This document shows positions 1 through 64,000 of a stretch of DNA of 64,000 nt, one piece after another. A model generated the notes under the pieces. The model worked only from the letters and a program-made list of their open reading frames with translations, had not been told where the DNA came from and did no database searches. Source of the stretch: Streptomyces coeruleorubidus. GTDB taxonomy: Bacteria; Actinomycetota; Actinomycetes; Streptomycetales; Streptomycetaceae. The stretch is from assembly GCF_028885415.1 (NCBI RefSeq), contig NZ_CP118527.1, positions 7,378,001 through 7,442,000 of the forward strand, in the 5' to 3' direction. Position 1 is the stretch's first letter. Every line of letters begins with the position of its first letter. The position numbers and the translations under genes are program-made.

Positions 1-1
1 C

Positions 2-238
2 GTCGGCGTCCCGCACGACGTGCAGGTCGACGGCGTGGAGCTGTTCTTCTCCCACGTCGGCCTGCGCGGCGGCCCCGCGCCCGTCCGCCGTTACCTGCCC
101 GACCTGATCGACCGCGTCCTGTCCGGCCGGATCGACCCGGGCAAGGTCTTCGACCTCATACTGCCCCTTGAGCAGGTCGCCGAGGGCTACCGGGCGATGG
201 ACGAGCGCCGTGCCATCAAGGCTCTCCTCAAGCCCTGA
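2..238 (+). CDS. Zinc-type alcohol dehydrogenase, C-terminal end (5' partial)
   Basis: The window opens inside this gene. The 78 visible residues read in frame from base 2 and end at a TGA. They match the tail of medium-chain (zinc-dependent) alcohol dehydrogenases: a stretch with LPDLIDRVLSGRIDPGKVF followed by LPLEQVAEGYRAMDER, the usual last helix, and a final KALLKP. The Rossmann and zinc-binding parts lie outside the window, so substrate and cofactor cannot be judged. It runs in the same direction as the short-chain dehydrogenase that follows, about 120 bases away. Confidence 0.8.
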   Translation, partial: VGVPHDVQVDGVELFFSHVGLRGGPAPVRRYLPDLIDRVLSGRIDPGKVFDLILPLEQVAEGYRAMDERRAIKALLKP

Positions 239-357
239 CCACAAACGCGTCCGCAATCGCGTCCGCAATCACGTCACAAACGCGCCCGCACCCGGGGCCG
301 CACCCAGACGGTGCGGCCACGGACCGGGAAACACCCCCGCTCACGCAAGGACTGACC

Positions 358-1041
358 ATGACCACCTTCGCCCTCGTCGGCGCCGGGCCGGGCCTCGGGC
401 TTGCCACCGCCCGCCGCTTCGGAGCGGCCGGCCACACCGTCGCCCTCATCGCCCGCAACGCGGAGAAGCTGGACGGCTTGACGGCCGACCTCGCCCGTGA
501 CGACATCCGGGCCCGCGGCTTCGTCGCCGATGTCCTCGACGTCGAGTCGCTGACCGCGGCCCTGTACGCGGCTGCCGCCGACCTGGGACCCATCGAGATC
601 CTCCAGTACAGCCCGGTGCCGCGCGCCGACTTCATGAAGCCGGTCCTCGACACGAGTGCCGACGACCTCGACGCCCCGCTCGCCTTCTCCGTCAAGGGCC
701 CCGTCACCTGTGTGAACGCCGTCCTGCCCGGCATGCGCGAACTCGGCCGCGGCACCTTGCTGTTCGTCAACGGCTCCAGCGCCGCACGACCCAACACAAA
801 GGTCGCCGGAACCTCGATCGCCTTCGCCGCCGAGAGCGCCTACGCCCGCATGCTGCACCACGCGCTCGCCCCGGAGAACATCCACGCCGCCCAGCTGATC
901 ATCCCCGGAGCCATCCGGCCCGACGCCGAGCACAACAGCCCCGAGGTGCTGGCGCGGCGACTGTACGACATCCACCAGCAGCGGGACGGCTTCCGCCACT
1001 ACTCCGAGCCCCTGCCCGACCAGCCACTGGAGACCCAGTGA
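358..1041 (+). CDS. Atypical short-chain dehydrogenase/reductase (SDR) with degenerate active site
   Basis: The 227-residue protein has a Rossmann nucleotide-binding motif near the N-terminus (GAGPGLG, residues 8-14) and ends with the SDR pattern leading to a PG pair (QLIIPGA). The start is ATG with AAGGA at 347-351. Where classical SDRs carry the catalytic YxxxK, the aligned segment reads FAAES, so both the tyrosine and the lysine appear to be missing. Activity may be altered, or the protein may only bind nucleotide. Its stop overlaps the next start (GTGA at 1038-1041), so it is probably co-translated with the lipoprotein downstream. Confidence 0.8.
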   Translation: MTTFALVGAGPGLGLATARRFGAAGHTVALIARNAEKLDGLTADLARDDIRARGFVADVLDVESLTAALYAAAADLGPIEILQYSPVPRADFMKPVLDTSADDLDAPLAFSVKGPVTCVNAVLPGMRELGRGTLLFVNGSSAARPNTKVAGTSIAFAAESAYARMLHHALAPENIHAAQLIIPGAIRPDAEHNSPEVLARRLYDIHQQRDGFRHYSEPLPDQPLETQ

Positions 1042-1556
1042 GCCCCGCCGCCCTTCGCGCTCTCGCCCGGGTGGCCCCGGCCGCCGCCCTGCTGCTGGTC
1101 GCGACCGCCTGCACCCGGGATTCCCCTTCCTCCTCCCTTTCCGGGCCGGCGTCGCCGCAGGCTTCGACAGCCCCGGCCGCCACCACCTCACCCGGCAGGA
1201 CAACCGCCATGAACATCCGGCTCACCCTCAACGGCCACCACATCGCCGCCACTCTGAACGACAGCGCCACAGCCCGCGACTTCGCAGCCCAGCTGCCCCT
1301 CACCCTGTCCCTGCGCGACTTCCACCAAGCCGAGAAGATCGCCGACCTGCCCCGAAAGCTGTCCACCTCCGGCGCCCCGGAAGGAGCCGACCCCAAGGCC
1401 GGAGACCTGGCGTACTACGCGCCCTGGAACCAGCTCGCCACCTACTACCGCGACGCCCCCTACGCGGCCGGCCTGGTCCCCGTCGGGCACATGTCCGACG
1501 GCGGCACCGAGCAGCTCGCCACCGCCGACGAGATCACCGTCGAGGCCGCGCCCTGA
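1038..1556 (+). CDS. Cyclophilin-like fold lipoprotein
   Basis: A 172-residue protein. The N-terminus is a lipoprotein signal with lipobox LVATAC (lipidated Cys25), followed by a Ser/Pro/Thr-rich linker to about residue 57. The rest (from MNIRLTLNG) is the small cyclophilin-like domain seen in many actinobacterial proteins: TARDFAAQLPLTL, then GDLAYYAPWNQLATYYRD and a C-terminal GxVxxG-type strand. The biochemical role of these cyclophilin-like proteins is not established. The GTG start overlaps the preceding SDR stop by 4 bases. A second start at 1209 would give the bare cytoplasmic domain found in many homologues, so the lipoprotein start rests on the clear lipobox. Confidence 0.75.
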   Translation: MSPAALRALARVAPAAALLLVATACTRDSPSSSLSGPASPQASTAPAATTSPGRTTAMNIRLTLNGHHIAATLNDSATARDFAAQLPLTLSLRDFHQAEKIADLPRKLSTSGAPEGADPKAGDLAYYAPWNQLATYYRDAPYAAGLVPVGHMSDGGTEQLATADEITVEAAP

Positions 1557-1654
1557 CCCGCTCCACCGCTCGTCCCTCAGGGGCCGCCCCCGCAAGAAAG
1601 GGGGAGGAGATGCTCTCTGATCCGCCGATTTCCACGCAAGGAGAGACCACACGT

Positions 1655-2926
1655 ATGCCTTCCGCATCCGGGACCACCCCCGGCAAGCTGCCCTTCGTCG
1701 TCTGGGTGCTCGCCGCCGGCACGTTCCTGATGGGGACCACCGAGTTCGTCGTCGCCGGTCTGCTGCCGGAGCTCGCCCGTGACCTCGGCGTCAGCGTCTC
1801 CGACGCCGGCCTGCTGATCACCGCCTTCGCCGTCGGCATGATCGTCGGCGCGCCGACCATGGCCATGGCGACCCTGCGCCTCCCTCAGCGCCGGACGCTG
1901 ATCCTTGCCCTGTCCGTGTTCTGCCTCGGGCATCTGGTCGCGGCCCTCAGCACATCGTTCACGATCGTCCTCCTCGCCCGCGTCGTCACGGCCCTGGCCA
2001 CCGGAGCGTTCTGGTCCGTCGGCTTCGTCGTCGCCACCGCCGCCGCAGGCCCGCACAGCGCCACCCGCGCCACGGGCGTCGTGATCGGCGGCCTGACCCT
2101 GGCCAACGTCGTCGGCGTGCCGATCGGCTCCTTCGCCGGGCAGTTCACCGGCTGGCGCGGCCCCTTCTGGGCCCTGGCCGTCCTCTCCGGGCTCGCCGCC
2201 GTGTTCATCGGCCGCTTCATCCCGGCCCAGGAGCGGCGCGTCGAGGTGCCCCTCCGGGCCGAGGTCCGGGCTCTGCGCCAGGGCCGGCTGTGGCTGGCAC
2301 TCGCCGCCGCGATGCTGACCATGGGTGGTGTCCTGGCGACGTACACCTATGTCACGCCGCTGCTGACCGACCGCGCGGGCATCCCCGCAGGCGCCGTACC
2401 GTTCGTCCTAGTCGCCTTCGGCGTCGGCGCCCTGGGCGGCACCACCACGGGCGGCCGCCTGGGCGACCGACGTCCGACGGTCACCACCATCACGGCCGCC
2501 GCGGCCACCGCCCTGGTCCTGTTCCTGATGATCCCGCTGTCCGGCAACCCGGTGACAGCCACCCTCCTCGTCTTCCTCATGGGCCTGACCGGCTTCACCG
2601 TCAACCCGGTTGTCACCGCCCTCGCCATGCGCTTCGCGGGCGATGCCCCCACCCTCACCTCGGCGCTGACCACCTCCGCCTTCAACACCGGCATCGCCGC
2701 CGGTTCGGCGATCGCCGGTACGGCCCTGGACTCCTCCCTCGGCCTGACCGGCCCGCCCCTGGTCGGCACCGTCCTCGCCGCCCTCACCCTGCTCCCGCTG
2801 ATCGCCCTCGCCGTCCACGCCCCTTCCCGCAAGGGCCGGATCGTGGCCCGGAGCAGCGCTCCCACGCAACGGCGGACGCCGCCTTCGACAACGCCGGGTC
2901 GAGCAGCCCGTAGGGCCGGCCGCTGA
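1655..2926 (+). CDS. MFS transporter, Cmx/CmrA-type drug efflux (12 TM)
   Basis: An integral membrane drug:proton antiporter of 423 residues. It begins with GTFLMGTTEFVVAGLLPELA, typical of the Cmx/CmrA chloramphenicol-exporter branch of the DHA1 family. A conserved GRLGDRRP loop marks the boundary of the second six-helix half, and about 12 hydrophobic segments are visible. The ATG at 1655 is preferred over an upstream in-frame ATG at 1610 because AAGGAGA lies at 1638-1644, ten bases ahead. Specificity for chloramphenicol is inferred from family resemblance only. The last 20 residues are basic and may be cytoplasmic. Confidence 0.82.
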   Translation: MPSASGTTPGKLPFVVWVLAAGTFLMGTTEFVVAGLLPELARDLGVSVSDAGLLITAFAVGMIVGAPTMAMATLRLPQRRTLILALSVFCLGHLVAALSTSFTIVLLARVVTALATGAFWSVGFVVATAAAGPHSATRATGVVIGGLTLANVVGVPIGSFAGQFTGWRGPFWALAVLSGLAAVFIGRFIPAQERRVEVPLRAEVRALRQGRLWLALAAAMLTMGGVLATYTYVTPLLTDRAGIPAGAVPFVLVAFGVGALGGTTTGGRLGDRRPTVTTITAAAATALVLFLMIPLSGNPVTATLLVFLMGLTGFTVNPVVTALAMRFAGDAPTLTSALTTSAFNTGIAAGSAIAGTALDSSLGLTGPPLVGTVLAALTLLPLIALAVHAPSRKGRIVARSSAPTQRRTPPSTTPGRAARRAGR

Positions 2927-3080
2927 CATCCCGAAGGACTAGCGGGACCGCGTCATCGGCGGCTGCCTGACCGGAGCTGACGGCGGCGCGGCAAGGCGCC
3001 GTGCCGCCGCAGCCCATCCAGGCAGCCGCCCCGATACCAGTCGTGCCGCCACACCTCTGCACTCGAACGGAGACCACGAC

Positions 3081-3848
3081 GTGAACCCCACCTACGACTT
3101 CAACGGCCAGGCCGCCCTCGTCACCGGGGCCGGCGCCGGTATGGGCCTGGCCACCGCTCGCGCGTTCGCCGCGTCCGGAGCCGCCGTCGCCCTCACCGAC
3201 ATCGACGAAGCGGCCCTGACCGCAGCCGCGAGGGAACTCACCGACGCCGGCCACCAAGTCCTCGCCCTCACCTGTGACGTCAGCGACGAGGACCAGGTCG
3301 CGGCCGCGGTCGACCGCACGGCCGCGACGTTCGGCCGCCTCGACATGGCCTACAACAACGCCGGCATCCAGATTCCGCCCAGCGACGCCGCCGACGAACC
3401 CGCCGAACGGTTCGACCGCGTCAACGCCGTCAACCTCCGCGGCGTGTGGGCCTGCATGAAGCACGAGCTGCGGCACATGCGTGCGCAGGGCAGCGGCGCC
3501 ATCGTCAACTGCTCCTCGCTCGGCGGCCTCGTCGGTCTCCCCGGCCGCGCCTCGTACCACGCCTCCAAACACGGAGTCATCGGCCTGACCACCAGTGCGG
3601 CCCTCGAATACACCCCCCGCGGCATCCGCATCAACGCCGTGTGCCCCGGCACCATCGACACCCCCATGGTCAGCGGCATGATCGCCAAGGGGGAGCTCGA
3701 CCGCGCCGAGGCCGAGGCCAACCAGCCCGTCAACCGGCTCGGCACCGCCGAGGAAATCGCCCAGGCGGTCCTGTGGCTGTGCAGCCCAGGAGCGGGTTTC
3801 GTCATCGGCGTCGCCCTCCCCGTGGACGGCGGCTACGTCGCCCGCTAG
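3081..3848 (+). CDS. Classical SDR family oxidoreductase
   Basis: A 255-residue classical short-chain dehydrogenase with every hallmark: TGAGAGMG (15-22) for nucleotide binding, NNAG (92-95), the catalytic serine in NCSS, Y159 and K163 in YHASK, and PGTIDTPM after the active site. An acidic residue after beta-2 (TDID) suggests NAD(H) preference. The substrate is unknown. The start is GTG with CGGAGA at 3068-3073. A strong hairpin terminator follows the gene. The pairing of two SDRs with an efflux pump suggests a detoxification cassette. Confidence 0.88.
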   Translation: MNPTYDFNGQAALVTGAGAGMGLATARAFAASGAAVALTDIDEAALTAAARELTDAGHQVLALTCDVSDEDQVAAAVDRTAATFGRLDMAYNNAGIQIPPSDAADEPAERFDRVNAVNLRGVWACMKHELRHMRAQGSGAIVNCSSLGGLVGLPGRASYHASKHGVIGLTTSAALEYTPRGIRINAVCPGTIDTPMVSGMIAKGELDRAEAEANQPVNRLGTAEEIAQAVLWLCSPGAGFVIGVALPVDGGYVAR

Positions 3849-3888
3849 GGACAGCCCACGCACGGAGGAGACTTGACTGACCCAGACC

Positions 3889-3911
3889 CCGGAGATCTCC
3901 GGCGCCTTTTT
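3889..3911 (+). terminator. Intrinsic terminator after SDR gene
   Basis: A perfect 14-base palindrome CCGGAGATCTCCGG (3889-3902) is followed by CGCC and a run of five T (3907-3911). It sits 40 bases after the SDR stop codon. Confidence 0.7.
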
Positions 3912-4132
3912 CACTGTGACGGCGCCTTCCAAGCGGATACGGCCAGATCCGCGTCGATCACCCGGCGCCCGGCTGACAGCTCGCGGACCGCGCTGACGAG
4001 GTTCTCCGGGGGTGAGTCCCTGAGCAGGAATCCGCCGAACCCCATGTTCAGGGCCCGGCGTACCGTTGTGGATCGCCAGTGGTTGGTGAGAATCAGAGCT
4101 CGCGTCTTCGGTAATTTTCTCTCGGGTAGTTG
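3911..4132 (-). pseudogene. Remnant of a NarL/LuxR-type response regulator receiver domain
   Basis: On the minus strand one frame reads about 73 codons without a start. They match the second half of a response-regulator receiver domain: PKTRALILTNHW, then ALNMGFGGFLLRDSPPENL (the conserved lysine-region motif, K replaced by R), then AVRELSAGRRVIDADLA, where the linker to the helix-turn-helix would begin. The phospho-acceptor part, the whole HTH and any start codon are absent, and a stop at 3911-3913 closes it. It is a gene fragment on the opposite strand to its neighbours, overlapping the upstream terminator. Confidence 0.65.
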
Positions 4133-4181
4133 TCAAACCCGGTGACGGAATGGGTCACCCAGGCAGATCGGGAAGCGGAGC

Positions 4182-4709
4182 ATGTCGATGGAGGAAACGG
4201 AGTCCGGCGCACTTGAGGCCCAGCGTGACCGCCTCATGGACGGGCTCCGAGCGTTCGGAGCGAACTACACCGAGTTCACGCAGCGTTTCGCGAGCTGGCT
4301 CGGGCTGCACTCCACCGACGCCGCCGCCCTGGCCGAGATCCTCTATGCGGAGGACCAGGGTGCTCCGCTGTCCCCCGCCCGGCTGAGCGAGCGCATCTCC
4401 CTCTCCTCCGGCGCGACCGCGACCCTGCTGAACCGCCTGGAGACGGCCGGACACATCATCCGCACCCGGGAGCACACCGACCGCCGGATCGTCACGCTGC
4501 GCAGCAGCCCCGACATCAGGCCGCGGGCCGAGGAGTTCTTCGGCCCTTACTCCGAGCGCATGGCCGAGGCCATGGCGCAGTACACCCCCGCACAGCTGAA
4601 GCAGTTCGAGGACTTCATCGCCCAACTCCGCGAAACCATGGACCACCTGCTCGCCAACGAGTACGACGAGCGCCGCCCGAACGGGCCCCGCGCGCACGGC
4701 AAGGCCTGA
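4182..4709 (+). CDS. MarR family transcriptional regulator
   Basis: A 175-residue winged-helix regulator. The recognition region reads LSPARLSERISLSSGATATL with the wing motif TREHTDRRIVTL, the DxR signature of MarR proteins, flanked by dimerisation helices. The start is ATG 4182 (a second ATG at 4188 is possible), preceded by a purine-rich GGAAGCGGAG. Downstream on the same strand are a decayed UvrA-like resistance gene and an intact 14-TM efflux pump, the kind of target such regulators control. It probably represses the pump promoter near 5382-5432. Confidence 0.85.
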   Translation: MSMEETESGALEAQRDRLMDGLRAFGANYTEFTQRFASWLGLHSTDAAALAEILYAEDQGAPLSPARLSERISLSSGATATLLNRLETAGHIIRTREHTDRRIVTLRSSPDIRPRAEEFFGPYSERMAEAMAQYTPAQLKQFEDFIAQLRETMDHLLANEYDERRPNGPRAHGKA

Positions 4710-4853
4710 CCCGGCACGCCTGGGCCCGCGCCAGGCGCAGGCCGGCGGCAGGGTCGGCTGCGGCCGAACGGCGCACCGGCCGCACTGCCCGCACCGGGGC
4801 CGCATGCACGCCACCCTCCATGTCGCACACCTGCACAAGGAACGGATGACAGG

Positions 4854-5183
4854 GTGAGCTCATCGAATGCATCGGCACGTGCGGCCGGGGCCCCGGCGGA
4901 CTTGGTCCAGGTGATCCGGGTCCGGGGAGCCGCGAGGACAACCTGACCGGTGTCGACCTCGACATCCCCAAGAGGAACCTCGTCGTCTTCACCGGAGTCT
5001 CCGGCTCGGGCAAGTCCTCGCTCGCGGTCGACATCGGCCCGGGCGCCGGGCTCAACGAGGGACGGGTCATTTACGAGGGCGACGTGGCCGGCCTGAAGAA
5101 GTCGGGAACCCCGACCGGAACCCACGGCGTCCCTGCACAACCTGCGCGACGTCAGCGTCAGCATCCCGCTCCGCGTGCTCACG
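4854..5183 (+). pseudogene. Decayed UvrA-like (DrrC-type) drug-resistance ABC ATPase
   Basis: A GTG at 4854 with AAGGA at 4837-4841 starts a reading frame giving VQVIRVRGA, the start of UvrA-like proteins, which then hits a stop through a frameshift near 4930. The shifted frame continues with [14 protein letters not shown] and the Walker [12 protein letters not shown] (about 4980-5020), then [15 protein letters not shown]. Another shift near 5130 reaches a second ABC half ([13 protein letters not shown]), which ends abruptly at about 5183. A full protein is about 750-800 residues, so most of both ATPase halves is gone. The family protects DNA from intercalating drugs. Confidence 0.7.
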
Positions 5184-5279
5184 GCGGAGTCCTCGTCGGT
5201 GTCGATCTGGAACTGTTCGGCGAGTACCCGCATCACCGTCGCGGGGTCCGGCAGGTTGATCCCGCCGTTGAAGTGCACT
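5184..5279 (-). pseudogene. Possible fragment of a MetE/UROD-like protein
   Basis: On the minus strand a short stretch reads [20 protein letters not shown], resembling the N-terminal beta-alpha segment of small actinobacterial proteins related to cobalamin-independent methionine synthase. It begins exactly where the UvrA-like remnant ends, which supports a deletion junction between two former genes. The match is short, so the identification is tentative. Confidence 0.3.
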
Positions 5280-5381
5280 GCTGGGGGGGCGTGGGGCCCC
5301 TCGGGTAGGTGTCTTGCTGCCGCGGTCAACGGCCCCCGCATCGCTTTGGCCACCCCTGTGCGACACCCTCCGCTACCGAGT

Positions 5382-5432
5382 TTGACAAGCCGTGACACGT
5401 AAAGTTACCTTCATCATAAAGATACACTAGGG
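5382..5432 (+). promoter_or_regulatory. Promoter and candidate operator of the 14-TM efflux pump
   Basis: TTGACA at 5382-5387 is a consensus -35 box, with an imperfect -10 (TTACCT/TACCTT) 17-18 bases downstream. Overlapping it is an AT-rich imperfect inverted repeat: the left arm TACCTTCAT (5406-5414) pairs with the complement of the right arm, TATCTTTAT. The MarR gene upstream is the obvious candidate repressor. That link is inference. Confidence 0.5.
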
Positions 5433-5442
5433 TGGAGGGACT

Positions 5443-7074
5443 TTGGACGCCATAGAAGAATCCCCGTCCACGCGCCAGTGGCTCGGCTTGATCGCCGTGT
5501 CCCTGGGCGTGGCTCTGATCGTTGTCGACATCACCATCGTCAACGTGATCCTCGCCCCGATCATCGAGGACTTGGAGATCACCTCGGTCGAGGCCCAGTG
5601 GGTTCAGGAGTCCTACGCGATCATCTTCGCGGCCCTCCTCCTGATCTCCGGGCGCCTGTCCGACCTGCAGGGCGCCCGCAAGATCTTCCTCGTCGGCCTC
5701 GTCGTCTTCGGACTCACCAGCCTGGTGGCAGCGGTCGCGCCCAACGGCGGCCTGCTGATCCTGGCGAGGTTCCTGCAGGGAATCGGCGGGGCCATGATCC
5801 TGCCCACCTCGCTGGCCCTGGTGAACGCGACGTTCACCGGCAAGGCCCGAGGGCAGGCGTTCGCCCTCTGGGGCTCGACCATCAGCGCCGCGGCGGCCGT
5901 CGGCCCGCTGCTGGGCGGCTGGCTCGCGGACTTCTCCTGGCGCTGGGCCTTCGGCATCAACATCCCGCTCGTGGCACTGATCGTCGCCGGTGCCCTGTTC
6001 TACCTGCCTGCCTCTCGCCGTACACGGGGCAGCATCGACGTCTTAGGCGGTGTGCTGTCGGCGATCGGGCTCGGCTTCCTGGCCTTCGGGCTGATCGAGG
6101 GCCGTACGTACGGCTGGCTCAAGACCATGGAACCGCTGGAGGTCGGCGGCTTCTCCTGGAGCAGCGGCCCCTCCCCGGTCTTCATCGCGTTCCTCGTGTC
6201 CCTCCTCGTCCTGTTCGTCTTCTGGCGCCGTCAGGCGGCGCTCAGCCGACGCAACGAGGAGCCGCTGATGGACGTGCGGCTGTTCTCCATCCCCTCGTTC
6301 CGCAACGGCAACGTCGTCACGTTGGTCGTCGGTCTCGGTGAGTTCGGCATCATCGCGGTGATGCCGCTGTGGCTGCAGTTCGCCCTCGACTACAGCGCCT
6401 TCCAGGCAGGACTGGCGCTCGTCTCCCTCGCGGCGGGCAGCTTCTGCGCCAGCGGTGCGAGCTTCTCGATGACCAACTCGCCGATCACCCTGGTGCGGAT
6501 CGGTCTGGTCCTGGAGGCGGCGGGGCTGGCCATGCTGGGTCTGATCGCGGCCACCGACAGCGCCTGGTGGCTGATCGCGATCGCCCTGTTCATCTACGGC
6601 ATCGGTGTCGGCTTCGCCACCGCGCAGGTCACCAACGTCGTGCTCGTGGACGTGCCCGTCGAAAGCGCCGGGCAGGGGTCGGGCGTCCAGAGCGCGTCCC
6701 GCGAACTCGGCGCCGCGCTCGGTATCGCCGTGCTGACCACGCTGTTCTTCACCACGCTCACCTCCAACCTGCGCGACAGCCTGACAGGCTCCGGCATCCC
6801 CGAAGGGCAGGCTCGCGAGCTCAGCGGTGTCGTGACCGACAGCGCCGGTTCGGTGATCCCCGCCCTCGCCAAGGATCCGGAGACCTTGTCCGTAGCCGAG
6901 GCGGCACGCCAGGCGATGGCCGACGCGACCGAGGTGGCCAGTTACGTCTGTGCCGGGCTGCTCCTCCTGGCGCTCGCGGCCACGTTGTTCGTCAAGCCCC
7001 GGAACAACCCCGGCGGCGATGGTGCCGCCGAGGAGAGCAACGAGGCCCCGAAGCCGGAGCCGAGTGCGCACTGA
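5443..7074 (+). CDS. MFS transporter, EmrB/QacA (DHA2, 14 TM) family
   Basis: A 543-residue multidrug exporter. The start of TM1 carries VDITIVNVILAPI, the DHA2 signature, followed by WVQESYAI and the loop motif GRLSDLQGARKIF (motif A). Fourteen hydrophobic segments and motif C-like ALWGSTISAAAAVGPLLGGW fit EmrB/QacA proteins. The TTG start is preceded by GGTGGAGGGA ending three bases away, a short spacing. No better in-frame start exists. The pump exports hydrophobic or cationic drugs using the proton gradient. Substrates are unknown. Regulation by the upstream MarR protein is likely. Confidence 0.87.
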   Translation: MDAIEESPSTRQWLGLIAVSLGVALIVVDITIVNVILAPIIEDLEITSVEAQWVQESYAIIFAALLLISGRLSDLQGARKIFLVGLVVFGLTSLVAAVAPNGGLLILARFLQGIGGAMILPTSLALVNATFTGKARGQAFALWGSTISAAAAVGPLLGGWLADFSWRWAFGINIPLVALIVAGALFYLPASRRTRGSIDVLGGVLSAIGLGFLAFGLIEGRTYGWLKTMEPLEVGGFSWSSGPSPVFIAFLVSLLVLFVFWRRQAALSRRNEEPLMDVRLFSIPSFRNGNVVTLVVGLGEFGIIAVMPLWLQFALDYSAFQAGLALVSLAAGSFCASGASFSMTNSPITLVRIGLVLEAAGLAMLGLIAATDSAWWLIAIALFIYGIGVGFATAQVTNVVLVDVPVESAGQGSGVQSASRELGAALGIAVLTTLFFTTLTSNLRDSLTGSGIPEGQARELSGVVTDSAGSVIPALAKDPETLSVAEAARQAMADATEVASYVCAGLLLLALAATLFVKPRNNPGGDGAAEESNEAPKPEPSAH

Positions 7075-7156
7075 CGGGACGCGACCGGGCCGGGATCGAC
7101 CCGACGCGCACCGGACCGGAGCCCGGACCGACCGAGCGGACCCGGTCCGGACGCGT

Positions 7157-7740
7157 TCAGAGGCCCGGCCGGTCCGCCGACGAGCTCAGCGCGGTCTTCG
7201 GCTGCGGTACGACGTGCTCGCGCGAATCCTCCGGCGGTGGCCCCTGCGGCGTCCGCCGCCCCCGAATGAACCTGGTCATCGGCACCTCCACCCACCGGTA
7301 CAGGGCCCAGGCCGCCAGCCCCGCCGCGAGGGCGTACAGGACGAGGAAACCGAGACCACGGCTTGAGGCGACCGAGGGTATTCAGCACGAAGAGCATGTG
7401 CACGGCGTAGAAGCAGAAGGAGATCTTTCACCATGAGCGGCCCGCGGAACGGTGTCCGCTTCCCGGCCGCACGCTGGAGCGGCGGCGGCAGCTCCCGGTT
7501 CAGGAGGAAACCTACGACGCAGATCACCAGCGCCACCTGGAGACCGGGCCCCCGCCAGGTGCATCGGCGCAGCAGCAGCGCGACGATCATCACGGAGCGC
7601 GAAGGCCCGGTCGGCGAGGGCCGGCCCCACGAAGGTCAGCGCGACGCAGACGAGGGCCTCACAACTCAGGGACCACATCACCGGGTTGAGGCCGAAGATG
7701 TAGGACTGGTCGGGGATCCACGAAGACGCTGTGGATGCCG
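7157..7740 (-). pseudogene. Frameshifted acyltransferase-3 (OafA/YrhL-like) remnant
   Basis: Minus-strand pieces in three frames reassemble an acyltransferase-3 membrane enzyme. WIPDQSYIFGLNPVMWSLSCE (about 7670-7735) is the diagnostic central motif. It is followed by short hydrophobic pieces, then FCFYAVHMLFVLNTLG (about 7380-7430) and, in another frame, LGFLVLYALAAGLAAWALYR with VEVPMTRF, the usual final helix, ending at a stop at 7157-7159. The N-terminal third was not found. Several frameshifts and deletions make it non-functional. Confidence 0.65.
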
Positions 7741-7972
7741 CGGTCGACCCCGAGAGGGCTCCCGGGCGCCGACCTCCGTCCCCAACTGCAGGGCCCCGAA
7801 GCGCCGTTGGGGCGACCGGTACGTACGGCAGCTCGCGGTACGCCGGTGGCGGCGACGGCGCGGGAAGGTGCGAGGCGGGTCGGCATTTCGGCGGTGTGCC
7901 GACGCGACAGACGCGATGCGGGCCGAGGGGGCCACGTGTCAAGAGTGGGCCAAGGGCCGGCGTGCCAGTCAC

Positions 7973-8233
7973 TTATGCGTGCCGTCGGGCCCACAACGGG
8001 GTGACGAACGCGATGAGGACGGCTGCGATGCCGATCTGGAAGATGTGGCGGATCCAGTCGATACCGCCGGTGTCGCGCACACCGAAGGCGGTGGCGAGCG
8101 CGTTGCCCGCGACGGCCCCGACGATGCCCATGATGACCGTCAGCCACAGGGGAATGGGCTGACGTCCCGGAACGACGAGCTTGGCCAGCAGGCCGATGAC
8201 GAGCCCGGCGATGATCGCCCAGAGGAACGACAC
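7973..8233 (-). CDS. GlsB/YeaQ/YmgE (transglycosylase-associated) stress membrane protein
   Basis: An 86-residue protein of three transmembrane segments: SFLWAIIAGLVIGLLAKL, then LTVIMGIVGAVAGNALA with the glycine-rich pattern of the family, then IGIAAVLIAFVTPLW. The GTG at 8233 is chosen because a perfect AAGGAG (complement 8239-8244) lies five bases upstream. A longer frame reaching 8317 has no ribosome site. The molecular function of the family is not established, but members are induced by general and envelope stress. It diverges from the hemerythrin gene. Confidence 0.85.
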   Translation of the reverse strand: MSFLWAIIAGLVIGLLAKLVVPGRQPIPLWLTVIMGIVGAVAGNALATAFGVRDTGGIDWIRHIFQIGIAAVLIAFVTPLWARRHA

Positions 8234-8505
8234 GACAACTCCTTCCGTTCGCTGCCCTTTCGGGCACCACACGTGTGCCCACCGGAGGCAGCCATAAGCG
8301 TGGTCCGTCACGCACAAGACGCGACGGGGCGAGTGGGCTGCGCTCGCGGTACCGGCCGGACGCTGTCCGCCACCGGAGTGAAGTGGCGGACCTGCACGAG
8401 GTCGCCGATCCGCGCGTGGCAGGTATCCCTGAGTGGCGAGCCGGTGGAGCGCTGGGCAGAACCGGTCGTCCCCTCTGCCTCAGAACGACAAGGAGTGGAG
8501 AACCC

Positions 8506-9069
8506 ATGGGACACGGCGGAAACGTCATCCAGGAACTGACCACGGATCACCGCGAGGTGGAAGATCTCTTCGCGCGGATCGAAGCGCTGCCCGGGGCCGA
8601 CGAGCAGCGGCGTGTACTGGCGGACCGGCTCACGATGGAGCTGATCCGGCACTCGGTGGCCGAGGAGGAGTACCTGTACCCGGCCGTGCGACGGTACGTC
8701 GACGGGGGAGACGACCTCGCCGACAAGGAGATCGCCGACCACGGCGAAGTCGAGCGCATGCTCAAGGAACTCGAAGACTGCCGGCCCGGCGACGGACGCT
8801 TCGACACGCTGATCCTGCGGCTGAAGAACGCCGTCACCGCCCATGTCAGCGACGAGGAGAACCGGCTCTTCCCGTTGCTGGCCGAAGCCTGTTCCGCCGA
8901 TGCCCTGGCGAAGCTCGGCGAGGAGGTCCGCTCGGCCAAGGACCACGCTCCCACCCGCCCGCACCCCTCCGCGCCGGACACCCCGCCGGCCAACAAACTC
9001 CTCGCGCCCGGTGCCGGCATGGTCGACCGCCTGCGCGACGCGCTCACCGGGCGCGGAAAGCAGGACTGA
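8506..9069 (+). CDS. Hemerythrin (HHE) domain protein
   Basis: A 187-residue cytoplasmic protein with the di-iron four-helix HHE signature: TTDHREVEDLF, RHSVAEEEYLYP, IADHGEVERML and TAHVSDEENRLFP supply the His/Glu ligands. The last 45 residues are Pro-rich and end in an amphipathic GMVDRLRDALTG segment. ATG 8506 is preceded by AAGGAG (8490-8495); an in-frame extension to 8275 has no ribosome site. Such proteins bind oxygen or nitric oxide, or sense oxidative stress. Together with the divergent GlsB-type gene it forms a small stress locus. Confidence 0.87.
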   Translation: MGHGGNVIQELTTDHREVEDLFARIEALPGADEQRRVLADRLTMELIRHSVAEEEYLYPAVRRYVDGGDDLADKEIADHGEVERMLKELEDCRPGDGRFDTLILRLKNAVTAHVSDEENRLFPLLAEACSADALAKLGEEVRSAKDHAPTRPHPSAPDTPPANKLLAPGAGMVDRLRDALTGRGKQD

Positions 9070-9140
9070 CAGACAGGACTGACAGAGGACTGACAGAGGA
9101 CTGACGGGCAGGACGGACCGGCAGGACTGACAGGGCTGAC
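9061..9140 (+). repeat. Degenerate tandem repeat, AGGACTGAC core
   Basis: About six copies of a 9-13 base unit built on AGGACTGACAG follow directly after, and include, the hemerythrin stop codon. Spacing is irregular and no protein is encoded. It probably arose by replication slippage. Confidence 0.6.
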
Positions 9141-9269
9141 GCGCAGGTGGGACGCGAGAGCGAGGAGAGCCGCAGGCGGCCGCCGGTCATGGGCCCGACT
9201 GCCTCTCCTCATCGCGGCCCGCTGGAAGGGGGGCGGTCCGCTCCCGCCCAGGGCCGTACGGGAGGCGGG

Positions 9270-9420
9270 ATGTCAGGTCGGTGGTGCGGCCCCGGCATCG
9301 TGGCGGTGGTGGTCCTGGTCACGGTCGGCGCCTGCGGAACGCCCTCCGAGCGGCGCGACGGCGTCACCGCGCACGTGACGCGATTCGAGCGGGCTCTGGA
9401 CGCCGGACAGCATGAGCGAC
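9270..9420 (+). pseudogene. N-terminal fragment of a lipoprotein
   Basis: ATG 9270, preceded by GGAGG (9261-9265), starts a lipoprotein signal: a hydrophobic IVAVVVLVTVGAC with a lipobox-like VTVGAC, then TAHVTRFERALDAG. After about 50 residues the frame loses protein-like composition and runs into the DUF6766-like fragment in another frame, so the mature domain is missing. Confidence 0.5.
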
Positions 9421-9649
9421 CGGGGTCGCCGCCTGCAACGAAGAGCAACTGCGCCGGCTGCAAGCCCCCGTCGGCTGGACGGAGTACCTGTCCGCCGCGG
9501 ATTTCTGGAGCCGCACACTGCAGAACTGGCAGTCCCAACTGCTGGCCGTCGCCTCCATGGCCGTCCTCTCCATCTACCTGAGGCAACGTGGCTCACCGGA
9601 GTCCAAGCCCGTCGGCGCTTCCGACACCGCCACGGGAGTCGAGGGGTGA
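9416..9649 (+). pseudogene. C-terminal fragment of a DUF6766-like protein
   Basis: An open frame without a start codon gives AACNEEQLRRLQAPVGWTEY followed by DFWSRTLQNWQSQLLAVASM, then AVLSIYLRQRGSPESKPV and a stop at 9647-9649. This is the second half of a small actinobacterial two-helix membrane protein (DUF6766 by memory of the pattern). The first transmembrane helix and start are absent. A lipoprotein start is joined in front of it, indicating a deletion between two genes. Confidence 0.55.
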
Positions 9650-10015
9650 GCGTGTGTGGTCCGCGGGGCCGGCGACGTAGCGGCGAAGCGCCGTCTCCGC
9701 GACGTCGGCCCTGCCCCGGCCGCACCGTGGATACGTCACAAACGTCGCTCGCTCTCCGCGGCGCGCGCCACCTCGTCCAGGTGGACGGCCTCCCCCCGGT
9801 GTTCCTGCTGGGCTCCGCTCAGCGCCTCGAAGACTGTTCGTGGGCCTGGGGTTGGGCCCGGCCGCAGGGTTCGTGCGGGACGGTCCTGCGCGCCCACGTC
9901 CCTCGCCCGGCGCCGCTGCGCCTCGTCGCCTTCCATCTTCTTGCTCACCCTTCTTGCTCACCGGGACAGGGAACTCCTCCCCGTGTGAGTGCGGGTTTCC
10001 GGGTCACCGTGCCGG
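9650..10015. other. Gap without a convincing gene; 12-base duplication
   Basis: No frame on either strand looks like a conserved protein. On the minus strand the sequence TTCTTGCTCACC occurs twice (9938-9949 and 9951-9962), so the start of a possible small basic minus-strand peptide is duplicated. This looks like the eroded end of the preceding pseudogene patch. Confidence 0.5.
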
Positions 10016-10156
10016 TCAGCGGTCCAGCTCTTCCTCGATCGGTGTCTTGGGTACCTCGCGCAGGTGCTGCGACATACCGGGCTTGCCGCCCTGGCGGGCC
10101 TGTTCGCCGCGCTGGGCGTCGAGCGTCGCGTGCGCCCTGCGTCTTGACCTGGTCAC
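10016..10156 (-). CDS. Small hypothetical protein (46 aa), possibly truncated
   Basis: A 46-residue minus-strand frame with GTG start ends in QARQGGKPGMSQHLREVPKT followed by PIEEELDR, a polar C-terminus that looks like that of short conserved Streptomyces proteins. It has no recognisable ribosome-binding site, and it lies in a decaying region, so it may be only the tail of a longer lost gene. Function unknown. Confidence 0.4.
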   Translation of the reverse strand: MTRSRRRAHATLDAQRGEQARQGGKPGMSQHLREVPKTPIEEELDR

Positions 10157-10299
10157 GTCACCATGACTCAAACTGGGACGTAGGGATGCACCTGTTGCAG
10201 GACGGCATCAAGATCGCGATTCTGTGGCTTGACATTGCTAGGGGGAAAGGTGTCGTCACCGTTACCACCTGAAGAGTCCTGTGGACAGCTCTCGCCGCC

Positions 10300-11292
10300 G
10301 TGGTTGCGCTTGCGGCATCGGTGATCTTTTCCGCGTTTCCGAATCTGAGCTCGTTCTGGAAAACCCGCGAGGTGAGAACGGAAGACGAGGCGCGGGATCG
10401 GGTTCAGTCCGAGAAGCCCCCGTTCTCTACGAACGTCAGATATCAAGACGTTATGGCCGTGTGGAAACAGGTCGACTCGCTGTACATTGTTTTTGATACT
10501 CCTTTCAGCCCCTCGGAGAGTGGTGAGCTGGCGGGATTGCGCCTTGAGGAATCCGATTGGGATCGCATTACCGAGCTCATTACGAATCACGGAGCTCGAC
10601 CGGCTGTCGGCGGTCTGTTCAACGAGCAGTACAGCGATCTTGGTGAAAAAATAGCCGGTGATTCCGGGTATGGCCAGCCGTTTTTCCTTGACGTGACAAG
10701 CGGCCGGGACTCCTCGGTTCAAATTGTCGACATGAGGGCCAAGGAAGAGAAGTGCACCACGTCCAGGGCGCAGGCCGTGCTCAGAATTCCCGCCGACGGG
10801 GCAAGTGCGATCGAGAGCATCGCGTTCACCCTGCAGGGGCTGGGTGATGCCAGAGCCCAATTTCCCCAGGATTCCGAGAAAGGGGATGCGGGAAAGCCCT
10901 ACTTCAACCAGAAGGTCGTGTCGGTGGGTGGTTCAAGTGAACCTGTGACCGCCAATGTCACCCCCTACTCCCGACTCAACTCGCGTTGCGAGTGGAGAAT
11001 CCTCGCCACGTACAACACCAGCGACGAGAAGGGTAAGAAATCCGAGATCGAGGATGACGGGAAGGCGCTGGTCACGGAAGGGCTCCCGCAAAATCCCAGA
11101 CAGCTATGGGTCATGGATCCGCACATTCGCAAAATAGTCGAATGCAACGCTGATCCCGAGGGGAGTGAGTGCTGCCGGCCGCTTGTCGCTGAGACCGCAG
11201 GTCCGCCGACTCATGCTCAGGCTTTGGCGCCGAGTCACGAACGCGCCGGCGGGAAGCGCGATGTCGGATGGAAGCGCGTGTCCCGTAAGTGA
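10300..11292 (+). CDS. Hypothetical membrane-anchored extracellular protein, low GC
   Basis: A 330-residue frame begins with a hydrophobic segment (VALAASVIFSAF), so a signal anchor places the rest outside the membrane. The body is polar and acidic, with no motif I recognise; the part around 140-280 has a beta-rich look with two cysteines (EKCTTS, SRCEWRI). The true start is uncertain: in-frame sequence before GTG 10300 continues the hydrophobic stretch to a stop at 10270 with no standard start, so the gene may be 5'-truncated. Base composition is visibly more AT-rich than the neighbours, suggesting recent acquisition. Confidence 0.55.
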   Translation: MVALAASVIFSAFPNLSSFWKTREVRTEDEARDRVQSEKPPFSTNVRYQDVMAVWKQVDSLYIVFDTPFSPSESGELAGLRLEESDWDRITELITNHGARPAVGGLFNEQYSDLGEKIAGDSGYGQPFFLDVTSGRDSSVQIVDMRAKEEKCTTSRAQAVLRIPADGASAIESIAFTLQGLGDARAQFPQDSEKGDAGKPYFNQKVVSVGGSSEPVTANVTPYSRLNSRCEWRILATYNTSDEKGKKSEIEDDGKALVTEGLPQNPRQLWVMDPHIRKIVECNADPEGSECCRPLVAETAGPPTHAQALAPSHERAGGKRDVGWKRVSRK

Positions 11293-11445
11293 CGGGCTCG
11301 GCGTGAGCAAGGCCGTGGGGGGCACGTCCCGGTGTCGGCGGCCGGTGCCGACGGTGCGGAAGGGGTCCGTGACGCCGTCGACCTCCCGGTGGTCAAAACC
11401 ACCAGACGCGGGCGAGTCACTCCGATAGCATGTTCGATCGCGTGA

Positions 11446-11520
11446 CGATCATACTCATTACAACTAACAAATCGACTAAAACAATTGATATCTATAACAA
11501 CGCGGATTTTAGCGCGCATA
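11446..11520. other. AT-rich island upstream of the PAP2 gene
   Basis: About 75 bases rich in A and T (for example CTAACAAATCGACTAAAAC) stand out in a very GC-rich chromosome. They cover the likely promoter and translation start of the following gene. No specific operator was recognised. Confidence 0.45.
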
Positions 11521-12873
11521 AGACGCAGAACCACGCTCGCCGCATGGCCTCGACCACGGACGATGCTGTGGGCCACGGCCGCCGTGGTGGCCCTCGGGTT
11601 TCTCATCGCCTTGGAGATCGCCGCGCGCCGGTTCGGGCTGCCCGGGCCGATCACCTCCCAGGTGCAAGAGGTGGTCGTCGCCCCCAAATCGGGCTTCCTG
11701 CTGTACGCCTGCATGGCGCTGACGATGGTGGTGCTCACCCGGCGGCAACGGTTCATCGCGGTCGGCGTCGCGATCGGTATCGACGCCGTGTTCCTGGTGG
11801 TGCGATGGGCGGTCGGCGCCGATCTGACCGACGGCGGCCATCCCTTCGGCAACGGCGCGTTGTGGGTGATTCTGGGCGTTGCTGTCATCGCGATCACGCG
11901 CCGCACCGGCCAAGAACGTGTCCTGCTGCTGAAGGGCGTCGGACTGGGTCTGCTGCTGCTGGCCGGCCGCAAGACCGGTGACACCTGGCTGCTCATCACC
12001 TCCAAGACCCGGCCCATGGTGCTCGACCAGTACCTGGCCACCGCCGACCACGCGCTGGGCAACCCGTCGTGGCTGGTGGGCCGGATCGTCACGGCCACCG
12101 GCCGGGCCGGTGCCCTCGCCCTCGAAGCCGTCTACGGCCAACTGGCGGTGGCCGCGGTCGTCGTCGCGCTCTACCAGCTGCGCAACGTGGCCGCCGAGCG
12201 CCGCTTCCCGCGCCACCACCTGGTGCGGACCTTCCTGGTCATCGGCCTCCTCGGGCCGGGCATCTACATGATCTTCCCGGTCGTCGGCCCGGTCTTCGCC
12301 TACGGCCCGGGCGCCTCCGGCACCGGCGGCCTGCAGTGGGCGGTGGCCAACCTGTGGCCGGACCTGCCGCCACCGATCAGCGTCGCCCCGCACGAGATGC
12401 TGTACGACGGGATCACCCCCCGCAACTGCATGCCCAGCCTGCACACGGCTTGGGCCACCGCGATCTTCATCCATTCCCGCAGGGGGCCGCGCGTGCTGCG
12501 GTACGCGGGCACGTTCTGGCTGATCGCAACGCTCGCCGCGACGCTGGGATTCGGCTACCACTACGGCGTGGATCTCGTGGCCGGCGTGGTGTTCACGGTC
12601 ACGATCGAGGCGGCCCTGCGCTCGCTCGAACGCGGCTGGGACCGGTCGGGAATCCAGCTGGTCACCTACGGAGTGGCGGTCTTCGCCGCGCTCCTGGTGT
12701 CCTATCGCTATCTGCCGATGGAGATGGCCGAGCGGCCGTGGCTGTTCGGCCCGCTGCTCATTCTGGCGATGGCCTCGGTGATCTACGGCTACGTACGGAC
12801 CACCAGCCAGTGGGAAACGAAGGCAGTGCCGGCCCGGCAGCCGGAACCGGAACACGAACTGGTCAGCGGGTGA
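11485..12873 (+). CDS. PAP2 superfamily membrane phosphatase
   Basis: A 462-residue polytopic membrane protein with about 11 hydrophobic segments. The catalytic half is C-terminal: MPSLHTAWAT (PSxH motif) and FGYHYGVDLVAG (the HxxxD motif) fit the PAP2_3 branch that includes inositolphosphotransferase-like and lipid phosphate phosphatases. The N-terminal half is an extra membrane domain common in actinobacterial members. The start is the TTG at 11485, with no clear ribosome site; the ATG at 11563 is an alternative 26 residues later. The substrate is likely a phospholipid or polyprenyl phosphate. Its 3' end overlaps the convergent small gene by 11 bases. Confidence 0.78.
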   Translation: MISITTRILARIRRRTTLAAWPRPRTMLWATAAVVALGFLIALEIAARRFGLPGPITSQVQEVVVAPKSGFLLYACMALTMVVLTRRQRFIAVGVAIGIDAVFLVVRWAVGADLTDGGHPFGNGALWVILGVAVIAITRRTGQERVLLLKGVGLGLLLLAGRKTGDTWLLITSKTRPMVLDQYLATADHALGNPSWLVGRIVTATGRAGALALEAVYGQLAVAAVVVALYQLRNVAAERRFPRHHLVRTFLVIGLLGPGIYMIFPVVGPVFAYGPGASGTGGLQWAVANLWPDLPPPISVAPHEMLYDGITPRNCMPSLHTAWATAIFIHSRRGPRVLRYAGTFWLIATLAATLGFGYHYGVDLVAGVVFTVTIEAALRSLERGWDRSGIQLVTYGVAVFAALLVSYRYLPMEMAERPWLFGPLLILAMASVIYGYVRTTSQWETKAVPARQPEPEHELVSG

Positions 12874-13237
12874 GCAGGACCGTCAGGGCGCTCACTGCGC
12901 CCGCGCAGGCGAGGACGGCGCAGGCGCAGACGGCGTGGCGGCGGAGCAGGGTGTGCCGGAGGGCGGCGTAGCGGCTCTCGTACTCCTCACGCAGCTCCTC
13001 GGCCCGCCGGACCGTGCTGTGCAGCAGTTCACGGGTGACGTCGAGGCGCCGGCGGACGTAGTGGCCGGTGAGTTCCTCGGCTTGGGCGGTGGTCAGCCAC
13101 GGCATGCGTGCGCAGAGTTCTTCCGCCTCGCGTCGCGCCTGGTCGCGATGGGCGTGCGCGAGGAGGTAGCCCTCGGCCTCGTCGGCCAGCGCGTGCCGAG
13201 GGTCGCCGTGCGGCGTCTCGTTGCCGGCGCCTCTCAC
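12863..13237 (-). CDS. Small tail-anchored hypothetical protein next to ctaD
   Basis: A 124-residue protein of unknown function. The first 90 residues are charged and helical ([20 protein letters not shown], then a coiled-coil-like [17 protein letters not shown]). The last 22 form one transmembrane helix ([19 protein letters not shown]), so it is a tail-anchored protein facing the cytoplasm. GTG overlaps the ctaD stop by 4 bases (GTGA), so it is translated together with the oxidase subunit and could be an accessory or assembly factor. That role is inference. Confidence 0.7.
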
Positions 13238-14946
13238 GGCCGTTCGCCCTTGTGCCCGTCGGCTTCGACGACATCGCGTTTGCCGGTGTTCTCCGCCTCG
13301 TCCAGTTCGGCCACGTCCGGATGGTGCAGGTCGAAGGCGGGGGATTCGGAACGGATGCGCGGCAGGGTGACGAAGTTGTGCCGCGGGGGCGGACACGAGG
13401 TCGCCCACTCCAGGGAACGCCCGTACCCCCAGGGGTCGTCGACCTCGACCCGCTTGCCCTGCTGAGCGGTCTTCCACACGTTGTACAGGAACGGCAGCGT
13501 GGACAGGCCCAGCAGGAACGCGCCGATCGACGAGACGGTGTTCAGCCAGGTGAAGCCGTCCGCGGCCAGGTAGTCGACGTACCGGCGGGGCATGCCCTCG
13601 GCACCCAGCCAGTGCTGCACCAGGAACGTGGTGTGGAAGCCGACGAACAGCGTCCAGAAGTGGATCTTCTCGATGCGGTCGTCCAGCATCGTGCCGGTCA
13701 TCTTCGGCCACCAGAAGCTGAAGCCGCCGAACATCGCGAACACGATCGTGCCGAAGAGCACGTAGTGGAAGTGCGCGATCACGAAGTAGGAGTCGGTGAC
13801 GTGCCAGTCCAGGGGCGGCGAGCCGAGGATGACGCCGGTCAGACCGCCGAAGAGGAACGTGACCAGGAAGCCGGCCGCCCACAGCATCGGCGGCTCGAAG
13901 GACAGCGAGCCCTTCCACATGGTGCCGATCCAGTTGAAGAACTTCACGCCGGTGGGCACGGCGATCAGATACGTCATGAAGGAGAAGAACGGCAGCAGGA
14001 CCGCGCCGGTGGCGAACATATGGTGCGCCCACACCGTCACGGACAGCCCGGCGATGGCGATCGTGGCGCCGATCAGACCCGTGTAACCGAAGATCGGCTT
14101 ACGCGCGAAGACGGGGATGATCTCGGTGATCACGCCGAAGAACGGCAGGGCCAGGATGTACACCTCGGGGTGGCCGAAGAACCAGAACAGATGCTGCCAG
14201 AGGACCGCGCCGCCGTTCTCCGCGTTGAACACCTGCGCCCCGAAGCGGCGGTCGGCCTCCAGCACCAGCAGCGCGGCGGCCAGCACCGGGAACGCCAGCA
14301 GCACCAGCACCGAGGTGAGCAGCACGTTCCAGGTGAAGATCGGCATCCGGAACATGGTCATGCCGGGGGCGCGCATACAGATGATCGTGGTGATGAAGTT
14401 GACGGAGCCGAGGATGGTGCCGAACCCGGACAGCGCCAGGCCCATGAGCCACAGGTCCCCGCCGACCTGGGGAGTGCGCTCCCCACCGCTGAGCGGGGTG
14501 TAGGCGGTCCAGCCGAAGTCGGCGGCGCCCTGGGGGGTGAGCAGGCTGCCGAGCACGATCAGGCCACCGAAGAGGAACAGCCAGTACGAGAGCATGTTCA
14601 GCCGCGGGAAGGCCACGTCCGGAGAGCCGATCTGCAACGGCATGACCGCGTTGGCGAACCCGGCGAACGTCGGCGTCGCGAACAGCAGCAGCATGATCGT
14701 GCCGTGCATGGTGAACGCCTGGTTGTACTGCTCGTTGGACAGCCACTGGATCCCCGGCCGGGCCAGCTCGGCCCGGATGGCCATCGCCAGCGCCCCGGCG
14801 ATGAGGAAGAAGACGAACGACGTGATCAGGTACAGGTGCCCGATCTTCTTGTGGTCCGTCGTCGTCAGCCAGGAGACGATCACCTGACCCGGGCCGCGGC
14901 GCTCCGCCGCCGATACCGGAGCAACCGGTTCGGTATATGTCGCCAT
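13234..14946 (-). CDS. ctaD: Cytochrome c oxidase subunit I (aa3-type), stand-alone copy
   Basis: The 570-residue catalytic subunit of a haem-copper oxidase with 12 transmembrane helices. Haem a ligand region FTMHGTIM, CuB and cross-linked tyrosine motif GHPEVYI, the histidine pair in VWAHHMF, the K-channel lysine in PTGVKFFNW, and the final haem ligands in HFHYVLFG are all present, so it should be active. ATG 14946 has GGGGAG ahead. No ctaC, ctaE or cytochrome bc genes are nearby, so this is a second copy that must borrow the other subunits. It is followed by a translationally coupled small membrane protein. Confidence 0.95.
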
Positions 14947-15180
14947 GAGCTCCCCGATCGGCAGTGCGTGTCCAACTCGGCGGAAACTAGTCCCGCTGAT
15001 GCGGCACGGACCTCTGACGTCGGGCTTCGCTGGTCTGAACGGCCGAGCGATTCATGCGAACGAGTGGTGTTCCGTTCATGCGACGGTGTGCGAGCTTTCG
15101 GCCCCAGGTCTGGATCGGCGCTTCGATGCCGTCTCGCCGCCGAGGCATACGCTCGCCCGACGGACGGGATCACCACGCGG

Positions 15181-15729
15181 TTGAACGCCGCGGCCACGGC
15201 ATCGGCCCCTGCTCTCCTGCTGCGCCCCTGGAGGCCGGCCGACGCCGCGGACCTCGTCGACCTGCACCGGGACGAGGCCCTGCGCCGTTGAGTGAGCGCG
15301 GTCGTGCACGACCGCGCCGGAGCGGCACGGTGGGTTCGGGACCAGCGACACGGATGGGAAGCAGGGCACCGTTTCGCGTTCGCCGTCTCGGAGGTCCAAG
15401 CCCACGCCACCGAGGGTGAGTTGGTGGGGCACGCGGTCCTCAAGAACGTCACCCCCGGAGCCTCGTCGGCGGAGGTCGGTCACTGGACCGCGGCGCATGC
15501 GCGCGGCCGGGGCGTGGCTCCCCGGGCCCTGCGGGCGCTGACGGACTGGGCCTTCACCACCTTCGCCGACGGCGGCCTGACCCGCCTGGAGCTGCTGCAC
15601 CAGGCGGACAACACGGCCTCGTGCCGCGTCGCGCAGAAGTGCGGATACGAACTGTCTGCCCTGCGGCCTGCGGCGCCACCCGCGTTCCCGCTCGAAGGTC
15701 ACCTGCACGCCCGCGCACGTGACCTCTGA
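15181..15729 (+). pseudogene. GNAT acetyltransferase interrupted by an in-frame TGA
   Basis: In a single frame from TTG 15181, the sequence LLLRPWRPADAADLVDLHRD, the usual first strand and helix of RimJ/RimL-like acetyltransferases, runs into TGA at 15289-15291. It then continues directly with a GTG and AARWVRDQRHGWEAGHRF, ELVGHAVLKNV, the acetyl-CoA loop ARGRGVAPRAL, and LLHQADNTASCRVAQKCGYE. Homologues have a Trp at the TGA position, so one G-to-A change explains the break. Translation could restart at GTG 15292 and give 145 residues lacking beta-1. It is probably inactive unless the TGA is read through. Confidence 0.7.
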
Positions 15730-15745
15730 GCACGCGGCCCGGGCA

Positions 15746-17482
15746 TCACGCGTTGTCGAGGTCGGCGGCGAGTTCGTCGTGCCAGTGGAGGGAGACCCGC
15801 TGCTGGAGGATCGTCGCCGCGGCGACCGGGAGGGGGAGCCCGAGGAACTCGCGTAGTGCGTGGGCGGCGTTGTCGCGTGCGACCCACGCGGTGAGGTCCT
15901 CGTGGGACACGGGGCCGGTGTCGCCGTGCTGCAGCAGCTCCCTGGTCGCATGGACCTCCGCGGCCAGGGTGCGCATCCGCAGGCCCAGGGGGCCGTCCTG
16001 GTCACAGTCGACGGGCAGGCCGCGGTGGATCCGGTCGAGGGCCTCGGCCACCTCCGGGTAGGTGTCGAGGCGCGTTTCCGATGCCAGGCGCGACAGTTGG
16101 GCCCCCACGGCGGCGCGCAGGCGCTGCGGCGGCGTGTGCTCCACCAGTCCGGCCAGGTCCAAGTGCCGTATCTGTGCCGGGAATGCGCACTCCGAGGCGG
16201 GGAGGTCGTCCAGGAGCGGCAGCAGCAGGGCACTGGTCAGCTCCGCCGGGCCCTCCTTCTCCGGGTCGTAGGCGATGCCGAAGTCCTGTCGCAGTACGGC
16301 CAGGAAGCGGGTGTACGCGGCGGTCGAGCCGGGCCAGAGGTCCACGCCGAGGCGCCGCGCCTCTGGTCCGCCGGCGGTGTTGCTCTTGCGCGGTGACGTG
16401 ACGCGCCGGGTGTCCTCCTGCGGACACGGCACGCCGTCCTCGGCGAAGGTGAGAACGACCTCCGGGCCGTGTCTGGTCAGGACCGCCACGCGCGTGCCGG
16501 CGGACAGCGCGCGCAGCACCTCGGGCCGGGCGAACTGCGCGGCGCCGCCCTCCAGCGTGGCGTACGCCCATCGGTCGGTCTCGCCCGCACGGACCAGGGG
16601 CCGGTGCGCGGCCCACGCGGACTCCGCCGCCCGCTGGGCCTGCCGGCGGTCGCGCGGCCGTACGGTGGCGGGGATCGCGCCGAGCCTGCGCAGCATCTCG
16701 GCCGGAGTCAGGCCGGCGGCGAAGGCGACGTCCGGCTGGTCCGGGAGCGGGGCGGGGCGCGGGCGGTAGGTGCGGACGAAGAAGAGTCGCTGCGTCCCTT
16801 CCTGCCCAGGTGGCGGCGGGGCGCTCCCGGCGAAGTTCGTGAAGACCGGCCGCTGAAGGGCCGGCGGGTCCGACTCCGGCTCGGCGAGTGCCGCGGCCTG
16901 CGCCAGCGGGGAGACCGCGTCGGTGGGCACGGTCCGCGCCTCCTCCCACAGCAGCTTTCCGGCCACCGCCAGGGGGATGCGGTCGAGGAAGGGGAGGCCG
17001 CCCTCCAGGGCGTCCGCGAGGTCGGCCAGGACATGACGCAGCGAGGGCCAGTGCGCGAAGGAGGGCATGTCCTCGTCGAAGCGGCGGCCGACCTGTCCGT
17101 AGCGGGGCCCGGGGCGGCAGGCGATGAGCAGGCCGTCCGAGGGCCGCCGTCCGATGCCCAGGGTGATGGGCAGCGCGTCCTCACCGTGTTCGGCATCCTC
17201 TGCCATGCCTCGGAGGAAGTCCGTGTTCCGCACGATGTCCGCGACACCGCACAGCGGCCCGTAGTACGACAGTTGAGCTGCGCTGTCGTCGAGTTCCACC
17301 CCGTCGTGGCACCGCAGCGAGGCCACCAGGTCCGGGTGGAACGTCACACCGAGCGTGCGCTCGGCGTCCTCGATGCCGGCCTGCGGTGCGGGTGGGCGCA
17401 GGGTGGCGTGGGTGAGGGGAGCGTGCCGGGCCAGCCAGGCGTCGATGCGGGCCCATGACTCCTCGACGGCGGGGATGCTCAT
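15746..17482 (-). CDS. SUKH (SMI1/KNR4) and DUF6461-like protein
   Basis: A 578-residue cytoplasmic protein. Residues about 1-160 match the SMI1/KNR4 (SUKH) fold: an N-terminal WARIDAWL helix, GIEDAERTLGVTFHPDLVAS and CHDGVELDD. Residues about 270-390 resemble DUF6461: DRWAYATLEGGAAQFARPEV, LSAGTRVAVL and VVLTFAEDG. The last 170 residues are helical and unassigned. SUKH proteins often act as immunity proteins in polymorphic toxin systems. No toxin gene is adjacent here, so the role is open. It converges with the GNAT pseudogene and has its own upstream region of 340 bases. Confidence 0.72.
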   Translation of the reverse strand: MSIPAVEESWARIDAWLARHAPLTHATLRPPAPQAGIEDAERTLGVTFHPDLVASLRCHDGVELDDSAAQLSYYGPLCGVADIVRNTDFLRGMAEDAEHGEDALPITLGIGRRPSDGLLIACRPGPRYGQVGRRFDEDMPSFAHWPSLRHVLADLADALEGGLPFLDRIPLAVAGKLLWEEARTVPTDAVSPLAQAAALAEPESDPPALQRPVFTNFAGSAPPPPGQEGTQRLFFVRTYRPRPAPLPDQPDVAFAAGLTPAEMLRRLGAIPATVRPRDRRQAQRAAESAWAAHRPLVRAGETDRWAYATLEGGAAQFARPEVLRALSAGTRVAVLTRHGPEVVLTFAEDGVPCPQEDTRRVTSPRKSNTAGGPEARRLGVDLWPGSTAAYTRFLAVLRQDFGIAYDPEKEGPAELTSALLLPLLDDLPASECAFPAQIRHLDLAGLVEHTPPQRLRAAVGAQLSRLASETRLDTYPEVAEALDRIHRGLPVDCDQDGPLGLRMRTLAAEVHATRELLQHGDTGPVSHEDLTAWVARDNAAHALREFLGLPLPVAAATILQQRVSLHWHDELAADLDNA

Positions 17483-17821
17483 GGCAGCGGACCCTACGCC
17501 GGGCCACTGACAGCGCCCCTGCCCTTCCTGGTGCCGCAGGGTCGTAATCCCGCCGAATTTGCGGACGTGGTGTACGGCGAGGTGAGCGACGACGCGAGCG
17601 GCGCGAGAATGGTGAGGGCCTGGCGACGTCCGCGCGGCAGCTACGCAGAAACGATCCGTCGGACATGTACCGATGTACCGCAGACAGACCCCCTCCCCGG
17701 CCGGGCACGCTCCGCAGACGCGATCGCACCCTCGTCAGACCGCACCCTTGTCAGACCGCACCGTCTTCAGAACGCACCGTCTTCAGACCGGCCCGAACGC
17801 GCCGGAACGGAGGACTGACTC
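17483..17821. other. Non-coding gap containing a 4 x 16 bp tandem repeat
   Basis: This stretch separates the divergent SUKH gene and amidase gene and probably holds both promoters. No conserved frame was found. Its right part is the tandem repeat annotated at 17725-17788. Confidence 0.5.
17725..17788 (+). repeat. Four tandem 16-bp repeats upstream of the amidase
   Basis: Units CGCACCCTCGTCAGAC, CGCACCCTTGTCAGAC, CGCACCGTCTTCAGAA and CGCACCGTCTTCAGAC follow each other exactly. They end 33 bases before the amidase start. They could be a slippage product or a repeated binding site; 16 bases is not a whole number of helical turns. Confidence 0.8.
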
Positions 17822-18883
17822 ATGGCCACCCCGCTCACCGCCGCCCGGCTCGTCGCCGCGCTGAAGGCCGAGGGCTGCGCCGTTCACGAGGTCGGCGGAT
17901 GGCGCACCAACAACCGTAACCACAAGGGTCCGTGGGGTCCCGTGCACGGGGTGATGATCCACCACACCGTCACCGGGCCCGGCACGGACGTCGTCGAGCT
18001 GATCTACCACGGCCACAGCGCCCTGCCCGGTCCGCTCGCCACCGGATGCATCACCAAGGACGGCGTCGTCCACCTGACCGGCAACGGCCGGGCCAACCAC
18101 GCCGGTGGCGGCGACGGTGACGTGCTCGATGCCGTCATCGGCGAGTCGTACGGCACCTACCCGCCCGCGACGCACGAGCACGACGGCTCGGCGGGCGCGG
18201 TCGACGGCAACGCCCGTTTCTACGGCTGGGAGTGCGAGAACAAGGGCGACGGCAAGGATCCGTGGCCGACTGCCCAGTACATCGCCATCGTCAAGGCCAC
18301 CGCCGCGGTCTGCCGCGCGCACGGCTGGGGCCCCAAGAGCGCGATCGGACACCTGGAATGGAGCGACTGGAAGGTCGACCCGCGCGGATTCGACATGGCC
18401 GACTTCCGCCGTGACGTCGCCGAGGCCCTGGCCCTCCCGGCGGGCCTGTGGGAAGGAGAGGACCCCATGCCCCAGTACGTCAACCTCGGTATCTCCGGGG
18501 GATATCGGCTCGCGCCCGGAGCCTGGGACTCGATCGAGTTCGCCACGGAGTGGGCCGACGAGACCGGCGACCACGCCACCGGCGGGAGCGTATTCGCCCG
18601 TGGCCCGGCCCGGTTCAGCGGGAGCGTCAGCCTCCACATAGACGGACTGCCGACGGGTGCGGTCGTCCAGGCGCGCATGTCGGAATACCAGGGCGACCAG
18701 CACCGCGCGGACCATCCCATCCACGAGATCGTCGGCACCGGGGGCGGCACCTTCGCGGTCGTGCCCCTGACGAAGCGGCTCCCGTCGGGCCGGAGCATGC
18801 GGGTGCGGCTGCTGAACCAGGCCGCCGCCCCGGTCACCGTCGCCAGCGCGGTGCTGACCGTGCTGGTGTGGAAGGAGACCTAG
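17822..18883 (+). CDS. N-acetylmuramoyl-L-alanine amidase (PGRP/amidase-2 fold)
   Basis: A 353-residue peptidoglycan amidase. The catalytic domain (about 1-195) shows zinc ligands in MIHHTVTG (H47/H48) and IGHLEWSDWKVDP (H177 and D186, with K184 as the usual catalytic lysine), plus NHAGGG. These enzymes cut the bond between MurNAc and L-Ala. Residues 200-353 form a beta-rich C-terminal domain of unknown function. No signal peptide is visible, which fits a phage-type endolysin. ATG 17822 is preceded by GGAGGA with a short purine run. The TAG stop coincides with an IS630 insertion site, but the protein end is unchanged. Confidence 0.85.
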   Translation: MATPLTAARLVAALKAEGCAVHEVGGWRTNNRNHKGPWGPVHGVMIHHTVTGPGTDVVELIYHGHSALPGPLATGCITKDGVVHLTGNGRANHAGGGDGDVLDAVIGESYGTYPPATHEHDGSAGAVDGNARFYGWECENKGDGKDPWPTAQYIAIVKATAAVCRAHGWGPKSAIGHLEWSDWKVDPRGFDMADFRRDVAEALALPAGLWEGEDPMPQYVNLGISGGYRLAPGAWDSIEFATEWADETGDHATGGSVFARGPARFSGSVSLHIDGLPTGAVVQARMSEYQGDQHRADHPIHEIVGTGGGTFAVVPLTKRLPSGRSMRVRLLNQAAAPVTVASAVLTVLVWKET

Positions 18884-20069
18884 TGATCTGGTCTTGAGTT
18901 CACGTCTCGCCACGTGAGTCGTGGTTCGTTTCAGATTTCGGCTCGGGCGGTGACAGCGGCTGGCGGCTGCGGTCTGCTGGAGGAATGGGGGACAGCAGGC
19001 TGCAACCGCTGGTGTTATCCGAGGACGAGCGGCTGGTGTTGCAGGGGTGGGCCAAACGGCGGACAACCGCGCAGGGTCTGGCCAAGCGGGCACGGATCGT
19101 GCTGGCGTGCGCGGACGGGCTGAACAACACCGCGGTGGCCGCGCGGCTGGACACTGATCGGGGGACCGTGAGCCGGTGGCGGACCAGATTTCTGCAGCGC
19201 CGTCTCGATGGTCTGTCCGACGAGCTGCGTCCCGGCGTGCCCCGCACCATCACCGACGCCCAGGTGGAAGAGGTGGTGGTGCGCACGCTGGAAGAGGTGC
19301 CCGAGGGCGCCACCCACTGGTCGAAGCGGGAGTTGGCCCGGCGGGTGGGGATCTCGCCGACGAGTGTGCTGCGGATCTGGCGGGCCTTCGGGCTGCAGCC
19401 CTGGCGCACGGAGACCTTCAAGATTTCTCCGGACCCGCTGCTGATCGACAAGATCCGTGACGTGGTCGGACTGTATCTCGCCCCGCCGGCGAACGCGGCC
19501 GTCTTCGCGGTCGACGAGAAGCCGCAGATCCAGGCCCTGGAACGGACAGCTCCGGTACTGCCGATGGTCCCGGGCATCCCCGAGCGGCGCAGCTTCGACT
19601 ACGTCCGGCACGGCACCGTGGACCTGTTCGCCGCCCTGAACACCGCCACCGGCAAGGTGATCGGCAAGCTGTCCGCGCAGCACCGGGCCGTGGACTTCCG
19701 CGACTTCCTCGACGAGATCGACCGCCAGACCGATCCCGGCCTGGCGGTCCACGTGATCTGCGACAACCTCTCCGCCCACAAGGCGCCGGTGGTCCACAAG
19801 TGGCTTCTGGCCCATCCCCGGTTCGAGCTGCATTTCACCCCGACTTACTCGTCCTGGATCAACCAGGTCGAGCGGTGGTTCGCCGAACTACAGCGGCGCT
19901 GCCTCGAACGCGGCGTGTTCTGCTCACTCGACGAGCTCAAGACCGCCCTCGAGGACTGGATCAAGACCTGGAACGAGCAGGCCCGGCCCTTCAAGTGGAC
20001 CAAGACCGCAGACCAGATCATCGACCGCATCTGCCGCTACTGCGACAGGATCTCCGGACCGGGACACTA
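18881..20069 (+). mobile_element. IS630-family insertion sequence with TA target duplication
   Basis: The element spans 18883-20067 (1185 bases) and is flanked by TA on both sides (18881-18882 and 20068-20069), the hallmark target duplication of IS630/Tc1-type elements. The terminal inverted repeats are imperfect: left end GTGATCTGGTCTTGAGTTC and inverted right end GTGTCCCGGTCCGGAGATC match at 13 of 19 positions. It carries one transposase gene. Removing it restores ...GAGACC TAG GAC..., so it landed in the stop codon of the amidase gene. Confidence 0.85.
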
Positions 20070-20070
20070 G
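18985..20070 (+). CDS. IS630 family transposase
   Basis: A 361-residue DDE transposase. An N-terminal homeodomain-like DNA-binding region (GLNNTAVAARLDTDRGTVSR, then HWSKRELARRVGISPTSVLR) is followed by the catalytic core: D177 in FAVDEKP, D260 in VICDNLSAHK and E296 in NQVERWF, giving DD35E spacing. The frame is intact, so the element may still be active. The ATG follows GGAGGA with no gap, an unusually tight site. The TAG stop uses the TA of the right target duplication. Confidence 0.93.
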   Translation: MGDSRLQPLVLSEDERLVLQGWAKRRTTAQGLAKRARIVLACADGLNNTAVAARLDTDRGTVSRWRTRFLQRRLDGLSDELRPGVPRTITDAQVEEVVVRTLEEVPEGATHWSKRELARRVGISPTSVLRIWRAFGLQPWRTETFKISPDPLLIDKIRDVVGLYLAPPANAAVFAVDEKPQIQALERTAPVLPMVPGIPERRSFDYVRHGTVDLFAALNTATGKVIGKLSAQHRAVDFRDFLDEIDRQTDPGLAVHVICDNLSAHKAPVVHKWLLAHPRFELHFTPTYSSWINQVERWFAELQRRCLERGVFCSLDELKTALEDWIKTWNEQARPFKWTKTADQIIDRICRYCDRISGPGH

Positions 20071-20134
20071 GACCTGTCTGGCGGCGACGGACGAGGCGTG
20101 GACCGTTCCTGACCGAGCCGCGGCATCCCTTCAC

Positions 20135-20153
20135 CGTCTCCCTCACGGAGACG
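20135..20153 (+). terminator. Weak hairpin terminator, formerly of the amidase gene
   Basis: CGTCTCC and GGAGACG form a 7-bp stem with a 5-base loop, without a T run. Before the IS insertion it would have lain about 65 bases after the amidase stop. Confidence 0.35.
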
Positions 20154-20328
20154 ATCGCCCGTCCGGACACGTATACCCGGGCATGAACCGAAGCGAGTCA
20201 CCTCCGTTACGAGTTGAACCGGGGCACGGCCCTGTGATTAGGGTGCGGGCGATGTTCTGCGCAGACCCCACCCCCTTATCCCGAGTAGGACGAGGCACAG
20301 CCGCTTCGCGTTGCTTCGGGAGGGCCCC

Positions 20329-21447
20329 GTGAGTGACACGGTGACGACGGTCCGCCCGGCGGCCGAGGAGGACCGGGCCTCCCGGGGAAGGGAGCAGGGG
20401 GCGGCGGCCCGGCCGGTGCGGCAGCGGGACGCGTTCTTCGACAACGCCAAGTACCTGGCGATCGTGCTGGTGGCCGTGGGACACGCCTGGGAGCCGCTGC
20501 GGCCCGGCAGCAGGGCCGTCACGGCCCTCTACATGTTCGTCTACGCCTTCCACATGCCGGCGTTCATCATCGTCTCCGGATACTTCTCGCGCACCTTCGA
20601 CGGGACCCCGGGCCGCCTCAAACGCCTGGTCACCGGTGTCGCCGTGCCGTACGTGGTGTTCGAGACGGCGTACACCCTGTTCACCCGGTGGACCAGCCAG
20701 GACCCCGACCGCCCGGTCAGCCTGCTGGATCCCCTGTATCTGACCTGGTTCCTGGCGGCGCTGTTCGTCTGGCGGCTGACGACGCCCCTGTGGCGGCATG
20801 TGCGCCGGCCGCTGCCGACGGCCCTCGTCGTCGCGATGCTGGCGACGCTCTCGCCGTCCATCGGCCACGACCTCGACCTCCAGCGCACCCTCCAGTTCCT
20901 GCCGTACTTCGTGTTCGGCCTGCTGCTGCGGCCGGAGCACTTCCGGCTGGTGCGCCGGCGCACGGTGCGGATCCTCGCCGTGCCGGTGGCCGGGTGCGCC
21001 CTGGGGGTGGCGTACTGGGCGGTGCCGCGGATGAACTACGCGTGGTTCTTCCACGCCGACAGCGCCCGGGAACTGGCCGCCCCGTTCTGGTACGGGCCCG
21101 TGATGACGCTGGCCGCCTTCGGCTGCTCGGCCGTCCTGGTCGCCTGTTTCCTCGCCTGGGTGCCCGGGCGCCGGACGTGGTTCACCGCGCTGGGCGCGGG
21201 CACGCTGTACGGCTATCTGCTGCACGGATTCGTCGCGCAGGCCGCCAAGCACTGGGGCTGGTACGAGCCTGCCTGGGTCCACCGGCCCGTCGGCGCGGTC
21301 GCCGCCGCCCTGGTCGCGGCCGTGGTCGTCACGGCGCTGTGCACGTCGCCCGTGCGGCGTGTCTTCCGCTGCGTGACGGAACCGGGGATGGCGTGGGCCT
21401 TCGGCAGGGCGAACGCGGTCCCGCGGCCGGGCGATGCCCGTGGGTGA
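20329..21447 (+). CDS. Acyltransferase-3 family membrane protein
   Basis: A 372-residue membrane enzyme with about ten hydrophobic helices. The start of the domain reads FDNAKYLAIVLVAVGHAWEP with the conserved histidine, then FHMPAFIIVSGYFSR, as in fucose-4-O-acetylase-like members. Later LHGFVAQAAKHWGW contains a second conserved histidine region. The first 35 residues are a cytoplasmic polar tail. GTG 20329 is chosen over TTG 20311 because CGGGAGGG at 20317-20323 fits it. It probably transfers an acyl group to a sugar or lipid; the acceptor is unknown. Confidence 0.83.
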   Translation: MSDTVTTVRPAAEEDRASRGREQGAAARPVRQRDAFFDNAKYLAIVLVAVGHAWEPLRPGSRAVTALYMFVYAFHMPAFIIVSGYFSRTFDGTPGRLKRLVTGVAVPYVVFETAYTLFTRWTSQDPDRPVSLLDPLYLTWFLAALFVWRLTTPLWRHVRRPLPTALVVAMLATLSPSIGHDLDLQRTLQFLPYFVFGLLLRPEHFRLVRRRTVRILAVPVAGCALGVAYWAVPRMNYAWFFHADSARELAAPFWYGPVMTLAAFGCSAVLVACFLAWVPGRRTWFTALGAGTLYGYLLHGFVAQAAKHWGWYEPAWVHRPVGAVAAALVAAVVVTALCTSPVRRVFRCVTEPGMAWAFGRANAVPRPGDARG

Positions 21448-21450
21448 TGC

Positions 21451-21624
21451 CTACTGCTGGGCGCCGGCTTCCTGCTGCACCGGTGCGTGCCCGTTCAGGG
21501 CCTGCGTCATCTGGTGCTGCGTCTCTTCGGCGACCACGCGAGCCTCTTCGACGACGTCACCGCGTTCGCGTATGAGGCTCTCGTAGATCGGCAGTTCTTC
21601 GTTCCGGGTCGAGTCGGGTTTCAC
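21451..21624 (-). CDS. Small hypothetical protein (57 aa) downstream of a RiPP-like precursor
   Basis: A 57-residue, strongly acidic, helical peptide: ELPIYESLIRERGDVVEEAR then VVAEETQHQMTQALNGHA and a Gln-rich tail. GTG 21624 has GGACAAT ahead, a weak ribosome site. It ends three bases from the convergent acyltransferase gene. It is on the same strand as, and about 200 bases after, the precursor-like gene, but a strong terminator separates them. Function unknown. Proteins shorter than 60 residues are easily missed, so conservation should decide. Confidence 0.5.
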   Translation of the reverse strand: MKPDSTRNEELPIYESLIRERGDVVEEARVVAEETQHQMTQALNGHAPVQQEAGAQQ

Positions 21625-21784
21625 AGGGATTGTCCTATCGCTTTACAGCCGGTTCTGAGGGGCCTGTGTAAGTCTGCGTCATGCCCTGCCGCGGTGTTAC
21701 CCACCCCGGTCATGTCCAGAATTCCGTCACGAGCTTCGCAAATTCCCCAACTTTGCGACCGTGAGGAAAGTCCTGGGTACGGCG

Positions 21785-21816
21785 AAGGGCCCCGGGAATC
21801 GCGTCCCGGGGCCCTT
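21785..21816 (-). terminator. Strong intrinsic terminator after the RiPP-like gene
   Basis: A perfect 13-bp stem (AAGGGCCCCGGGA and its complement) with a 6-base loop lies 12 bases after the stop codon of the minus-strand precursor gene. Confidence 0.75.
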
Positions 21817-21828
21817 ACGCGGATGTCG

Positions 21829-22053
21829 TCAGAGCGACGTCGTGTGAATGCCCCCGCTGCCGCCGGCCGCAGCGCCCTCCGGCGACAGGGCCCCCTGGAG
21901 CTCGGCGCAGGCACCTGCGGTGAGGGGCTCGATCAGGCCGCTGGTGAGGCTGCCCGCGAGGTCCAGGGAGGCGCCGCCCGCCATGCCGCCGGAGACGTTG
22001 TCCAGGTCGGCGTCGGAGAGCTCGGCGCTGTCGACCTGAGGGGTGAGGTTCAT
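21829..22053 (-). CDS. RiPP precursor-like peptide with double-glycine leader
   Basis: A 74-residue peptide. The N-terminal part AELSDADLDNVSGG is a classic leader of class II lanthipeptide-type precursors: acidic ELSDxDLxxVSGG ending in a double-glycine cleavage site. The C-terminal core (residues 24-74) is rich in Gly, Ala, Ser and Thr, and has a single Cys in TAGACAELQ. ATG 22053 is preceded by GAAGGGA. No LanM, LanT or other modifying gene is in the window, so it is an orphan. One Cys allows at most one thioether ring. It may be matured by distant enzymes or be an unmodified bacteriocin-like peptide. Confidence 0.65.
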   Translation of the reverse strand: MNLTPQVDSAELSDADLDNVSGGMAGGASLDLAGSLTSGLIEPLTAGACAELQGALSPEGAAAGGSGGIHTTSL

Positions 22054-22440
22054 TGGAGGTGTTTCCCTTCGCGTGAATGTCTCGCAATGGCGGCGCGCGT
22101 GGGGGGTTGCCGGACCCGGAACCGAGATTCCGCACCGACGGCTCCGCCGTGCCCAGGATCAAAGCACTCCGTGGCAGAAAAGTTCCAGCCGCATCCCGGC
22201 TCACCACCGCGTCTTTCGACGACCTCCTTCACTGCCATGACCACGGGCACACGAAATGCGCCCATTCCTTCACACAGTCTGTCGCCCTGCCACGCCCACG
22301 TGTATTGCGCCCCGATTCCCGAAGCGGGCACTTCGACGCCAAGTTCCCATGGCGTGCCGCGGACTTGGCGCCCGGCGTGCCGTCCCATGGAGTACTGGCG
22401 AACGGTGTGCAGATTGGCTGGAGGTTCGGATTCCGCTCCG
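22054..22440. other. Long non-coding leader region before the RiPP-like gene
   Basis: These 387 bases separate the precursor-like gene from the CBS-domain gene, both on the minus strand. No conserved frame or strong hairpin was recognised. The length suggests an independent, possibly complex promoter for the precursor. Confidence 0.45.
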
Positions 22441-23463
22441 TCAGGCCGCCGCGGCCGACTGCATCAGCCGGGCCAGCAGGTCGTCCAGGGTGACCAGGCC
22501 GGTGAGCCGGCCGGCGGTGTCACGGACCACGGCCAGGGAGGACCGGCGGCGGCGCAGCACCTCGATCGCGTCGGCGACCGTGGTGGCCTCCGTCAGCTCG
22601 GGTACCGGACGGGCCAGTTCGCGGGCGGTCGTCGCACGCCCCCGGGCCCGGGCGACCAGGGCGTCACGGGCGTGGACCGAGCCGAGGACGGTGCCGTTCT
22701 CCCGGACGAGCAACCGGGTGCGGTCGAGGCCGGTGGCCAGCCGCAGCAGCGCCTCGACGTCCGTGCCGCCCTCGACCCAGGTGAGCTCCGCGGCCGGGAT
22801 CCGCAGCGCCGCGACCGGCGTCTCCGGCTCGGTCAGCGAGCGGGTCAGCAGCTCCGAGTCGGTCGCGCTGATCAGGCCCAGCCGCTCGGACTCGGCCACC
22901 AGGTGCGTCAGCTGCTCCCGGTTGTGCACCGAGGCCAGCTGGTCGCGCGGGGCCACCCGGCACAGCCGTACCAGCGCGTTGCTCACCGCGTTGAGCAGCC
23001 GGATCAGCGGCCGTACGGTTCGCACCACGGCCCGGAACGGCGGGGAGAGCAGCATCGCCGAACGCTCGGGGTGGGCGATCGCCCACGACTTGGGAGCCAT
23101 CTCGCCGACCACCATGTGCAGGAACACCACCACGGCCATCGCCACGGCGAACGCCACGCCGTAGCTCACGGCACCGGGCAGGCCCAGCTTGTGCAGCAGC
23201 GGGTCGAGTTCGTGCGAGATCGCCGGCTTCGACACCGAGCCCAGGCCCAGCGTGCACACGGTGATGCCCAGCTGGGCACCGGCCAGCATCAGCGACAGCT
23301 CGCGCATACCGGCCAGCGCCGCCCCGGCTCCGCGCCGCCCCTCGGCCGCCGCCTTCTCCATGCGGTGCCGCTTGGCGGCGACCAGCGCGAACTCGGCCGC
23401 CACGAAGAAGCCGCTGCCGATCAGCAGCAGCACGGTCACGAAGACCGCCATCGGGAAACTCAC
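22441..23463 (-). CDS. CNNM/DUF21 and CBS-domain membrane protein
   Basis: A 340-residue member of the CNNM/CorC (hemolysin-C-like) family. Residues 1-170 are the DUF21 transmembrane domain, including FFVAAEFALVAAKRHRME and LHMVVGEMAPKSWAIAHPER, which carries the conserved GExxPK motif. Residues about 200-335 form a CBS pair. The C-terminal CorC/HlyC domain found in many homologues is missing. Members are linked to magnesium or cobalt export. GTG overlaps the upstream paralogue's stop by 4 bases, so the two are co-translated and may form a heterodimer. Confidence 0.85.
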   Translation of the reverse strand: MSFPMAVFVTVLLLIGSGFFVAAEFALVAAKRHRMEKAAAEGRRGAGAALAGMRELSLMLAGAQLGITVCTLGLGSVSKPAISHELDPLLHKLGLPGAVSYGVAFAVAMAVVVFLHMVVGEMAPKSWAIAHPERSAMLLSPPFRAVVRTVRPLIRLLNAVSNALVRLCRVAPRDQLASVHNREQLTHLVAESERLGLISATDSELLTRSLTEPETPVAALRIPAAELTWVEGGTDVEALLRLATGLDRTRLLVRENGTVLGSVHARDALVARARGRATTARELARPVPELTEATTVADAIEVLRRRRSSLAVVRDTAGRLTGLVTLDDLLARLMQSAAAA

Positions 23464-24812
23464 GCCATCTCCTCGGCTTCTTCGGCTTCCTCGGCGTCCA
23501 CGAACGGACTAATCCGGACGCGGTCGGCCACGTGCCGGTCCAGCGTGCGGACGTCGATCACGGCGCGGCCGCCTTCGGGCAGCTCGACCGTGACCCGGTC
23601 GCCGACCGTCGGGAAGCGGCCGAGCCGGTCCACGACCAGTCCGGCCACGGTGTCGTAGTCGTCGTCCTCCGGCAGCCGGACACCGGTGGCCTCGGCCACC
23701 TCGTCCAGCCGGCGGCCGGCGTCCACCAGCCAGCCGTCGCCGTCCGCGATGGCGAGCACGGTCACCTTGTCGGACTCGTCCGCGATGTCGCCGACCAGTT
23801 CCTCGGCGATGTCCTCGTACGTGACGATGCCCGCCACGCCGCCGTGCTCGTCGAGGACGACCGCGAACTCGTCGTCCTGCTCCCGCATCCGCGTCACCGC
23901 GTCGGGCAGCGCGAGCGTGTCCGGCAGCAGTAGCGGCCGCCGGGCCACCTCACCGGCACTCGCGCCGGCGAGGCGGGCGGCAGGCAGCGCCATCAGCTCG
24001 CGCACGCCGAGCACGCCCACGATGTCGTCCGGGTGGTCGCCGAGGACGGGGTAGTTGGAGTGGCCGTGCTCGGCGATCAGGCCGACCGCCTCGTCGGCGC
24101 CGGCGTCCTTGCGGACGAAGACGGCGTCGGCGCGCGGCACCATCACCTCGTCGAGGGTGCGCTCGGAGAATTCCAGCGCGTGGTCCAGCAGCGCGGCGGT
24201 GTCCTTGGGCAGGGCGCCCTGCTCGTGCGACTCGCCGATCAGATGGCCCAGCTCCTCCAGCGTGGCGCCGTGATGCAGCTCCTCGACCGGCTCGATGCCG
24301 GCCTTGCGCAGCAGCTTGTTCGCGGCGCTGTCGAAGACGTGTACGACAGGGCCCACGACCTTCAGATACGCCAGCGTCGACGGGGCCAGCGCCTTCGCCA
24401 GCCGCTCCGGCACGGCGATGGCGAGGTTCTTCGGGGCCAGCTCGCCCAGCACCATCTGCACGACCGTGGCCAGGACGAAGGCCAGCGTCACGGAGACGCC
24501 GCTCACGGCCGCGCCGGGCAGGCCGAGCCCGGACAGGGCGGGCCTGAGCAGCGCGGACACCGACGGCTCGGCGATGAAGCCGACGACCAGGCCGGTGACG
24601 GTGATGCCGAGCTGCGCGCCCGACAGCATGAACGACAGCCGCTCCAGGACCCGCAGGGCGCGGGCGGCCTTCTTGTCCCCGGCCTCGGCCTCGCGCGCGA
24701 GGGTGAGCCGGTCCGCGGAGACGTAGGCGAACTCCTGGGCGACGAAGTAGCCGGTGCCGGCGGTCAGCACGAACACGGCGAGCAGGCCCAGGAGGGCGTT
24801 CGCGGCACTCAC
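23460..24812 (-). CDS. CNNM/CorC family protein with CBS and CorC_HlyC domains
   Basis: A 450-residue, full-length member of the family: an N-terminal DUF21 membrane domain (FVAQEFAYVSADRLTL, VLGELAPKNLAIAVPER), a CBS pair (about 205-325, with VMVPRADAVFV and DDEFAVVLDEHGGVAGIVTY), and a C-terminal CorC_HlyC domain (about 340-430). It is likely a divalent cation exporter or regulator in the membrane. The GTG start has a purine-rich GGGATGG ahead. It forms a two-gene operon with the shorter paralogue, and both chains share the same fold, suggesting duplication. Confidence 0.88.
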   Translation of the reverse strand: MSAANALLGLLAVFVLTAGTGYFVAQEFAYVSADRLTLAREAEAGDKKAARALRVLERLSFMLSGAQLGITVTGLVVGFIAEPSVSALLRPALSGLGLPGAAVSGVSVTLAFVLATVVQMVLGELAPKNLAIAVPERLAKALAPSTLAYLKVVGPVVHVFDSAANKLLRKAGIEPVEELHHGATLEELGHLIGESHEQGALPKDTAALLDHALEFSERTLDEVMVPRADAVFVRKDAGADEAVGLIAEHGHSNYPVLGDHPDDIVGVLGVRELMALPAARLAGASAGEVARRPLLLPDTLALPDAVTRMREQDDEFAVVLDEHGGVAGIVTYEDIAEELVGDIADESDKVTVLAIADGDGWLVDAGRRLDEVAEATGVRLPEDDDYDTVAGLVVDRLGRFPTVGDRVTVELPEGGRAVIDVRTLDRHVADRVRISPFVDAEEAEEAEEMA

Positions 24813-25009
24813 CGAACACCATCCCGCCGTGTGCCGCGATCACTGGTGTCGTGGCGGAATGGTCGGGGACTGTGCCCCGCGGGGTCCGTCGGACTGGCGG
24901 ACAACAAGTGGCTCCTTATGCGTGGTGTGTCTCCGGGGCAACGTTCGTCGTCGCGCCCGTGTTCCCGGATTCTACGACGGTGTAGAGACCGTCGCTCGGG
25001 CATGGCGGC

Positions 25010-26848
25010 TCAGCGTCGCAATCCGCGGACCAGCCTGGCACCGGCACCGGCTGCGGCCAGCCCGGCGCCGGCCAGCGCGAGAGCCCGGGCCCGCCGGGCC
25101 GGGGGCGCGGGGCGGGCGCCCGGGGCGACGCCGTACGCGCTGCCCGGGGCGCCGGGCAGGGCCGAGGCCAGCAGCTCCGCCAGGTGCACGCCCTCGTGGC
25201 CGCCGCTGTCGAACTCGTGGATCTGCGTACGGCAGCTGAAACCGTCGGCCAGGACCACGGTCGCCTCGTCCTCGGCGCGCAGCCGCGGCAGCAGCGCGCG
25301 CTCCGCGCACGCCTCGCTGACGTCGAGATGCCCGCGCTCGAAGCCGAAGTTCCCGGCCAGCCCGCAGCAGCCCGCCTCCAGCCGCTCCGCGTCGACCCCC
25401 GCCCGGCGCAGCAGCTCCCGGTCGGCGTCCCAGCCGAGCACCGCGTGCTGGTGGCAGTGCACCTGCGCCAGGGCCCGCGCGGACCGCTCGGGCACCCGCG
25501 AGGGCTCGTAGCCGGGGGAGTGTTCGGTGAGCAGTTCGGCGAGGGTCACCGTCTTTTCGCGCAGCCGGCGCACGTCGCGGTCGCCGGGGAACATCTCGGC
25601 CGCGTCGGAGCGGAACACGGCCGCGCAGCTCGGCTCCAGCGCGACCACGAGACCACCCGCCCGGACGTGCCCGGCGAGCCGGCGCACGGTCCGGGTCAGG
25701 ACGCGTTCGGCGATGCCGAGCTGGCCGGTGGAGATCCAGGTCAGCCCGCAGCACAGCGGCTCGGTGGGCAGCTCGACCCGCCAGCCCGCGTGTCCCAGCA
25801 GTGCGACAGCGGCCCGGCCGATGTGCGGGTGGAAGTGGTTGGTGAAGGTGTCGGGCCACAGCAGGACCGTCCCGCGCCACCCGTCGCCGCGGGGCTCGAG
25901 CTCCCCGAACCACTGCTGGAGCGTCCGCCCGGCGAACAGCGGCACCTCCCGGTCCGCCACCCCGGCCACGGCGACGGCCGCCTTCGACGCAGGCGCGGTG
26001 TGGGTGAGCGCGTTGACGACCGGGCCGAGCCGGGTGCGTCCGACCGCCTGGGCGAGCACCGGCAGCCAGCCCATCGACAGGTCCGAGCGGGGCCGGCGCC
26101 AGGGCCGGCCCTGGTAGTGGTGGGACAGGAATTCCGCCTTGTAGGTGGCCATGTCGACATCGGCCGGGCAGTCCCTCTTGCAGCCCTTGCACGCCAGGCA
26201 CAGATCGAGGGCGTCCTTGACCTCCTGCGAACGCCAGCCCTCCTGTATCGCGCTGTCGCCGTGCCCGTCGAGCATCTCGAACAGCAGCCGGGCGCGTCCC
26301 ACCTCCAGGCGGGCGATGTTGTCGACGACCTTGCCGGTCGCCTGGGCGGTGGCGCAGGAGTTGTTGCCGATCATGCCGCCGATGGTGCAGTTGGGGTGGG
26401 TGGCGGGCTCGGGGCCGTAGCGCAGGCCGGTGGGTGCGAGCCGCCGGTTGAGTTCGTCCAGGACGATGCCGGGCTGCACGACACAGGTACGGCCGTCGGC
26501 GTCCACGGACTCCAGCCGGTTGCAGTACTTCGACCAGTCGATCACCACGGCGGTGTTGGTGCACTGCCCGGCCAGGCTCGTCCCACCGCCCCGCGACAGC
26601 ACCGGCGCCCCGTGCTCGCGCGCCACGGCCACCGCCTCCACCGCCGCCTCGGGCGTGCGCGGCACCACGACCCCGATCGGCGTCTGCCGGAAGTTGGACG
26701 CGTCCGTCGAGTACGCGGCCCGGCTCCCCCCGTCGAACCGCACCTCACCGTCGACCCGCTCGCGCAACGCCGCCTCCAGCGCCTTGACGTCGACGGGCGG
26801 TGCGGCCCCGTCACGGACGACCGGTTCCGGCAGGTCCAGCGCGCCCAC
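25010..26848 (-). CDS. FAD/Fe-S oxidoreductase with a large internal deletion
   Basis: In the intact D-lactate-dehydrogenase-like family (about 1000 residues) an FAD-binding domain, an FAD-oxidase C-terminal domain and two Fe-S/CCG regions follow each other. Here the FAD domain is present (TPIGVVVPRTPEAAVEAVAV, RGGGTSLAGQ, HPNCTIGGMIGNNSCATAQA), but right after KVVDNIARLEV the sequence jumps to GRARLLFEMLDG. It then continues with the Cys cluster CLACKGCKRDCP and two CCG motifs (EPLCCGL, EAGCCGLAGN). About 380 residues, including the substrate/FAD C-terminal domain and the first cluster, are missing in frame. GTG 26848 has AAGGAGG (complement 26853-26859). It is probably inactive as an oxidase. 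Confidence 0.75.
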   Translation of the reverse strand: MGALDLPEPVVRDGAAPPVDVKALEAALRERVDGEVRFDGGSRAAYSTDASNFRQTPIGVVVPRTPEAAVEAVAVAREHGAPVLSRGGGTSLAGQCTNTAVVIDWSKYCNRLESVDADGRTCVVQPGIVLDELNRRLAPTGLRYGPEPATHPNCTIGGMIGNNSCATAQATGKVVDNIARLEVGRARLLFEMLDGHGDSAIQEGWRSQEVKDALDLCLACKGCKRDCPADVDMATYKAEFLSHHYQGRPWRRPRSDLSMGWLPVLAQAVGRTRLGPVVNALTHTAPASKAAVAVAGVADREVPLFAGRTLQQWFGELEPRGDGWRGTVLLWPDTFTNHFHPHIGRAAVALLGHAGWRVELPTEPLCCGLTWISTGQLGIAERVLTRTVRRLAGHVRAGGLVVALEPSCAAVFRSDAAEMFPGDRDVRRLREKTVTLAELLTEHSPGYEPSRVPERSARALAQVHCHQHAVLGWDADRELLRRAGVDAERLEAGCCGLAGNFGFERGHLDVSEACAERALLPRLRAEDEATVVLADGFSCRTQIHEFDSGGHEGVHLAELLASALPGAPGSAYGVAPGARPAPPARRARALALAGAGLAAAGAGARLVRGLRR

Positions 26849-26940
26849 GGTGCCTCCTTCACGTCTCGGCACGTCAGGCGCCGGGTACCCATGCGGTTGC
26901 CGGGGCAACCACCGCGTGATCGGGAACGACGCCGCCTGGG

Positions 26941-29673
26941 TCAGGGTGTACGCACGTGGAGCGAGCACGGGACGCCGTGCCCCCGGGGGATTGTGGTGAC
27001 CGTGCTGCTGGACGGTCTCGCGAGCAGCCCCCAGGCCGACCTGATGGCGGCTATGAGCGGCCTTGCGCTGTACGGCGAGACCTCAAGCTCCTGCCGTGCC
27101 TGGGCCAGCAGGTCCGGGTCACCGTCCGGACCGTGCCGGGCCGCGTCCGCTCTGCGCCGGGCGAGGTCCGGCCGACCGAAGATGTCCAGCAGCGTCAGCG
27201 AGAAGAGGACATAGGTCGACGCCTCGTCGATCAGCAGTCGGGTGGACTCCGGTACGGCCGCCGCCGTGGGGCCCAGTTGCTGGTCCAGGTCGTAGAAGGC
27301 GACGTGCTGCAGGGCTCGGTGGAGATCGGTGGACGGGCAGGGACACAGGTACTGGAGGTGACCCATGAGGCTCCGGAAGGACAGGAGTATCGTGCTGGTG
27401 TCGGCCGTCCACTGCTCCTTGCCGAGCAGGGTGCGGAACCCGGCCAGGGTCTCGGCGAGTTCCTCCAGGATCATCTGGCGTGAGATGTCGGTGAGTTCGA
27501 AGAACCGCGTCTTGTCCTCGATCTCCATGATGCGCAGCCCGTAGCGGATGAGGTCGCGCGGCAGTCCCCCCGACAGGGCGTGGGCCAGCAGACTGTACGG
27601 CTCGGATAGTTCCGGCGCCCGTCGTTCGAGCATGTCCTTGGACTCCGCGAGGGTGCACGGCTGTACATGGACGATGTCGTCCAGGGAACTGTCGGTCACT
27701 CCCCGGTGCGGCAGGCCCCGGCGGACGAAGGAGGCGCCGACGTCCTCGGCCACCGAGATCAGGTAGTGGACGTGCGGCACGCCCAGGATCGCCTTGATCT
27801 CTCCGAGGAACGCCAGGGCCTGTGTGTCCGAACCCAGCCGGTCCACCTCGTCGATGGCGATGACGACACGGCCCTTCTTGGCGAACTGCTCCCGGGCGAT
27901 GCTCGTCAGCAGCTCACGGAAGTCGGCGACCAGCTCCGGCATGGCGGGCGGCACGGTGGACAGCGAGGACGTGTGTGCGGCCAGCAGTTGAGGTGGCCCG
28001 GCGGTGATGGCCGACGAGGAGGTCTGCACCGTCTGGAGCCGGAAGAGCTCGTTGTGGCACTTCGTGACGAGGGGCGGCTCCGGCTGCGGGACGGTCCAGG
28101 AGCCCGCCCTGATCAGCACGAAGCCGAGGAGGAAGCAGGCGACGCGGAGCAGGTTGCCGGTGTCGGTCACCATGGCCTGAACCGGGTGAATCCGGTAGAG
28201 GAGCACCAGGGTGCAGACGAGCAGGGCGGCGGTGACGGCCCGACGGATGCGTTCGGTGCCGAGGACGAACACCGCCACCTTCCACTCGAACTCCCCGGCC
28301 TGGTAAGCGAAGACCAGGAACGCTACGACCATGAGGAGGAGTCCCATGGGCGATTTTTCGATCAGGTCGCGGGCATTGCGGTGGACATCGGAGTCGAAAA
28401 GCAGGGAGACGGGCGCCGCGATCACCAGCAGATAGCCGCTGACGACACTGGTCAGCAGCCATCCAGTCCGCAGCAGCGACCCCACTCGCGCCGACCGGCG
28501 CAGCCGCCAGACAAGCACGCCGGCGAGCGTCACCACGAGGGCCACGCCGATGCGCTCCCCACGCCAGACGGCCTGGGCCGTGTCGGCCATGTCCGCCCAG
28601 GCGACCTCCGCACGGAGCCGCACGGCCTTCCCGTACCGCCCGCCGACCGAGCGCGCGGTGGCGGCCAGTCCCAACGTGACCAGCGCGCCCGCGGACACCG
28701 CGAACACCAGGTACCGCGTCCCCCGCCTCACCGCCGGCACCAGGCGCCGGGCGGCTCTGCGGAACGCGGACAACCGCGCGAACTCGGGGATCTCACGGTC
28801 GGCCAGCGTCAGATACCTCTCGCAGACCCTGATGTACAGCGACACCAGGAACTCGTACGGCGAGTAGGACGCCGGTGCCTGGACGACGACCGCGAAGTCG
28901 GCCTCCTCGGCGCAGCTCTCCAGCAGGGTCGACTTGCCCGCGCCGCGCGGCCCGCTGACGGCGATGGTCCCGCCCTCCAGCTGGGCCACCTTGCGGGACA
29001 GCCGCCGGGACGCCTCGTTGCCGATGACGTACTGCCGGTTCCGTGGGGAGCGCAGCCCCTCGTAGCCGTCCGGCAGGAGCAGGGAGTCGTGGTCGTCGCC
29101 CAGGAGCGCCTCGACCACCTGGCTCATCAGCGGCCCCAGGCCGTTGACCTGAAGGTCGCGCCGCCACGACCGTTCCGCGGAGTCCATCTGCTGTTCTCGC
29201 ACGAACAGGACCAACCTCAGGGCCCGTTCGCGCAGATTGTGTCGAACGTGCATGCGCCACAGGTGATTTCGCCAGACGGCGAGCCCGGCTCCGCCCGTCA
29301 GGAGAGCCGCGACGGCGACGAGCGTCCAGGGAGCCACGGCGAGGGCCACCAGGAACCCCAGTGACAGCAGGATGAGGGTGATCGTCTCCGGGGCAAGTGG
29401 GTCGTGGAGGTAGTCGACCCGCGTCCGGGTGGCCTCGTACTTCCGCAGCGCGGCTCGGAAGCGGTGCAGGCTGCCGCGGCACGGGTCGAGGGCTCGCTGC
29501 ACGTTCGCTTCGCTCAGCATGTGCGTGCGTACGTTCTCCGGTGTGGCTTGTGGCCTCTTGCCGAGCCGTCGGGCGACGGCGGGTTCGCGCAGACAGGCGT
29601 CGACCGTCTTCTCATAGGCGATCGCCTCCCGCATGTGCTGGAAGGGGTCGGAGTTCCGGCGGGGTCCGGGCAC
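26941..29673 (-). CDS. KAP family P-loop NTPase with membrane segments
   Basis: A 910-residue ATPase. The Walker A is GPRGAGKSTLLE (lysine about 247) and the Walker B VVIAIDEVDRLG (about 604-611). Six or so hydrophobic helices lie between them (about 290-540), an arrangement typical of KAP NTPases, and two more precede Walker A. KAP proteins are membrane-linked and several belong to phage-exclusion systems. The GTG at 29673 has GAAAGG ten bases upstream. GTG 29691, 15 bases after the upstream stop, is the alternative. It forms a two-gene operon with the 504-residue protein upstream. Confidence 0.78.
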   Translation of the reverse strand: MPGPRRNSDPFQHMREAIAYEKTVDACLREPAVARRLGKRPQATPENVRTHMLSEANVQRALDPCRGSLHRFRAALRKYEATRTRVDYLHDPLAPETITLILLSLGFLVALAVAPWTLVAVAALLTGGAGLAVWRNHLWRMHVRHNLRERALRLVLFVREQQMDSAERSWRRDLQVNGLGPLMSQVVEALLGDDHDSLLLPDGYEGLRSPRNRQYVIGNEASRRLSRKVAQLEGGTIAVSGPRGAGKSTLLESCAEEADFAVVVQAPASYSPYEFLVSLYIRVCERYLTLADREIPEFARLSAFRRAARRLVPAVRRGTRYLVFAVSAGALVTLGLAATARSVGGRYGKAVRLRAEVAWADMADTAQAVWRGERIGVALVVTLAGVLVWRLRRSARVGSLLRTGWLLTSVVSGYLLVIAAPVSLLFDSDVHRNARDLIEKSPMGLLLMVVAFLVFAYQAGEFEWKVAVFVLGTERIRRAVTAALLVCTLVLLYRIHPVQAMVTDTGNLLRVACFLLGFVLIRAGSWTVPQPEPPLVTKCHNELFRLQTVQTSSSAITAGPPQLLAAHTSSLSTVPPAMPELVADFRELLTSIAREQFAKKGRVVIAIDEVDRLGSDTQALAFLGEIKAILGVPHVHYLISVAEDVGASFVRRGLPHRGVTDSSLDDIVHVQPCTLAESKDMLERRAPELSEPYSLLAHALSGGLPRDLIRYGLRIMEIEDKTRFFELTDISRQMILEELAETLAGFRTLLGKEQWTADTSTILLSFRSLMGHLQYLCPCPSTDLHRALQHVAFYDLDQQLGPTAAAVPESTRLLIDEASTYVLFSLTLLDIFGRPDLARRRADAARHGPDGDPDLLAQARQELEVSPYSARPLIAAIRSAWGLLARPSSSTVTTIPRGHGVPCSLHVRTP

Positions 29674-29705
29674 GGTGGAGCGGCCTTTCACGGAGGACAA
29701 CGGAG

Positions 29706-31220
29706 TCAGGACGAGGCGCGGAGGCGTTCGAGCTCTCGTCTCGATACCCGCGTGCCCGCCTTGTGCTCCCGCTTGAAGAACGCTTCGAGCCCTGGTTCGT
29801 GCTGCTCTGCCGTGCCGTAGGTGACCGCGTGGGCGGCGCCGTCGTCGAGGAGCCGGCCGACGCACTGCGCGAGCGTCATGGGCCCCGAACCGCTGTAGCC
29901 CCACGAGAGCCCGGGCGCCTCCATGCTGGGCGCCGGATAGAGGACACCGTCCGTGGTCCGCACCCAGATCGGCTCGTCGAGGACTACTTCGTTGAGGACG
30001 GATCCTGCGGGCAGCCGCTTGGGCGCGCGGCCGAGGTAACTGATCTCGCGGCTGTCACGGAACATGAACCTGCCCTTGAACGCGACGACGGGACTCCCCG
30101 TGACGGGGTCGACGAACGTCCCCACAGTCTTGTCACCCTCCCCGGTCCAGAGGCGGTGAATGGCTGTCGGCCTGACCGGACGCAGCCGGTTGATCCACTC
30201 CGCCCCTGTGCGGGAGACGTTGGACCTGGTGACGCTGAAACTTCCGCCGAACGGCAGGTCCTTCTCGCTCCACATGCTGATCTGTTCGAGGCACTCCACC
30301 GCACGGTCATCGGCGCGCGCGCACAACTCCGCCAGACCCAGGGCGACGACATCGGAGGGAACGCTTTCGGACTCGCCGGGGTCGTCGGTCGCGGGGACGG
30401 CCGGCAGGACCATCGCTGCCCGTTCCGCCTTGGCCGTCGCATCGGCGGACCCTCGCAACTCCAGGATCCTGTCGAGGATGTCGGTCACCTCGTGCTCCGC
30501 CGACTCGGCGGCTCGGGTCCGCATCTCATGCCCGATGGTGAAGCAGGCGGCGCGCACGGGCGAGCCCTCCGGCTCCATCCGCGCCAGCTCGTAGAGGGGC
30601 TCCCAGGAGGGCCAGGTGACCACCTCGACGGGAACGGGTGCGTCACCGGGCCGCCACGCGACCAGATGGTCCGGCCTGCGCAACTCCGAGGGCCACCAGG
30701 GGACCTGCGTGCCGATGTGCGCCGCGATCTCCGACCACAGGGGCTCGTAAGGCGTGTCGGGGCGGGCACGGTCGACGGCAACTAGGTCGGGGCCGTAGAG
30801 GGCGTAGTCGTGCCGGACGACCACGATGGTCGTGGCCTCTTCGTGACACTCCAGGAGTTCACGCGGCGCGAAGGCGTAGGACTTGGGGTAGGCGACCGCC
30901 ACCACCCCCGCCTCGGTCTTCCACAGCCCGGCGAAGTGCGCCCGGCCGGACCCGATCTCGTCGTGTGTGGCATGCCGGCCGCCGAGATAGTGATGCCGGT
31001 CGGCGGCCGCCGGACGCAGCAGCACGGGCACCTCGGTGGCCAGCCCGGGATGGGTACGGGCCAGCCAGCGGGCGAACGCCTGCCCGTACCACTTCGTGAC
31101 ACCACCCGAGTGCTTCGGATCGACCGGAGCGATCATGCCGGGGCGCGAGCTGATCCGCTCCCAGTCACTCGCCGACAGCCCGAACGTCTCCCGCAGTTCG
31201 GTCGCCGTCATCGCGTCCAC
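29706..31220 (-). CDS. Hypothetical protein paired with the KAP NTPase
   Basis: A 504-residue soluble protein not matched to a family. Residues about 5-60 (LRETFGLSASDWERIS, KWYGQAFARWLARTHP) resemble an excisionase/MerR-like winged helix by pattern only. The middle holds a cysteine-free alpha/beta region (VVAVAYPKSYAFAPREL, YGPDLVAVDRARP) and the C-terminal third is beta-rich (FVDPVTGSPVVAFKGRFMF). GTG 31220 has GGAGGGGG ahead. It ends only 15 to 33 bases before the KAP gene start, so they are one operon and likely one system. Confidence 0.7.
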   Translation of the reverse strand: MDAMTATELRETFGLSASDWERISSRPGMIAPVDPKHSGGVTKWYGQAFARWLARTHPGLATEVPVLLRPAAADRHHYLGGRHATHDEIGSGRAHFAGLWKTEAGVVAVAYPKSYAFAPRELLECHEEATTIVVVRHDYALYGPDLVAVDRARPDTPYEPLWSEIAAHIGTQVPWWPSELRRPDHLVAWRPGDAPVPVEVVTWPSWEPLYELARMEPEGSPVRAACFTIGHEMRTRAAESAEHEVTDILDRILELRGSADATAKAERAAMVLPAVPATDDPGESESVPSDVVALGLAELCARADDRAVECLEQISMWSEKDLPFGGSFSVTRSNVSRTGAEWINRLRPVRPTAIHRLWTGEGDKTVGTFVDPVTGSPVVAFKGRFMFRDSREISYLGRAPKRLPAGSVLNEVVLDEPIWVRTTDGVLYPAPSMEAPGLSWGYSGSGPMTLAQCVGRLLDDGAAHAVTYGTAEQHEPGLEAFFKREHKAGTRVSRRELERLRASS

Positions 31221-31306
31221 CGCATCCCCCTCCGAGCCTGGTCACCCGTCCACGTCCCATCATGAGGGCGACCACTGACAACAGGGGTTCCGTCGCTCTC
31301 CTCCCG

Positions 31307-31798
31307 TCACTCCTTCGCGAGGTCCGGCACCAGCGCGCACAGCGCCTCACGCTGGTCCGGGCCCATGAAGCGGGCCAGGGACTGCGTCACCGTCTCGGCG
31401 AGCGGGCCGGAGGCCTCGGTCAGGAGGCCTCGGGCCTTGTCGGTGAGGGTGACCTCGACGCCGCGTTTGTCACCGCACACCGACCTGCGGGTGACGAGGC
31501 CGGCGTGCTGGAGGCAGGCGATCTGGTAGGTGAGGCGGGTCTTCGGGCGGCCCAGGAGCTCCGCGACGCGCGTCATGCGCAGGCCGCCCTCGGGCTGCTC
31601 CGCGAGCAGGCACAGGATCAGGAACTCGTCGTGCGAGACGTCCAGCTTCTCCTTCACGACCGCGCGCAGCCGCTGCTCCACCGCCCCCGTCGCGGCGAGC
31701 AGCAGCATCCAGGCGCGCAGCTCGGCCGGCAGCAGTCCGCCGCCCTCGGCGGACGGACATTCAGGCAGGTCGGCGGGGTGCTGCTGGTGGTCGGCCAT
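31307..31798 (-). CDS. MarR family regulator (divergent from YceI gene)
   Basis: A 163-residue winged-helix repressor. DNA-binding helices read LRMTRVAELLGRPKTRLTYQ and the wing CGDKRGVEVTLTD. ATG 31798 is preceded by a GGGA-containing stretch. It diverges from the YceI-family gene across 109 bases carrying three near-identical palindromes, so it very likely represses both itself and that gene. The ligand is unknown; comparable pairs respond to oxidants or phenolic and quinone compounds. A cysteine (SVCGDKRG) next to the wing could be a redox sensor, which is inference. Confidence 0.88.
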   Translation of the reverse strand: MADHQQHPADLPECPSAEGGGLLPAELRAWMLLLAATGAVEQRLRAVVKEKLDVSHDEFLILCLLAEQPEGGLRMTRVAELLGRPKTRLTYQIACLQHAGLVTRRSVCGDKRGVEVTLTDKARGLLTEASGPLAETVTQSLARFMGPDQREALCALVPDLAKE

Positions 31799-31818
31799 AG
31801 GTCCCAGCCTACCTGTCG

Positions 31819-31886
31819 TCCAAATTTGGAACAGGGGGTTGTCCAATTTTGAATGAGCCGCTAGCGTGCAGTCATCCAAATTTGAA
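31819..31886. promoter_or_regulatory. Three MarR-type operators between divergent genes
   Basis: TCCAAATTTGGA (31819-31830, a perfect palindrome), TCCAATTTTGAA (31842-31853) and TCCAAATTTGAA (31875-31886) are three copies of one 12-base motif, the only AT-rich words in the region. They occupy the space between the MarR and YceI genes, and the third ends 21 bases before the YceI start codon. Confidence 0.78.
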
Positions 31887-31907
31887 CGACATGAGTGGAG
31901 AAGGATC

Positions 31908-32423
31908 ATGACCGTCGCCGTGGAAACCGGACTGTGGCAGCTCGACGCGACCGCCTCGACCGTCGGCATCCGGCACAAGACCATGTGGGGCCTGGTCACC
32001 GTGAAGGGCACCTTCGGCGCGATCAGCGGCTCGGGTGAGGTCCGGCCCGACGGGTCCGCCGTCGGCACCCTGACCTTCGACGTCGCCTCCCTCGACACCA
32101 AGAACGCCAAGCGCGACACCCACCTGAGGTCCGCTGACTTCTTCGACGCCGACCACCACCCCGAGATCACCTTCGCGGCCCGCAGCGCCGAGCTCCGCGA
32201 CGGCGACCAGGTGCACATCGTCGGTCAGCTCACCGTGCGCGGCGTCAGCAGGCCGCTGTCCCTCACCGCCCGTCTGAAGGACGGGGACGCCACGGGACTC
32301 ACGCTGGAGACGGAGTTCAGCGTGGACCGAGACCAGTTCGGCATGGGCTGGAACCAGCTGGGGATGATCCGCGGCCGGACCACGGTCACCGCGGCCCTCC
32401 GCTTCACCCGGGCCACGGGCTGA
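31908..32423 (+). CDS. YceI family lipid-binding protein
   Basis: A 171-residue lipocalin-like beta barrel. TGLWQLDATASTVGIRHKTM is the YceI N-terminal strand pair, and TFDVASLDTKNAKRDTHLRS and FFDADHHPEITFAA are diagnostic. No signal peptide is visible, so it should be cytoplasmic. YceI proteins bind polyisoprenoid or similar hydrophobic molecules. ATG 31908 follows GGAGAAGGA; an in-frame GTG at 31866 would place the start inside the third operator and is rejected. It is controlled by the divergent MarR protein. Confidence 0.92.
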   Translation: MTVAVETGLWQLDATASTVGIRHKTMWGLVTVKGTFGAISGSGEVRPDGSAVGTLTFDVASLDTKNAKRDTHLRSADFFDADHHPEITFAARSAELRDGDQVHIVGQLTVRGVSRPLSLTARLKDGDATGLTLETEFSVDRDQFGMGWNQLGMIRGRTTVTAALRFTRATG

Positions 32424-32431
32424 CGCCGCCG

Positions 32432-34162
32432 TCAGCCCGCCCGGCGCACCGCCTGCTGCACATCCGCGCTCGACAGGGTCTGCGGCGACGCCGTGAACGC
32501 GCGCAGACGGATCCGGGCACCCGGCCGGGGCAGGGTGAACCGGCCCCCGGGCGGCCGGAGTTCATAGCGGGCGGTGGTGTGCGAGGGCAGGGTGTGCGGG
32601 CCCCGGACGATCCGCCAGTACGGATCCATGCCCTGGCCCATGGTCAGGGTGAAGTGCGGGGCGAGGGCGGTGTCGCCGGTGTTGGTGACCTGGAGGGTGA
32701 GGCGGGAGACGGTCGCCGGGGTGGGGTGGCGGGCCGCGACGACCCGCATGCGCAGGGGCGGCGTACCCGTCGCCGCCACGGCGGCGCCGCCCAGCGCGGG
32801 CAGGAGCAGCAGCACCGTCAGGGCGATCCGGGCCGGGCGGCGCCGCGGCCCGGACAGCAACCGCGGCCGGGGCTGCCACGCCCCGGCGAACGCCGACGCG
32901 GGAGCGGTGGCGGCCGACGCCAGCCACAGCGGCGTCATGAGCAGGTAGTAGCCGTCCTGGGAGCGGGTCGCCAGATAGAAGGCGCACCAGGGCAGGACGG
33001 TCGCGGCCGGACCCAGCCGCCGTACGTTCAGCACGAACAGCACGAGCAGGCCCGCGAGCAGCAGCAGGCTCGCGGAGGAGTACCAGTCGAGCCGGTCGCT
33101 GCCGTCGGTCAGGTACAGCGAGATGTCCACCACACCCTGCCCGTGCAGCACCGCGCCCTGCGTCAGCGGCAGGGCGATCCCCGTCAGCCAGGGGCCCGGC
33201 TCGCTGACGACGAAGTAGGTGTTGATCAGCAGCCACACGGTCGCCGCGGCCCCGGCGAACCGCAGCACCACCGCCGCCGCGGCCCGGCCGCCCAGCTCGC
33301 CGCGGCGCACGGCGTAGATCCCGGCCAGCAGGAACGGCGCCAGGAACCAGGGGAGTTGCTGTGCCGCGCACGCCGCCCCCAGACACGCGGCCCGCGCCAG
33401 ACCCGCCGCCCCGAGCCGCCCGCCCGCACCCGTACCCGGCCAGCGCACCACCACCGGCACCAGCAGGGCCAGGGCCACGATCGCCGGGTAGCCGAGCCGC
33501 GCGTACGACGGCAGCATCCCGAAGCCCAGACACACCATGGTCGCCGCCGACCGCCACGGCGCCGGCAGCCTCCGCCACAGCACGACCGTGCCGGCGACCA
33601 GCGCGCCCGTGCTCACCGCCGTCGCGGGGGTACCGCCGTGGCCCAGCCACAGCAGCGGCACGGCCAGCAGCGGGGCCAGCGGCGGATAGCCGTAGGTGAG
33701 GTCGTAGCCCCCGGTCACCGTCGGGGTGAGAGCCACGCCGTGGCCGAAGAGCCAGGGCCACGGCTGCCCGTACACCGGGTGCCCAGCGGCCAGTTCCCGT
33801 GCCGCCTGAGTGGTGAGCAGCGCCTCGTCGGAGCCGTGGTGCAGCATGATCCACGCGCACAGGGTGAGCGTCACGCCCGTCACCAGCACGCACAGGTCCA
33901 CCCGGGCCAGCGACCGTTCCCGGCGGACGACAAGGGCCAGCACCCCGCACGCCAGGATCGAGGCGTAGCACGCCGAGATCACCGCGGCCACGGCCGGCCG
34001 GTGACTTGCCGCCGTCGCCCACACCGCTCGGGTACCGATCAGCAGGCTGATGTCGGCGAGCAGGGTCAGGACGCGGTGCCACTGGGCCGGGGACGGCGGC
34101 CCGGCCGCCGCCGACTGCGTGCGCGGGCCGGGTACGACCAGTGTGGTTTCTGCCGAGTACAC
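32432..34162 (-). CDS. Polytopic membrane protein, GT-C glycosyltransferase-like
   Basis: A 576-residue protein with 11-13 hydrophobic segments and a soluble C-terminal beta-domain (about 470-576, LTLQVTNTGDTALAPHFTLT). The N-terminal loop ELAAGHPVYGQPWPWLFGHG followed by YGYPPLAPLLAVPLLWL is typical of actinobacterial GT-C-like (DUF2029-type) mannosyltransferases that use polyprenyl-linked sugars. A catalytic Asp could not be assigned with confidence. The gene ends 8 bases from the convergent YceI gene. GTG 34162 has no strong ribosome site. Confidence 0.65.
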   Translation of the reverse strand: MYSAETTLVVPGPRTQSAAAGPPSPAQWHRVLTLLADISLLIGTRAVWATAASHRPAVAAVISACYASILACGVLALVVRRERSLARVDLCVLVTGVTLTLCAWIMLHHGSDEALLTTQAARELAAGHPVYGQPWPWLFGHGVALTPTVTGGYDLTYGYPPLAPLLAVPLLWLGHGGTPATAVSTGALVAGTVVLWRRLPAPWRSAATMVCLGFGMLPSYARLGYPAIVALALLVPVVVRWPGTGAGGRLGAAGLARAACLGAACAAQQLPWFLAPFLLAGIYAVRRGELGGRAAAAVVLRFAGAAATVWLLINTYFVVSEPGPWLTGIALPLTQGAVLHGQGVVDISLYLTDGSDRLDWYSSASLLLLAGLLVLFVLNVRRLGPAATVLPWCAFYLATRSQDGYYLLMTPLWLASAATAPASAFAGAWQPRPRLLSGPRRRPARIALTVLLLLPALGGAAVAATGTPPLRMRVVAARHPTPATVSRLTLQVTNTGDTALAPHFTLTMGQGMDPYWRIVRGPHTLPSHTTARYELRPPGGRFTLPRPGARIRLRAFTASPQTLSSADVQQAVRRAG

Positions 34163-34259
34163 GCCGCAGGACGCTAATCGCCGCAGGTGAGCGGGGGCCG
34201 GACGGCGGTGAAGAGACGGGTGTGAGACGAGTAAGGAGCCGCCGTGCGCTCTCAGGAGC

Positions 34260-37200
34260 TCAGTACACGTCCCGCACGTACCGCTTGTCCGCCGCGAGTT
34301 GTTTCACGTACGCGGCGGCCTCCGCCTCGCTCAGCCCGCCGTGCGCCACCGCGACGTCCCGCAGGGCCCGGTCCACGTCCTTGGCCATGCGGGAGGCGTC
34401 GCCGCAGACGTAGAAGCGGGCGCCGTCGCGCAGCCAGTGCCACAGCTCCGGCCCGTGCTCGCGCATCCGGTCCTGCACGTACACCTTGTTGCGCTGGTCG
34501 CGGGAGAAGGCGGTGTCCAGACGGGTGAGGGTGCCCTCGTCGAGCAGAGCCGTCAGCTCGTCCTCGTAGTAGAAGTCCGTCGCGCGGTGCTGCTCGCCGA
34601 AGAACAGCCAGTTGGGGGCCCGGTGCCCGAGGGCCCGCCGCTCCTGGAGGAAACCGATGAACGGCGCGACGCCGGTGCCGGGGCCGACCATGACCATCGG
34701 CGTCGACGCGTCGGCCGGGGGCCGGAAGTGCGGCGAGCGCTGCACGAACACCGGCACGTCGGTGTCCGCCCCGGCGTCGGCGAGGAACGGCGAGCACACC
34801 CCGCCGCGCTGAAGCCCGTGCAGGTTCTCGTACCGCACCACGGACACCGTCAGGGACACCTGCTGCGGATCGACCAGCGGGCTGGACGATATGGAGTACA
34901 GCCGCGGCTGGAGCTTGCGCAGCACCCCGGCCCACTCCTCGGCGCTCGCCCGCACCGCGTACTCGGCGACCACGTCCACGGCCTGCCGCCCCCAGCACCA
35001 CTGCGCCAGCCCGTCCTTGTTGTCGGGCCGCAGCAGCCTGCGCAACTCGTGCTTGTCCCGGGCGCGTTCGGCGACGAACCGCAGCAGGTCCGGGGTGATC
35101 CTCGTGATGTCGAGGTGCCGGGCCAGCGCCTCGTCGAACGGCACCTCGCCGACACCGGCCACCTCGACGGCCGCCCCGGCGTCCAGCCCGGTCACCGCCA
35201 GCCATTCCGCCACGAGGGCCGGTGCGTTGACCGGCCGCACGCCGAGCGCGTCCCCGGTCTCGTACGCCAGGTCCGTCCCGCTCGTGTCGAAGGTGAACCG
35301 CCGGACCTCCTTGCCCGCGCCCGGCCCGCTGAGCAGCCGGTTGCCGACGAGCCGGGCGACCGTGGCGGCGGGCTTCGGCTTCGGCTTCGGTTCCGGTCGC
35401 GAGGCCGGGGAGCCGGTCGGGGAGTCGGCCGGGGCGGTGGCCGCACCGCCCAGGGCCGAGAGCACCTGGTCGAGCCACTGCCCGGCGGAGGGCTCGTAGT
35501 CCGGCTCGCAGTCCGTACGCGGCGCCAGCCGCACCCCGCCCAGCTCGTCGAGCCGCGCGTCCAGCCGCCGCCCGTGCCCGCAGAAGTCGTCGTACGAGGA
35601 GTCGCCGAAGGCCAGCACGGCGTACCGCACCCCGTCCAGCCGCGGCGCCCGTTCGCCGGAGAGCGAGTCCCAGAAGCCGGTGCCATTGTCGGGCGCGTCG
35701 CCGTCCCCGAAGGTGCTGGTGATGAAGAGCAGGTCCGCCGTGCGGGCGAGCGCGGCGACGTCCGCCTCGTCCATGCCGACGACGGTCGCACGGTGCCCCG
35801 TCGCGGTCAGCCGCTCGGCCGTGGCGGTGGCGAACTCCTCGGCGTTGCCCGTCTGCGAGGCCCACAGCACCACGACCTCACGGCCGGACGGCTCCCTCGC
35901 GGGGGCGGCCGGTGGCGCCGAGCGCGAGTACATGCCGGCGAGGACCCCGTTGACCCACAGGGCGTGCTCGGGGGTGAAGGGCGCGTCGGGCGGGAGCACC
36001 GGAACGCCGGGGGCGCCCGAGCCGAGCCCGGCGAGGAAGCCGGTGAGGTACTGGCGTTCCTGGGCGGACAGGACCGGGGGAGGGGAGGGCTGGAGACCGA
36101 AGGGGTCGGCGCCGCCCGGGGTGACGGTCGTCGGCATCAGAGCCCCGGCCGGTTCCTCGCGCACGGCGCTCGCCGACTCTTGCACGGACGCCTCTCGCAC
36201 GGGCGTCGCCACCTTCGTCAGCGACACCGCGCACACCTTGAACTCCGGCTGGAACGACAGCGGATCCACCGCGTCGCTCGTCACCGCGTTGATGCTCAGG
36301 TACTCGCCGAACAGGTCGTTCCAGTGGAAGGGGGCGAAGCAGCAGCCCGGCCGCACCCGGTCCGTCACCACCGCGGGCAGCACGGCACGCCCGCGCCGCG
36401 AGGCCACCTCGACCAGATCGCCCTCCGCGACCCCCAGCGCGTCGGCGTCCTGCGGATGGAGCTCCACGAAGGGTCCGGCGTTCAGCTTGTTGAGCTTGGC
36501 GACCTTCCCGGTCTTGGTGAGCGTGTGCCACTGGTGCTGCACCCGCCCGGTGTTGAGCACGAACGGATAGTCGTCGTCCGGCATCTCGGCGGCGGGCAGG
36601 TGCGGCCGGGCGAAGAAGACGGCACGACCGCTCGCCGTCGGAAACCGCAGCCCGTCGTCGCCCACGTACCGGACCGGATTGCGCTCCGGCCCGTCCTCCC
36701 GCGCGGCCGGCCACTGCACGGGCGTCCGGCGCAACCGCTCGTAGGAGACTCCACGCAGGTCCCACTGGGTCTTCGGGTTGTGGAACCGCCGGATCTCCTC
36801 GAAGACCTGCTCGGCGCTGTCGTACGAGAACCCCTTCTCGTAGCCCATCGCGCACGCGACCTCGGCGATGATCCGCCAGTCGGCCATCGCCTCGCCGGGC
36901 GGGTCCGCGGCGGCCCGGGTCAGCGTGAGGTTGCGCTCGCTGTTGACGAAGACGCCCTCCGCCTCGGTCCACATCGCGCCGGGCAGGACGACATCGGCGT
37001 ACGCGTTCGTCTCGGTGTCGGTGAACACGTCCTGCGTGACGACGAACTCGGCGGCCTCCAGGCCCTCGATGACCGTACGGCGGTTGGCGACCGAGGCGAC
37101 GGGGTTGGTGCAGATGATCCAGCAGGCCTTGATCTCCCCGTCGGCCATCCTCCGGAACATCTCGACGGTGCCCTGCCCGACCCCGTCGGCCCGCAGCGTC

Positions 37201-38360
37201 CCGGGCGGCAGCTCCCACACGTCCTCGACGAACGCCCGCTCCTCCTCCACGAGCACCGACCGCTGCCCCGGCAGCCCCGGGCCCATGTAGCCCATCTCGC
37301 GCCCGCCCATGGCGTTGGGCTGCCCGGTGAGCGAGAACGGCCCGGCGCCCGGACGGCAGATCGCGCCCGTCGCCAGATGCAGGTTGACCAGGGCGTTGGT
37401 GTTCCAGGTGCCGTGCGTGGACTGGTTCAGCCCCATGGTCCAGCAGCTCATCCACTGCCTGCCGGCCTCGCCGATCAGCCGGGCGGCCCGGCGGATGTCG
37501 TCCTCGGCGAGCCCGGTGATCTGCGCGACCGCCGCCGGGGTGTAGTCGGCGAGGAACCCGGGCAGGGCCTCCCAGCCCTCGGTGTGGGCCGCGACGAACT
37601 CCGGGTCGGTGTGCCCGTCCGCGTGCAGCAGGTGCAGCAGGCCGTTCAGCAGCGCGAGGTCGGTTCCCGGCCTGACCTGGAGGAACAGATCGGCCTTGGC
37701 GGCGGTGGCGGTCCGCCGCGGATCGACGACGATCAGCTTGGCGCCGGCCTTGACCCGCTCCATCATCCGCAGGAAGAGGATCGGATGGCAGTCGGCCATG
37801 TTCGAGCCGATGACGAGAAAGACGTCCGCCTGATCGAAGTCCTCGTACGAGCCGGGCGGCCCGTCCGCGCCCAGCGACAGCTTGTAGCCGGTGCCGGCGC
37901 TCGCCATGCACAGCCGCGAGTTCGACTCGATCGCGTTGGTCCGCACGAACCCCTTGGCCAGCTTGTTCGCGAGGTACTGCGCCTCCAGGCTCATCTGCCC
38001 GGACACGTAGAAGGCGACCGCGTCCGGCCCGTGCGCGTCGACGATCGCCCGCAGCCGCGCGGCGGTCTCGGCGATCGCGTCGGCGACGGGCGAGGGCACC
38101 GGCTCCTCGCCCCGGTCGTCCCGGACCAGCGCGGTGGTCAGCCGCCCGGGCGCGGCGAGCATGTCGGCCGTGGTGGCGCCCTTGGTGCACAGCCGGCCCG
38201 CGTTCGCCGGGTGCGCCTTGTCGCCGGAGGCTTTGAGGACCGTGCGCCGCCCGTCCGGCCCCATGGTCACATCGAGCACGAGGCCGCAGCCCACCCCGCA
38301 GTACGAGCAGACGGTGCGCACCGCTTGCGTCTCCTGCTGCGGCCGGGGGGTCGAGGTCAT
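34260..38360 (-). CDS. nasC: Assimilatory nitrate reductase fused to a CysJ-type flavoprotein
   Basis: A 1366-residue fusion that can carry electrons from NAD(P)H to nitrate in one chain. Residues 1-720 form a molybdopterin oxidoreductase: a 4Fe-4S cluster from C18, C21, C25 and C58 ([12 protein letters not shown]), then [10 protein letters not shown] with the likely Mo-binding Cys, and a C-terminal MopB segment. Residues about 825-965 are a flavodoxin ([11 protein letters not shown]), followed by an FAD-binding domain ([10 protein letters not shown]) and an NAD(P)H module ([13 protein letters not shown]). ATG 38360 lies 24 bases after a GlnR-type box. Nitrite reductase genes are not in the window. 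Confidence 0.9.
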
Positions 38361-38383
38361 GCCGTCGACGGTACGAATGTCCC

Positions 38384-38399
38384 GTTACGCAGGTGTCAC
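38384..38399 (-). promoter_or_regulatory. GlnR-type box upstream of the nitrate reductase gene
   Basis: On the minus strand GTGAC-N6-GTAAC matches the gTnAC-N6-GnAAC half of the streptomycete GlnR consensus, 24 bases before the start codon. A second imperfect site, GTTAC with GTCAC four bases apart (38418-38431), lies about three helical turns away. GlnR activates nitrogen-assimilation genes, which fits the nitrate reductase. Confidence 0.6.
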
Positions 38400-38560
38400 A
38401 TTGCTTGATCACCAGGAGTTACGCCCGTCACACAGCCGCATTCCGGCCGTTGTGAGGTGCAAAGAGGTGGCGGAGCGTGTCGCTGTTGGGCCGAACGGGT
38501 GACCGTGCGCAAGAATTGGCCGATGCAGACAGCCAGCGGGAGCCAGGACGGAGCATGCCG

Positions 38561-38950
38561 GTGAACAGCCACGATGTCACCGACGAACAGTGGGAGGGGC
38601 TCGCCCAGGTCGTGCCGCTGCGGGGCCGGGACGCCTGGCCGTCCTCCGTCGACCACCGGTCCATACCCGAGGCCGAGACGGAGGCGCGACGCCGCTTCGT
38701 CGTGCTGCGCGTGAACGTCTTCGCCGACGCCCGCGACGTCGCCGAGACCCTGATGGCGGGCGTGCCGGTGCTGCTCGACCTGACCGGCGCGGAGACGGAG
38801 GTCGCCAAGCGCGTCCTCGACTTCAGCACAGGCGTCGTCTTCGGCCTGGCCAGCGGAATGCACCGCGTCGACCGCAACGTGTTCCTGCTGACGCCGGCGG
38901 GGACCGAGGTGACGGGGCTGATGGAGGGGGTCGGGGTTCCCGGGGTGTAG
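38561..38950 (+). CDS. SepF-like cell division protein (paralogue)
   Basis: A 129-residue protein of the SepF/DUF552 family, the membrane anchor of FtsZ. The core RFVVLRVNVFADARDVAETL, GVPVLLDLTGAETEVAKRVL, DFSTGVVFGLASGMHRVD and VFLLTPAG is complete. The usual N-terminal amphipathic membrane helix is not obvious, so it may be soluble or recruit SepF indirectly. GTG 38561 is preferred because GGAG (38550-38553) gives normal spacing; the ATG at 38555 would be almost on top of it. It is divergent from the nitrate reductase gene. Streptomyces carry several SepF paralogues. Confidence 0.82.
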   Translation: MNSHDVTDEQWEGLAQVVPLRGRDAWPSSVDHRSIPEAETEARRRFVVLRVNVFADARDVAETLMAGVPVLLDLTGAETEVAKRVLDFSTGVVFGLASGMHRVDRNVFLLTPAGTEVTGLMEGVGVPGV

Positions 38951-39043
38951 ACGTGACGTGCCCTGCGGGCCGGGTCGCCCGTTCGTAGGAAGCCCCGGGA
39001 GACGGAACGGTTCGCCCTGTGGGCGGAGTCCTACGGTCCGGAT

Positions 39044-40222
39044 ATGACCCAGCCCCCCGCTCCGACCTCCCTCGTGCCGCCCGGCCCTCCGGCGGGCGGC
39101 GCCGCGCACCCCGAGCGGCCGCGCATCACCGAGCTGCGGCTGTCCGCCTTCACCGGCCACCGCCGCGCCGCACTCCCGCTCGGGCCGCTCACCCTCCTCG
39201 CCGGTCCCAGCGGCTGCGGCAAGTCCAGCGCGCTGCGGGCCTACGAGGCGCTCGCCCGGCTCGGGGCAGGCGCCGCGCTCGGCGAGGCGTTCCCGGACCC
39301 CGTCGCCTGTGTCCCGGAGCGGGCCCGGCCCGACGCGCAGCGCCGCCGCGGCTTCCGTATCGGCTGCACGGCCGACGGGCCCGCCGGCCCGGTCCGGCTC
39401 GATGTCGCCGTGCAGGCCGAGCCGCACCTGCGCGTCGTGGGCGAGCGGTTGACGGCCGGCGGACTGGTTCTGCTGGAGACCGCCCTGCGCGACCCCGGCA
39501 AGCGCGCCGTGCAGGCCGCCTGGCACACGGCCGGGCCGACACCGGTGCCCCATGGCCCGCTGCCGGACGACCGGCTCGGCACCGCCCTGCTGCCGCTGCG
39601 CGTGGCCGGCACGACGCCCGGGCAGCGCAGGGTGCTGGCCGCCGCCGAGCAGATGGTCGTAGCCCTGCGCTCCGTCTTCGCCTGCGACCCCGACCCCAGC
39701 CGGATGCGCGGCCCCGTACCGGCCGGCTCCGGGCGGCTGTTCGGCGGCTGCGGCAACCTCGCCGACGTCCTGTGGCGCACCCGCGCCGAGTGCGCACGGC
39801 GGCACACGCAGTTCGTCGCGGCGGTGCGCGCCGGCTGCGCCGGGCCGGTGGCGGACGTGCTGGCCGTCCCGTCGGCCGGCGGGACGGTGCGGGCGGTGCT
39901 CGACCGGGGCGACGGCATCCGGACGGAGTTCGGCCGGCTGGGCGACGGGGAGTTGAGGTACGTCGCGCTCGCATTGGTGCTGCTCACCGGACCCGGCGTG
40001 CTGGAGGTCGACCCGGCCGGCGAGGTGCCCGCCGCCCTGCAGACCCTCACCGTGCTCGCCGACGGCCTCGACCGGGGACTCGACCCCGGCCAGCGGGGCG
40101 AACTGCTGCGGCTCGCGGCCCGGATGTGCGAGCGCGGCCATATCCGGCTGGTCGGCGCGGTGAGCGACGCGTCGTGGGCCGCCGGGACCGACGGGGTCGG
40201 GGTGGTACACCTGAAGCCGTGA
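39044..40222 (+). CDS. AAA family (RecF/SMC-like) ATPase
   Basis: A 392-residue P-loop ATPase. The Walker A is AGPSGCGKSSALRAYEAL (about 49-60), preceded by the SMC/RecF-like LRLSAFTGHRRAALPLGPLT. A conserved LGDGELRYVALALVLL near residue 310 takes the signature-motif position, followed by a Walker B-like GPGVLEVDPAGEVPA in which the acidic pair is not canonical. It overlaps the MazG-like gene by 4 bases. The family acts in DNA or nucleotide-linked housekeeping or defence; the role here is unknown. Confidence 0.72.
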   Translation: MTQPPAPTSLVPPGPPAGGAAHPERPRITELRLSAFTGHRRAALPLGPLTLLAGPSGCGKSSALRAYEALARLGAGAALGEAFPDPVACVPERARPDAQRRRGFRIGCTADGPAGPVRLDVAVQAEPHLRVVGERLTAGGLVLLETALRDPGKRAVQAAWHTAGPTPVPHGPLPDDRLGTALLPLRVAGTTPGQRRVLAAAEQMVVALRSVFACDPDPSRMRGPVPAGSGRLFGGCGNLADVLWRTRAECARRHTQFVAAVRAGCAGPVADVLAVPSAGGTVRAVLDRGDGIRTEFGRLGDGELRYVALALVLLTGPGVLEVDPAGEVPAALQTLTVLADGLDRGLDPGQRGELLRLAARMCERGHIRLVGAVSDASWAAGTDGVGVVHLKP

Positions 40223-40542
40223 CAGAACCTCTCGACGTGGCGAAACTGCAACGCCGGCTGGCCGAGTTCGCGGCCGCGCGCAACTGGCAGCCGTACCACA
40301 CCCCCAAGAACCTGGCCGCCGCGCTCAGCGTGGAGGCGTCCGAACTGGTCGAGATCTTCCAGTGGTTGACGCCCGAGGAGTCGGCCCGCGTCATGGCCGA
40401 TCCGGACACCGCGCACCGGGTCACCGACGAGGTCGCCGACGTGCTCGCGTATCTGCTCCAGCTGTGCGAGGTGCTCGGCATCGACCCGCTGGCGGCGCTG
40501 GACGCGAAGATCGACCGGAACGAGCGGAGGTTCCCGATCTAG
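40219..40542 (+). CDS. MazG-like (RS21-C6/iMazG) nucleotide pyrophosphohydrolase
   Basis: A 107-residue all-alpha NTP pyrophosphatase. The motif NLAAALSVEASELVEIFQWL supplies the ExxE pair and TDEVADVLAYLLQLCEVLGI the second ExxD pair that bind Mg2+, the RS21-C6 (MazG-like) signature. It removes pyrophosphate from modified (d)NTPs. The GTG start overlaps the ATPase stop by 4 bases (GTGA at 40219-40222), so the two are translationally coupled. Confidence 0.87.
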   Translation: MTEPLDVAKLQRRLAEFAAARNWQPYHTPKNLAAALSVEASELVEIFQWLTPEESARVMADPDTAHRVTDEVADVLAYLLQLCEVLGIDPLAALDAKIDRNERRFPI

Positions 40543-40743
40543 GAGCCGGGCAGCCGACTTCAGGGAGTCGCCAAGTCCACTTGTACTCTGCGTAATCAAA
40601 ACGCGGCCCGAATCCGAATTGTTGTCCGCAGATTTCCGTCTTCCTCTGGCTTTTCGTCTCACGCCCCTTCACTCTGGGTAGTGAACAAGGGAGTTCGGGC
40701 GGACGGACGCGCGGAGCGCGTCGGGACAGGACGGGGGCAGCGC

Positions 40744-41214
40744 ATGGACGCGGTGCGGCTCATCGTGACGAGCAGGCGGTCCCTGGCCGCGGGCGGCGAC
40801 GTGCCGGGGATCCTGGCCGAAGTGTGGCAGGCGCAGGCCCTCGCGCAGGCGATAGGAAGTCGTCTCGCGGTCGCGGGCCCGCCCGAACTGCGCGGCGAGG
40901 CACTGGGGTTGACGGAGCTCGCGGGCCGCGGCTGCGGTGTCCTCGACCCGCCCGAACTGGCCCCCGGTGAGCTGCGGGCGGGCCAGCTCACCGAGCTGGG
41001 CGACGCCCGCCACACCCTGATGTGCCTCGGCGGTCTCCTCGGAGAGGTCGGCATAGCGCTCGTGGGCCTCGCCTGCGCCGCGGACGACGAGGGCACGTAC
41101 TGGCAGTGTATGGAGGCCATCGACGCGGCGGACGAGTCCCGCGACCGCGTCCTGGAAATGCTCCGCAGACTCGCGGACCGGGAACAGGCGTTACCGGAGA
41201 GGGAGGCGGGGTAG
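40744..41214 (+). CDS. DUF6099 family protein
   Basis: A 156-residue actinobacterial protein of unknown function, helical, with the conserved segments MDAVRLIVTSRRSLAAG, EVWQAQALAQAIGSRLAV, LTELGDARHTLMCLGGLLGE and YWQCMEAIDAADESRDRVL. I assign DUF6099 from the pattern, not from a search. ATG 40744 fits the conserved N-terminus better than the in-frame GTG at 40681. It stands alone with about 200 bases of upstream non-coding sequence. Confidence 0.7.
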   Translation: MDAVRLIVTSRRSLAAGGDVPGILAEVWQAQALAQAIGSRLAVAGPPELRGEALGLTELAGRGCGVLDPPELAPGELRAGQLTELGDARHTLMCLGGLLGEVGIALVGLACAADDEGTYWQCMEAIDAADESRDRVLEMLRRLADREQALPEREAG

Positions 41215-41255
41215 CGGCTGCCGAAGGCCGCCCGGGCCCGCCCCCGGAGCGGACC

Positions 41256-41429
41256 TCAGCCGACCTGCTCCCCCTTGCCCGACCTCCGGTCGGCGTCCCC
41301 CGACGCCTGAAGATCCGCGTCCAGTGCCGACAGGTCCGCGTTCAACGCCGCCATCAGCTCCTCCATCTGCTGCAACAGCCCTTTCGGCTGCCCGGTCCCG
41401 CCCTGCTGCGGCACGGTCTCTTCGGACAT
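41256..41429 (-). CDS. Small coiled-coil protein (57 aa)
   Basis: A 57-residue minus-strand peptide: EETVPQQGGTGQPKGLLQQM, then the heptad-like EELMAALNADLSALDADLQA and a charged tail. ATG 41429 has GAGGAGG six bases upstream, an excellent ribosome site, which together with the coiled-coil makes it a credible gene. Function unknown. It converges with the DUF6099 gene. Confidence 0.6.
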   Translation of the reverse strand: MSEETVPQQGGTGQPKGLLQQMEELMAALNADLSALDADLQASGDADRRSGKGEQVG

Positions 41430-41667
41430 GACGGCCTCCTCGGCCCATGGCCCCCGGGGAGGCCGACGCGGGTGACGCCCCGGCGCTCACCGGCCGGTGC
41501 GGAAGCCGGGGGCTCCGGCTCCGCCCGAGCCAACGATCACCAACGGGGCCGGTCACTGGCCCGGTCACGCGGGACCCGCGGTATGGACGTAATTTCACCC
41601 GACCGGGGACCGCGTGGGACGGGGGTCCGATCTCGTCGTCCCGCGCCCCGGCGTGCAGGATGGAAAC

Positions 41668-42591
41668 ATGGATCTTCGCATCTTCACCGAGCCCCAGCAG
41701 GGGGCCACCTACGACACTCTGCTCGCCGTGGCCAAGGCCACGGAAGAGCTCGGCTTCGACGCATTTTTCCGTTCCGACCACTACCTCCGCATGGGCTCCG
41801 TGGACGGCCTGCCCGGCCCCACCGACGCCTGGATCACGCTGGCCGGACTCGCCCGCGAGACCAAGCGCATCCGGCTCGGCACTTTGATGACCGCCGGCAC
41901 CTTCCGGCTCCCCGGCGTGCTCGCCATCCAGGTCGCGCAGGTCGACCAGATGTCCGGCGGCCGGGTCGAACTCGGCCTCGGCACCGGCTGGTTCGAGGAG
42001 GAGCACAAGGCCTACGGCATCCCGTTCCCCAAGGAGAAGTTCGCCCGCCTCGAGGAACAGCTGGAGATCGTCACCGGCCTGTGGTCGACGGATCTCGGCA
42101 AGACCTTCGACTTTCACGGCACCTACTACGACCTCACGGACTCTCCCGCGCTGCCCAAGCCCGCACAGCAGAAGATCCCCGTGCTCGTCGGCGGCCACGG
42201 CGCCACCCGCACGCCGCGGCTGGCCGCGAAGTACGCCGACGAGTTCAACATCCCCTTCGCCTCGATCGAGGACAGCGAGCGCCAGTTCGGCCGGGTCCGC
42301 GCCGCCGCCGAGGAGGCCGGCCGCAGCGGTGACGACCTGACCTACTCCAACGCCCTCGTCGTCTGCGTCGGCCGGGACGACCAGGAGGTCGCCCGCCGGG
42401 CCGCCGCGATCGGCCGCCAGCCCGACGAACTGAAGCTCAACGGCCTGGCGGGCTCCCCGGCCGAGGTCGTCGACAAGATCGGCCGCTACGCCGAGGCCGG
42501 CGCGAGCCGCGTCTACCTCCAGATCCTCGACCTGGACGACCTCGACCACCTGGAGCTGATCTCCTCGCAGGTGCAGTCCCAGCTGTCGTAA
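41668..42591 (+). CDS. LLM class F420-dependent oxidoreductase
   Basis: A 307-residue luciferase-like monooxygenase-fold enzyme. MDLRIFTEPQQGATY is followed by LGFDAFFRSDHYL, RIRLGTLMTAGTFRLPGVLA, GGRVELGLGTGWFEEEHKAY and IPVLVGGHGATRTPRLAAKY, the pattern of actinobacterial TIGR03560-type enzymes using F420. ATG 41668 follows AGGATGGAAAC; the frame opens earlier but without a ribosome site. The substrate is unknown. Confidence 0.86.
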   Translation: MDLRIFTEPQQGATYDTLLAVAKATEELGFDAFFRSDHYLRMGSVDGLPGPTDAWITLAGLARETKRIRLGTLMTAGTFRLPGVLAIQVAQVDQMSGGRVELGLGTGWFEEEHKAYGIPFPKEKFARLEEQLEIVTGLWSTDLGKTFDFHGTYYDLTDSPALPKPAQQKIPVLVGGHGATRTPRLAAKYADEFNIPFASIEDSERQFGRVRAAAEEAGRSGDDLTYSNALVVCVGRDDQEVARRAAAIGRQPDELKLNGLAGSPAEVVDKIGRYAEAGASRVYLQILDLDDLDHLELISSQVQSQLS

Positions 42592-42679
42592 AGCCGGTAC
42601 GGCAAGGACGGCTGCCCGGTGGATCGGGTGCGGAGCGCGATCCGCCGGTCAGTCGTCCGTCACGGGCCCCCGCCGTCCG

Positions 42680-43492
42680 TCACGGCTTGCGGCCGACCCC
42701 CGCGTAGAGGGGCATCTCTTCGCCCCCGTCGTCGCCTTCGCGCTGTTCACCGAGCTCGGGATGCCACCGGGCGGCCGGCACCACCCCCGGCTCCACCAGT
42801 TCAAGGCCCGTGAAGAACGCCGAGAACTCGTCGCGGCTGCGCACCTGCGCCGCCGTCCCGCCCTTGCGGTACACCTCGACGACCCGCTCCCAGGTCTCCG
42901 GGTCGAAGTCGCCCGTCGCGTGGGAAAGCGTCAAGTAGCTTCCGGACGGCAGGGGTTCGAGCAGCTCGCGGACGATCCGGCGGGGCTCGTCCTCGTCGTC
43001 CACCAGGTGCAGCAGGGCCACGAGGGACAGCGCGATGGGCTGGGTGAAGTCGAGCGTCTCCCGTGCCGCCGCGATGATCTTCCCGGGTTCCCGCACGTCG
43101 CCGTGGACGTAGGCGGTCTTGCCTTCCGGCGCGCTGTGCAGCAGGGCCTGGGCGTGCCGGAGGACGATCGGATCGTTGTCCGCGTACACCACCCGGGCCT
43201 GCGGGAGGACCCCCTGGACGATCTGGTGGAGGTTCGGCTCGGTCGGAATGCCGGTTCCGATGTCGAGGAACTGCCGGACACCCCGCTCGGCCAGCAGCCG
43301 GGAGGCACGGTGCATGAACAGGCGGTTGGTCCGCGCCATCTCCCTGGCGGCGGGGAAGAGGGATATCACCTGCTCGGCCGCCTCCGCGTCGACCGGGTAG
43401 TTGTCCTTCCCGCCGAGGTAGTAGTCGTACATGCGTGCCGAGTGGGGTTTGCCGGTGTCGATCTGTCCCCCGCTGGTCCCGGCGTCTGTCAC
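42680..43492 (-). CDS. SAM-dependent methyltransferase, DUF574 family
   Basis: A 270-residue methyltransferase. The DUF574 signature is clear: SARMYDYYLGGKDNYPVDAE, FMHRASRLLAERGVRQFLDI, GTGIPTEPNLHQI, VVYADNDPIVLRHAQALL and ALLHLVDDED. GTG 43492 has GGAGG six bases ahead. This family is abundant in Streptomyces and its substrates are unknown. It is divergent from hen1 with about 160 bases between. Confidence 0.9.
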   Translation of the reverse strand: MTDAGTSGGQIDTGKPHSARMYDYYLGGKDNYPVDAEAAEQVISLFPAAREMARTNRLFMHRASRLLAERGVRQFLDIGTGIPTEPNLHQIVQGVLPQARVVYADNDPIVLRHAQALLHSAPEGKTAYVHGDVREPGKIIAAARETLDFTQPIALSLVALLHLVDDEDEPRRIVRELLEPLPSGSYLTLSHATGDFDPETWERVVEVYRKGGTAAQVRSRDEFSAFFTGLELVEPGVVPAARWHPELGEQREGDDGGEEMPLYAGVGRKP

Positions 43493-43654
43493 GTGAGGCC
43501 TCCGCATCTCCGCGTGCGTGGGCGCTCGTCCTGAATTCCCCTCGAACGCCCGGTCGATCGTGAGGCTAGCGAAAATTCCAGGGTGCCGCCGGTGCGGGCT
43601 CTGTACGGTGGGGCGTATCCGCAGTTCAGACCACTGATCAAAGGTCGACCCACC

Positions 43655-45118
43655 GTGTTTCTGACCATCACGACCACCGGCACACCGGAGCGCCCCGCCA
43701 CCGATCTCGGCTTCCTGCTGCACAAGCATCCCGAGAAGGCGCAGGCGTTCTCCACGTCCTACGGCACGGCCCACGTCCTCTACCCCGAGGCGGACGCCGA
43801 GCGCTGCACGGCGGCGCTGCTGCTGGAGGTCGACGCGGTGGCGTTGGTCCGGCGGGGCAAGGGCAAGGGCCGGGGCGGCGCCCCGGACGCGGCACTCGCG
43901 CAGTACGTCAACGACCGCCCGTACGCCGCCTCCTCCCTCCTCGCCGTGGCGCTGAGCGGCGTGTTCTCCAGCGCGATGAAGGGCGTCTGCAACGCCCGGC
44001 CCGAACTGCCCGCCGCAGCCCGGCCGCTGCGCATCGAGGTGCCCGCGCTGCCTGCCCATGGCGGCCCCGGGCTCGTACGACGGCTCTTCGAGCCGCTGGG
44101 CTGGACGGTCACGGCCGAGCCCGTGCCGCTGGACACCGAGTTCCCGCAGTGGGGCGACTCGCGCTACGTCCGGCTCGAACTGGAGTCCGCGGACCGCACC
44201 CTCGCCGAGGCCCTGCGCCATCTCTACGTCCTGCTCCCGGTCCTGGACGACGCCAAGCACTACTGGGTCTCCTCCGACGAGGTCGACAAGCTGCTGCGCG
44301 CCGGTGAGGGCTGGCTGCCCGGCCACCCGGAGCAGCAGCTGATCACCAGCCGCTACCTCTCGCGCCGCTGGTCGCTGACCCGGCAGGCGACGGAGCGGCT
44401 GGAGCTGGTGCGGCTGGCGGAGGCGGACGACAGCGAGGTCGAGGAGATCGACAACGCGGTCGAGGCGGAGACCGAGACCGAGGAGCGGCCGACCCCGCTG
44501 GCCGTGCAGCGCCGGGAGGCGATCACCGCCGCGCTCAAGGCGTCCGGGGCCGCCCGGGTGCTCGATCTCGGCTGCGGGCAGGGCCAGTTGGTGCAGACAC
44601 TGCTCAAGGACCCGGCGTTCACGGAGATCGTGGGCCTGGACGTGTCGATGCGCGCGCTCACCATCGCCTCCCGCCGGCTGAAGCTGGACCGCATGGGGGA
44701 GCGGCAGGCCGCGCGCGTCAAGCTCCTCCAGGGCTCGCTCGCCTACACCGACCACCGGCTCAAGGGATACGACGCCGCCGTGCTCAGCGAGGTGATCGAG
44801 CACCTCGACCTGCCCCGGCTGCCCGCCCTGGAGTACACCGTGTTCGGCGCCGCACGCCCGAGGACCGTCCTCGTGACGACCCCGAACGTCGAGTACAACG
44901 TGCGCTGGGAGAGCCTCCCGGCCGGCCACGTCCGGCACGGCGACCACCGCTTCGAGTGGACTCGCGCGCAGTTCCGCGCCTGGGCGGAGGCGGTGGCCGA
45001 ACGGTACGGATACGGCACCGAGTTCGTGCCCGTCGGCCCCGACGACCCGGAGGTGGGACCGCCCACCCAGATGGCCGTGTTCACACTGACCACCCCGAAG
45101 GAGGCGAAGGCGGCATGA
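43655..45118 (+). CDS. hen1: 3'-terminal RNA ribose 2'-O-methyltransferase Hen1
   Basis: A 487-residue bacterial Hen1. Residues 1-260 form the N-terminal Hen1 domain (ATDLGFLLHKHPEKAQAF). The C-terminal methyltransferase has the SAM motif VLDLGCGQGQLVQ and the metal-binding EVIEHLD followed by a downstream histidine (GDHRFEWTR). It methylates the 2'-OH at the break site so a repaired RNA resists recutting. GTG 43655 is preceded by AAAGG. It overlaps the pnkp start by 4 bases (ATGA), the usual operon pairing of the Pnkp-Hen1 RNA repair system. Confidence 0.93.
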   Translation: MFLTITTTGTPERPATDLGFLLHKHPEKAQAFSTSYGTAHVLYPEADAERCTAALLLEVDAVALVRRGKGKGRGGAPDAALAQYVNDRPYAASSLLAVALSGVFSSAMKGVCNARPELPAAARPLRIEVPALPAHGGPGLVRRLFEPLGWTVTAEPVPLDTEFPQWGDSRYVRLELESADRTLAEALRHLYVLLPVLDDAKHYWVSSDEVDKLLRAGEGWLPGHPEQQLITSRYLSRRWSLTRQATERLELVRLAEADDSEVEEIDNAVEAETETEERPTPLAVQRREAITAALKASGAARVLDLGCGQGQLVQTLLKDPAFTEIVGLDVSMRALTIASRRLKLDRMGERQAARVKLLQGSLAYTDHRLKGYDAAVLSEVIEHLDLPRLPALEYTVFGAARPRTVLVTTPNVEYNVRWESLPAGHVRHGDHRFEWTRAQFRAWAEAVAERYGYGTEFVPVGPDDPEVGPPTQMAVFTLTTPKEAKAA

Positions 45119-47655
45119 CCGACGTACGCAAGGGGCGCGTCCTGCCCGTCACCGACCTCTCCCTGGTGGTGCTCGTCGGCGCCTCCGGCTCCGGCAAGTC
45201 CACGTTCGCCCGCAGGCACTTCAAGCAGACCGAGATCATCTCGTCCGACTTCTGCCGCGGTCTCGTCTCGGACGACGAGAACGACCAGAGCGCCACCAAG
45301 GACGCCTTCGACGTCCTGCACTACATCGCGGGCAAGCGCCTCGCCGCGGGCCGCCGCACCGTCGTGGACGCGACCAGCGTGCAGCCCGAGGCGCGCCGTC
45401 AGCTGGTCGAGCTGGCCAGGCAGTACGACGTGCTGCCGATAGCCATCGTGCTCGACGTGCCCGAGGACGTGTGCGCCGAGCGCAACGCGGCCCGCACCGA
45501 CCGCGCGGACATGCCCCGCCGGGTCATCCACCGCCACACCCGCGAACTCCGCCGCTCCCTCAGGCACCTGGAGCGCGAGGGCTTCCGCAAGGTGCACGTC
45601 CTGCGCGGTGTGCGGGACGTCGAGCATGCCACCGTCGTCACCGAGAAACGCTTCAACGACCTGACCCACCTCACCGGCCCCTTCGACATCATCGGCGACA
45701 TCCACGGCTGCTCCGCCGAACTGGAGTCGCTGCTCGACAAGTTGGGCTACACGGACGGCGTCCACCCCGAGGGCCGGACCGCCGTCTTCGTCGGCGACCT
45801 GGTCGACCGCGGCCCCGACAGCCCGGGCGTGCTGCGCCGCGTGATGGCGATGGTGAAGTCCGGCAACGCCCTGTGCGTGCCCGGCAACCACGAGAACAAG
45901 TACGGCCGGTACCTGCGCGGCCGCAAGGTCCAGCACACCCACGGCCTCGCCGAGACCATCGAGCAGATGGCGGGCGAGAGCGAGGAGTTCACCGCCGAGG
46001 TACGGGAGTTCATCGACGGCCTCGTCAGCCACTACGTCCTCGACGGCGGCCGGCTGGTCGTCTGCCACGCCGGGCTGCCCGAGAGGTACCACGGCCGCAC
46101 CTCCGGCCGGGTCCGCAGCCACGCCCTGTACGGCGACACGACCGGGGAGACCGACGAGTTCGGCCTGCCGGTGCGCTACCCGTGGGCGGAGGACTACCGG
46201 GGCCGGGCGGCCGTCGTCTACGGCCACACCCCGGTTCCGGAGGCCACCTGGCTCAACAACACCATCTGCCTGGACACCGGCGCCGTCTTCGGCGGCAAGC
46301 TCACCGCGCTGCGCTGGCCGGAGCGAGAGCTGGTCGACGTACCGGCCGAGCGGGTCTGGTACGAGCCGGCGAGGCCGCTGCGCACCGAGGCCCCCGGCGG
46401 GCAGGACGGTCGCCCGCTGGACCTGGCGGACGTGCACGGCCGCCGGGTCGTGGAGACCCGCCACCAGGGCCGCGTCTCGATCCGTGAGGAGAACGCGGCG
46501 GCGGCCCTGGAGGTCATGAGCCGTTTCGCGGTGGACCCGCGGCTGCTGCCGTACCTCCCGCCGACGATGGCCCCGACCGCGACCTCGCATGTCGACGGCT
46601 ACCTGGAGCACCCGGCCGAGGCCTTCGCGCAGTACGCGCAGGACGGCGTCGCGCGGGTCGTGTGCGAGGAGAAGCACATGGGCTCGCGTGCGGTGGCCCT
46701 GGTGTGCCGGGACGCGGAGGCGGCCCGCAAGCGCTTCGGGGTGGACGGGCCGACCGGCTCCCTCTACACCCGCACCGGCCGCCCGTTCCTGGACGACGCC
46801 TCACTCACCGAGGAGATCCTCGACCGGCTGCGCACGGCGACCGGCGAGGCCGGCCTGTGGGACCACCTGGAGACGGACTGGCTGCTGCTCGACGCCGAGC
46901 TGATGCCCTGGTCGCTGAAGGCGTCCGGGCTGCTGCGGTCGCAGTACGCCGCCGTGGGTGCCGCGTCCGGCGCGGTGTTCCCGGGCGCGCTGGCCGCGCT
47001 GCGGGGCGCGGCGGCGCGGGGCGTCGACGTGACCGGACTGCTGTCCCGCACCCGCGAACGGTCCGCCGACGCCGCCGCGTTCACCGAGGCGTACCGCCGC
47101 TACTGCTGGACCACGGACGGCCTGGACGGCGTCCGCCTGGCACCGTTCCAGATCCTCGCGGTCCAGGGCCGCAGCCTCGCCGGACTGCCGCACGACGAGC
47201 AGCTCACCCTGCTCGACCGGCTCGTCGAGCACGACGGCAGCGGCCTGCTCCAGACCACCCGGCGGCTGTACGTCGACACGGGCGAGGCGGAGTCGGTCCA
47301 GGCCGGTGTCGACTGGTGGCTGGAGATGACCGGCCGCGGCGGCGAGGGCATGGTCGTCAAGCCGGTCGGCGCACTCGTCCGCGACACGCAGGGCCGCCTG
47401 GTGCAGCCCGGCATCAAGTGCCGCGGCCGCGAGTACCTGCGGATCATCTACGGCCCCGAGTACACCCGCCCGGAGAACCTGGCCCGCCTGCGCTCGCGGT
47501 TCCTCAACCACAAGCGCTCCCTGGCGATCCGCGAGTACGCGCTCGGTCTGGAGGCCCTGGACCGGCTGGCCGGGGGCGAGCCGCTGTGGCGGGTGCACGA
47601 GGCGGTGTTCGGGGTGCTGGCGCTGGAGTCGGAGCCGGTCGATCCGAGGCTGTGA
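45115..47655 (+). CDS. pnkp: Polynucleotide kinase-phosphatase-ligase Pnkp
   Basis: An 846-residue three-domain RNA end-healing and sealing enzyme. The kinase is N-terminal (Walker A GASGSGKST, residues 22-30). The metallophosphatase has GDIHG (about 194), GDLVDRGPDS, GNHEN (about 257), CHAG and GHTP. The C-terminal adenylyltransferase has the AMP-acceptor lysine K520 in EEKHMGSRAV, then DWLLLDAELMP and GEGMVVKP with QPGIKCRG. All catalytic motifs look intact. It repairs RNA cut by ribotoxins together with Hen1. ATG 45115 overlaps the hen1 stop. Confidence 0.95.
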   Translation: MTDVRKGRVLPVTDLSLVVLVGASGSGKSTFARRHFKQTEIISSDFCRGLVSDDENDQSATKDAFDVLHYIAGKRLAAGRRTVVDATSVQPEARRQLVELARQYDVLPIAIVLDVPEDVCAERNAARTDRADMPRRVIHRHTRELRRSLRHLEREGFRKVHVLRGVRDVEHATVVTEKRFNDLTHLTGPFDIIGDIHGCSAELESLLDKLGYTDGVHPEGRTAVFVGDLVDRGPDSPGVLRRVMAMVKSGNALCVPGNHENKYGRYLRGRKVQHTHGLAETIEQMAGESEEFTAEVREFIDGLVSHYVLDGGRLVVCHAGLPERYHGRTSGRVRSHALYGDTTGETDEFGLPVRYPWAEDYRGRAAVVYGHTPVPEATWLNNTICLDTGAVFGGKLTALRWPERELVDVPAERVWYEPARPLRTEAPGGQDGRPLDLADVHGRRVVETRHQGRVSIREENAAAALEVMSRFAVDPRLLPYLPPTMAPTATSHVDGYLEHPAEAFAQYAQDGVARVVCEEKHMGSRAVALVCRDAEAARKRFGVDGPTGSLYTRTGRPFLDDASLTEEILDRLRTATGEAGLWDHLETDWLLLDAELMPWSLKASGLLRSQYAAVGAASGAVFPGALAALRGAAARGVDVTGLLSRTRERSADAAAFTEAYRRYCWTTDGLDGVRLAPFQILAVQGRSLAGLPHDEQLTLLDRLVEHDGSGLLQTTRRLYVDTGEAESVQAGVDWWLEMTGRGGEGMVVKPVGALVRDTQGRLVQPGIKCRGREYLRIIYGPEYTRPENLARLRSRFLNHKRSLAIREYALGLEALDRLAGGEPLWRVHEAVFGVLALESEPVDPRL

Positions 47656-47811
47656 GCCGGATGCCGCTCAGTTCCGGCCAGGCTTGTCCCCCCTGGGGTG
47701 ATCCTGGCCGGACGTCGTCCTTCGGGTCCCATTCGTCCCTGGTTAACCGCTGGTTGCCGTGCTAACTTCGCTGGTCGGTCAGGCAGGTGAACCGACTCAG
47801 GGGGAAAGTCG

Positions 47812-49329
47812 GTGCAGACAGGTGCGGTGTTCGGCGAGTCCGGCGGCGAATCCGGACGGCAGCCGGACTTCGAGCTGCTGTTTCAGCTCACCGACCTCCT
47901 CTGCGAGCTGGGCTGCGTCGAGGACGCGCCGAGCCGGGTGCAGTTCGCCGGGCTGCTGGCGGGCCAGCTCCGCAGGCCGGTGGACATACGCGGCGTGAGG
48001 CTCCGTGAGGACGTGGTGAGTCTGGTGACCGCCGCGCTGAGCGTGGCGGGCGGGGAACACGTACTTGTCGGGGTGGTCCGCATCCTCGAAGGCGCCCCGG
48101 CCGGGGACGAACTCGCGCGGCTGATCGCCCCTGCCCCCGCCCTGGCCGGACCGCTGACCAAGGAGGACGAGAAGAGCGCCCGCGTCGCGCTCAGCCGCGG
48201 AGACCTGCCCGCCGCACGCTTACGGGACGGGCTGGCGGAGGAACTCGTCGGTCTCGACCTCCCCGACGGGCTCACCCCCGAGCAGCTCTTCTCGCACCTT
48301 CTCGAATGGAACGCGCAGGAGGACGGCCTGCCGCCGGTCGTCCTCCTCCTCGACCACGCGGCCCGTCTCGCCCGGACCGTCGAACACCGCCTCGCGCTGA
48401 CCGCGTGGGCGGACGACTGGGCCGTGCGCGCGGGACTGACCGCGCAGTTGGCGAAGCGCCGGGAGAGACGCGCCGGGGTGGTGTGGTCGCCCGACATCCC
48501 CCGCACCCTCGTCGTCGCCGTCGAACCGGCCCGGGACGGCAGCACGGACGTGGCCGTGCGGACCTGGACGAACGCGACCCCGGGCCGCTGGGACCCACGC
48601 CCCGGTGAGCCGGACACGATCCCCCTCGACGATCTCGGCCGAGCCGTGGACAAGGCGCTCCGGCGCGGCACCCAACTCTGGCTGGTGCCCCGCGAACCGG
48701 ACTCGAGCGGACTTCAGGAACCGCCTGCGTACATAGAGTTCGTACTTCCATACGACCTGCTGAACCACGATGTGGCGGGGTTGACGTTCGCCATCGGCGA
48801 CGGTGAGCCCACTCCGCTCGGTCTGCGGTACGGGGTGCATCTACGCAGCCTTGAACGCATGCGTACGGACAACGCCGTGGTCCGGCAGCAGTGGCAGCGG
48901 CGTTGGGCGGCTCTCAGGCAGCATGGGATCACGGTGCACGCCTGGAGAGAGGCGGACGCCCGGCGGCTGCGCGCGTGGCAGATCGCGCTCGCCGGGGAAT
49001 CACGGAGTACGGCAGTGCTCATGGACGCGCCGACCGGGGCGCCGGCCCTGGAGGCACTCAAAGCGGCGATCGCGGAGGGGATCGGACTGGCGGTCTGGGA
49101 CCGCAGGGGTGTGTTCATAGAGGAGAGGCGCGAAGTGGTGACCGCGGTCTTCGCGGCCGTCGCCATGCCCGTGCAGCTTCCTTCCGTCATTCACCGCATG
49201 CGTCTGAACGCCGAGAGCGGCGCGGAGGACGCGGTCCAGTACCTTGCCCGAAATGTCGGATTCATGTGGGATGACCCCACTCGAGTCGTCGACATGCACA
49301 TCACCGACCCAGACGATCTCGCCAGCTGA
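47812..49329 (+). CDS. VMAP protein with N-terminal EAD2 (vWA-MoxR conflict system)
   Basis: A 505-residue soluble protein. Residues about 19-107 (LLFQLTDLLCELGCVEDAPS and a long helical repeat) look like effector-associated domain 2. The C-terminal 220 residues match the VMAP-C pattern: YIEFVLPYDLLNHDVAGLTF, LGLRYGVHLRSLERMR, WQRRWAALRQH and a final GFMWDDPTRVV. The middle is a VMAP-M-type linker. In published vWA-MoxR ternary systems, VMAP links the MoxR ATPase and vWA protein to an effector that carries a matching EAD. The GTG start follows GGGGGAAAG. It heads a co-directional operon. Confidence 0.8.
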   Translation: MQTGAVFGESGGESGRQPDFELLFQLTDLLCELGCVEDAPSRVQFAGLLAGQLRRPVDIRGVRLREDVVSLVTAALSVAGGEHVLVGVVRILEGAPAGDELARLIAPAPALAGPLTKEDEKSARVALSRGDLPAARLRDGLAEELVGLDLPDGLTPEQLFSHLLEWNAQEDGLPPVVLLLDHAARLARTVEHRLALTAWADDWAVRAGLTAQLAKRRERRAGVVWSPDIPRTLVVAVEPARDGSTDVAVRTWTNATPGRWDPRPGEPDTIPLDDLGRAVDKALRRGTQLWLVPREPDSSGLQEPPAYIEFVLPYDLLNHDVAGLTFAIGDGEPTPLGLRYGVHLRSLERMRTDNAVVRQQWQRRWAALRQHGITVHAWREADARRLRAWQIALAGESRSTAVLMDAPTGAPALEALKAAIAEGIGLAVWDRRGVFIEERREVVTAVFAAVAMPVQLPSVIHRMRLNAESGAEDAVQYLARNVGFMWDDPTRVVDMHITDPDDLAS

Positions 49330-49345
49330 GCTAGGAGGCTTCGGC

Positions 49346-50437
49346 ATGAGCGCACAGGAACGGACGGCCGCGGACGACTGGCGCGTCTTCCACGCCACCG
49401 GGCGCCCGCAGGACGTCCCACCCGCGCTGCCGGACCCGCCGCCCTGGCGGAGGTTCCGCGGAGGCCCCGTCGAGGCCCCGCCCCCGGACGACGCCGAGGC
49501 CGCGCTGCGCCGCCTCGGGCCCGGTGGCCTCACGCCCCAGCTCGACGACGAGCAGATCGAGACGGTCAACGCCGCCCTGCTGCTGCGCCGCCCGCTGCTG
49601 GTCACCGGCCCTCCCGGCGTCGGCAAGTCGACGCTCGCGTACCTCATGTCGCGTGAGCTGGGGCTCGGCCGGGTACTCGAATGGAACGTCGTGAGTCGTA
49701 CCAGCCTGCGCGACGGCTTGTACGTCCACGACGCCATGGGCAGGGCCCAGGCCATCGCCGCCTGGCAGGCAGGGCTGCGGGACGCGGCACGGGCGGAGCC
49801 GGTGTTCGAAGAAGGCGAACAGGCCGTCAACCCCGCGACCGCGTCAAATGATCGTCAACTTGCGCCGGATATCGGCGAGTTCATTACACTGGGACCGCTG
49901 GGTACCGCCCTGCTGCCCTACGAACGGCCCCGGGTGCTGCTCGTCGACGAGCTCGACAAGAGCGACATCGACCTGCCGAACGACCTGTTGCACGTTCTTG
50001 AGAATGGAAGTTATGAGGTTCCGGAGCTGGTGCGTGACGCCGCGGACGCGGCGAGCGTGCACACCAGCGACCCGGGAGGCCGGGCCGTGGTGCGGAACGG
50101 ACGCGTCGAGTGCCGGGAGTTCCCGGTCGTGGTGATCACCAGCAACGGGGAGCGCGAATTCCCCGCCGCCTTCCGTCGCCGCTGTCTGCCGATGGAGATG
50201 CACACCCCCACCCGGGAGCAACTACTGGCCATGGTGGAAGGGCACTTGGGCCTGCGGCCGCGAGGCACCGAAGACCTCGTCGACCTGTTCGTTCAGCGGG
50301 TCCAGGCGGGCGGTGTCCACTCCCTCGACCAGTTGCTCAACGCTGTCCAGATGACTACTGCGGGTGGTTTCCAGGCTGACGGTGACGGGCGTAAGCTCGT
50401 CGAATTGCTGCTCCGCGACCTCGCGAAGGGCCGCTGA
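49346..50437 (+). CDS. MoxR-type AAA+ ATPase
   Basis: A 363-residue AAA+ ATPase of the MoxR group. The Walker A is TGPPGVGKSTLAYLMSREL (about 89-100), the Walker B VLLVDELDKSDIDLPNDLLH, sensor-1 VVVITSNGEREFP and the arginine-finger segment FRRRCLPMEM. The insert SRTSLRDGLYVHDAMGR is a group feature. ATG 49346 has GGAGG at 49334-49338. It is 16 bases downstream of VMAP, and its stop overlaps the next start by one base (TGATG), so the three genes are tightly coupled. It is probably the signal-processing ATPase of the system. Confidence 0.9.
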   Translation: MSAQERTAADDWRVFHATGRPQDVPPALPDPPPWRRFRGGPVEAPPPDDAEAALRRLGPGGLTPQLDDEQIETVNAALLLRRPLLVTGPPGVGKSTLAYLMSRELGLGRVLEWNVVSRTSLRDGLYVHDAMGRAQAIAAWQAGLRDAARAEPVFEEGEQAVNPATASNDRQLAPDIGEFITLGPLGTALLPYERPRVLLVDELDKSDIDLPNDLLHVLENGSYEVPELVRDAADAASVHTSDPGGRAVVRNGRVECREFPVVVITSNGEREFPAAFRRRCLPMEMHTPTREQLLAMVEGHLGLRPRGTEDLVDLFVQRVQAGGVHSLDQLLNAVQMTTAGGFQADGDGRKLVELLLRDLAKGR

Positions 50438-53400
50438 TGACCCGGGAGCGCGCATCCGGACTGGGCGACGGGGATCCCGTATCGGGATCGTCGCCGCCTC
50501 CTTCGGTGTACCCCGACCCCCTCGCGCGCGCGAACGAGCGCGAAGACCGGGTCCCGGCCGCTCCCGATCACTTCGTACCGCGCTGGCAGGAGTTCGCCGA
50601 CGCGGTGTGGCTCGCCGCCCACCGGAGCCGGTACGGCGGTCCCGGCGACGCCGCTCAGGAGGCGTCGGGACCGGCGGTGGAGGCCGCGGGCCCGCACGCC
50701 GAGGCCCTCGTGGGCCCGGAGGACACCGAGGTCGAACAGCAGTCCCGGTCACCGGTGTCCGACGACGCGCTCGACGGTCCGACGGCGGCCGGCGAGGAGA
50801 ATGCTTCTCCCGAGGCGACGCCCGCCGACCGCGCCCCCGCCGAGTCGATCCCCTCTGGTGACCGAACCGGATTCCGTGCCGCCGATCGTTTCTTGCCTCA
50901 CCCCGAAGGCCGCTCCACCCTGCACCTCGGGTCGCCGCTGCTGCCCCGGGCCGAACCCGACCTCTCCGGCCCCGGCCGCTTCACGGCCCTGCTCGCACGC
51001 GCCCTGCACCATCTGGCCCGCCGCATCCCGTCCCGCGACAGCCTGGAACTGGACGAGGAGACCACCGCCGAGCAGGGCCTCGCCGACGGGCTGTGGATGC
51101 CGTTTCTGCGGCCCGCCCGGGTCTCCGCCTTCGACCTGGTGCTGCTGCTCGACGACGCGCCCACGATGCGGATCTGGGAGGAGAGCGCCGCACGCCTGGC
51201 CCGCGCCGCCGAGCACAGCGGGGCCTTCCGCAGTGTGCGCTCGCTCCGCGTCACCGTCCCGCGCACCGGCACCGCCACTCTGCGCTGGTCCACGGGACGG
51301 GCCGTCGCCGACCCCGCGGAACTGCTGGACGGCCGGGGCAGCCGGATCTTCCTCGTCGTCACCGACGGACTCGCCCACGGCTGGGCCGCCACCGCCGCCG
51401 ACGAACTCCTCGGCCGGCTCGCCCACGCCGGCCCCACCGCCCTCGTCCACCTGCTGCCGCCGCACCTGCGCCACCGCTCCTCGCTCTATCCGTACCCGGC
51501 CGTCCTGGAGGCCGGCGGGTTCGGAGCCCCCAACGGCAGCCTCGGGCACTGGGCGCCGCCCGGCGGCCCCGATCCGATGCGGCCCCTGCCCGAAGCGGGC
51601 GACGGCTCCGTCGCCGTCCCGGTGCTCTCCCTGAAACCCGCTTCCCTCGCCGCCTGGTCCGATCTGGTCACCGGTGGGCGCGGCGTCCGGCGTTCGCTGC
51701 CCGTGGTGCTGGCAGGCACCCTGAGCAAGGGCGCGCCCGCTCCGGGTCTGCGCGCCCCGCGCCTCCCACGCGCCGCCACCGCCGCCGTACGGCGTTTCTT
51801 CAGTCTGGCCACTCCCTCCGCCCGCCGTCTCGCCACCCAACTCGCCGCCGTCCCTTTCGACTTCGACCTCGTCGAGCAGTTACGGCGACGCGTCATGCCG
51901 GAGACAGGTCCCGATCACCTCGCCGAGATCCTCATGGGCGGGCTGATCGACTGGGAGGGCGGAGGGGAGGGGCGCCCCGAGTTCGCCGAGGGCGTCCGGG
52001 AAGCCCTGCTGGCGACCACCACGCGCAGCCAACTCGCCCGCACGGTCAGTGTGGTGGGTGAGCTGCCCGCCGCGGGGGAGCGAGGCGTCGCCCTGCGTGC
52101 AGCCCTGCACGACCCGCTGCGGACCAGGCTGCCCGACCCCGCCGAACGCGGCTGGGCGCGGAGCGAACTGGCCGTGATGCGCGCCCTGTCGGGCCCCTAC
52201 TCCGACCGGGCCAGGCGCATCGAACCGAACCTGTCCAGGAACCCGCCCGCCCCGGCCGAACAGGTGGAGAACAGCGCGTCCGCCCAGCCACCCCCACAGG
52301 TGAATAACCCGGGCGAAACGACTCCATCCAGCCCAGCGGGCATCAACCCGGATTCGGGAATTCCCGATCCGACTGGAGAATCCGCGCCGTCTGAGACGGC
52401 CGGCGCGCAGCGACAACAGACCCCGGAGGCAGAGCCGCTCATGCAGAGCACCACGACCGCAACGCCGGCCCTACTGGTGAACGTCCCCATGCGTAACACC
52501 TCGTTCGTCGGCCGTCAGGCGCTGCTGAGGGCCGTGGAGGAGCAGCTCGCCGCCCAGGACACCGCAGCCGTGCTGCCCAACGCCCTGCACGGCCTCGGTG
52601 GCGTCGGCAAGTCACAGCTGGCGCTGGAGTACATCTACACCCATCAGCGCGACTACCGGATCATCTGCTGGATCCCGGCCGAGCGCGAGAGCCTCATCCT
52701 GGCCGCGCTGTCCTCCCTCGCCTCCCAGCTGGGTGTCGCCCCGGCCGGCCAGGACAGCCTGGGCGCCGCCGCGGCCAACACCGCCGTGCCCGCCGTACTG
52801 GAGGCGCTGCGCACCGGAACGCCGTACGACAACTGGCTGCTGGTCTTCGACAACGCCGAGGACATCGAGGCGGTGCGCGGCTACTTCCCGCACAACGGGC
52901 CGGGCAAGGTCATCGTCACCTCCCGGAACCGGGGCTGGGAACGGGTGGCCACCTCACTGCCGGTGAACGTCTTCGAGCGCGACGAGTCCATCGAACTGCT
53001 CCAGAAGCGCGCCAAGGACCTGCCCGGGGAGGACGCCGACCGGCTCGCCGAAGCGCTCGGCGACCTGCCGCTCGCCGTGGAGCAGGCGGGAGCCTGGCTC
53101 GGCGTCACCGGCATGGAGGTCGACGAGTACCTCGACCTGCTCGCCCAGCGCAGCCCGGAGATCCTCGAGATCGAGCAGAGCCCCGACTACCCGGTCTCGG
53201 TCGCCGCCGCCTGGGACATCTCCCTGGAGCGCATCAGGGAGAACAACCCGGGCGCCCGTCAGCTTCTCGACATCTGCGCCAGCATGGCCCCCGAGCCGAT
53301 CCCGAGGTCGATCCTGCGCAGCAGCCGAGGCGTCAACATCACGCCGCAGATCGACCCGATGCTGCGCGAGCCGATCAAACTGAACCGGGCCATCCGCGAC

Positions 53401-54963
53401 CTCAGCCAGTTCTCCCTGATCAAGGTCGACCCGCGCGCGGGCACCCTGCAGATGCACCGCCTCCTCCAGACCGTGCTCCTCGCCAAACTGAGCGAGGAGG
53501 AACGCGAGAGGATGCGGGACGCAGCCCATCAGTTGCTGTCCGCCGCCAACCGCGGCCCCTTCGGATCCTCCCAGGAGTGGCGCGACTACCAGGCGCTGCT
53601 GCCCCACGTTCTCGCCTCCCAGGCGGTGACCAGCACGGACCCCTATGTGCGTGACCTGGTCTACGACACCATGTGGTTCCTCTACTACTGGGGCGACCAC
53701 GAGAACGCCGCTGCCTTCGGCCGGCAGGCGTGGAGCGCCTGGCTCGCCGCCTCGGGCGAGGACGACATCTATGTCATCCGGATGACCAAGGGCTTCGCCT
53801 TCCTGCTGCGCCAGGTGGGCCAGATCACCGAGTCGATCCCGCTCACCGAAAAGGCGCTGGAGGTCTCCCGCCGGGTGCAGGTCGAGCCGGAGGAACTCAT
53901 CGACTCCCTGTGCGAGATGTCCGATGCCCGCCGGTACCAGGGCCGCTTCCAGGAGGCGCGGGATCTGGGCAAGGAGGCCACCGAACTGGCCCGGTCGCTC
54001 TTCGGCCCCGACGACCCGGCCACCCTGCGGGGCAGCCACAGCTGGGGCGTCGACCTGAGACTGTGCGGGGAGTTCAGGGAAGCGCTGCCGCTCGACCAGG
54101 AAACCGCCCGCCAGCGTGACATGCTGTTCGGAGAGACCAGCTTCTTCACGCTCAACACCCTGCACTGCGTCGGCATCGACATGCGGGAGGCGGGCCGGTA
54201 CCCCAAGGCGCGCGAATGGCAGGAGGACGTCTACCGCCGGGCGCTCACCGCCCTCGGTGAGAAGCACCCCCTGACCTTGCGTATCGCCCGTGACCTCGGA
54301 GTCTGCCGCCGCCGGGACGGAGACCTCTCCGAGGGTGCCAAGCTCGCCGAGGAGACCCTGCGCAACTTCAAGTCCCGCTACGGCGACGAGCACCTCGACT
54401 CGCTGACCACGGCGACCAACGTCTGCGTCGACCGCCGTCTGGCCGGTGACCTGGAAGGCTCGCTCCGGATCGCGGAGTCCACCGTGGCCCGGCTGGTGCG
54501 GCGCCTCGGCGGAGACCACGCGCACACCCTGGTGACCCGTGCGAACCTGGCCGCCACCCAGCGGGCCCTGGGCTCCCTGGACACCGCGCAGGAGCTGGAG
54601 GACGACGTGGTGCGCCGGCTGAGCGACACGGTCGGGGCGCACCACGTCATCACCCTCACCGTCGGCATCGGCCAGGCCAACACCGCCTACGCTCGGCTCG
54701 ACTTCGAGCGGGCGCACGAGATCGACTCCGCCAACCTGCCGCTGCTGACCGAGGTGGCGGGCGGGGACCACCCCCTCACCCTCTCCTGCACGTCCAACCT
54801 CGCCCTCGATCTGCGGGGTCTCGGGCGGGGTGACGAGGCGGACGTGCTCCAGCGCAAGGCGGTGGAGGGCTTCGCCGCAGTGCTGCGCAACGACCACCCC
54901 TGGCTCCAGGCCGCCCGCCAGCGCCGGCGCATCGAGTGCGACCTGGCTCCCATGCCCATGTGA
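50437..54963 (+). CDS. SAV_2336/vWA-like, NB-ARC and TPR protein (FxsT-like)
   Basis: A 1508-residue multidomain protein. Residues about 1-165 are disordered and acidic. Residues about 185-590 match the SAV_2336 N-terminal region, with a vWA-like core in which the metal site reads LVLLLDDAPTMRIWEE (near 233), so the DxSxS motif is degenerate. From about 685 a STAND/NB-ARC NTPase follows: TSFVGRQALLRAVEEQL, Walker A LGGVGKSQL (about 718-726), LVFDNAEDIEA (Walker B) and LPLAVEQAGAWLG. From about 1050 to the end are tetratricopeptide repeats (EDHAHTL-type units repeated about every 42 residues). This architecture is that of FxSxx-system TPR proteins. It likely senses and couples to MoxR. Confidence 0.85.
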   Translation: MTRERASGLGDGDPVSGSSPPPSVYPDPLARANEREDRVPAAPDHFVPRWQEFADAVWLAAHRSRYGGPGDAAQEASGPAVEAAGPHAEALVGPEDTEVEQQSRSPVSDDALDGPTAAGEENASPEATPADRAPAESIPSGDRTGFRAADRFLPHPEGRSTLHLGSPLLPRAEPDLSGPGRFTALLARALHHLARRIPSRDSLELDEETTAEQGLADGLWMPFLRPARVSAFDLVLLLDDAPTMRIWEESAARLARAAEHSGAFRSVRSLRVTVPRTGTATLRWSTGRAVADPAELLDGRGSRIFLVVTDGLAHGWAATAADELLGRLAHAGPTALVHLLPPHLRHRSSLYPYPAVLEAGGFGAPNGSLGHWAPPGGPDPMRPLPEAGDGSVAVPVLSLKPASLAAWSDLVTGGRGVRRSLPVVLAGTLSKGAPAPGLRAPRLPRAATAAVRRFFSLATPSARRLATQLAAVPFDFDLVEQLRRRVMPETGPDHLAEILMGGLIDWEGGGEGRPEFAEGVREALLATTTRSQLARTVSVVGELPAAGERGVALRAALHDPLRTRLPDPAERGWARSELAVMRALSGPYSDRARRIEPNLSRNPPAPAEQVENSASAQPPPQVNNPGETTPSSPAGINPDSGIPDPTGESAPSETAGAQRQQTPEAEPLMQSTTTATPALLVNVPMRNTSFVGRQALLRAVEEQLAAQDTAAVLPNALHGLGGVGKSQLALEYIYTHQRDYRIICWIPAERESLILAALSSLASQLGVAPAGQDSLGAAAANTAVPAVLEALRTGTPYDNWLLVFDNAEDIEAVRGYFPHNGPGKVIVTSRNRGWERVATSLPVNVFERDESIELLQKRAKDLPGEDADRLAEALGDLPLAVEQAGAWLGVTGMEVDEYLDLLAQRSPEILEIEQSPDYPVSVAAAWDISLERIRENNPGARQLLDICASMAPEPIPRSILRSSRGVNITPQIDPMLREPIKLNRAIRDLSQFSLIKVDPRAGTLQMHRLLQTVLLAKLSEEERERMRDAAHQLLSAANRGPFGSSQEWRDYQALLPHVLASQAVTSTDPYVRDLVYDTMWFLYYWGDHENAAAFGRQAWSAWLAASGEDDIYVIRMTKGFAFLLRQVGQITESIPLTEKALEVSRRVQVEPEELIDSLCEMSDARRYQGRFQEARDLGKEATELARSLFGPDDPATLRGSHSWGVDLRLCGEFREALPLDQETARQRDMLFGETSFFTLNTLHCVGIDMREAGRYPKAREWQEDVYRRALTALGEKHPLTLRIARDLGVCRRRDGDLSEGAKLAEETLRNFKSRYGDEHLDSLTTATNVCVDRRLAGDLEGSLRIAESTVARLVRRLGGDHAHTLVTRANLAATQRALGSLDTAQELEDDVVRRLSDTVGAHHVITLTVGIGQANTAYARLDFERAHEIDSANLPLLTEVAGGDHPLTLSCTSNLALDLRGLGRGDEADVLQRKAVEGFAAVLRNDHPWLQAARQRRRIECDLAPMPM

Positions 54964-54979
54964 CGCGAGCGCCGAACGA

Positions 54980-55016
54980 CGGCCCGCCGCCCGGGAACCC
55001 TCCCGGCGGCGGGCCG
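54980..55016 (+). terminator. Strong GC hairpin after the TPR gene
   Basis: A stem of 16 base pairs with one bulged base (left arm CGGCCCGCCGCCCGGGA, 54980-54996) and a 4-base loop follows the stop by 16 bases. There is no long T run, as is common in Streptomyces. It divides the locus into two possible transcription units. Confidence 0.65.
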
Positions 55017-55095
55017 CTTCCGTTTGCGAGGCTTCAACTTCCCCGCAATATGGGTAAGTTGACTATCACAAGAGCAATCGGGTCACGGGGGGCGC

Positions 55096-56271
55096 ATGAC
55101 GGCGGTCGTCTTCGTCCATGGGACCGGGGTTCGCGAGCCGGGCTTCACCGCGCTGGTGGGGCGTGTGACGGCCGGACTGGCCGCACAGCGCGACGGGCTT
55201 CGCGTCGTCCCCTACAACTGGGCAGCGGCACACGGTGCCACGCTTGCGGCCGGCGGAGCGAGCCTGCCACCCCGGGTCGGCACCACGCGGGGTCTCGGCG
55301 AAGGCCCGGCGGGGCCGGATCCGAGCGACGAGACGACTGCGGCATGGGCCGCCCTCTACGCCGACCCGTACGCCGAACTGGCCCTGGCCGCCGCCGGATC
55401 CGGTCCGGCCGTCGAACGCCCGCCCGGTTCCGTACCGCCGCAGCAGCGGGTACGGACACAGCTCACCGCACTCGCCGCCCAAGGGGACGCGCCAGGTGCC
55501 GAGTTGGGTCCCGGGCTGGCCCGCGCCGCCGCCGATCTGGCCGCCCACCCCCTGCTCGGCCCCGCCGCCGACGCCCTCGCCCCGGCGGACCTCGCCGTTC
55601 TCGCCGCCCGCTCCCTGGCCGCCCGCCTCATCGCCGACGCCCTCGACGCCGACTCCCCGCTCGTTCCGGTCGGCGAGACCCGTGACGCCGTCACCGACCG
55701 GATCGCCGAGGCCCTCGGAGCACCGGCCCGGGGCACGGAGCGGGGGCTGCGCTCCTACCTGCTGCGCACAGCCGGAGCCGTGGCCTCGCGCGCCGTCGAG
55801 CGCCGCCGGCGTGTCCTCACCGAGGCCGCCCACCCCGCCGCCGGTGACATCCTGCGCTACCTGAGCCGGGGTGAGGCCTTCCGGGAGGGCCTGCGCACCC
55901 TCGTCGCCGGCCTGGAGCCGCCCGTCGCCGTGATCGGCCACAGTCTCGGCGGCATCATCGCCCTCGACACGCTGATCTCCGCCCCGCTGCCGCAGGTAGG
56001 GCTCCTGGTGACGGCGGGCTCCCAGGGGCCCTTCCTCTACGAGTCGGGCTCCCTGCCGTCCCTCGAACACCCCGCGCCCCTGCCGTCGCACGTCCCCGCC
56101 TGGCTGAACCTGTACGACCCGCGCGATCTGCTCGGATATCTCGGCGCGGGACTCTTCCCGGGCCGAGTCACCGATGTCGCCGTCGACAGCGGTCAGCCGT
56201 TCCCCGCAGCGCACAGTGCCTACTGGACGAACCCCACCGTGTACCGCCACATCGTGGACCACCTGCCGTGA
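55096..56271 (+). CDS. Alpha/beta hydrolase of the conflict locus
   Basis: A 391-residue soluble hydrolase. The first strand VVFVHGTGVREPGF carries the HG oxyanion motif and the nucleophile elbow is IGHSLGG (serine near residue 283), with LLVTAGSQGPF after it. The middle 180 residues form a long helical lid. The final His of the triad is probably in the last 40 residues (PAAHSAYW). The substrate is unknown. ATG 55096 has ACGGGGGGCG ahead. It overlaps the caspase gene by 4 bases (GTGA), so the two are made together, perhaps as a toxic effector pair. Confidence 0.82.
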   Translation: MTAVVFVHGTGVREPGFTALVGRVTAGLAAQRDGLRVVPYNWAAAHGATLAAGGASLPPRVGTTRGLGEGPAGPDPSDETTAAWAALYADPYAELALAAAGSGPAVERPPGSVPPQQRVRTQLTALAAQGDAPGAELGPGLARAAADLAAHPLLGPAADALAPADLAVLAARSLAARLIADALDADSPLVPVGETRDAVTDRIAEALGAPARGTERGLRSYLLRTAGAVASRAVERRRRVLTEAAHPAAGDILRYLSRGEAFREGLRTLVAGLEPPVAVIGHSLGGIIALDTLISAPLPQVGLLVTAGSQGPFLYESGSLPSLEHPAPLPSHVPAWLNLYDPRDLLGYLGAGLFPGRVTDVAVDSGQPFPAAHSAYWTNPTVYRHIVDHLP

Positions 56272-57395
56272 CCGCTCCCACGCCGCCCGTCGACCCGGCC
56301 CGGGTGCACGCCCTGATCGTCGGGATCGAGGCGTACGAGGCCGGGGACGCCTGGCGGCTGCCCGGGCCCGCACGCGACGCCGTACGGTTCTGGCGACTGC
56401 TGCGGGACGCGGGGGTTCCGGAGTCCCGACTGCGGCTCCACTTGGCCCCCTTGCCGTCGTACGACCCACAAGTCCCGTTCGAGCGCGCGGACCAGGCGAC
56501 CCTGCGCCGGGTGCTGGTTCGCGAACTGTCCGCGGCCCAGGGCGACATGCTGTGGGTGTGGTGGGGCGGGCACGGCGTGCTGGACCGGGCCGGGCGGCTG
56601 CGGCTGTTCTGCGCGGACGCGGGCGTCGCCGACAAGGTGGGCATCGACCTGGACTCCGCGCTCGCCCGGTACGCGGGCGACGCCGTGCCCGGTCTGCGCG
56701 AGCAGATGTGGATCGTGGACGCCTGCGAGACCTTCGAGGAGGATCTGGCGTTCCGGGAGGCGCTGCCCGCCGACGCCCTGCCCGTGGGCCGGCCCAACCA
56801 TCTGCACCGGCAGACCGTGCTGCGCGCCGCCGGCCGGGGCAGGGCGGCGGCCAACGACCCCGTCCGTGCCACCGGCCTTTTCTCCGACGTCCTGCTCGGT
56901 CTGCTGGCCGACCGGGCGGCCGTTCTGCCCGCGCCGCCCGATCCGGAGGAACTGTTTCCGGCCGTTCGGGCGCGCATCGCGTCCCTCAGGGAAGAGGGCC
57001 GTACTCTTCAGCATCCCGAGATCCGGCTCCAGGGTCCCGACCGTACCGAGACCCTGCCCCCGGCCGGACCGCCCGCGGCGCCGCGTCCCCTGATGGCGAT
57101 GCAGCGAGCGGTGGAGGCCCTCCTCGCCTACTCCCTGATGAACGACCCGGACGAACGGCAGACGGTCGTCGCCGCGCTGAACCCCCGTGTCGCAGCCGTA
57201 CTGCGCCGCCACAGCAGGGCACGCACCGACGTCGTCAACATCCTCGGCGGCCTCGCCCGGCGGGACCCGGAGGCACTGTGGGACCTGTTCGACGCCGTGG
57301 TGGCTCTCGATGACGATCCGAAACTGAAGGAAGAACTCGCCGCCGCCCTGGCCGAGTTGGCAGCCGCGACGGGGCAGCGGCGTGATCGGCGATGA
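56268..57395 (+). CDS. Caspase-like protease with C-terminal EAD2
   Basis: A 375-residue cysteine protease of the caspase/CD clan. The first strand ALIVGIEAYEA, the catalytic H102 in WWGGHGVLD and the catalytic C153 in IVDACETFEE are intact. Residues about 278-367 form an effector-associated domain like that on VMAP (MQRAVEALLAYSLMNDPDER, RARTDVVNILGGL), so the protease could be recruited by the VMAP protein through like-like contacts. GTG 56268 overlaps the hydrolase stop by 4 bases. Activation would probably cleave host proteins or kill the cell. Confidence 0.83.
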   Translation: MTAPTPPVDPARVHALIVGIEAYEAGDAWRLPGPARDAVRFWRLLRDAGVPESRLRLHLAPLPSYDPQVPFERADQATLRRVLVRELSAAQGDMLWVWWGGHGVLDRAGRLRLFCADAGVADKVGIDLDSALARYAGDAVPGLREQMWIVDACETFEEDLAFREALPADALPVGRPNHLHRQTVLRAAGRGRAAANDPVRATGLFSDVLLGLLADRAAVLPAPPDPEELFPAVRARIASLREEGRTLQHPEIRLQGPDRTETLPPAGPPAAPRPLMAMQRAVEALLAYSLMNDPDERQTVVAALNPRVAAVLRRHSRARTDVVNILGGLARRDPEALWDLFDAVVALDDDPKLKEELAAALAELAAATGQRRDRR

Positions 57396-57492
57396 TCAGT
57401 GGCGTGATCGTACGGTTTTCGCTCCGGGGGGTATTGGCCATGATGGAAAGACACGGGGCATCGCGTGCCACCGTGCGAGAAGGGGGAGCACC

Positions 57493-57729
57493 TTGGACCA
57501 GCCGCCCGTTCTGCACCACGCCGGAGCCGCCGCACCTGAACCGGCCGTCGCCATGGCGGGGACCGACGTCTGGGAATCCGATCTGGCGGACCTCGCGGCG
57601 CTGCCCCTGAGCGCCGTGGACGGTCTCCCCACCCTGTCCCCCACCACGCGCCTGCTGACCGAGGTGCTGCGTGCCCGCAGCAGCATGAGGAGCGGTGAAG
57701 GAGGAGGCTCGGGCGCCCGAGCCGACTAG
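57493..57729 (+). CDS. Short peptide, putative substrate of the HExxH enzyme
   Basis: A 78-residue peptide. Its leader-like part DVWESDLADLAALPLSAVDG resembles the DLxxVPLxxL motif of FxSxx-COOH-type precursors. The C-terminal part (SPTTRLLTEVLRARSSMRSG) lacks the FxSxx ending. The TTG start follows GAAGGGGGAGCACC. It sits between the caspase gene and the HExxH gene, about 100 bases from each, as expected of a peptide modified by the adjacent hydroxylase. The assignment is by context and motif resemblance only. Confidence 0.6.
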   Translation: MDQPPVLHHAGAAAPEPAVAMAGTDVWESDLADLAALPLSAVDGLPTLSPTTRLLTEVLRARSSMRSGEGGGSGARAD

Positions 57730-57822
57730 CCGCCGACCGTCCCGACGGCAGAGCCCCGGTGCGACACCCGCACGCGCACCGGGGTCCCCGCATGTCCGCC
57801 AACCGACCGGAGGCCCGCGACG

Positions 57823-59514
57823 ATGACCAGCGAGCAGCACCTCGCCCCACTCCGCATGCCGGACCGGCTCTTCGCGGAGCTGGCCGCCGGAGGTGGCTCG
57901 GCAGCGGCCGTCGCCTTCCTCGAACGAGCGGAGCGCGCAAGGCGGTTGCTGCTCCTGCGCACCCTCCTCGACCACCTCGACGCCCTGCCCGCTCCTCTCA
58001 CCCCGGTCGCCGAAGCCTGGCGGGTACTCAAGGAGGCGGCCGAGAAGTCGCCCGAGCCGGTCGAACGCCTGTTGCTGGCCCCGGCGACCGGCGGCTGGAT
58101 CTCCCACATGCTGCGCCGGGTGCAGGGCACGGCGACCGGGCCGCCGCTGTGGGCGGAGGCGGGCCACCTGTGCGCGCTGGCCCTCTCGGCCTCCTTGCAC
58201 GCGGGCACCGAGACGGCCCTCGACGTGCCCCTCACCAGCGGGCGGTTGCACCTGCCCGGACTCGGGATGATCCAACTCCCCGATGCGAGAACGGGCCTGG
58301 CGGTCGGCCGGGCCACGACGGCCGGGGGAGAGCTGACGGTCACCGGGCCGGGCGGCACGACCGGCTCGGTACGGGTGACCTGCCGTCCGCTGACCCAGCG
58401 TGCCGACGCCGACGGGGGCACCTGGCTCCCGCTGCGCACCCTCACCCACACCGGCCCCGACGGCACGGCCCCCGTCACCGTCGTACTCGAAGACCTCGAC
58501 CCCTACCGCGACCTCGACGACCACCTGCCCCCCGCCCGGCTCGACGAGGAGGAGGCACAGGAGTGGCAGCGGTTGTTCGGCGAGGCCGCGCGGATCCTCG
58601 CCCGCCCGGGCATACCGGGCCCCGGGCGGGTCGACCCCGCCATGATCCGGGCGATCGTGCCCTTCGGGCGCACCGCCGTCAGCCCGCCCCCGCCCCCTTT
58701 CGTGCAGGTGTCGGCCTCCAGCGGTGACTCCTTCGGCGGCATGCTCATCGTCCGTCCGGCCTCCGCGCTCGCCCTCGCCGAAACCCTGGTGCACGAGCTT
58801 CAGCACAGCAAACTCGCCGCCCTCCTTCACCTGTTCCCGCTGCTGGAGGACGACCGGGCGGAGCGCTACTACGCTCCCTGGCGCACCGACCCCCGCCACC
58901 TCACCGGCCTGCTGCACGGCGCGTACGCCTTCACCGGCGTCGCCGGTTTCTGGCGGGACCGGCTGGCCGGTGCGGAGGGGAGTGAGGCGGTCGAGCGGGC
59001 CGCTTACTTCTTCGCCCTGCGCCGCCTGCAGAGCCGCCTGGCCGTGCGCACCCTGCTGACCAGCGGCCGTCTGACCGTGCCGGGCCGCGCTCTCGTATCC
59101 GGCCTCGCCCGCACGCTCGACGGCTGGCTGCGCGAGCCGGTCCCGCACGCCGCCCTCACCCGGGCCCGTACGGCCGCCGCGCTGCACCGCACCGAGTGGC
59201 GGCTGCGCAACGTCGCCCCGCCCGCCTCGGGACACGGCGGCCCCCGCTTCCGCCCCGACCGCACCTCCTGGCCCGACGTGCGCACGCACGCCTTCGCCGA
59301 CCGCCCCGCCGCTCCGCACACCGCAGACGAGTACCTGGCCGCCGGGCAGGCGGCCGCCGCGCTCGCCCGGTACGCCGGACAGCTGGCTTCCGACCCCGCC
59401 GAGCCGCACGCCCTGGCCGGCTGGATCGTCGCCCGGGCCGTGCTCGACCCGGGCCGGGCGACGCGGCGCATGCTGGCCCGGCCGGAGCTGCTCCAGCCGC
59501 TGCCCAGCGGCTGA
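57823..59514 (+). CDS. HExxH peptide beta-hydroxylase-like protein
   Basis: A 563-residue protein of the HExxH-motif putative peptide modification family (aKG-HExxH-type). The metal motif is HELQHSKLAALLHLF (near residue 326), preceded by LIVRPASALALAETLV. The N-terminal 250 residues form the family's leader-binding-like region and the C-terminal part is helical. Related enzymes use iron and 2-oxoglutarate to hydroxylate RiPP precursors, often with the FxsB radical SAM enzyme, which is missing here. ATG 57823 has GGAGG ahead. It is the last gene of the locus. Confidence 0.8.
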   Translation: MTSEQHLAPLRMPDRLFAELAAGGGSAAAVAFLERAERARRLLLLRTLLDHLDALPAPLTPVAEAWRVLKEAAEKSPEPVERLLLAPATGGWISHMLRRVQGTATGPPLWAEAGHLCALALSASLHAGTETALDVPLTSGRLHLPGLGMIQLPDARTGLAVGRATTAGGELTVTGPGGTTGSVRVTCRPLTQRADADGGTWLPLRTLTHTGPDGTAPVTVVLEDLDPYRDLDDHLPPARLDEEEAQEWQRLFGEAARILARPGIPGPGRVDPAMIRAIVPFGRTAVSPPPPPFVQVSASSGDSFGGMLIVRPASALALAETLVHELQHSKLAALLHLFPLLEDDRAERYYAPWRTDPRHLTGLLHGAYAFTGVAGFWRDRLAGAEGSEAVERAAYFFALRRLQSRLAVRTLLTSGRLTVPGRALVSGLARTLDGWLREPVPHAALTRARTAAALHRTEWRLRNVAPPASGHGGPRFRPDRTSWPDVRTHAFADRPAAPHTADEYLAAGQAAAALARYAGQLASDPAEPHALAGWIVARAVLDPGRATRRMLARPELLQPLPSG

Positions 59515-59623
59515 GCGGGGGCGGCCCGGCCCACGCTGATTGTCGTCAGGCGGACACAAACAAGAGTTCGCCGAAACGCGCGAGCAGCGCGTCAACAGGC
59601 GCTGTGATGGTCAGGATGGAGGC

Positions 59624-60847
59624 ATGGCTTACCACGTCCATTCCGAGGCCGGGCGGCTGCGCCGCGTCATCCTGCACCGGCCCGATCTCGAGCTCAAAAG
59701 GCTCACCCCCAGCAACAGGACCTCGCTGCTCTTCGACGACGTGCTGTGGGTGCGCAGGGCCCGCGCCGAGCACGACGGGTTCGCCGACGTGCTGCGCGAC
59801 CGGGGCGTCACCGTCCACCTCTTCGGTGACCTGCTGGCCGAGGCCCTTGAGGTCCCGGCGGCCAGGGCCCTCGTACTGGACCGGGTCTTCGACGAGAAGG
59901 AGTACGGCCCGCTGGCCACCGACCATCTCAGAGCCGCCTTCGAGCACCTGCCCGCGGCGGAACTGGCCGAGCTCCTGGTCGGTGGCATGACCAAGCGCGA
60001 GTTCCTCGACGTGCACCCGGAGCCGACCTCGGTGCGCTTCCACGTCATGGAGCTGGACGACTTCCTGCTGGGCCCCCTGCCCAACCACCTCTTCACCCGC
60101 GACACCTCCGCGTGGATCTACGACGGGGTCTCCATCAACGCGATGCGCTGGCCCGCCCGGCAGCGCGAGACCGTGCACTTCGAGGCGATCTACCGGCACC
60201 ATCCGCTGTTCCGCGACGAGACATTCCACGTCTGGTCCGAGGGGCAGGCCGACTACCCGTCCACCATCGAGGGCGGGGACGTCCTCGTCATCGGCAACGG
60301 CGCGGTGCTCATCGGCATGAGCGAGCGCACCACGCCCCAGGCCGTCGAGATGCTCGCGCACAAGCTGTTCGCCGCCGGTTCCGCGGAGACGATCGTGGCC
60401 CTCGACATGCCCAAGCGGCGGGCCTTCATGCACCTCGACACGGTGATGACGATGGTCGACGGCGACACCTTCACCCAGTACGCGGGGCTCGGCATGCTCC
60501 GCTCGTACACCATCGAACCGGGCGTCGGCGAGAAGGAGCTGAAGGTCACCGACCATCCGCCGGAGCACATGCACCGCGCGATCGCCGCCGCGCTCGGCCT
60601 GAACGAGATCCGGGTGCTGACCGCCACCCAGGACGTGCACGCGGCCGAACGCGAGCAGTGGGACGACGGCTGCAACGTCCTGGCCGTCGAACCCGGTGTC
60701 GTGGTCGCCTACGAGCGGAACGCCACCACCAACACCCACCTGCGCAAACAGGGCATCGAAGTGATAGAGATCCCGGGCAGTGAGCTGGGGCGGGGCAGGG
60801 GCGGGCCGCGGTGCATGAGCTGCCCGGTCGAACGGGAGCCCGTATGA
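59624..60847 (+). CDS. arcA: Arginine deiminase
   Basis: A 407-residue cytoplasmic enzyme converting arginine to citrulline and ammonia. The family motifs [46 protein letters not shown] and the catalytic Cys near the end (C397 in PRCMSCPV) are all present. ATG 59624 has GGAGG immediately before. An ornithine carbamoyltransferase follows, so citrulline can be turned over to carbamoyl phosphate. Carbamate kinase and the arginine antiporter are not in the window. Confidence 0.95.
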
Positions 60848-60860
60848 GCACCCGCATCTA

Positions 60861-60887
60861 CGTATAGGCATGCCAACTTTCGTATAG
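60861..60887 (+). promoter_or_regulatory. Direct repeat CGTATAG before the carbamoyltransferase gene
   Basis: CGTATAG occurs at 60861-60867 and again at 60881-60887, exactly 20 bases apart, in an AT-richer stretch 50 bases before the start codon. It could be a regulator site on one face of the helix. It does not match the ArgR box closely, so the regulator is unknown. Confidence 0.5.
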
Positions 60888-60938
60888 TATTCCAGGAGTC
60901 CTGTCCGTCCCCGTACCGCCGTATCCCTGGAGCGCCCC

Positions 60939-61946
60939 ATGGCGACAGTCCCGACCGCCCTCGCCGGCCGCCACTTCCTCAAGGAGCTGGACTTCACCGA
61001 GGAGGAGTTCCGCGGTCTGGTCGAGCTGGCCGCCGAGCTGAAGGCCGCCAAGAAGGCCGGGACCGAGACGCAGTACCTGCGGGGCCGGAACATCGCGCTG
61101 ATCTTCGAGAAGACCTCCACCCGTACCCGCTGCGCCTTCGAGGTCGCGGCCGCCGACCAGGGCGCCTCGACGACGTACCTCGACCCGTCCGGCTCGCAGA
61201 TCGGCCACAAGGAGTCGGTCAAGGACACCGCGCGGGTGCTGGGCCGGATGTACGACGGGATCGAGTACCGGGGCGACAGCCAGCAGAATGTGGAGGAGCT
61301 GGCGGCGCACGCCGGTGTGCCCGTCTACAACGGGCTCACCGACGACTGGCACCCCACCCAGATGCTCGCCGACGTGCTGACCATGACCGAGCACTGCGCC
61401 AAGCCGCTGACGGAGACCGCCTTCGCCTACCTGGGCGACGCCCGCTTCAACATGGGCAACTCCTACCTGGTCACCGGCGCCCTGCTCGGCATGGACGTGC
61501 GTCTCGTCGCCCCGAAGGACTACTGGCCGGCCGAGGAGGTCGTCGACCGGGCCCGCGCCCTCGCCGGGACCAGCGGCGCCCGCATCACCCTCACCGAGAC
61601 CCTGGACGAGGGCGTCCGTGGCGCCGACTTCGTCGCCACCGACGTCTGGGTCTCCATGGGTGAGCCGAAGGAGGTCTGGGACGAGCGCATCACCGCCCTG
61701 GCCCCGTACGCCGTGACCATGGACGTCCTGCGCGCCACCGGCAACCCGGACGTGAAGTTCCTGCACTGCCTGCCCGCCTTCCACGACCTCGGCACCAAGG
61801 TCGGCCAGGAGATCCACGCGGCCCACGGCCTGGAGTACCTGGAGGTGTCGGACGAGGTCTTCGAGTCGGCGCACTCCGTCGTCTTCGACGAGGCGGAGAA
61901 CCGTCTGCACACGATCAAGGCAGTGCTGGTCGCGACGCTCGGCTGA
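60939..61946 (+). CDS. argF: Ornithine carbamoyltransferase
   Basis: A 335-residue transcarbamoylase. Carbamoyl-phosphate binding [12 protein letters not shown], the HPTQMLAD segment and the ornithine/zinc-type loop [11 protein letters not shown] are intact. The enzyme makes or cleaves citrulline. Adjacent to arginine deiminase it probably serves the catabolic (arcB) direction, although sequence alone cannot separate the anabolic and catabolic forms. It has its own promoter region with a CGTATAG repeat. Confidence 0.95.
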
Positions 61947-61961
61947 GCCTCGCCTCACCCG

Positions 61962-62429
61962 TCATTCCGACGGACGCCGCTGAGCCGGCACCACGGGCAG
62001 CCTGAACCACACCGCCTTGCCGGACTCGGTCGGCCGGTGCCCGCACGAGGAGCTCAGGGTGCGGATCAGCAGCAGACCGCGCCCGTGCTCCTGCCAGGGG
62101 TCGGGCGCCCCGCCGGACGGGCAGGTGAGATCGCCGGGTGGCTTCGGGTCGGTGTCGTGCACCTCGACCTGGCAGCCCGACGGCATGAGCTCCACCACCA
62201 GCTCGATCGGCGTCTCGCCGGAGGTGTGCTCCACGGCGTTGGCCACCAGCTCCGCCGTGAGCAGCTCCGCGGTGTCGCAGTCGGCCCCGTGCTCCAGCTC
62301 GGCCAGCGCCGTACGGACCAGGGCACGGGCCACGGGCACCGCCGCGGCGGTGTGCGGCAGCGCGATGCGCCAGGAGGCGGGGGCTGAGGGGAGTTCGTAC
62401 AAGGCGGGTCCGTTCATGGAGCAGGACAT
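61962..62429 (-). CDS. Anti-sigma-type (RsbW-like) ATP-binding protein
   Basis: A 155-residue HATPase_c_2 domain. The N box reads LLTAELVANAVEHT, the G1-like box DTDPKPP and the G2 box EHGRGLLLIRTL. Such single-domain kinases act as anti-sigma factors or anti-anti-sigma kinases in Streptomyces. The ATG at 62429 has GAAAG ahead; an ATG at 62417 is the alternative. It converges with the carbamoyltransferase gene. Confidence 0.85.
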   Translation of the reverse strand: MSCSMNGPALYELPSAPASWRIALPHTAAAVPVARALVRTALAELEHGADCDTAELLTAELVANAVEHTSGETPIELVVELMPSGCQVEVHDTDPKPPGDLTCPSGGAPDPWQEHGRGLLLIRTLSSSCGHRPTESGKAVWFRLPVVPAQRRPSE

Positions 62430-62653
62430 CCTGCTTTCAACCTGATGAATGGTACGGCGCTGCTCTTCGGTGGCTTCCGAAGGGGCACTGCCGGAGGGCC
62501 GCCGGCCCCCTTGCCGCACGGCTTACCCAGGTGAACGCGGTGCCGCGCACAGCCGATCCCGCCGTTACGCCGGTGTGGACGATCTGTGACGGATGTAACC
62601 GACCCGGTTCACACCGGCTCCCCGTGAAAGTCCTACCCGGACGGCCTATCGCG

Positions 62654-62681
62654 CACTCATGACGACAGTCACGAATGAGTG
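62654..62681. promoter_or_regulatory. 7-bp inverted repeat upstream of the enoyl-CoA hydratase gene
   Basis: CACTCAT (62654-62660) and ATGAGTG (62675-62681) form a perfect inverted repeat with 14 bases between, 57 bases before the start codon. It looks like an operator for a dimeric repressor of the degradation operon. Confidence 0.5.
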
Positions 62682-62738
62682 ATAACTTCATGGGGTAGAG
62701 CTCAGTGAGGCAGTGCCCGCCCGAGGAGGCCGCACGTC

Positions 62739-63566
62739 ATGAGTCCCTTCACCGGCTCCGCCGCCCGCACCCCGAGCTGGGAGCACCTGCGCGTCGACCT
62801 CACCGACGGCGTCGCCACCGTCACCCTGGCCCGCCCCGAGAAACTCAACGCGCTCACCTTCGGCGCCTACGCCGACCTGCGCGACCTGCTCGCGGAGCTG
62901 TCCCGGGAGCGGTCCGTACGGGCCCTGGTGCTGGCCGGCGAGGGCCGCGGCTTCTGCTCCGGCGGCGACGTCGACGACATCATCGGCGTCACCCTGGGCA
63001 TGGACACCGCCCAGCTCCTGGACTTCAACCGGATGACCGGCCAGGTGGTCCGCGCCATCCGGGAGTGCCCCTTCCCGGTGATCGCGGCGGTCCAGGGCGT
63101 GGCGGCCGGCGCCGGAGCGGTCCTCGCCCTGGCCGCCGACTTCCGCGTGGCCGACCCCACGGCCCGCTTCGCCTTCCTCTTCACCCGGGTCGGCCTCTCC
63201 GGCGGCGACATGGGCGCGGCCTACCTCCTGCCCAGGGTCGTGGGCCTCGGCCACGCCACCCGCCTCCTGATGCTGGGCGACCCGGTCCGCGCCCCCGAGG
63301 CGGAGCGCATCGGCCTGATCAGCGAACTGACGCAGGAGGGCCAGGCCGACGAGACAGCACAACAACTGGCCCGACGCCTGGCGGACGGCCCGGCCCTGGC
63401 CTACGCCCAGACCAAGGCCCTCCTGACGGCAGAACTCGACATGCCCCTGGCGGCATCGGTGGAACTGGACGCGTCGACGCAGGCCCTCCTGATGACAGGA
63501 GAGGACTACGCGGAGTTCCACGCGGCGTTCACGGAGAAGCGCCCCCCGAAATGGAGCGGACGGTGA
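62739..63566 (+). CDS. Enoyl-CoA hydratase family protein
   Basis: A 275-residue crotonase-fold enzyme. VTLARPEKLNALTFGAYADL, the oxyanion-hole segment EGRGFCSGGDVDD, and GVAAGAGAVLALAADFRVAD are characteristic, with the second catalytic-region loop VGLSGGDMGAAYLLPR. ATG 62739 has GAGGAGG (62723-62729). It directly precedes a salicylyl-CoA 5-hydroxylase-like flavoprotein, so it probably takes part in aromatic acid degradation through CoA esters. Confidence 0.88.
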   Translation: MSPFTGSAARTPSWEHLRVDLTDGVATVTLARPEKLNALTFGAYADLRDLLAELSRERSVRALVLAGEGRGFCSGGDVDDIIGVTLGMDTAQLLDFNRMTGQVVRAIRECPFPVIAAVQGVAAGAGAVLALAADFRVADPTARFAFLFTRVGLSGGDMGAAYLLPRVVGLGHATRLLMLGDPVRAPEAERIGLISELTQEGQADETAQQLARRLADGPALAYAQTKALLTAELDMPLAASVELDASTQALLMTGEDYAEFHAAFTEKRPPKWSGR

Positions 63567-64000
63567 GTGCACGTCCTTCAGGGGCGCGGGGAACTGCGCG
63601 ATCAGCCACGAACAACCCGCACCCAAACCACGACACAAGCCACCCCCTACGCGTGGCGATCATAGGCGGCGGCCCCGGCGGCCTCTATGCCGCCGCCCTC
63701 CTCAAACGCCTCGACCCCACCCGCGCCATCACCGTCTGGGAACGAAACGCCCCCGACGACACCTTCGGCTTCGGCGTGGTCCTCTCGGACGAAACCCTGG
63801 GCGGCATAGAACACGCGGACCCGGTGGTCTACGGGGCCCTGCAAAAACACTTCGTCCGCTGGGACGACATCGACATCGTGCACCGAGGTGTACGGCACAC
63901 CTCGAGCGGCCACGGTTTCGCCGCACTCGGCAGAAAGCGCCTCCTGGAGATCCTCCACACCCGCTGCCGCGAACTCGGCGTCGACCTCCGCTTCCACACC
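63563..64000 (+). CDS. FAD monooxygenase, salicylyl-CoA 5-hydroxylase-like (3' partial)
   Basis: The gene runs off the window. Visible residues include the FAD-binding RVAIIGGGPGGLYAAALLKR, then TFGFGVVLSDETLGG and HTSSGHGFAALGRKRLLEIL, the N-terminus of the bifunctional salicylyl-CoA 5-hydroxylase/oxidoreductase family. GTG 63563 overlaps the hydratase stop (GTGA), but the first 30 codons derive from a dispersed repeat, so GTG 63653, matching the homologous N-terminus, is an equally likely start. Hydroxylation of a CoA-bound aromatic acid is expected. Confidence 0.82.
   Translation, partial: MSARPSGARGTARSATNNPHPNHDTSHPLRVAIIGGGPGGLYAAALLKRLDPTRAITVWERNAPDDTFGFGVVLSDETLGGIEHADPVVYGALQKHFVRWDDIDIVHRGVRHTSSGHGFAALGRKRLLEILHTRCRELGVDLRFHT
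63578..63615 (+). repeat. Dispersed Streptomyces intergenic repeat
   Basis: The string GGGGCGCGGGGAACTGCGCG followed by ATCAGCCACGAACAA matches, from memory, a short palindromic-type repeat found in many copies between Streptomyces genes. Here it sits between the hydratase stop and the conserved start of the flavoprotein. Confidence 0.55.

What the first reader, a model, noticed from the sequence alone, without database searches (positions are those of the whole stretch)
47812..59514. vWA-MoxR-type conflict system joined to a peptide-modification module
Seven co-directional genes combine EAD2-VMAP, MoxR ATPase, SAV_2336/NB-ARC/TPR protein, alpha/beta hydrolase, EAD2-caspase, a short leader-like peptide and an HExxH hydroxylase. 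Published vWA-MoxR ternary systems have VMAP, MoxR, vWA and an effector. Published FxSxx systems have a TPR-NTPase, a precursor and a radical SAM enzyme. Here the vWA role and the FxSxx TPR role appear merged in one 1508-residue protein and both effector types stand side by side. I infer a defence or self-killing island.
Basis: partly seen in the sequence, partly recalled or inferred. Interest (0 to 1): 0.85.

Follow-up and report, generated by a model that had tools for sequence, protein, structure and literature searches.

The report
Streptomyces conflict island with peptide-modifying arm
Seven neighbouring genes in a Streptomyces chromosome look like an internal alarm or self-destruct system that also makes a small modified peptide; this type of island was described in 2020, but its peptide enzyme may trim and cap the peptide's tail by oxidation, which has not been tested.

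Summary
The seven genes are real, co-directional and domain-confirmed. They behave as one unit: the order VMAP, MoxR, vWA/NB-ARC/TPR ... HExxH recurs in all 29 loci (window included) not cut by contig ends, from 34 of 392 Streptomyces genomes with a close HExxH relative. Its flanks, Pnkp and arginine deiminase, lie under 300 bases apart in 40 of 102 genomes; here 11.9 kb lies between. This precursor ends in ARAD. The hydrolase-caspase pair accompanies the peptide module in 25 of these 29 loci. New here: 53 of 55 distinct precursors end in [A/G]-R-A-[D/E], and the published "metallopeptidase" is an aKG-HExxH enzyme. Two Pseudomonas enzymes of that family oxidatively remove a C-terminal ARMD and leave an amide, needing a small first residue. 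I propose oxidative tail removal here; untested. Predicted folds fit a vWA (moderately) and a caspase (well). Defence or self-killing remains inference. New member of a known kind with a cheap biochemical test.

The parts
47812..49329 (+). VMAP: EAD2 + VMAP-M0 + VMAP-C (third component, presumed sensor)
   Evidence: Pfam EAD2, VMAP-M0 and VMAP-C over gathering scores
49346..50437 (+). MoxR-type AAA+ ATPase (longest ORF from 49244; ATG at 49346 lies 16 nt after the VMAP stop)
   Evidence: AAA_5 4.8e-6; N-terminal PPWRRF fits the published VMAP-system MoxR motif PsWRxa
50437..54963 (+). 1508-aa vWA (SAV_2336 domain) fused to AP-ATPase (NB-ARC) and TPR repeats
55096..56271 (+). alpha/beta-hydrolase, presumed partner of the caspase
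   Evidence: HSLGG and H373 invariant in 17 of 17 aligned sequences; Pfam hits below threshold
56268..57395 (+). caspase-fold peptidase with C-terminal EAD2
   Evidence: PADLOC caspase 1.4e-12, EAD2 2.4e-9; H102 and C153 invariant in 21 of 21; model matches MALT1 paracaspase, E 2.1e-9
57404..57446 (+). conserved non-coding element upstream of the precursor (promoter-like: GTGATCGNACGG, spacer, CATGATGG)
   Evidence: seen in most rows of a 22-row upstream alignment, not in all; the only match of the pattern in the genome is this one, none for the reversed control
57493..57729 (+). 78-residue precursor peptide ending ...GSGARAD-COOH
   Evidence: SD plus TTG start, leader motif ESDLADL; 53 of 55 distinct precursors end in [AG]RA[DE]
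57823..59514 (+). aKG-HExxH-type peptide oxygenase (HELQH)
   Evidence: TIGR04267 166.8 bits, cut-off 40; HExxH and APWRxDPR invariant in 30 of 30 aligned; profile matches PDB 22nu 1.9e-75 and ChlH 8s5f 4.4e-18
47656..59539 (.). whole unit between the Pnkp stop and the ADI start
   Evidence: Pnkp-ADI gap under 300 bases in 40 of 102 genomes with both genes on one contig, 11887 bases here

Best explanation
A VMAP-type MoxR-vWA ternary conflict island of the RxD-peptide class. Shown by computation: gene content, order, domain families, conserved catalytic residues, predicted folds. Inferred: VMAP senses a trigger; the MoxR ring remodels the vWA protein and releases its AP-ATPase/TPR effector half; the caspase is docked on VMAP through the second EAD2, with the alpha/beta-hydrolase as its partner. 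In parallel the HExxH enzyme binds the precursor through its ESDLxDL leader and acts on the C-terminal [A/G]-R-A-[D/E]. I propose that it hydroxylates the alpha-carbon of the Ala or Gly, removes the tetrapeptide oxidatively and leaves a C-terminally amidated peptide that acts as an intracellular signal or toxin. My estimates: ternary conflict-type island 0.9; aKG oxygenase rather than simple peptidase 0.8; acts at the tail 0.6; oxidative removal with amidation 0.4; defence or self-killing role 0.6.
For: Domains and order. Linkage: 58 of 103 strong HExxH matches (of all classes) in 121 Streptomyces genomes lie within 15 kb of a listed SAV_2336 domain; rough chance 0.6% per match. Tail: 53 of 55 distinct precursors end in [AG]RA[DE]; Arg is written with five codons and Asp and Glu with two each, while the linker before it varies, so the protein sequence is what is kept. 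Chemistry precedent: the aKG-HEXXH enzymes PosC and PflC remove a C-terminal ARMD and leave an amide; in PosC variants Gly is partly cleaved, Val and Gln are hydroxylated and Ser oxidised without cleavage (PMC12636437). EAD2 was found only in VMAP and the caspase protein genome-wide. The vWA model matches the MIDAS domain of midasin, a MoxR-clade vWA system by the paper; Foldseek's first hit is a chain of a NorQD complex. The caspase model matches MALT1. The cluster diverges more than its flanks: best-segment identity to L024 is VMAP 56%, vWA 61%, HExxH 70%, Pnkp 89%, ADI 94%.
Confidence: 0.6

Rival explanations
1. The HExxH protein is a zinc-type metallopeptidase that hydrolytically releases a C-terminal peptide, as Kaur 2020 (citing Haft and Basu 2011) proposed.
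For: Zincin-like HExxH motif invariant in 30 of 30; published interpretation; PflC hydrolyses off ARMD when the leader is missing.
Against: Family is TIGR04267 aKG-HExxH, far over its cut-off, and its profile matches the ChlH structure; the characterised members that I read of oxidise; hydrolysis of full-length PflA was not seen without oxygen.
Confidence: 0.2
2. The enzyme only beta-hydroxylates one or more residues, and the [AG]RA[DE] tail is a recognition or degradation tag.
For: Characterised aKG-HExxH enzymes hydroxylate Asp, His, Gln, Phe or Pro; the last residue is Asp or Glu in 53 of 55.
Against: The last residue swaps between D (17) and E (36), while the residue at -4 is always small in tailed precursors, which is what alpha-carbon cleavage favours.
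Confidence: 0.4
3. The island is a RiPP biosynthetic cluster whose product acts outside the cell, and the ternary machinery is regulatory rather than for defence or self-killing.
For: Precursor and maturation enzyme are conserved and most of the compared loci share an upstream element of their own.
Against: No transporter or secretion gene was recognised in the unit in the window; the Na/H exchanger found inside the island in some relatives is absent from this window's unit.
Confidence: 0.2
4. Two neighbouring systems that merely sit together (a ternary system and a separate peptide cluster).
For: L032 keeps the precursor and a full-length HExxH match without the ternary core upstream. Caspase and hydrolase were not found in 4 of 29 loci. 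The HExxH family also occurs without a listed vWA domain nearby (45 of 103; the list of vWA places was capped).
Against: All 29 loci not cut by contig ends keep VMAP-MoxR-vWA/APTPR with the HExxH gene, at several chromosomal sites; the unit's edges match the Pnkp-ADI gap.
Confidence: 0.1

Closest known systems
VMAP-ternary (MoxR-vWA) system with RxD-type peptide-processing module (Kaur et al. 2020, PMC7159879)
   Same: VMAP-MoxR-vWA order; EAD on VMAP with a second copy on a peptidase encoded in the same cluster; AP-ATPase/TPR fused to vWA; small precursor with C-terminal RxD; HExxH gene; caspase with alpha/beta-hydrolase neighbour.
   Different: Here the HExxH enzyme is read as an aKG oxygenase, not a peptidase; the tail is defined as [AG]RA[DE]; peptide module and caspase pair occur together in 25 of 29 loci.
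PflC/PosC aKG-HEXXH RiPP systems of Pseudomonas (PMC12636437)
   Same: aKG-HExxH enzyme and a precursor ending in a conserved A-R-x-acidic tetrapeptide.
   Different: No Gln run, Gly common at the first tail position; the published clusters as described hold an MNIO-nitroreductase, a GNAT and transporters, not ternary machinery. Enzyme sequences were not compared.
FxSxx-COOH / FxsB systems
   Same: FxSxx_TPR family protein (NF040586, 795 bits); HExxH protein hits the FxsBH model below its cut-off (102 against 225).
   Different: No FxSxx tail, no radical SAM domain recognised in the unit, HExxH motif intact.
ChlH/ChlBH radical SAM-fused aKG-HExxH enzymes
   Same: HExxH profile matches the chain named ChlH, 8s5f (4.4e-18).
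   Different: No radical SAM domain in gene 7; precursors were not compared.

Membership tests
VMAP-ternary MoxR-vWA conflict system | Gene order VMAP, MoxR, vWA | tested here: met
   Window, and 29 of 29 loci not cut by contig ends, window included
VMAP-ternary MoxR-vWA conflict system | VMAP-C domain | tested here: met
   PF20028 3.9e-31
VMAP-ternary MoxR-vWA conflict system | vWA domain with two conserved aspartates | tested here: met
VMAP-ternary MoxR-vWA conflict system | MoxR N-terminal motifs WxhapG and PsWRxa | tested here: inconclusive
   PPWRRF fits the second; WRVFHATG only resembles the first (read, motifs)
VMAP-ternary MoxR-vWA conflict system | EAD on VMAP with a second copy on an effector or peptidase encoded nearby | tested here: met
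   Two EAD2 found in the genome, in VMAP and the caspase protein
RxD-type peptide-processing module | Small precursor with C-terminal RxD, HExxH gene, AP-ATPase/TPR fused to vWA | tested here: met
   ARAD tail, TIGR04267, and NF041121 with NF040586 in one protein; definition
aKG-HExxH peptide oxygenase (TIGR04267) | Profile over curated cut-off and intact HExxH | tested here: met
   166.8 against 40 bits; invariant in 30 of 30
aKG-HExxH peptide oxygenase (TIGR04267) | aKG- and Fe-dependent oxidation of a peptide | not testable with these tools
   needs biochemistry
PflC/PosC oxidative-cleavage class | C-terminal A-R-M-D tail on the precursor | tested here: not met
   Similar but not identical: [AG]RA[DE] in 53 of 55
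PflC/PosC oxidative-cleavage class | Gln run before the tail | tested here: not met
   Variable, mostly Gly-rich linker instead
PflC/PosC oxidative-cleavage class | Enzyme in the same subfamily as PosC | not tested
   PosC sequence not at hand
FxSxx-COOH system | FxSxx C-terminus on the precursor | tested here: not met
   Tail is ARAD
FxSxx-COOH system | Radical SAM/SPASM enzyme FxsB in the cluster | tested here: not met
   None recognised in the seven proteins or ten flanking ORFs scanned
Caspase superfamily | Caspase fold with His-Cys dyad | tested here: met
   GGHG and DAC invariant in 21 of 21; MALT1 2.1e-9; NCBIfam caspase_w_EACC1 below cut-off, 38 against 140

The most novel reading that the evidence does not exclude
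The island's HExxH enzyme oxidatively removes the C-terminal [A/G]-R-A-[D/E] tetrapeptide of the precursor and leaves an alpha-amidated intracellular peptide. That would make peptide alpha-amidation, known from hormones and a few RiPPs, the output arm of a bacterial caspase/AP-ATPase conflict system.
Probability: 0.35. Interest if true: 0.78.

Novelty: new member of a known kind. Interest (0 to 1): 0.5.

Why it matters
About 20% of actinobacterial VMAP-ternary systems carry a peptide-processing module (PMC7159879), whose product that paper only predicts to be a toxin or signal. The tail motif and the re-reading of the enzyme turn that question into a one-experiment test. If the chemistry holds, the peptide's end becomes predictable, a first step to finding its target. 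The Pnkp-ADI site gives a natural with/without comparison between Streptomyces species.

Tried and rejected
FxSxx membership: rejected (tail and radical SAM tests not met). Caspase as the protease that cuts the precursor at its conserved arginines: no support, since the EVLR[AS]R region looks the same in loci with and without the caspase in the cluster. Pnkp/Hen1 RNA repair and arginine deiminase as functional parts: rejected, as they lie under 300 bases from each other in 40 of 102 genomes and neither was found in the stretch held (about 1.6-2 kb each side) around 12 of the 29 loci. EAD2 co-evolution within loci: 29 loci given, L033, L076 and L086 dropped because only one copy was found in the stretch held; in the other 26 mean identity is 0.223 within against 0.212 between, 7 of 5000 permutations as high; small and confounded by relatedness, not used. 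PDB sequence search with the vWA profile: nothing up to E 1; with the hydrolase profile: weak hits only, best 0.015. Search outside Streptomyces: 6 of 296 phylum genomes match at 1e-60, 5 of them in this genus; the other was not followed. SAV_2336 as a search word: no paper. Not-in-print statements rest, open-licence PMC only, listings. An AdpA-like site in the upstream element: recalled consensus, not kept in all rows, dropped.
Full report

One unit. A close HExxH relative (E up to 1e-90) was found in 34 of 392 Streptomyces genomes, this one included (a first-look filter precedes scoring). I fetched the other 33 loci. Five are cut by contig ends and were dropped (L071, L078, L087, L096, L101). 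In the remaining 29, window included, VMAP (cut at the edge of the fetched stretch in some), MoxR, vWA/NB-ARC/TPR and the HExxH gene follow in this order and direction. The hydrolase-caspase pair lies between in 23, downstream in 2 (L082; G010, seen in L115), and was not found in 4 (L079, L080, L083, L098). Of 36 named loci, 22 match VMAP; all 22 keep the order, and 13 of them have the pair while 9 do not (L016 and L027 of these 9 hold caspase fragments). One named locus, L032, keeps the precursor and HExxH gene between Pnkp and the deiminase with caspase remnants but no core.

Edges. In 121 Streptomyces genomes, Pnkp was found in 111 and the arginine deiminase in 119 (118 of these entered). 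With both on one contig in 102, the gap is under 300 bases in 40, 300-1500 in 22, 1.5-9 kb in 33, 9-20 kb in 3 (11,887 here) and more in 4. Seventeen of the 29 loci have Pnkp or the deiminase in the stretch held; 12 do not, and the flanks of those 12 fall into several contexts by DNA comparison. Five of those 12 belong to genomes whose Pnkp-deiminase gap is under 300 bases (G018, G028, G058, G064, G114).

The peptide. A scan with the leader motif (not the tail) over the window and the loci L004-L053 and L070-L102 gave 74 hits and 55 distinct precursors; 53 end in [AG]-R-A-[DE] (20 GRAE, 16 ARAE, 15 ARAD, 2 GRAD), the others in GGEG and DDRM. The scan missed two candidates seen earlier: in L049 the tail is SQAH and in L052 KRFD. 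These sequences are related, so the count is not of independent events. In the 29-locus sample 28 have the tail and L077 does not (with the window). The tail codons vary synonymously, and a TTG start after a Shine-Dalgarno sequence is the rule. The roughly 110 bases upstream share an element in most of 22 aligned rows, including islands whose HExxH proteins are about 50% identical (L044, L050, L100); rows L029, L033, L045 and L048 were anchored wrongly, L042 lacks it and L043 gave no row. The spacer is 19 bases in the four rows that I counted by eye (window, L016, L030, L050). The pattern's only match in the genome is the window's own. Four more distant HExxH loci (L059, L060, L061, L065) have leader-type candidates with other tails.

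The enzyme. It is an intact member of TIGR04267 with HExxH and an APWRxDPR stretch invariant in 30 of 30 relatives, related to PDB 22nu and ChlH. Literature read: PMC12636437 (abstract, introduction, results, discussion; passages) shows PflC and PosC hydroxylating Gln and oxidatively removing ARMD; PMC13060819 (abstract and passages) shows Pro hydroxylation. A PosC Ala-to-Gly substrate is partly cleaved and a Val one is not. The restriction of tailed precursors to Ala or Gly at that position is the pattern this chemistry would leave. This is likeness of mechanism, not membership: the PosC sequence was not compared, and the Gln run and exact ARMD are absent.

What is known. PMC7159879 (abstract; sections 8, 9 part 1, 23 and 30; passages) describes VMAP-ternary systems, EAD coupling, the caspase-hydrolase pairing, and peptide-processing modules with FxSxx, RxD, acidic or FtsH-associated precursors; with RxD or acidic peptides the AP-ATPase/TPR is fused to the vWA protein. 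That is this island. Its HExxH protein was there called a metallopeptidase. PMC8195603 was seen in passages only. Searches for the combination listed nothing newer that I could recognise as describing it.

Mechanism. Sensing by VMAP, remodelling by MoxR-vWA, recruitment of the caspase by EAD2 and release of the AP-ATPase/TPR effector follow Kaur et al.'s proposal and are not shown here. Support: EAD2 was found only in these two proteins of the genome. Against: the copies are only 22% identical, and VMAP keeps EAD2 in L080, where no caspase gene was found in the stretch held. Amidation of the peptide is my own addition and is the sharpest test.

Score. Interest 0.5.

Noticed in passing
43583-47655 and 59540-61946: Hen1 and Pnkp RNA-repair genes upstream, arginine deiminase and ornithine carbamoyltransferase downstream; the Pnkp-deiminase gap varies from under 300 bases to over 20 kb in Streptomyces.
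   Followed up: partly
L110, L111, L112, L114: Other cargo at the Pnkp-deiminase site (2-8 kb); one L112 ORF (FVVHGRDEE...) looks defence-like to me, but no family search was run.
   Followed up: no
L072:7305-8720 (-), L016:7602-8981 (-): A Na/H exchanger gene (PF00999) on the opposite strand sits inside the island in a number of relatives, not in the window.
   Followed up: partly
L115 (G010): HExxH gene followed by a second NB-ARC/TPR match and then hydrolase and caspase: a partly duplicated island.
   Followed up: no
L032: Reduced island: Pnkp, then caspase remnants, precursor and HExxH gene, no VMAP, MoxR or vWA match.
   Followed up: no
L035, L086: HExxH gene matched in two pieces with extra DNA between them.
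   Followed up: no
57404-57446: Conserved non-coding element before the precursor; possible own promoter.
   Followed up: partly
L008, L009: Two nearly identical island copies on different contigs of one S. olindensis assembly; duplication or assembly artefact.
   Followed up: no
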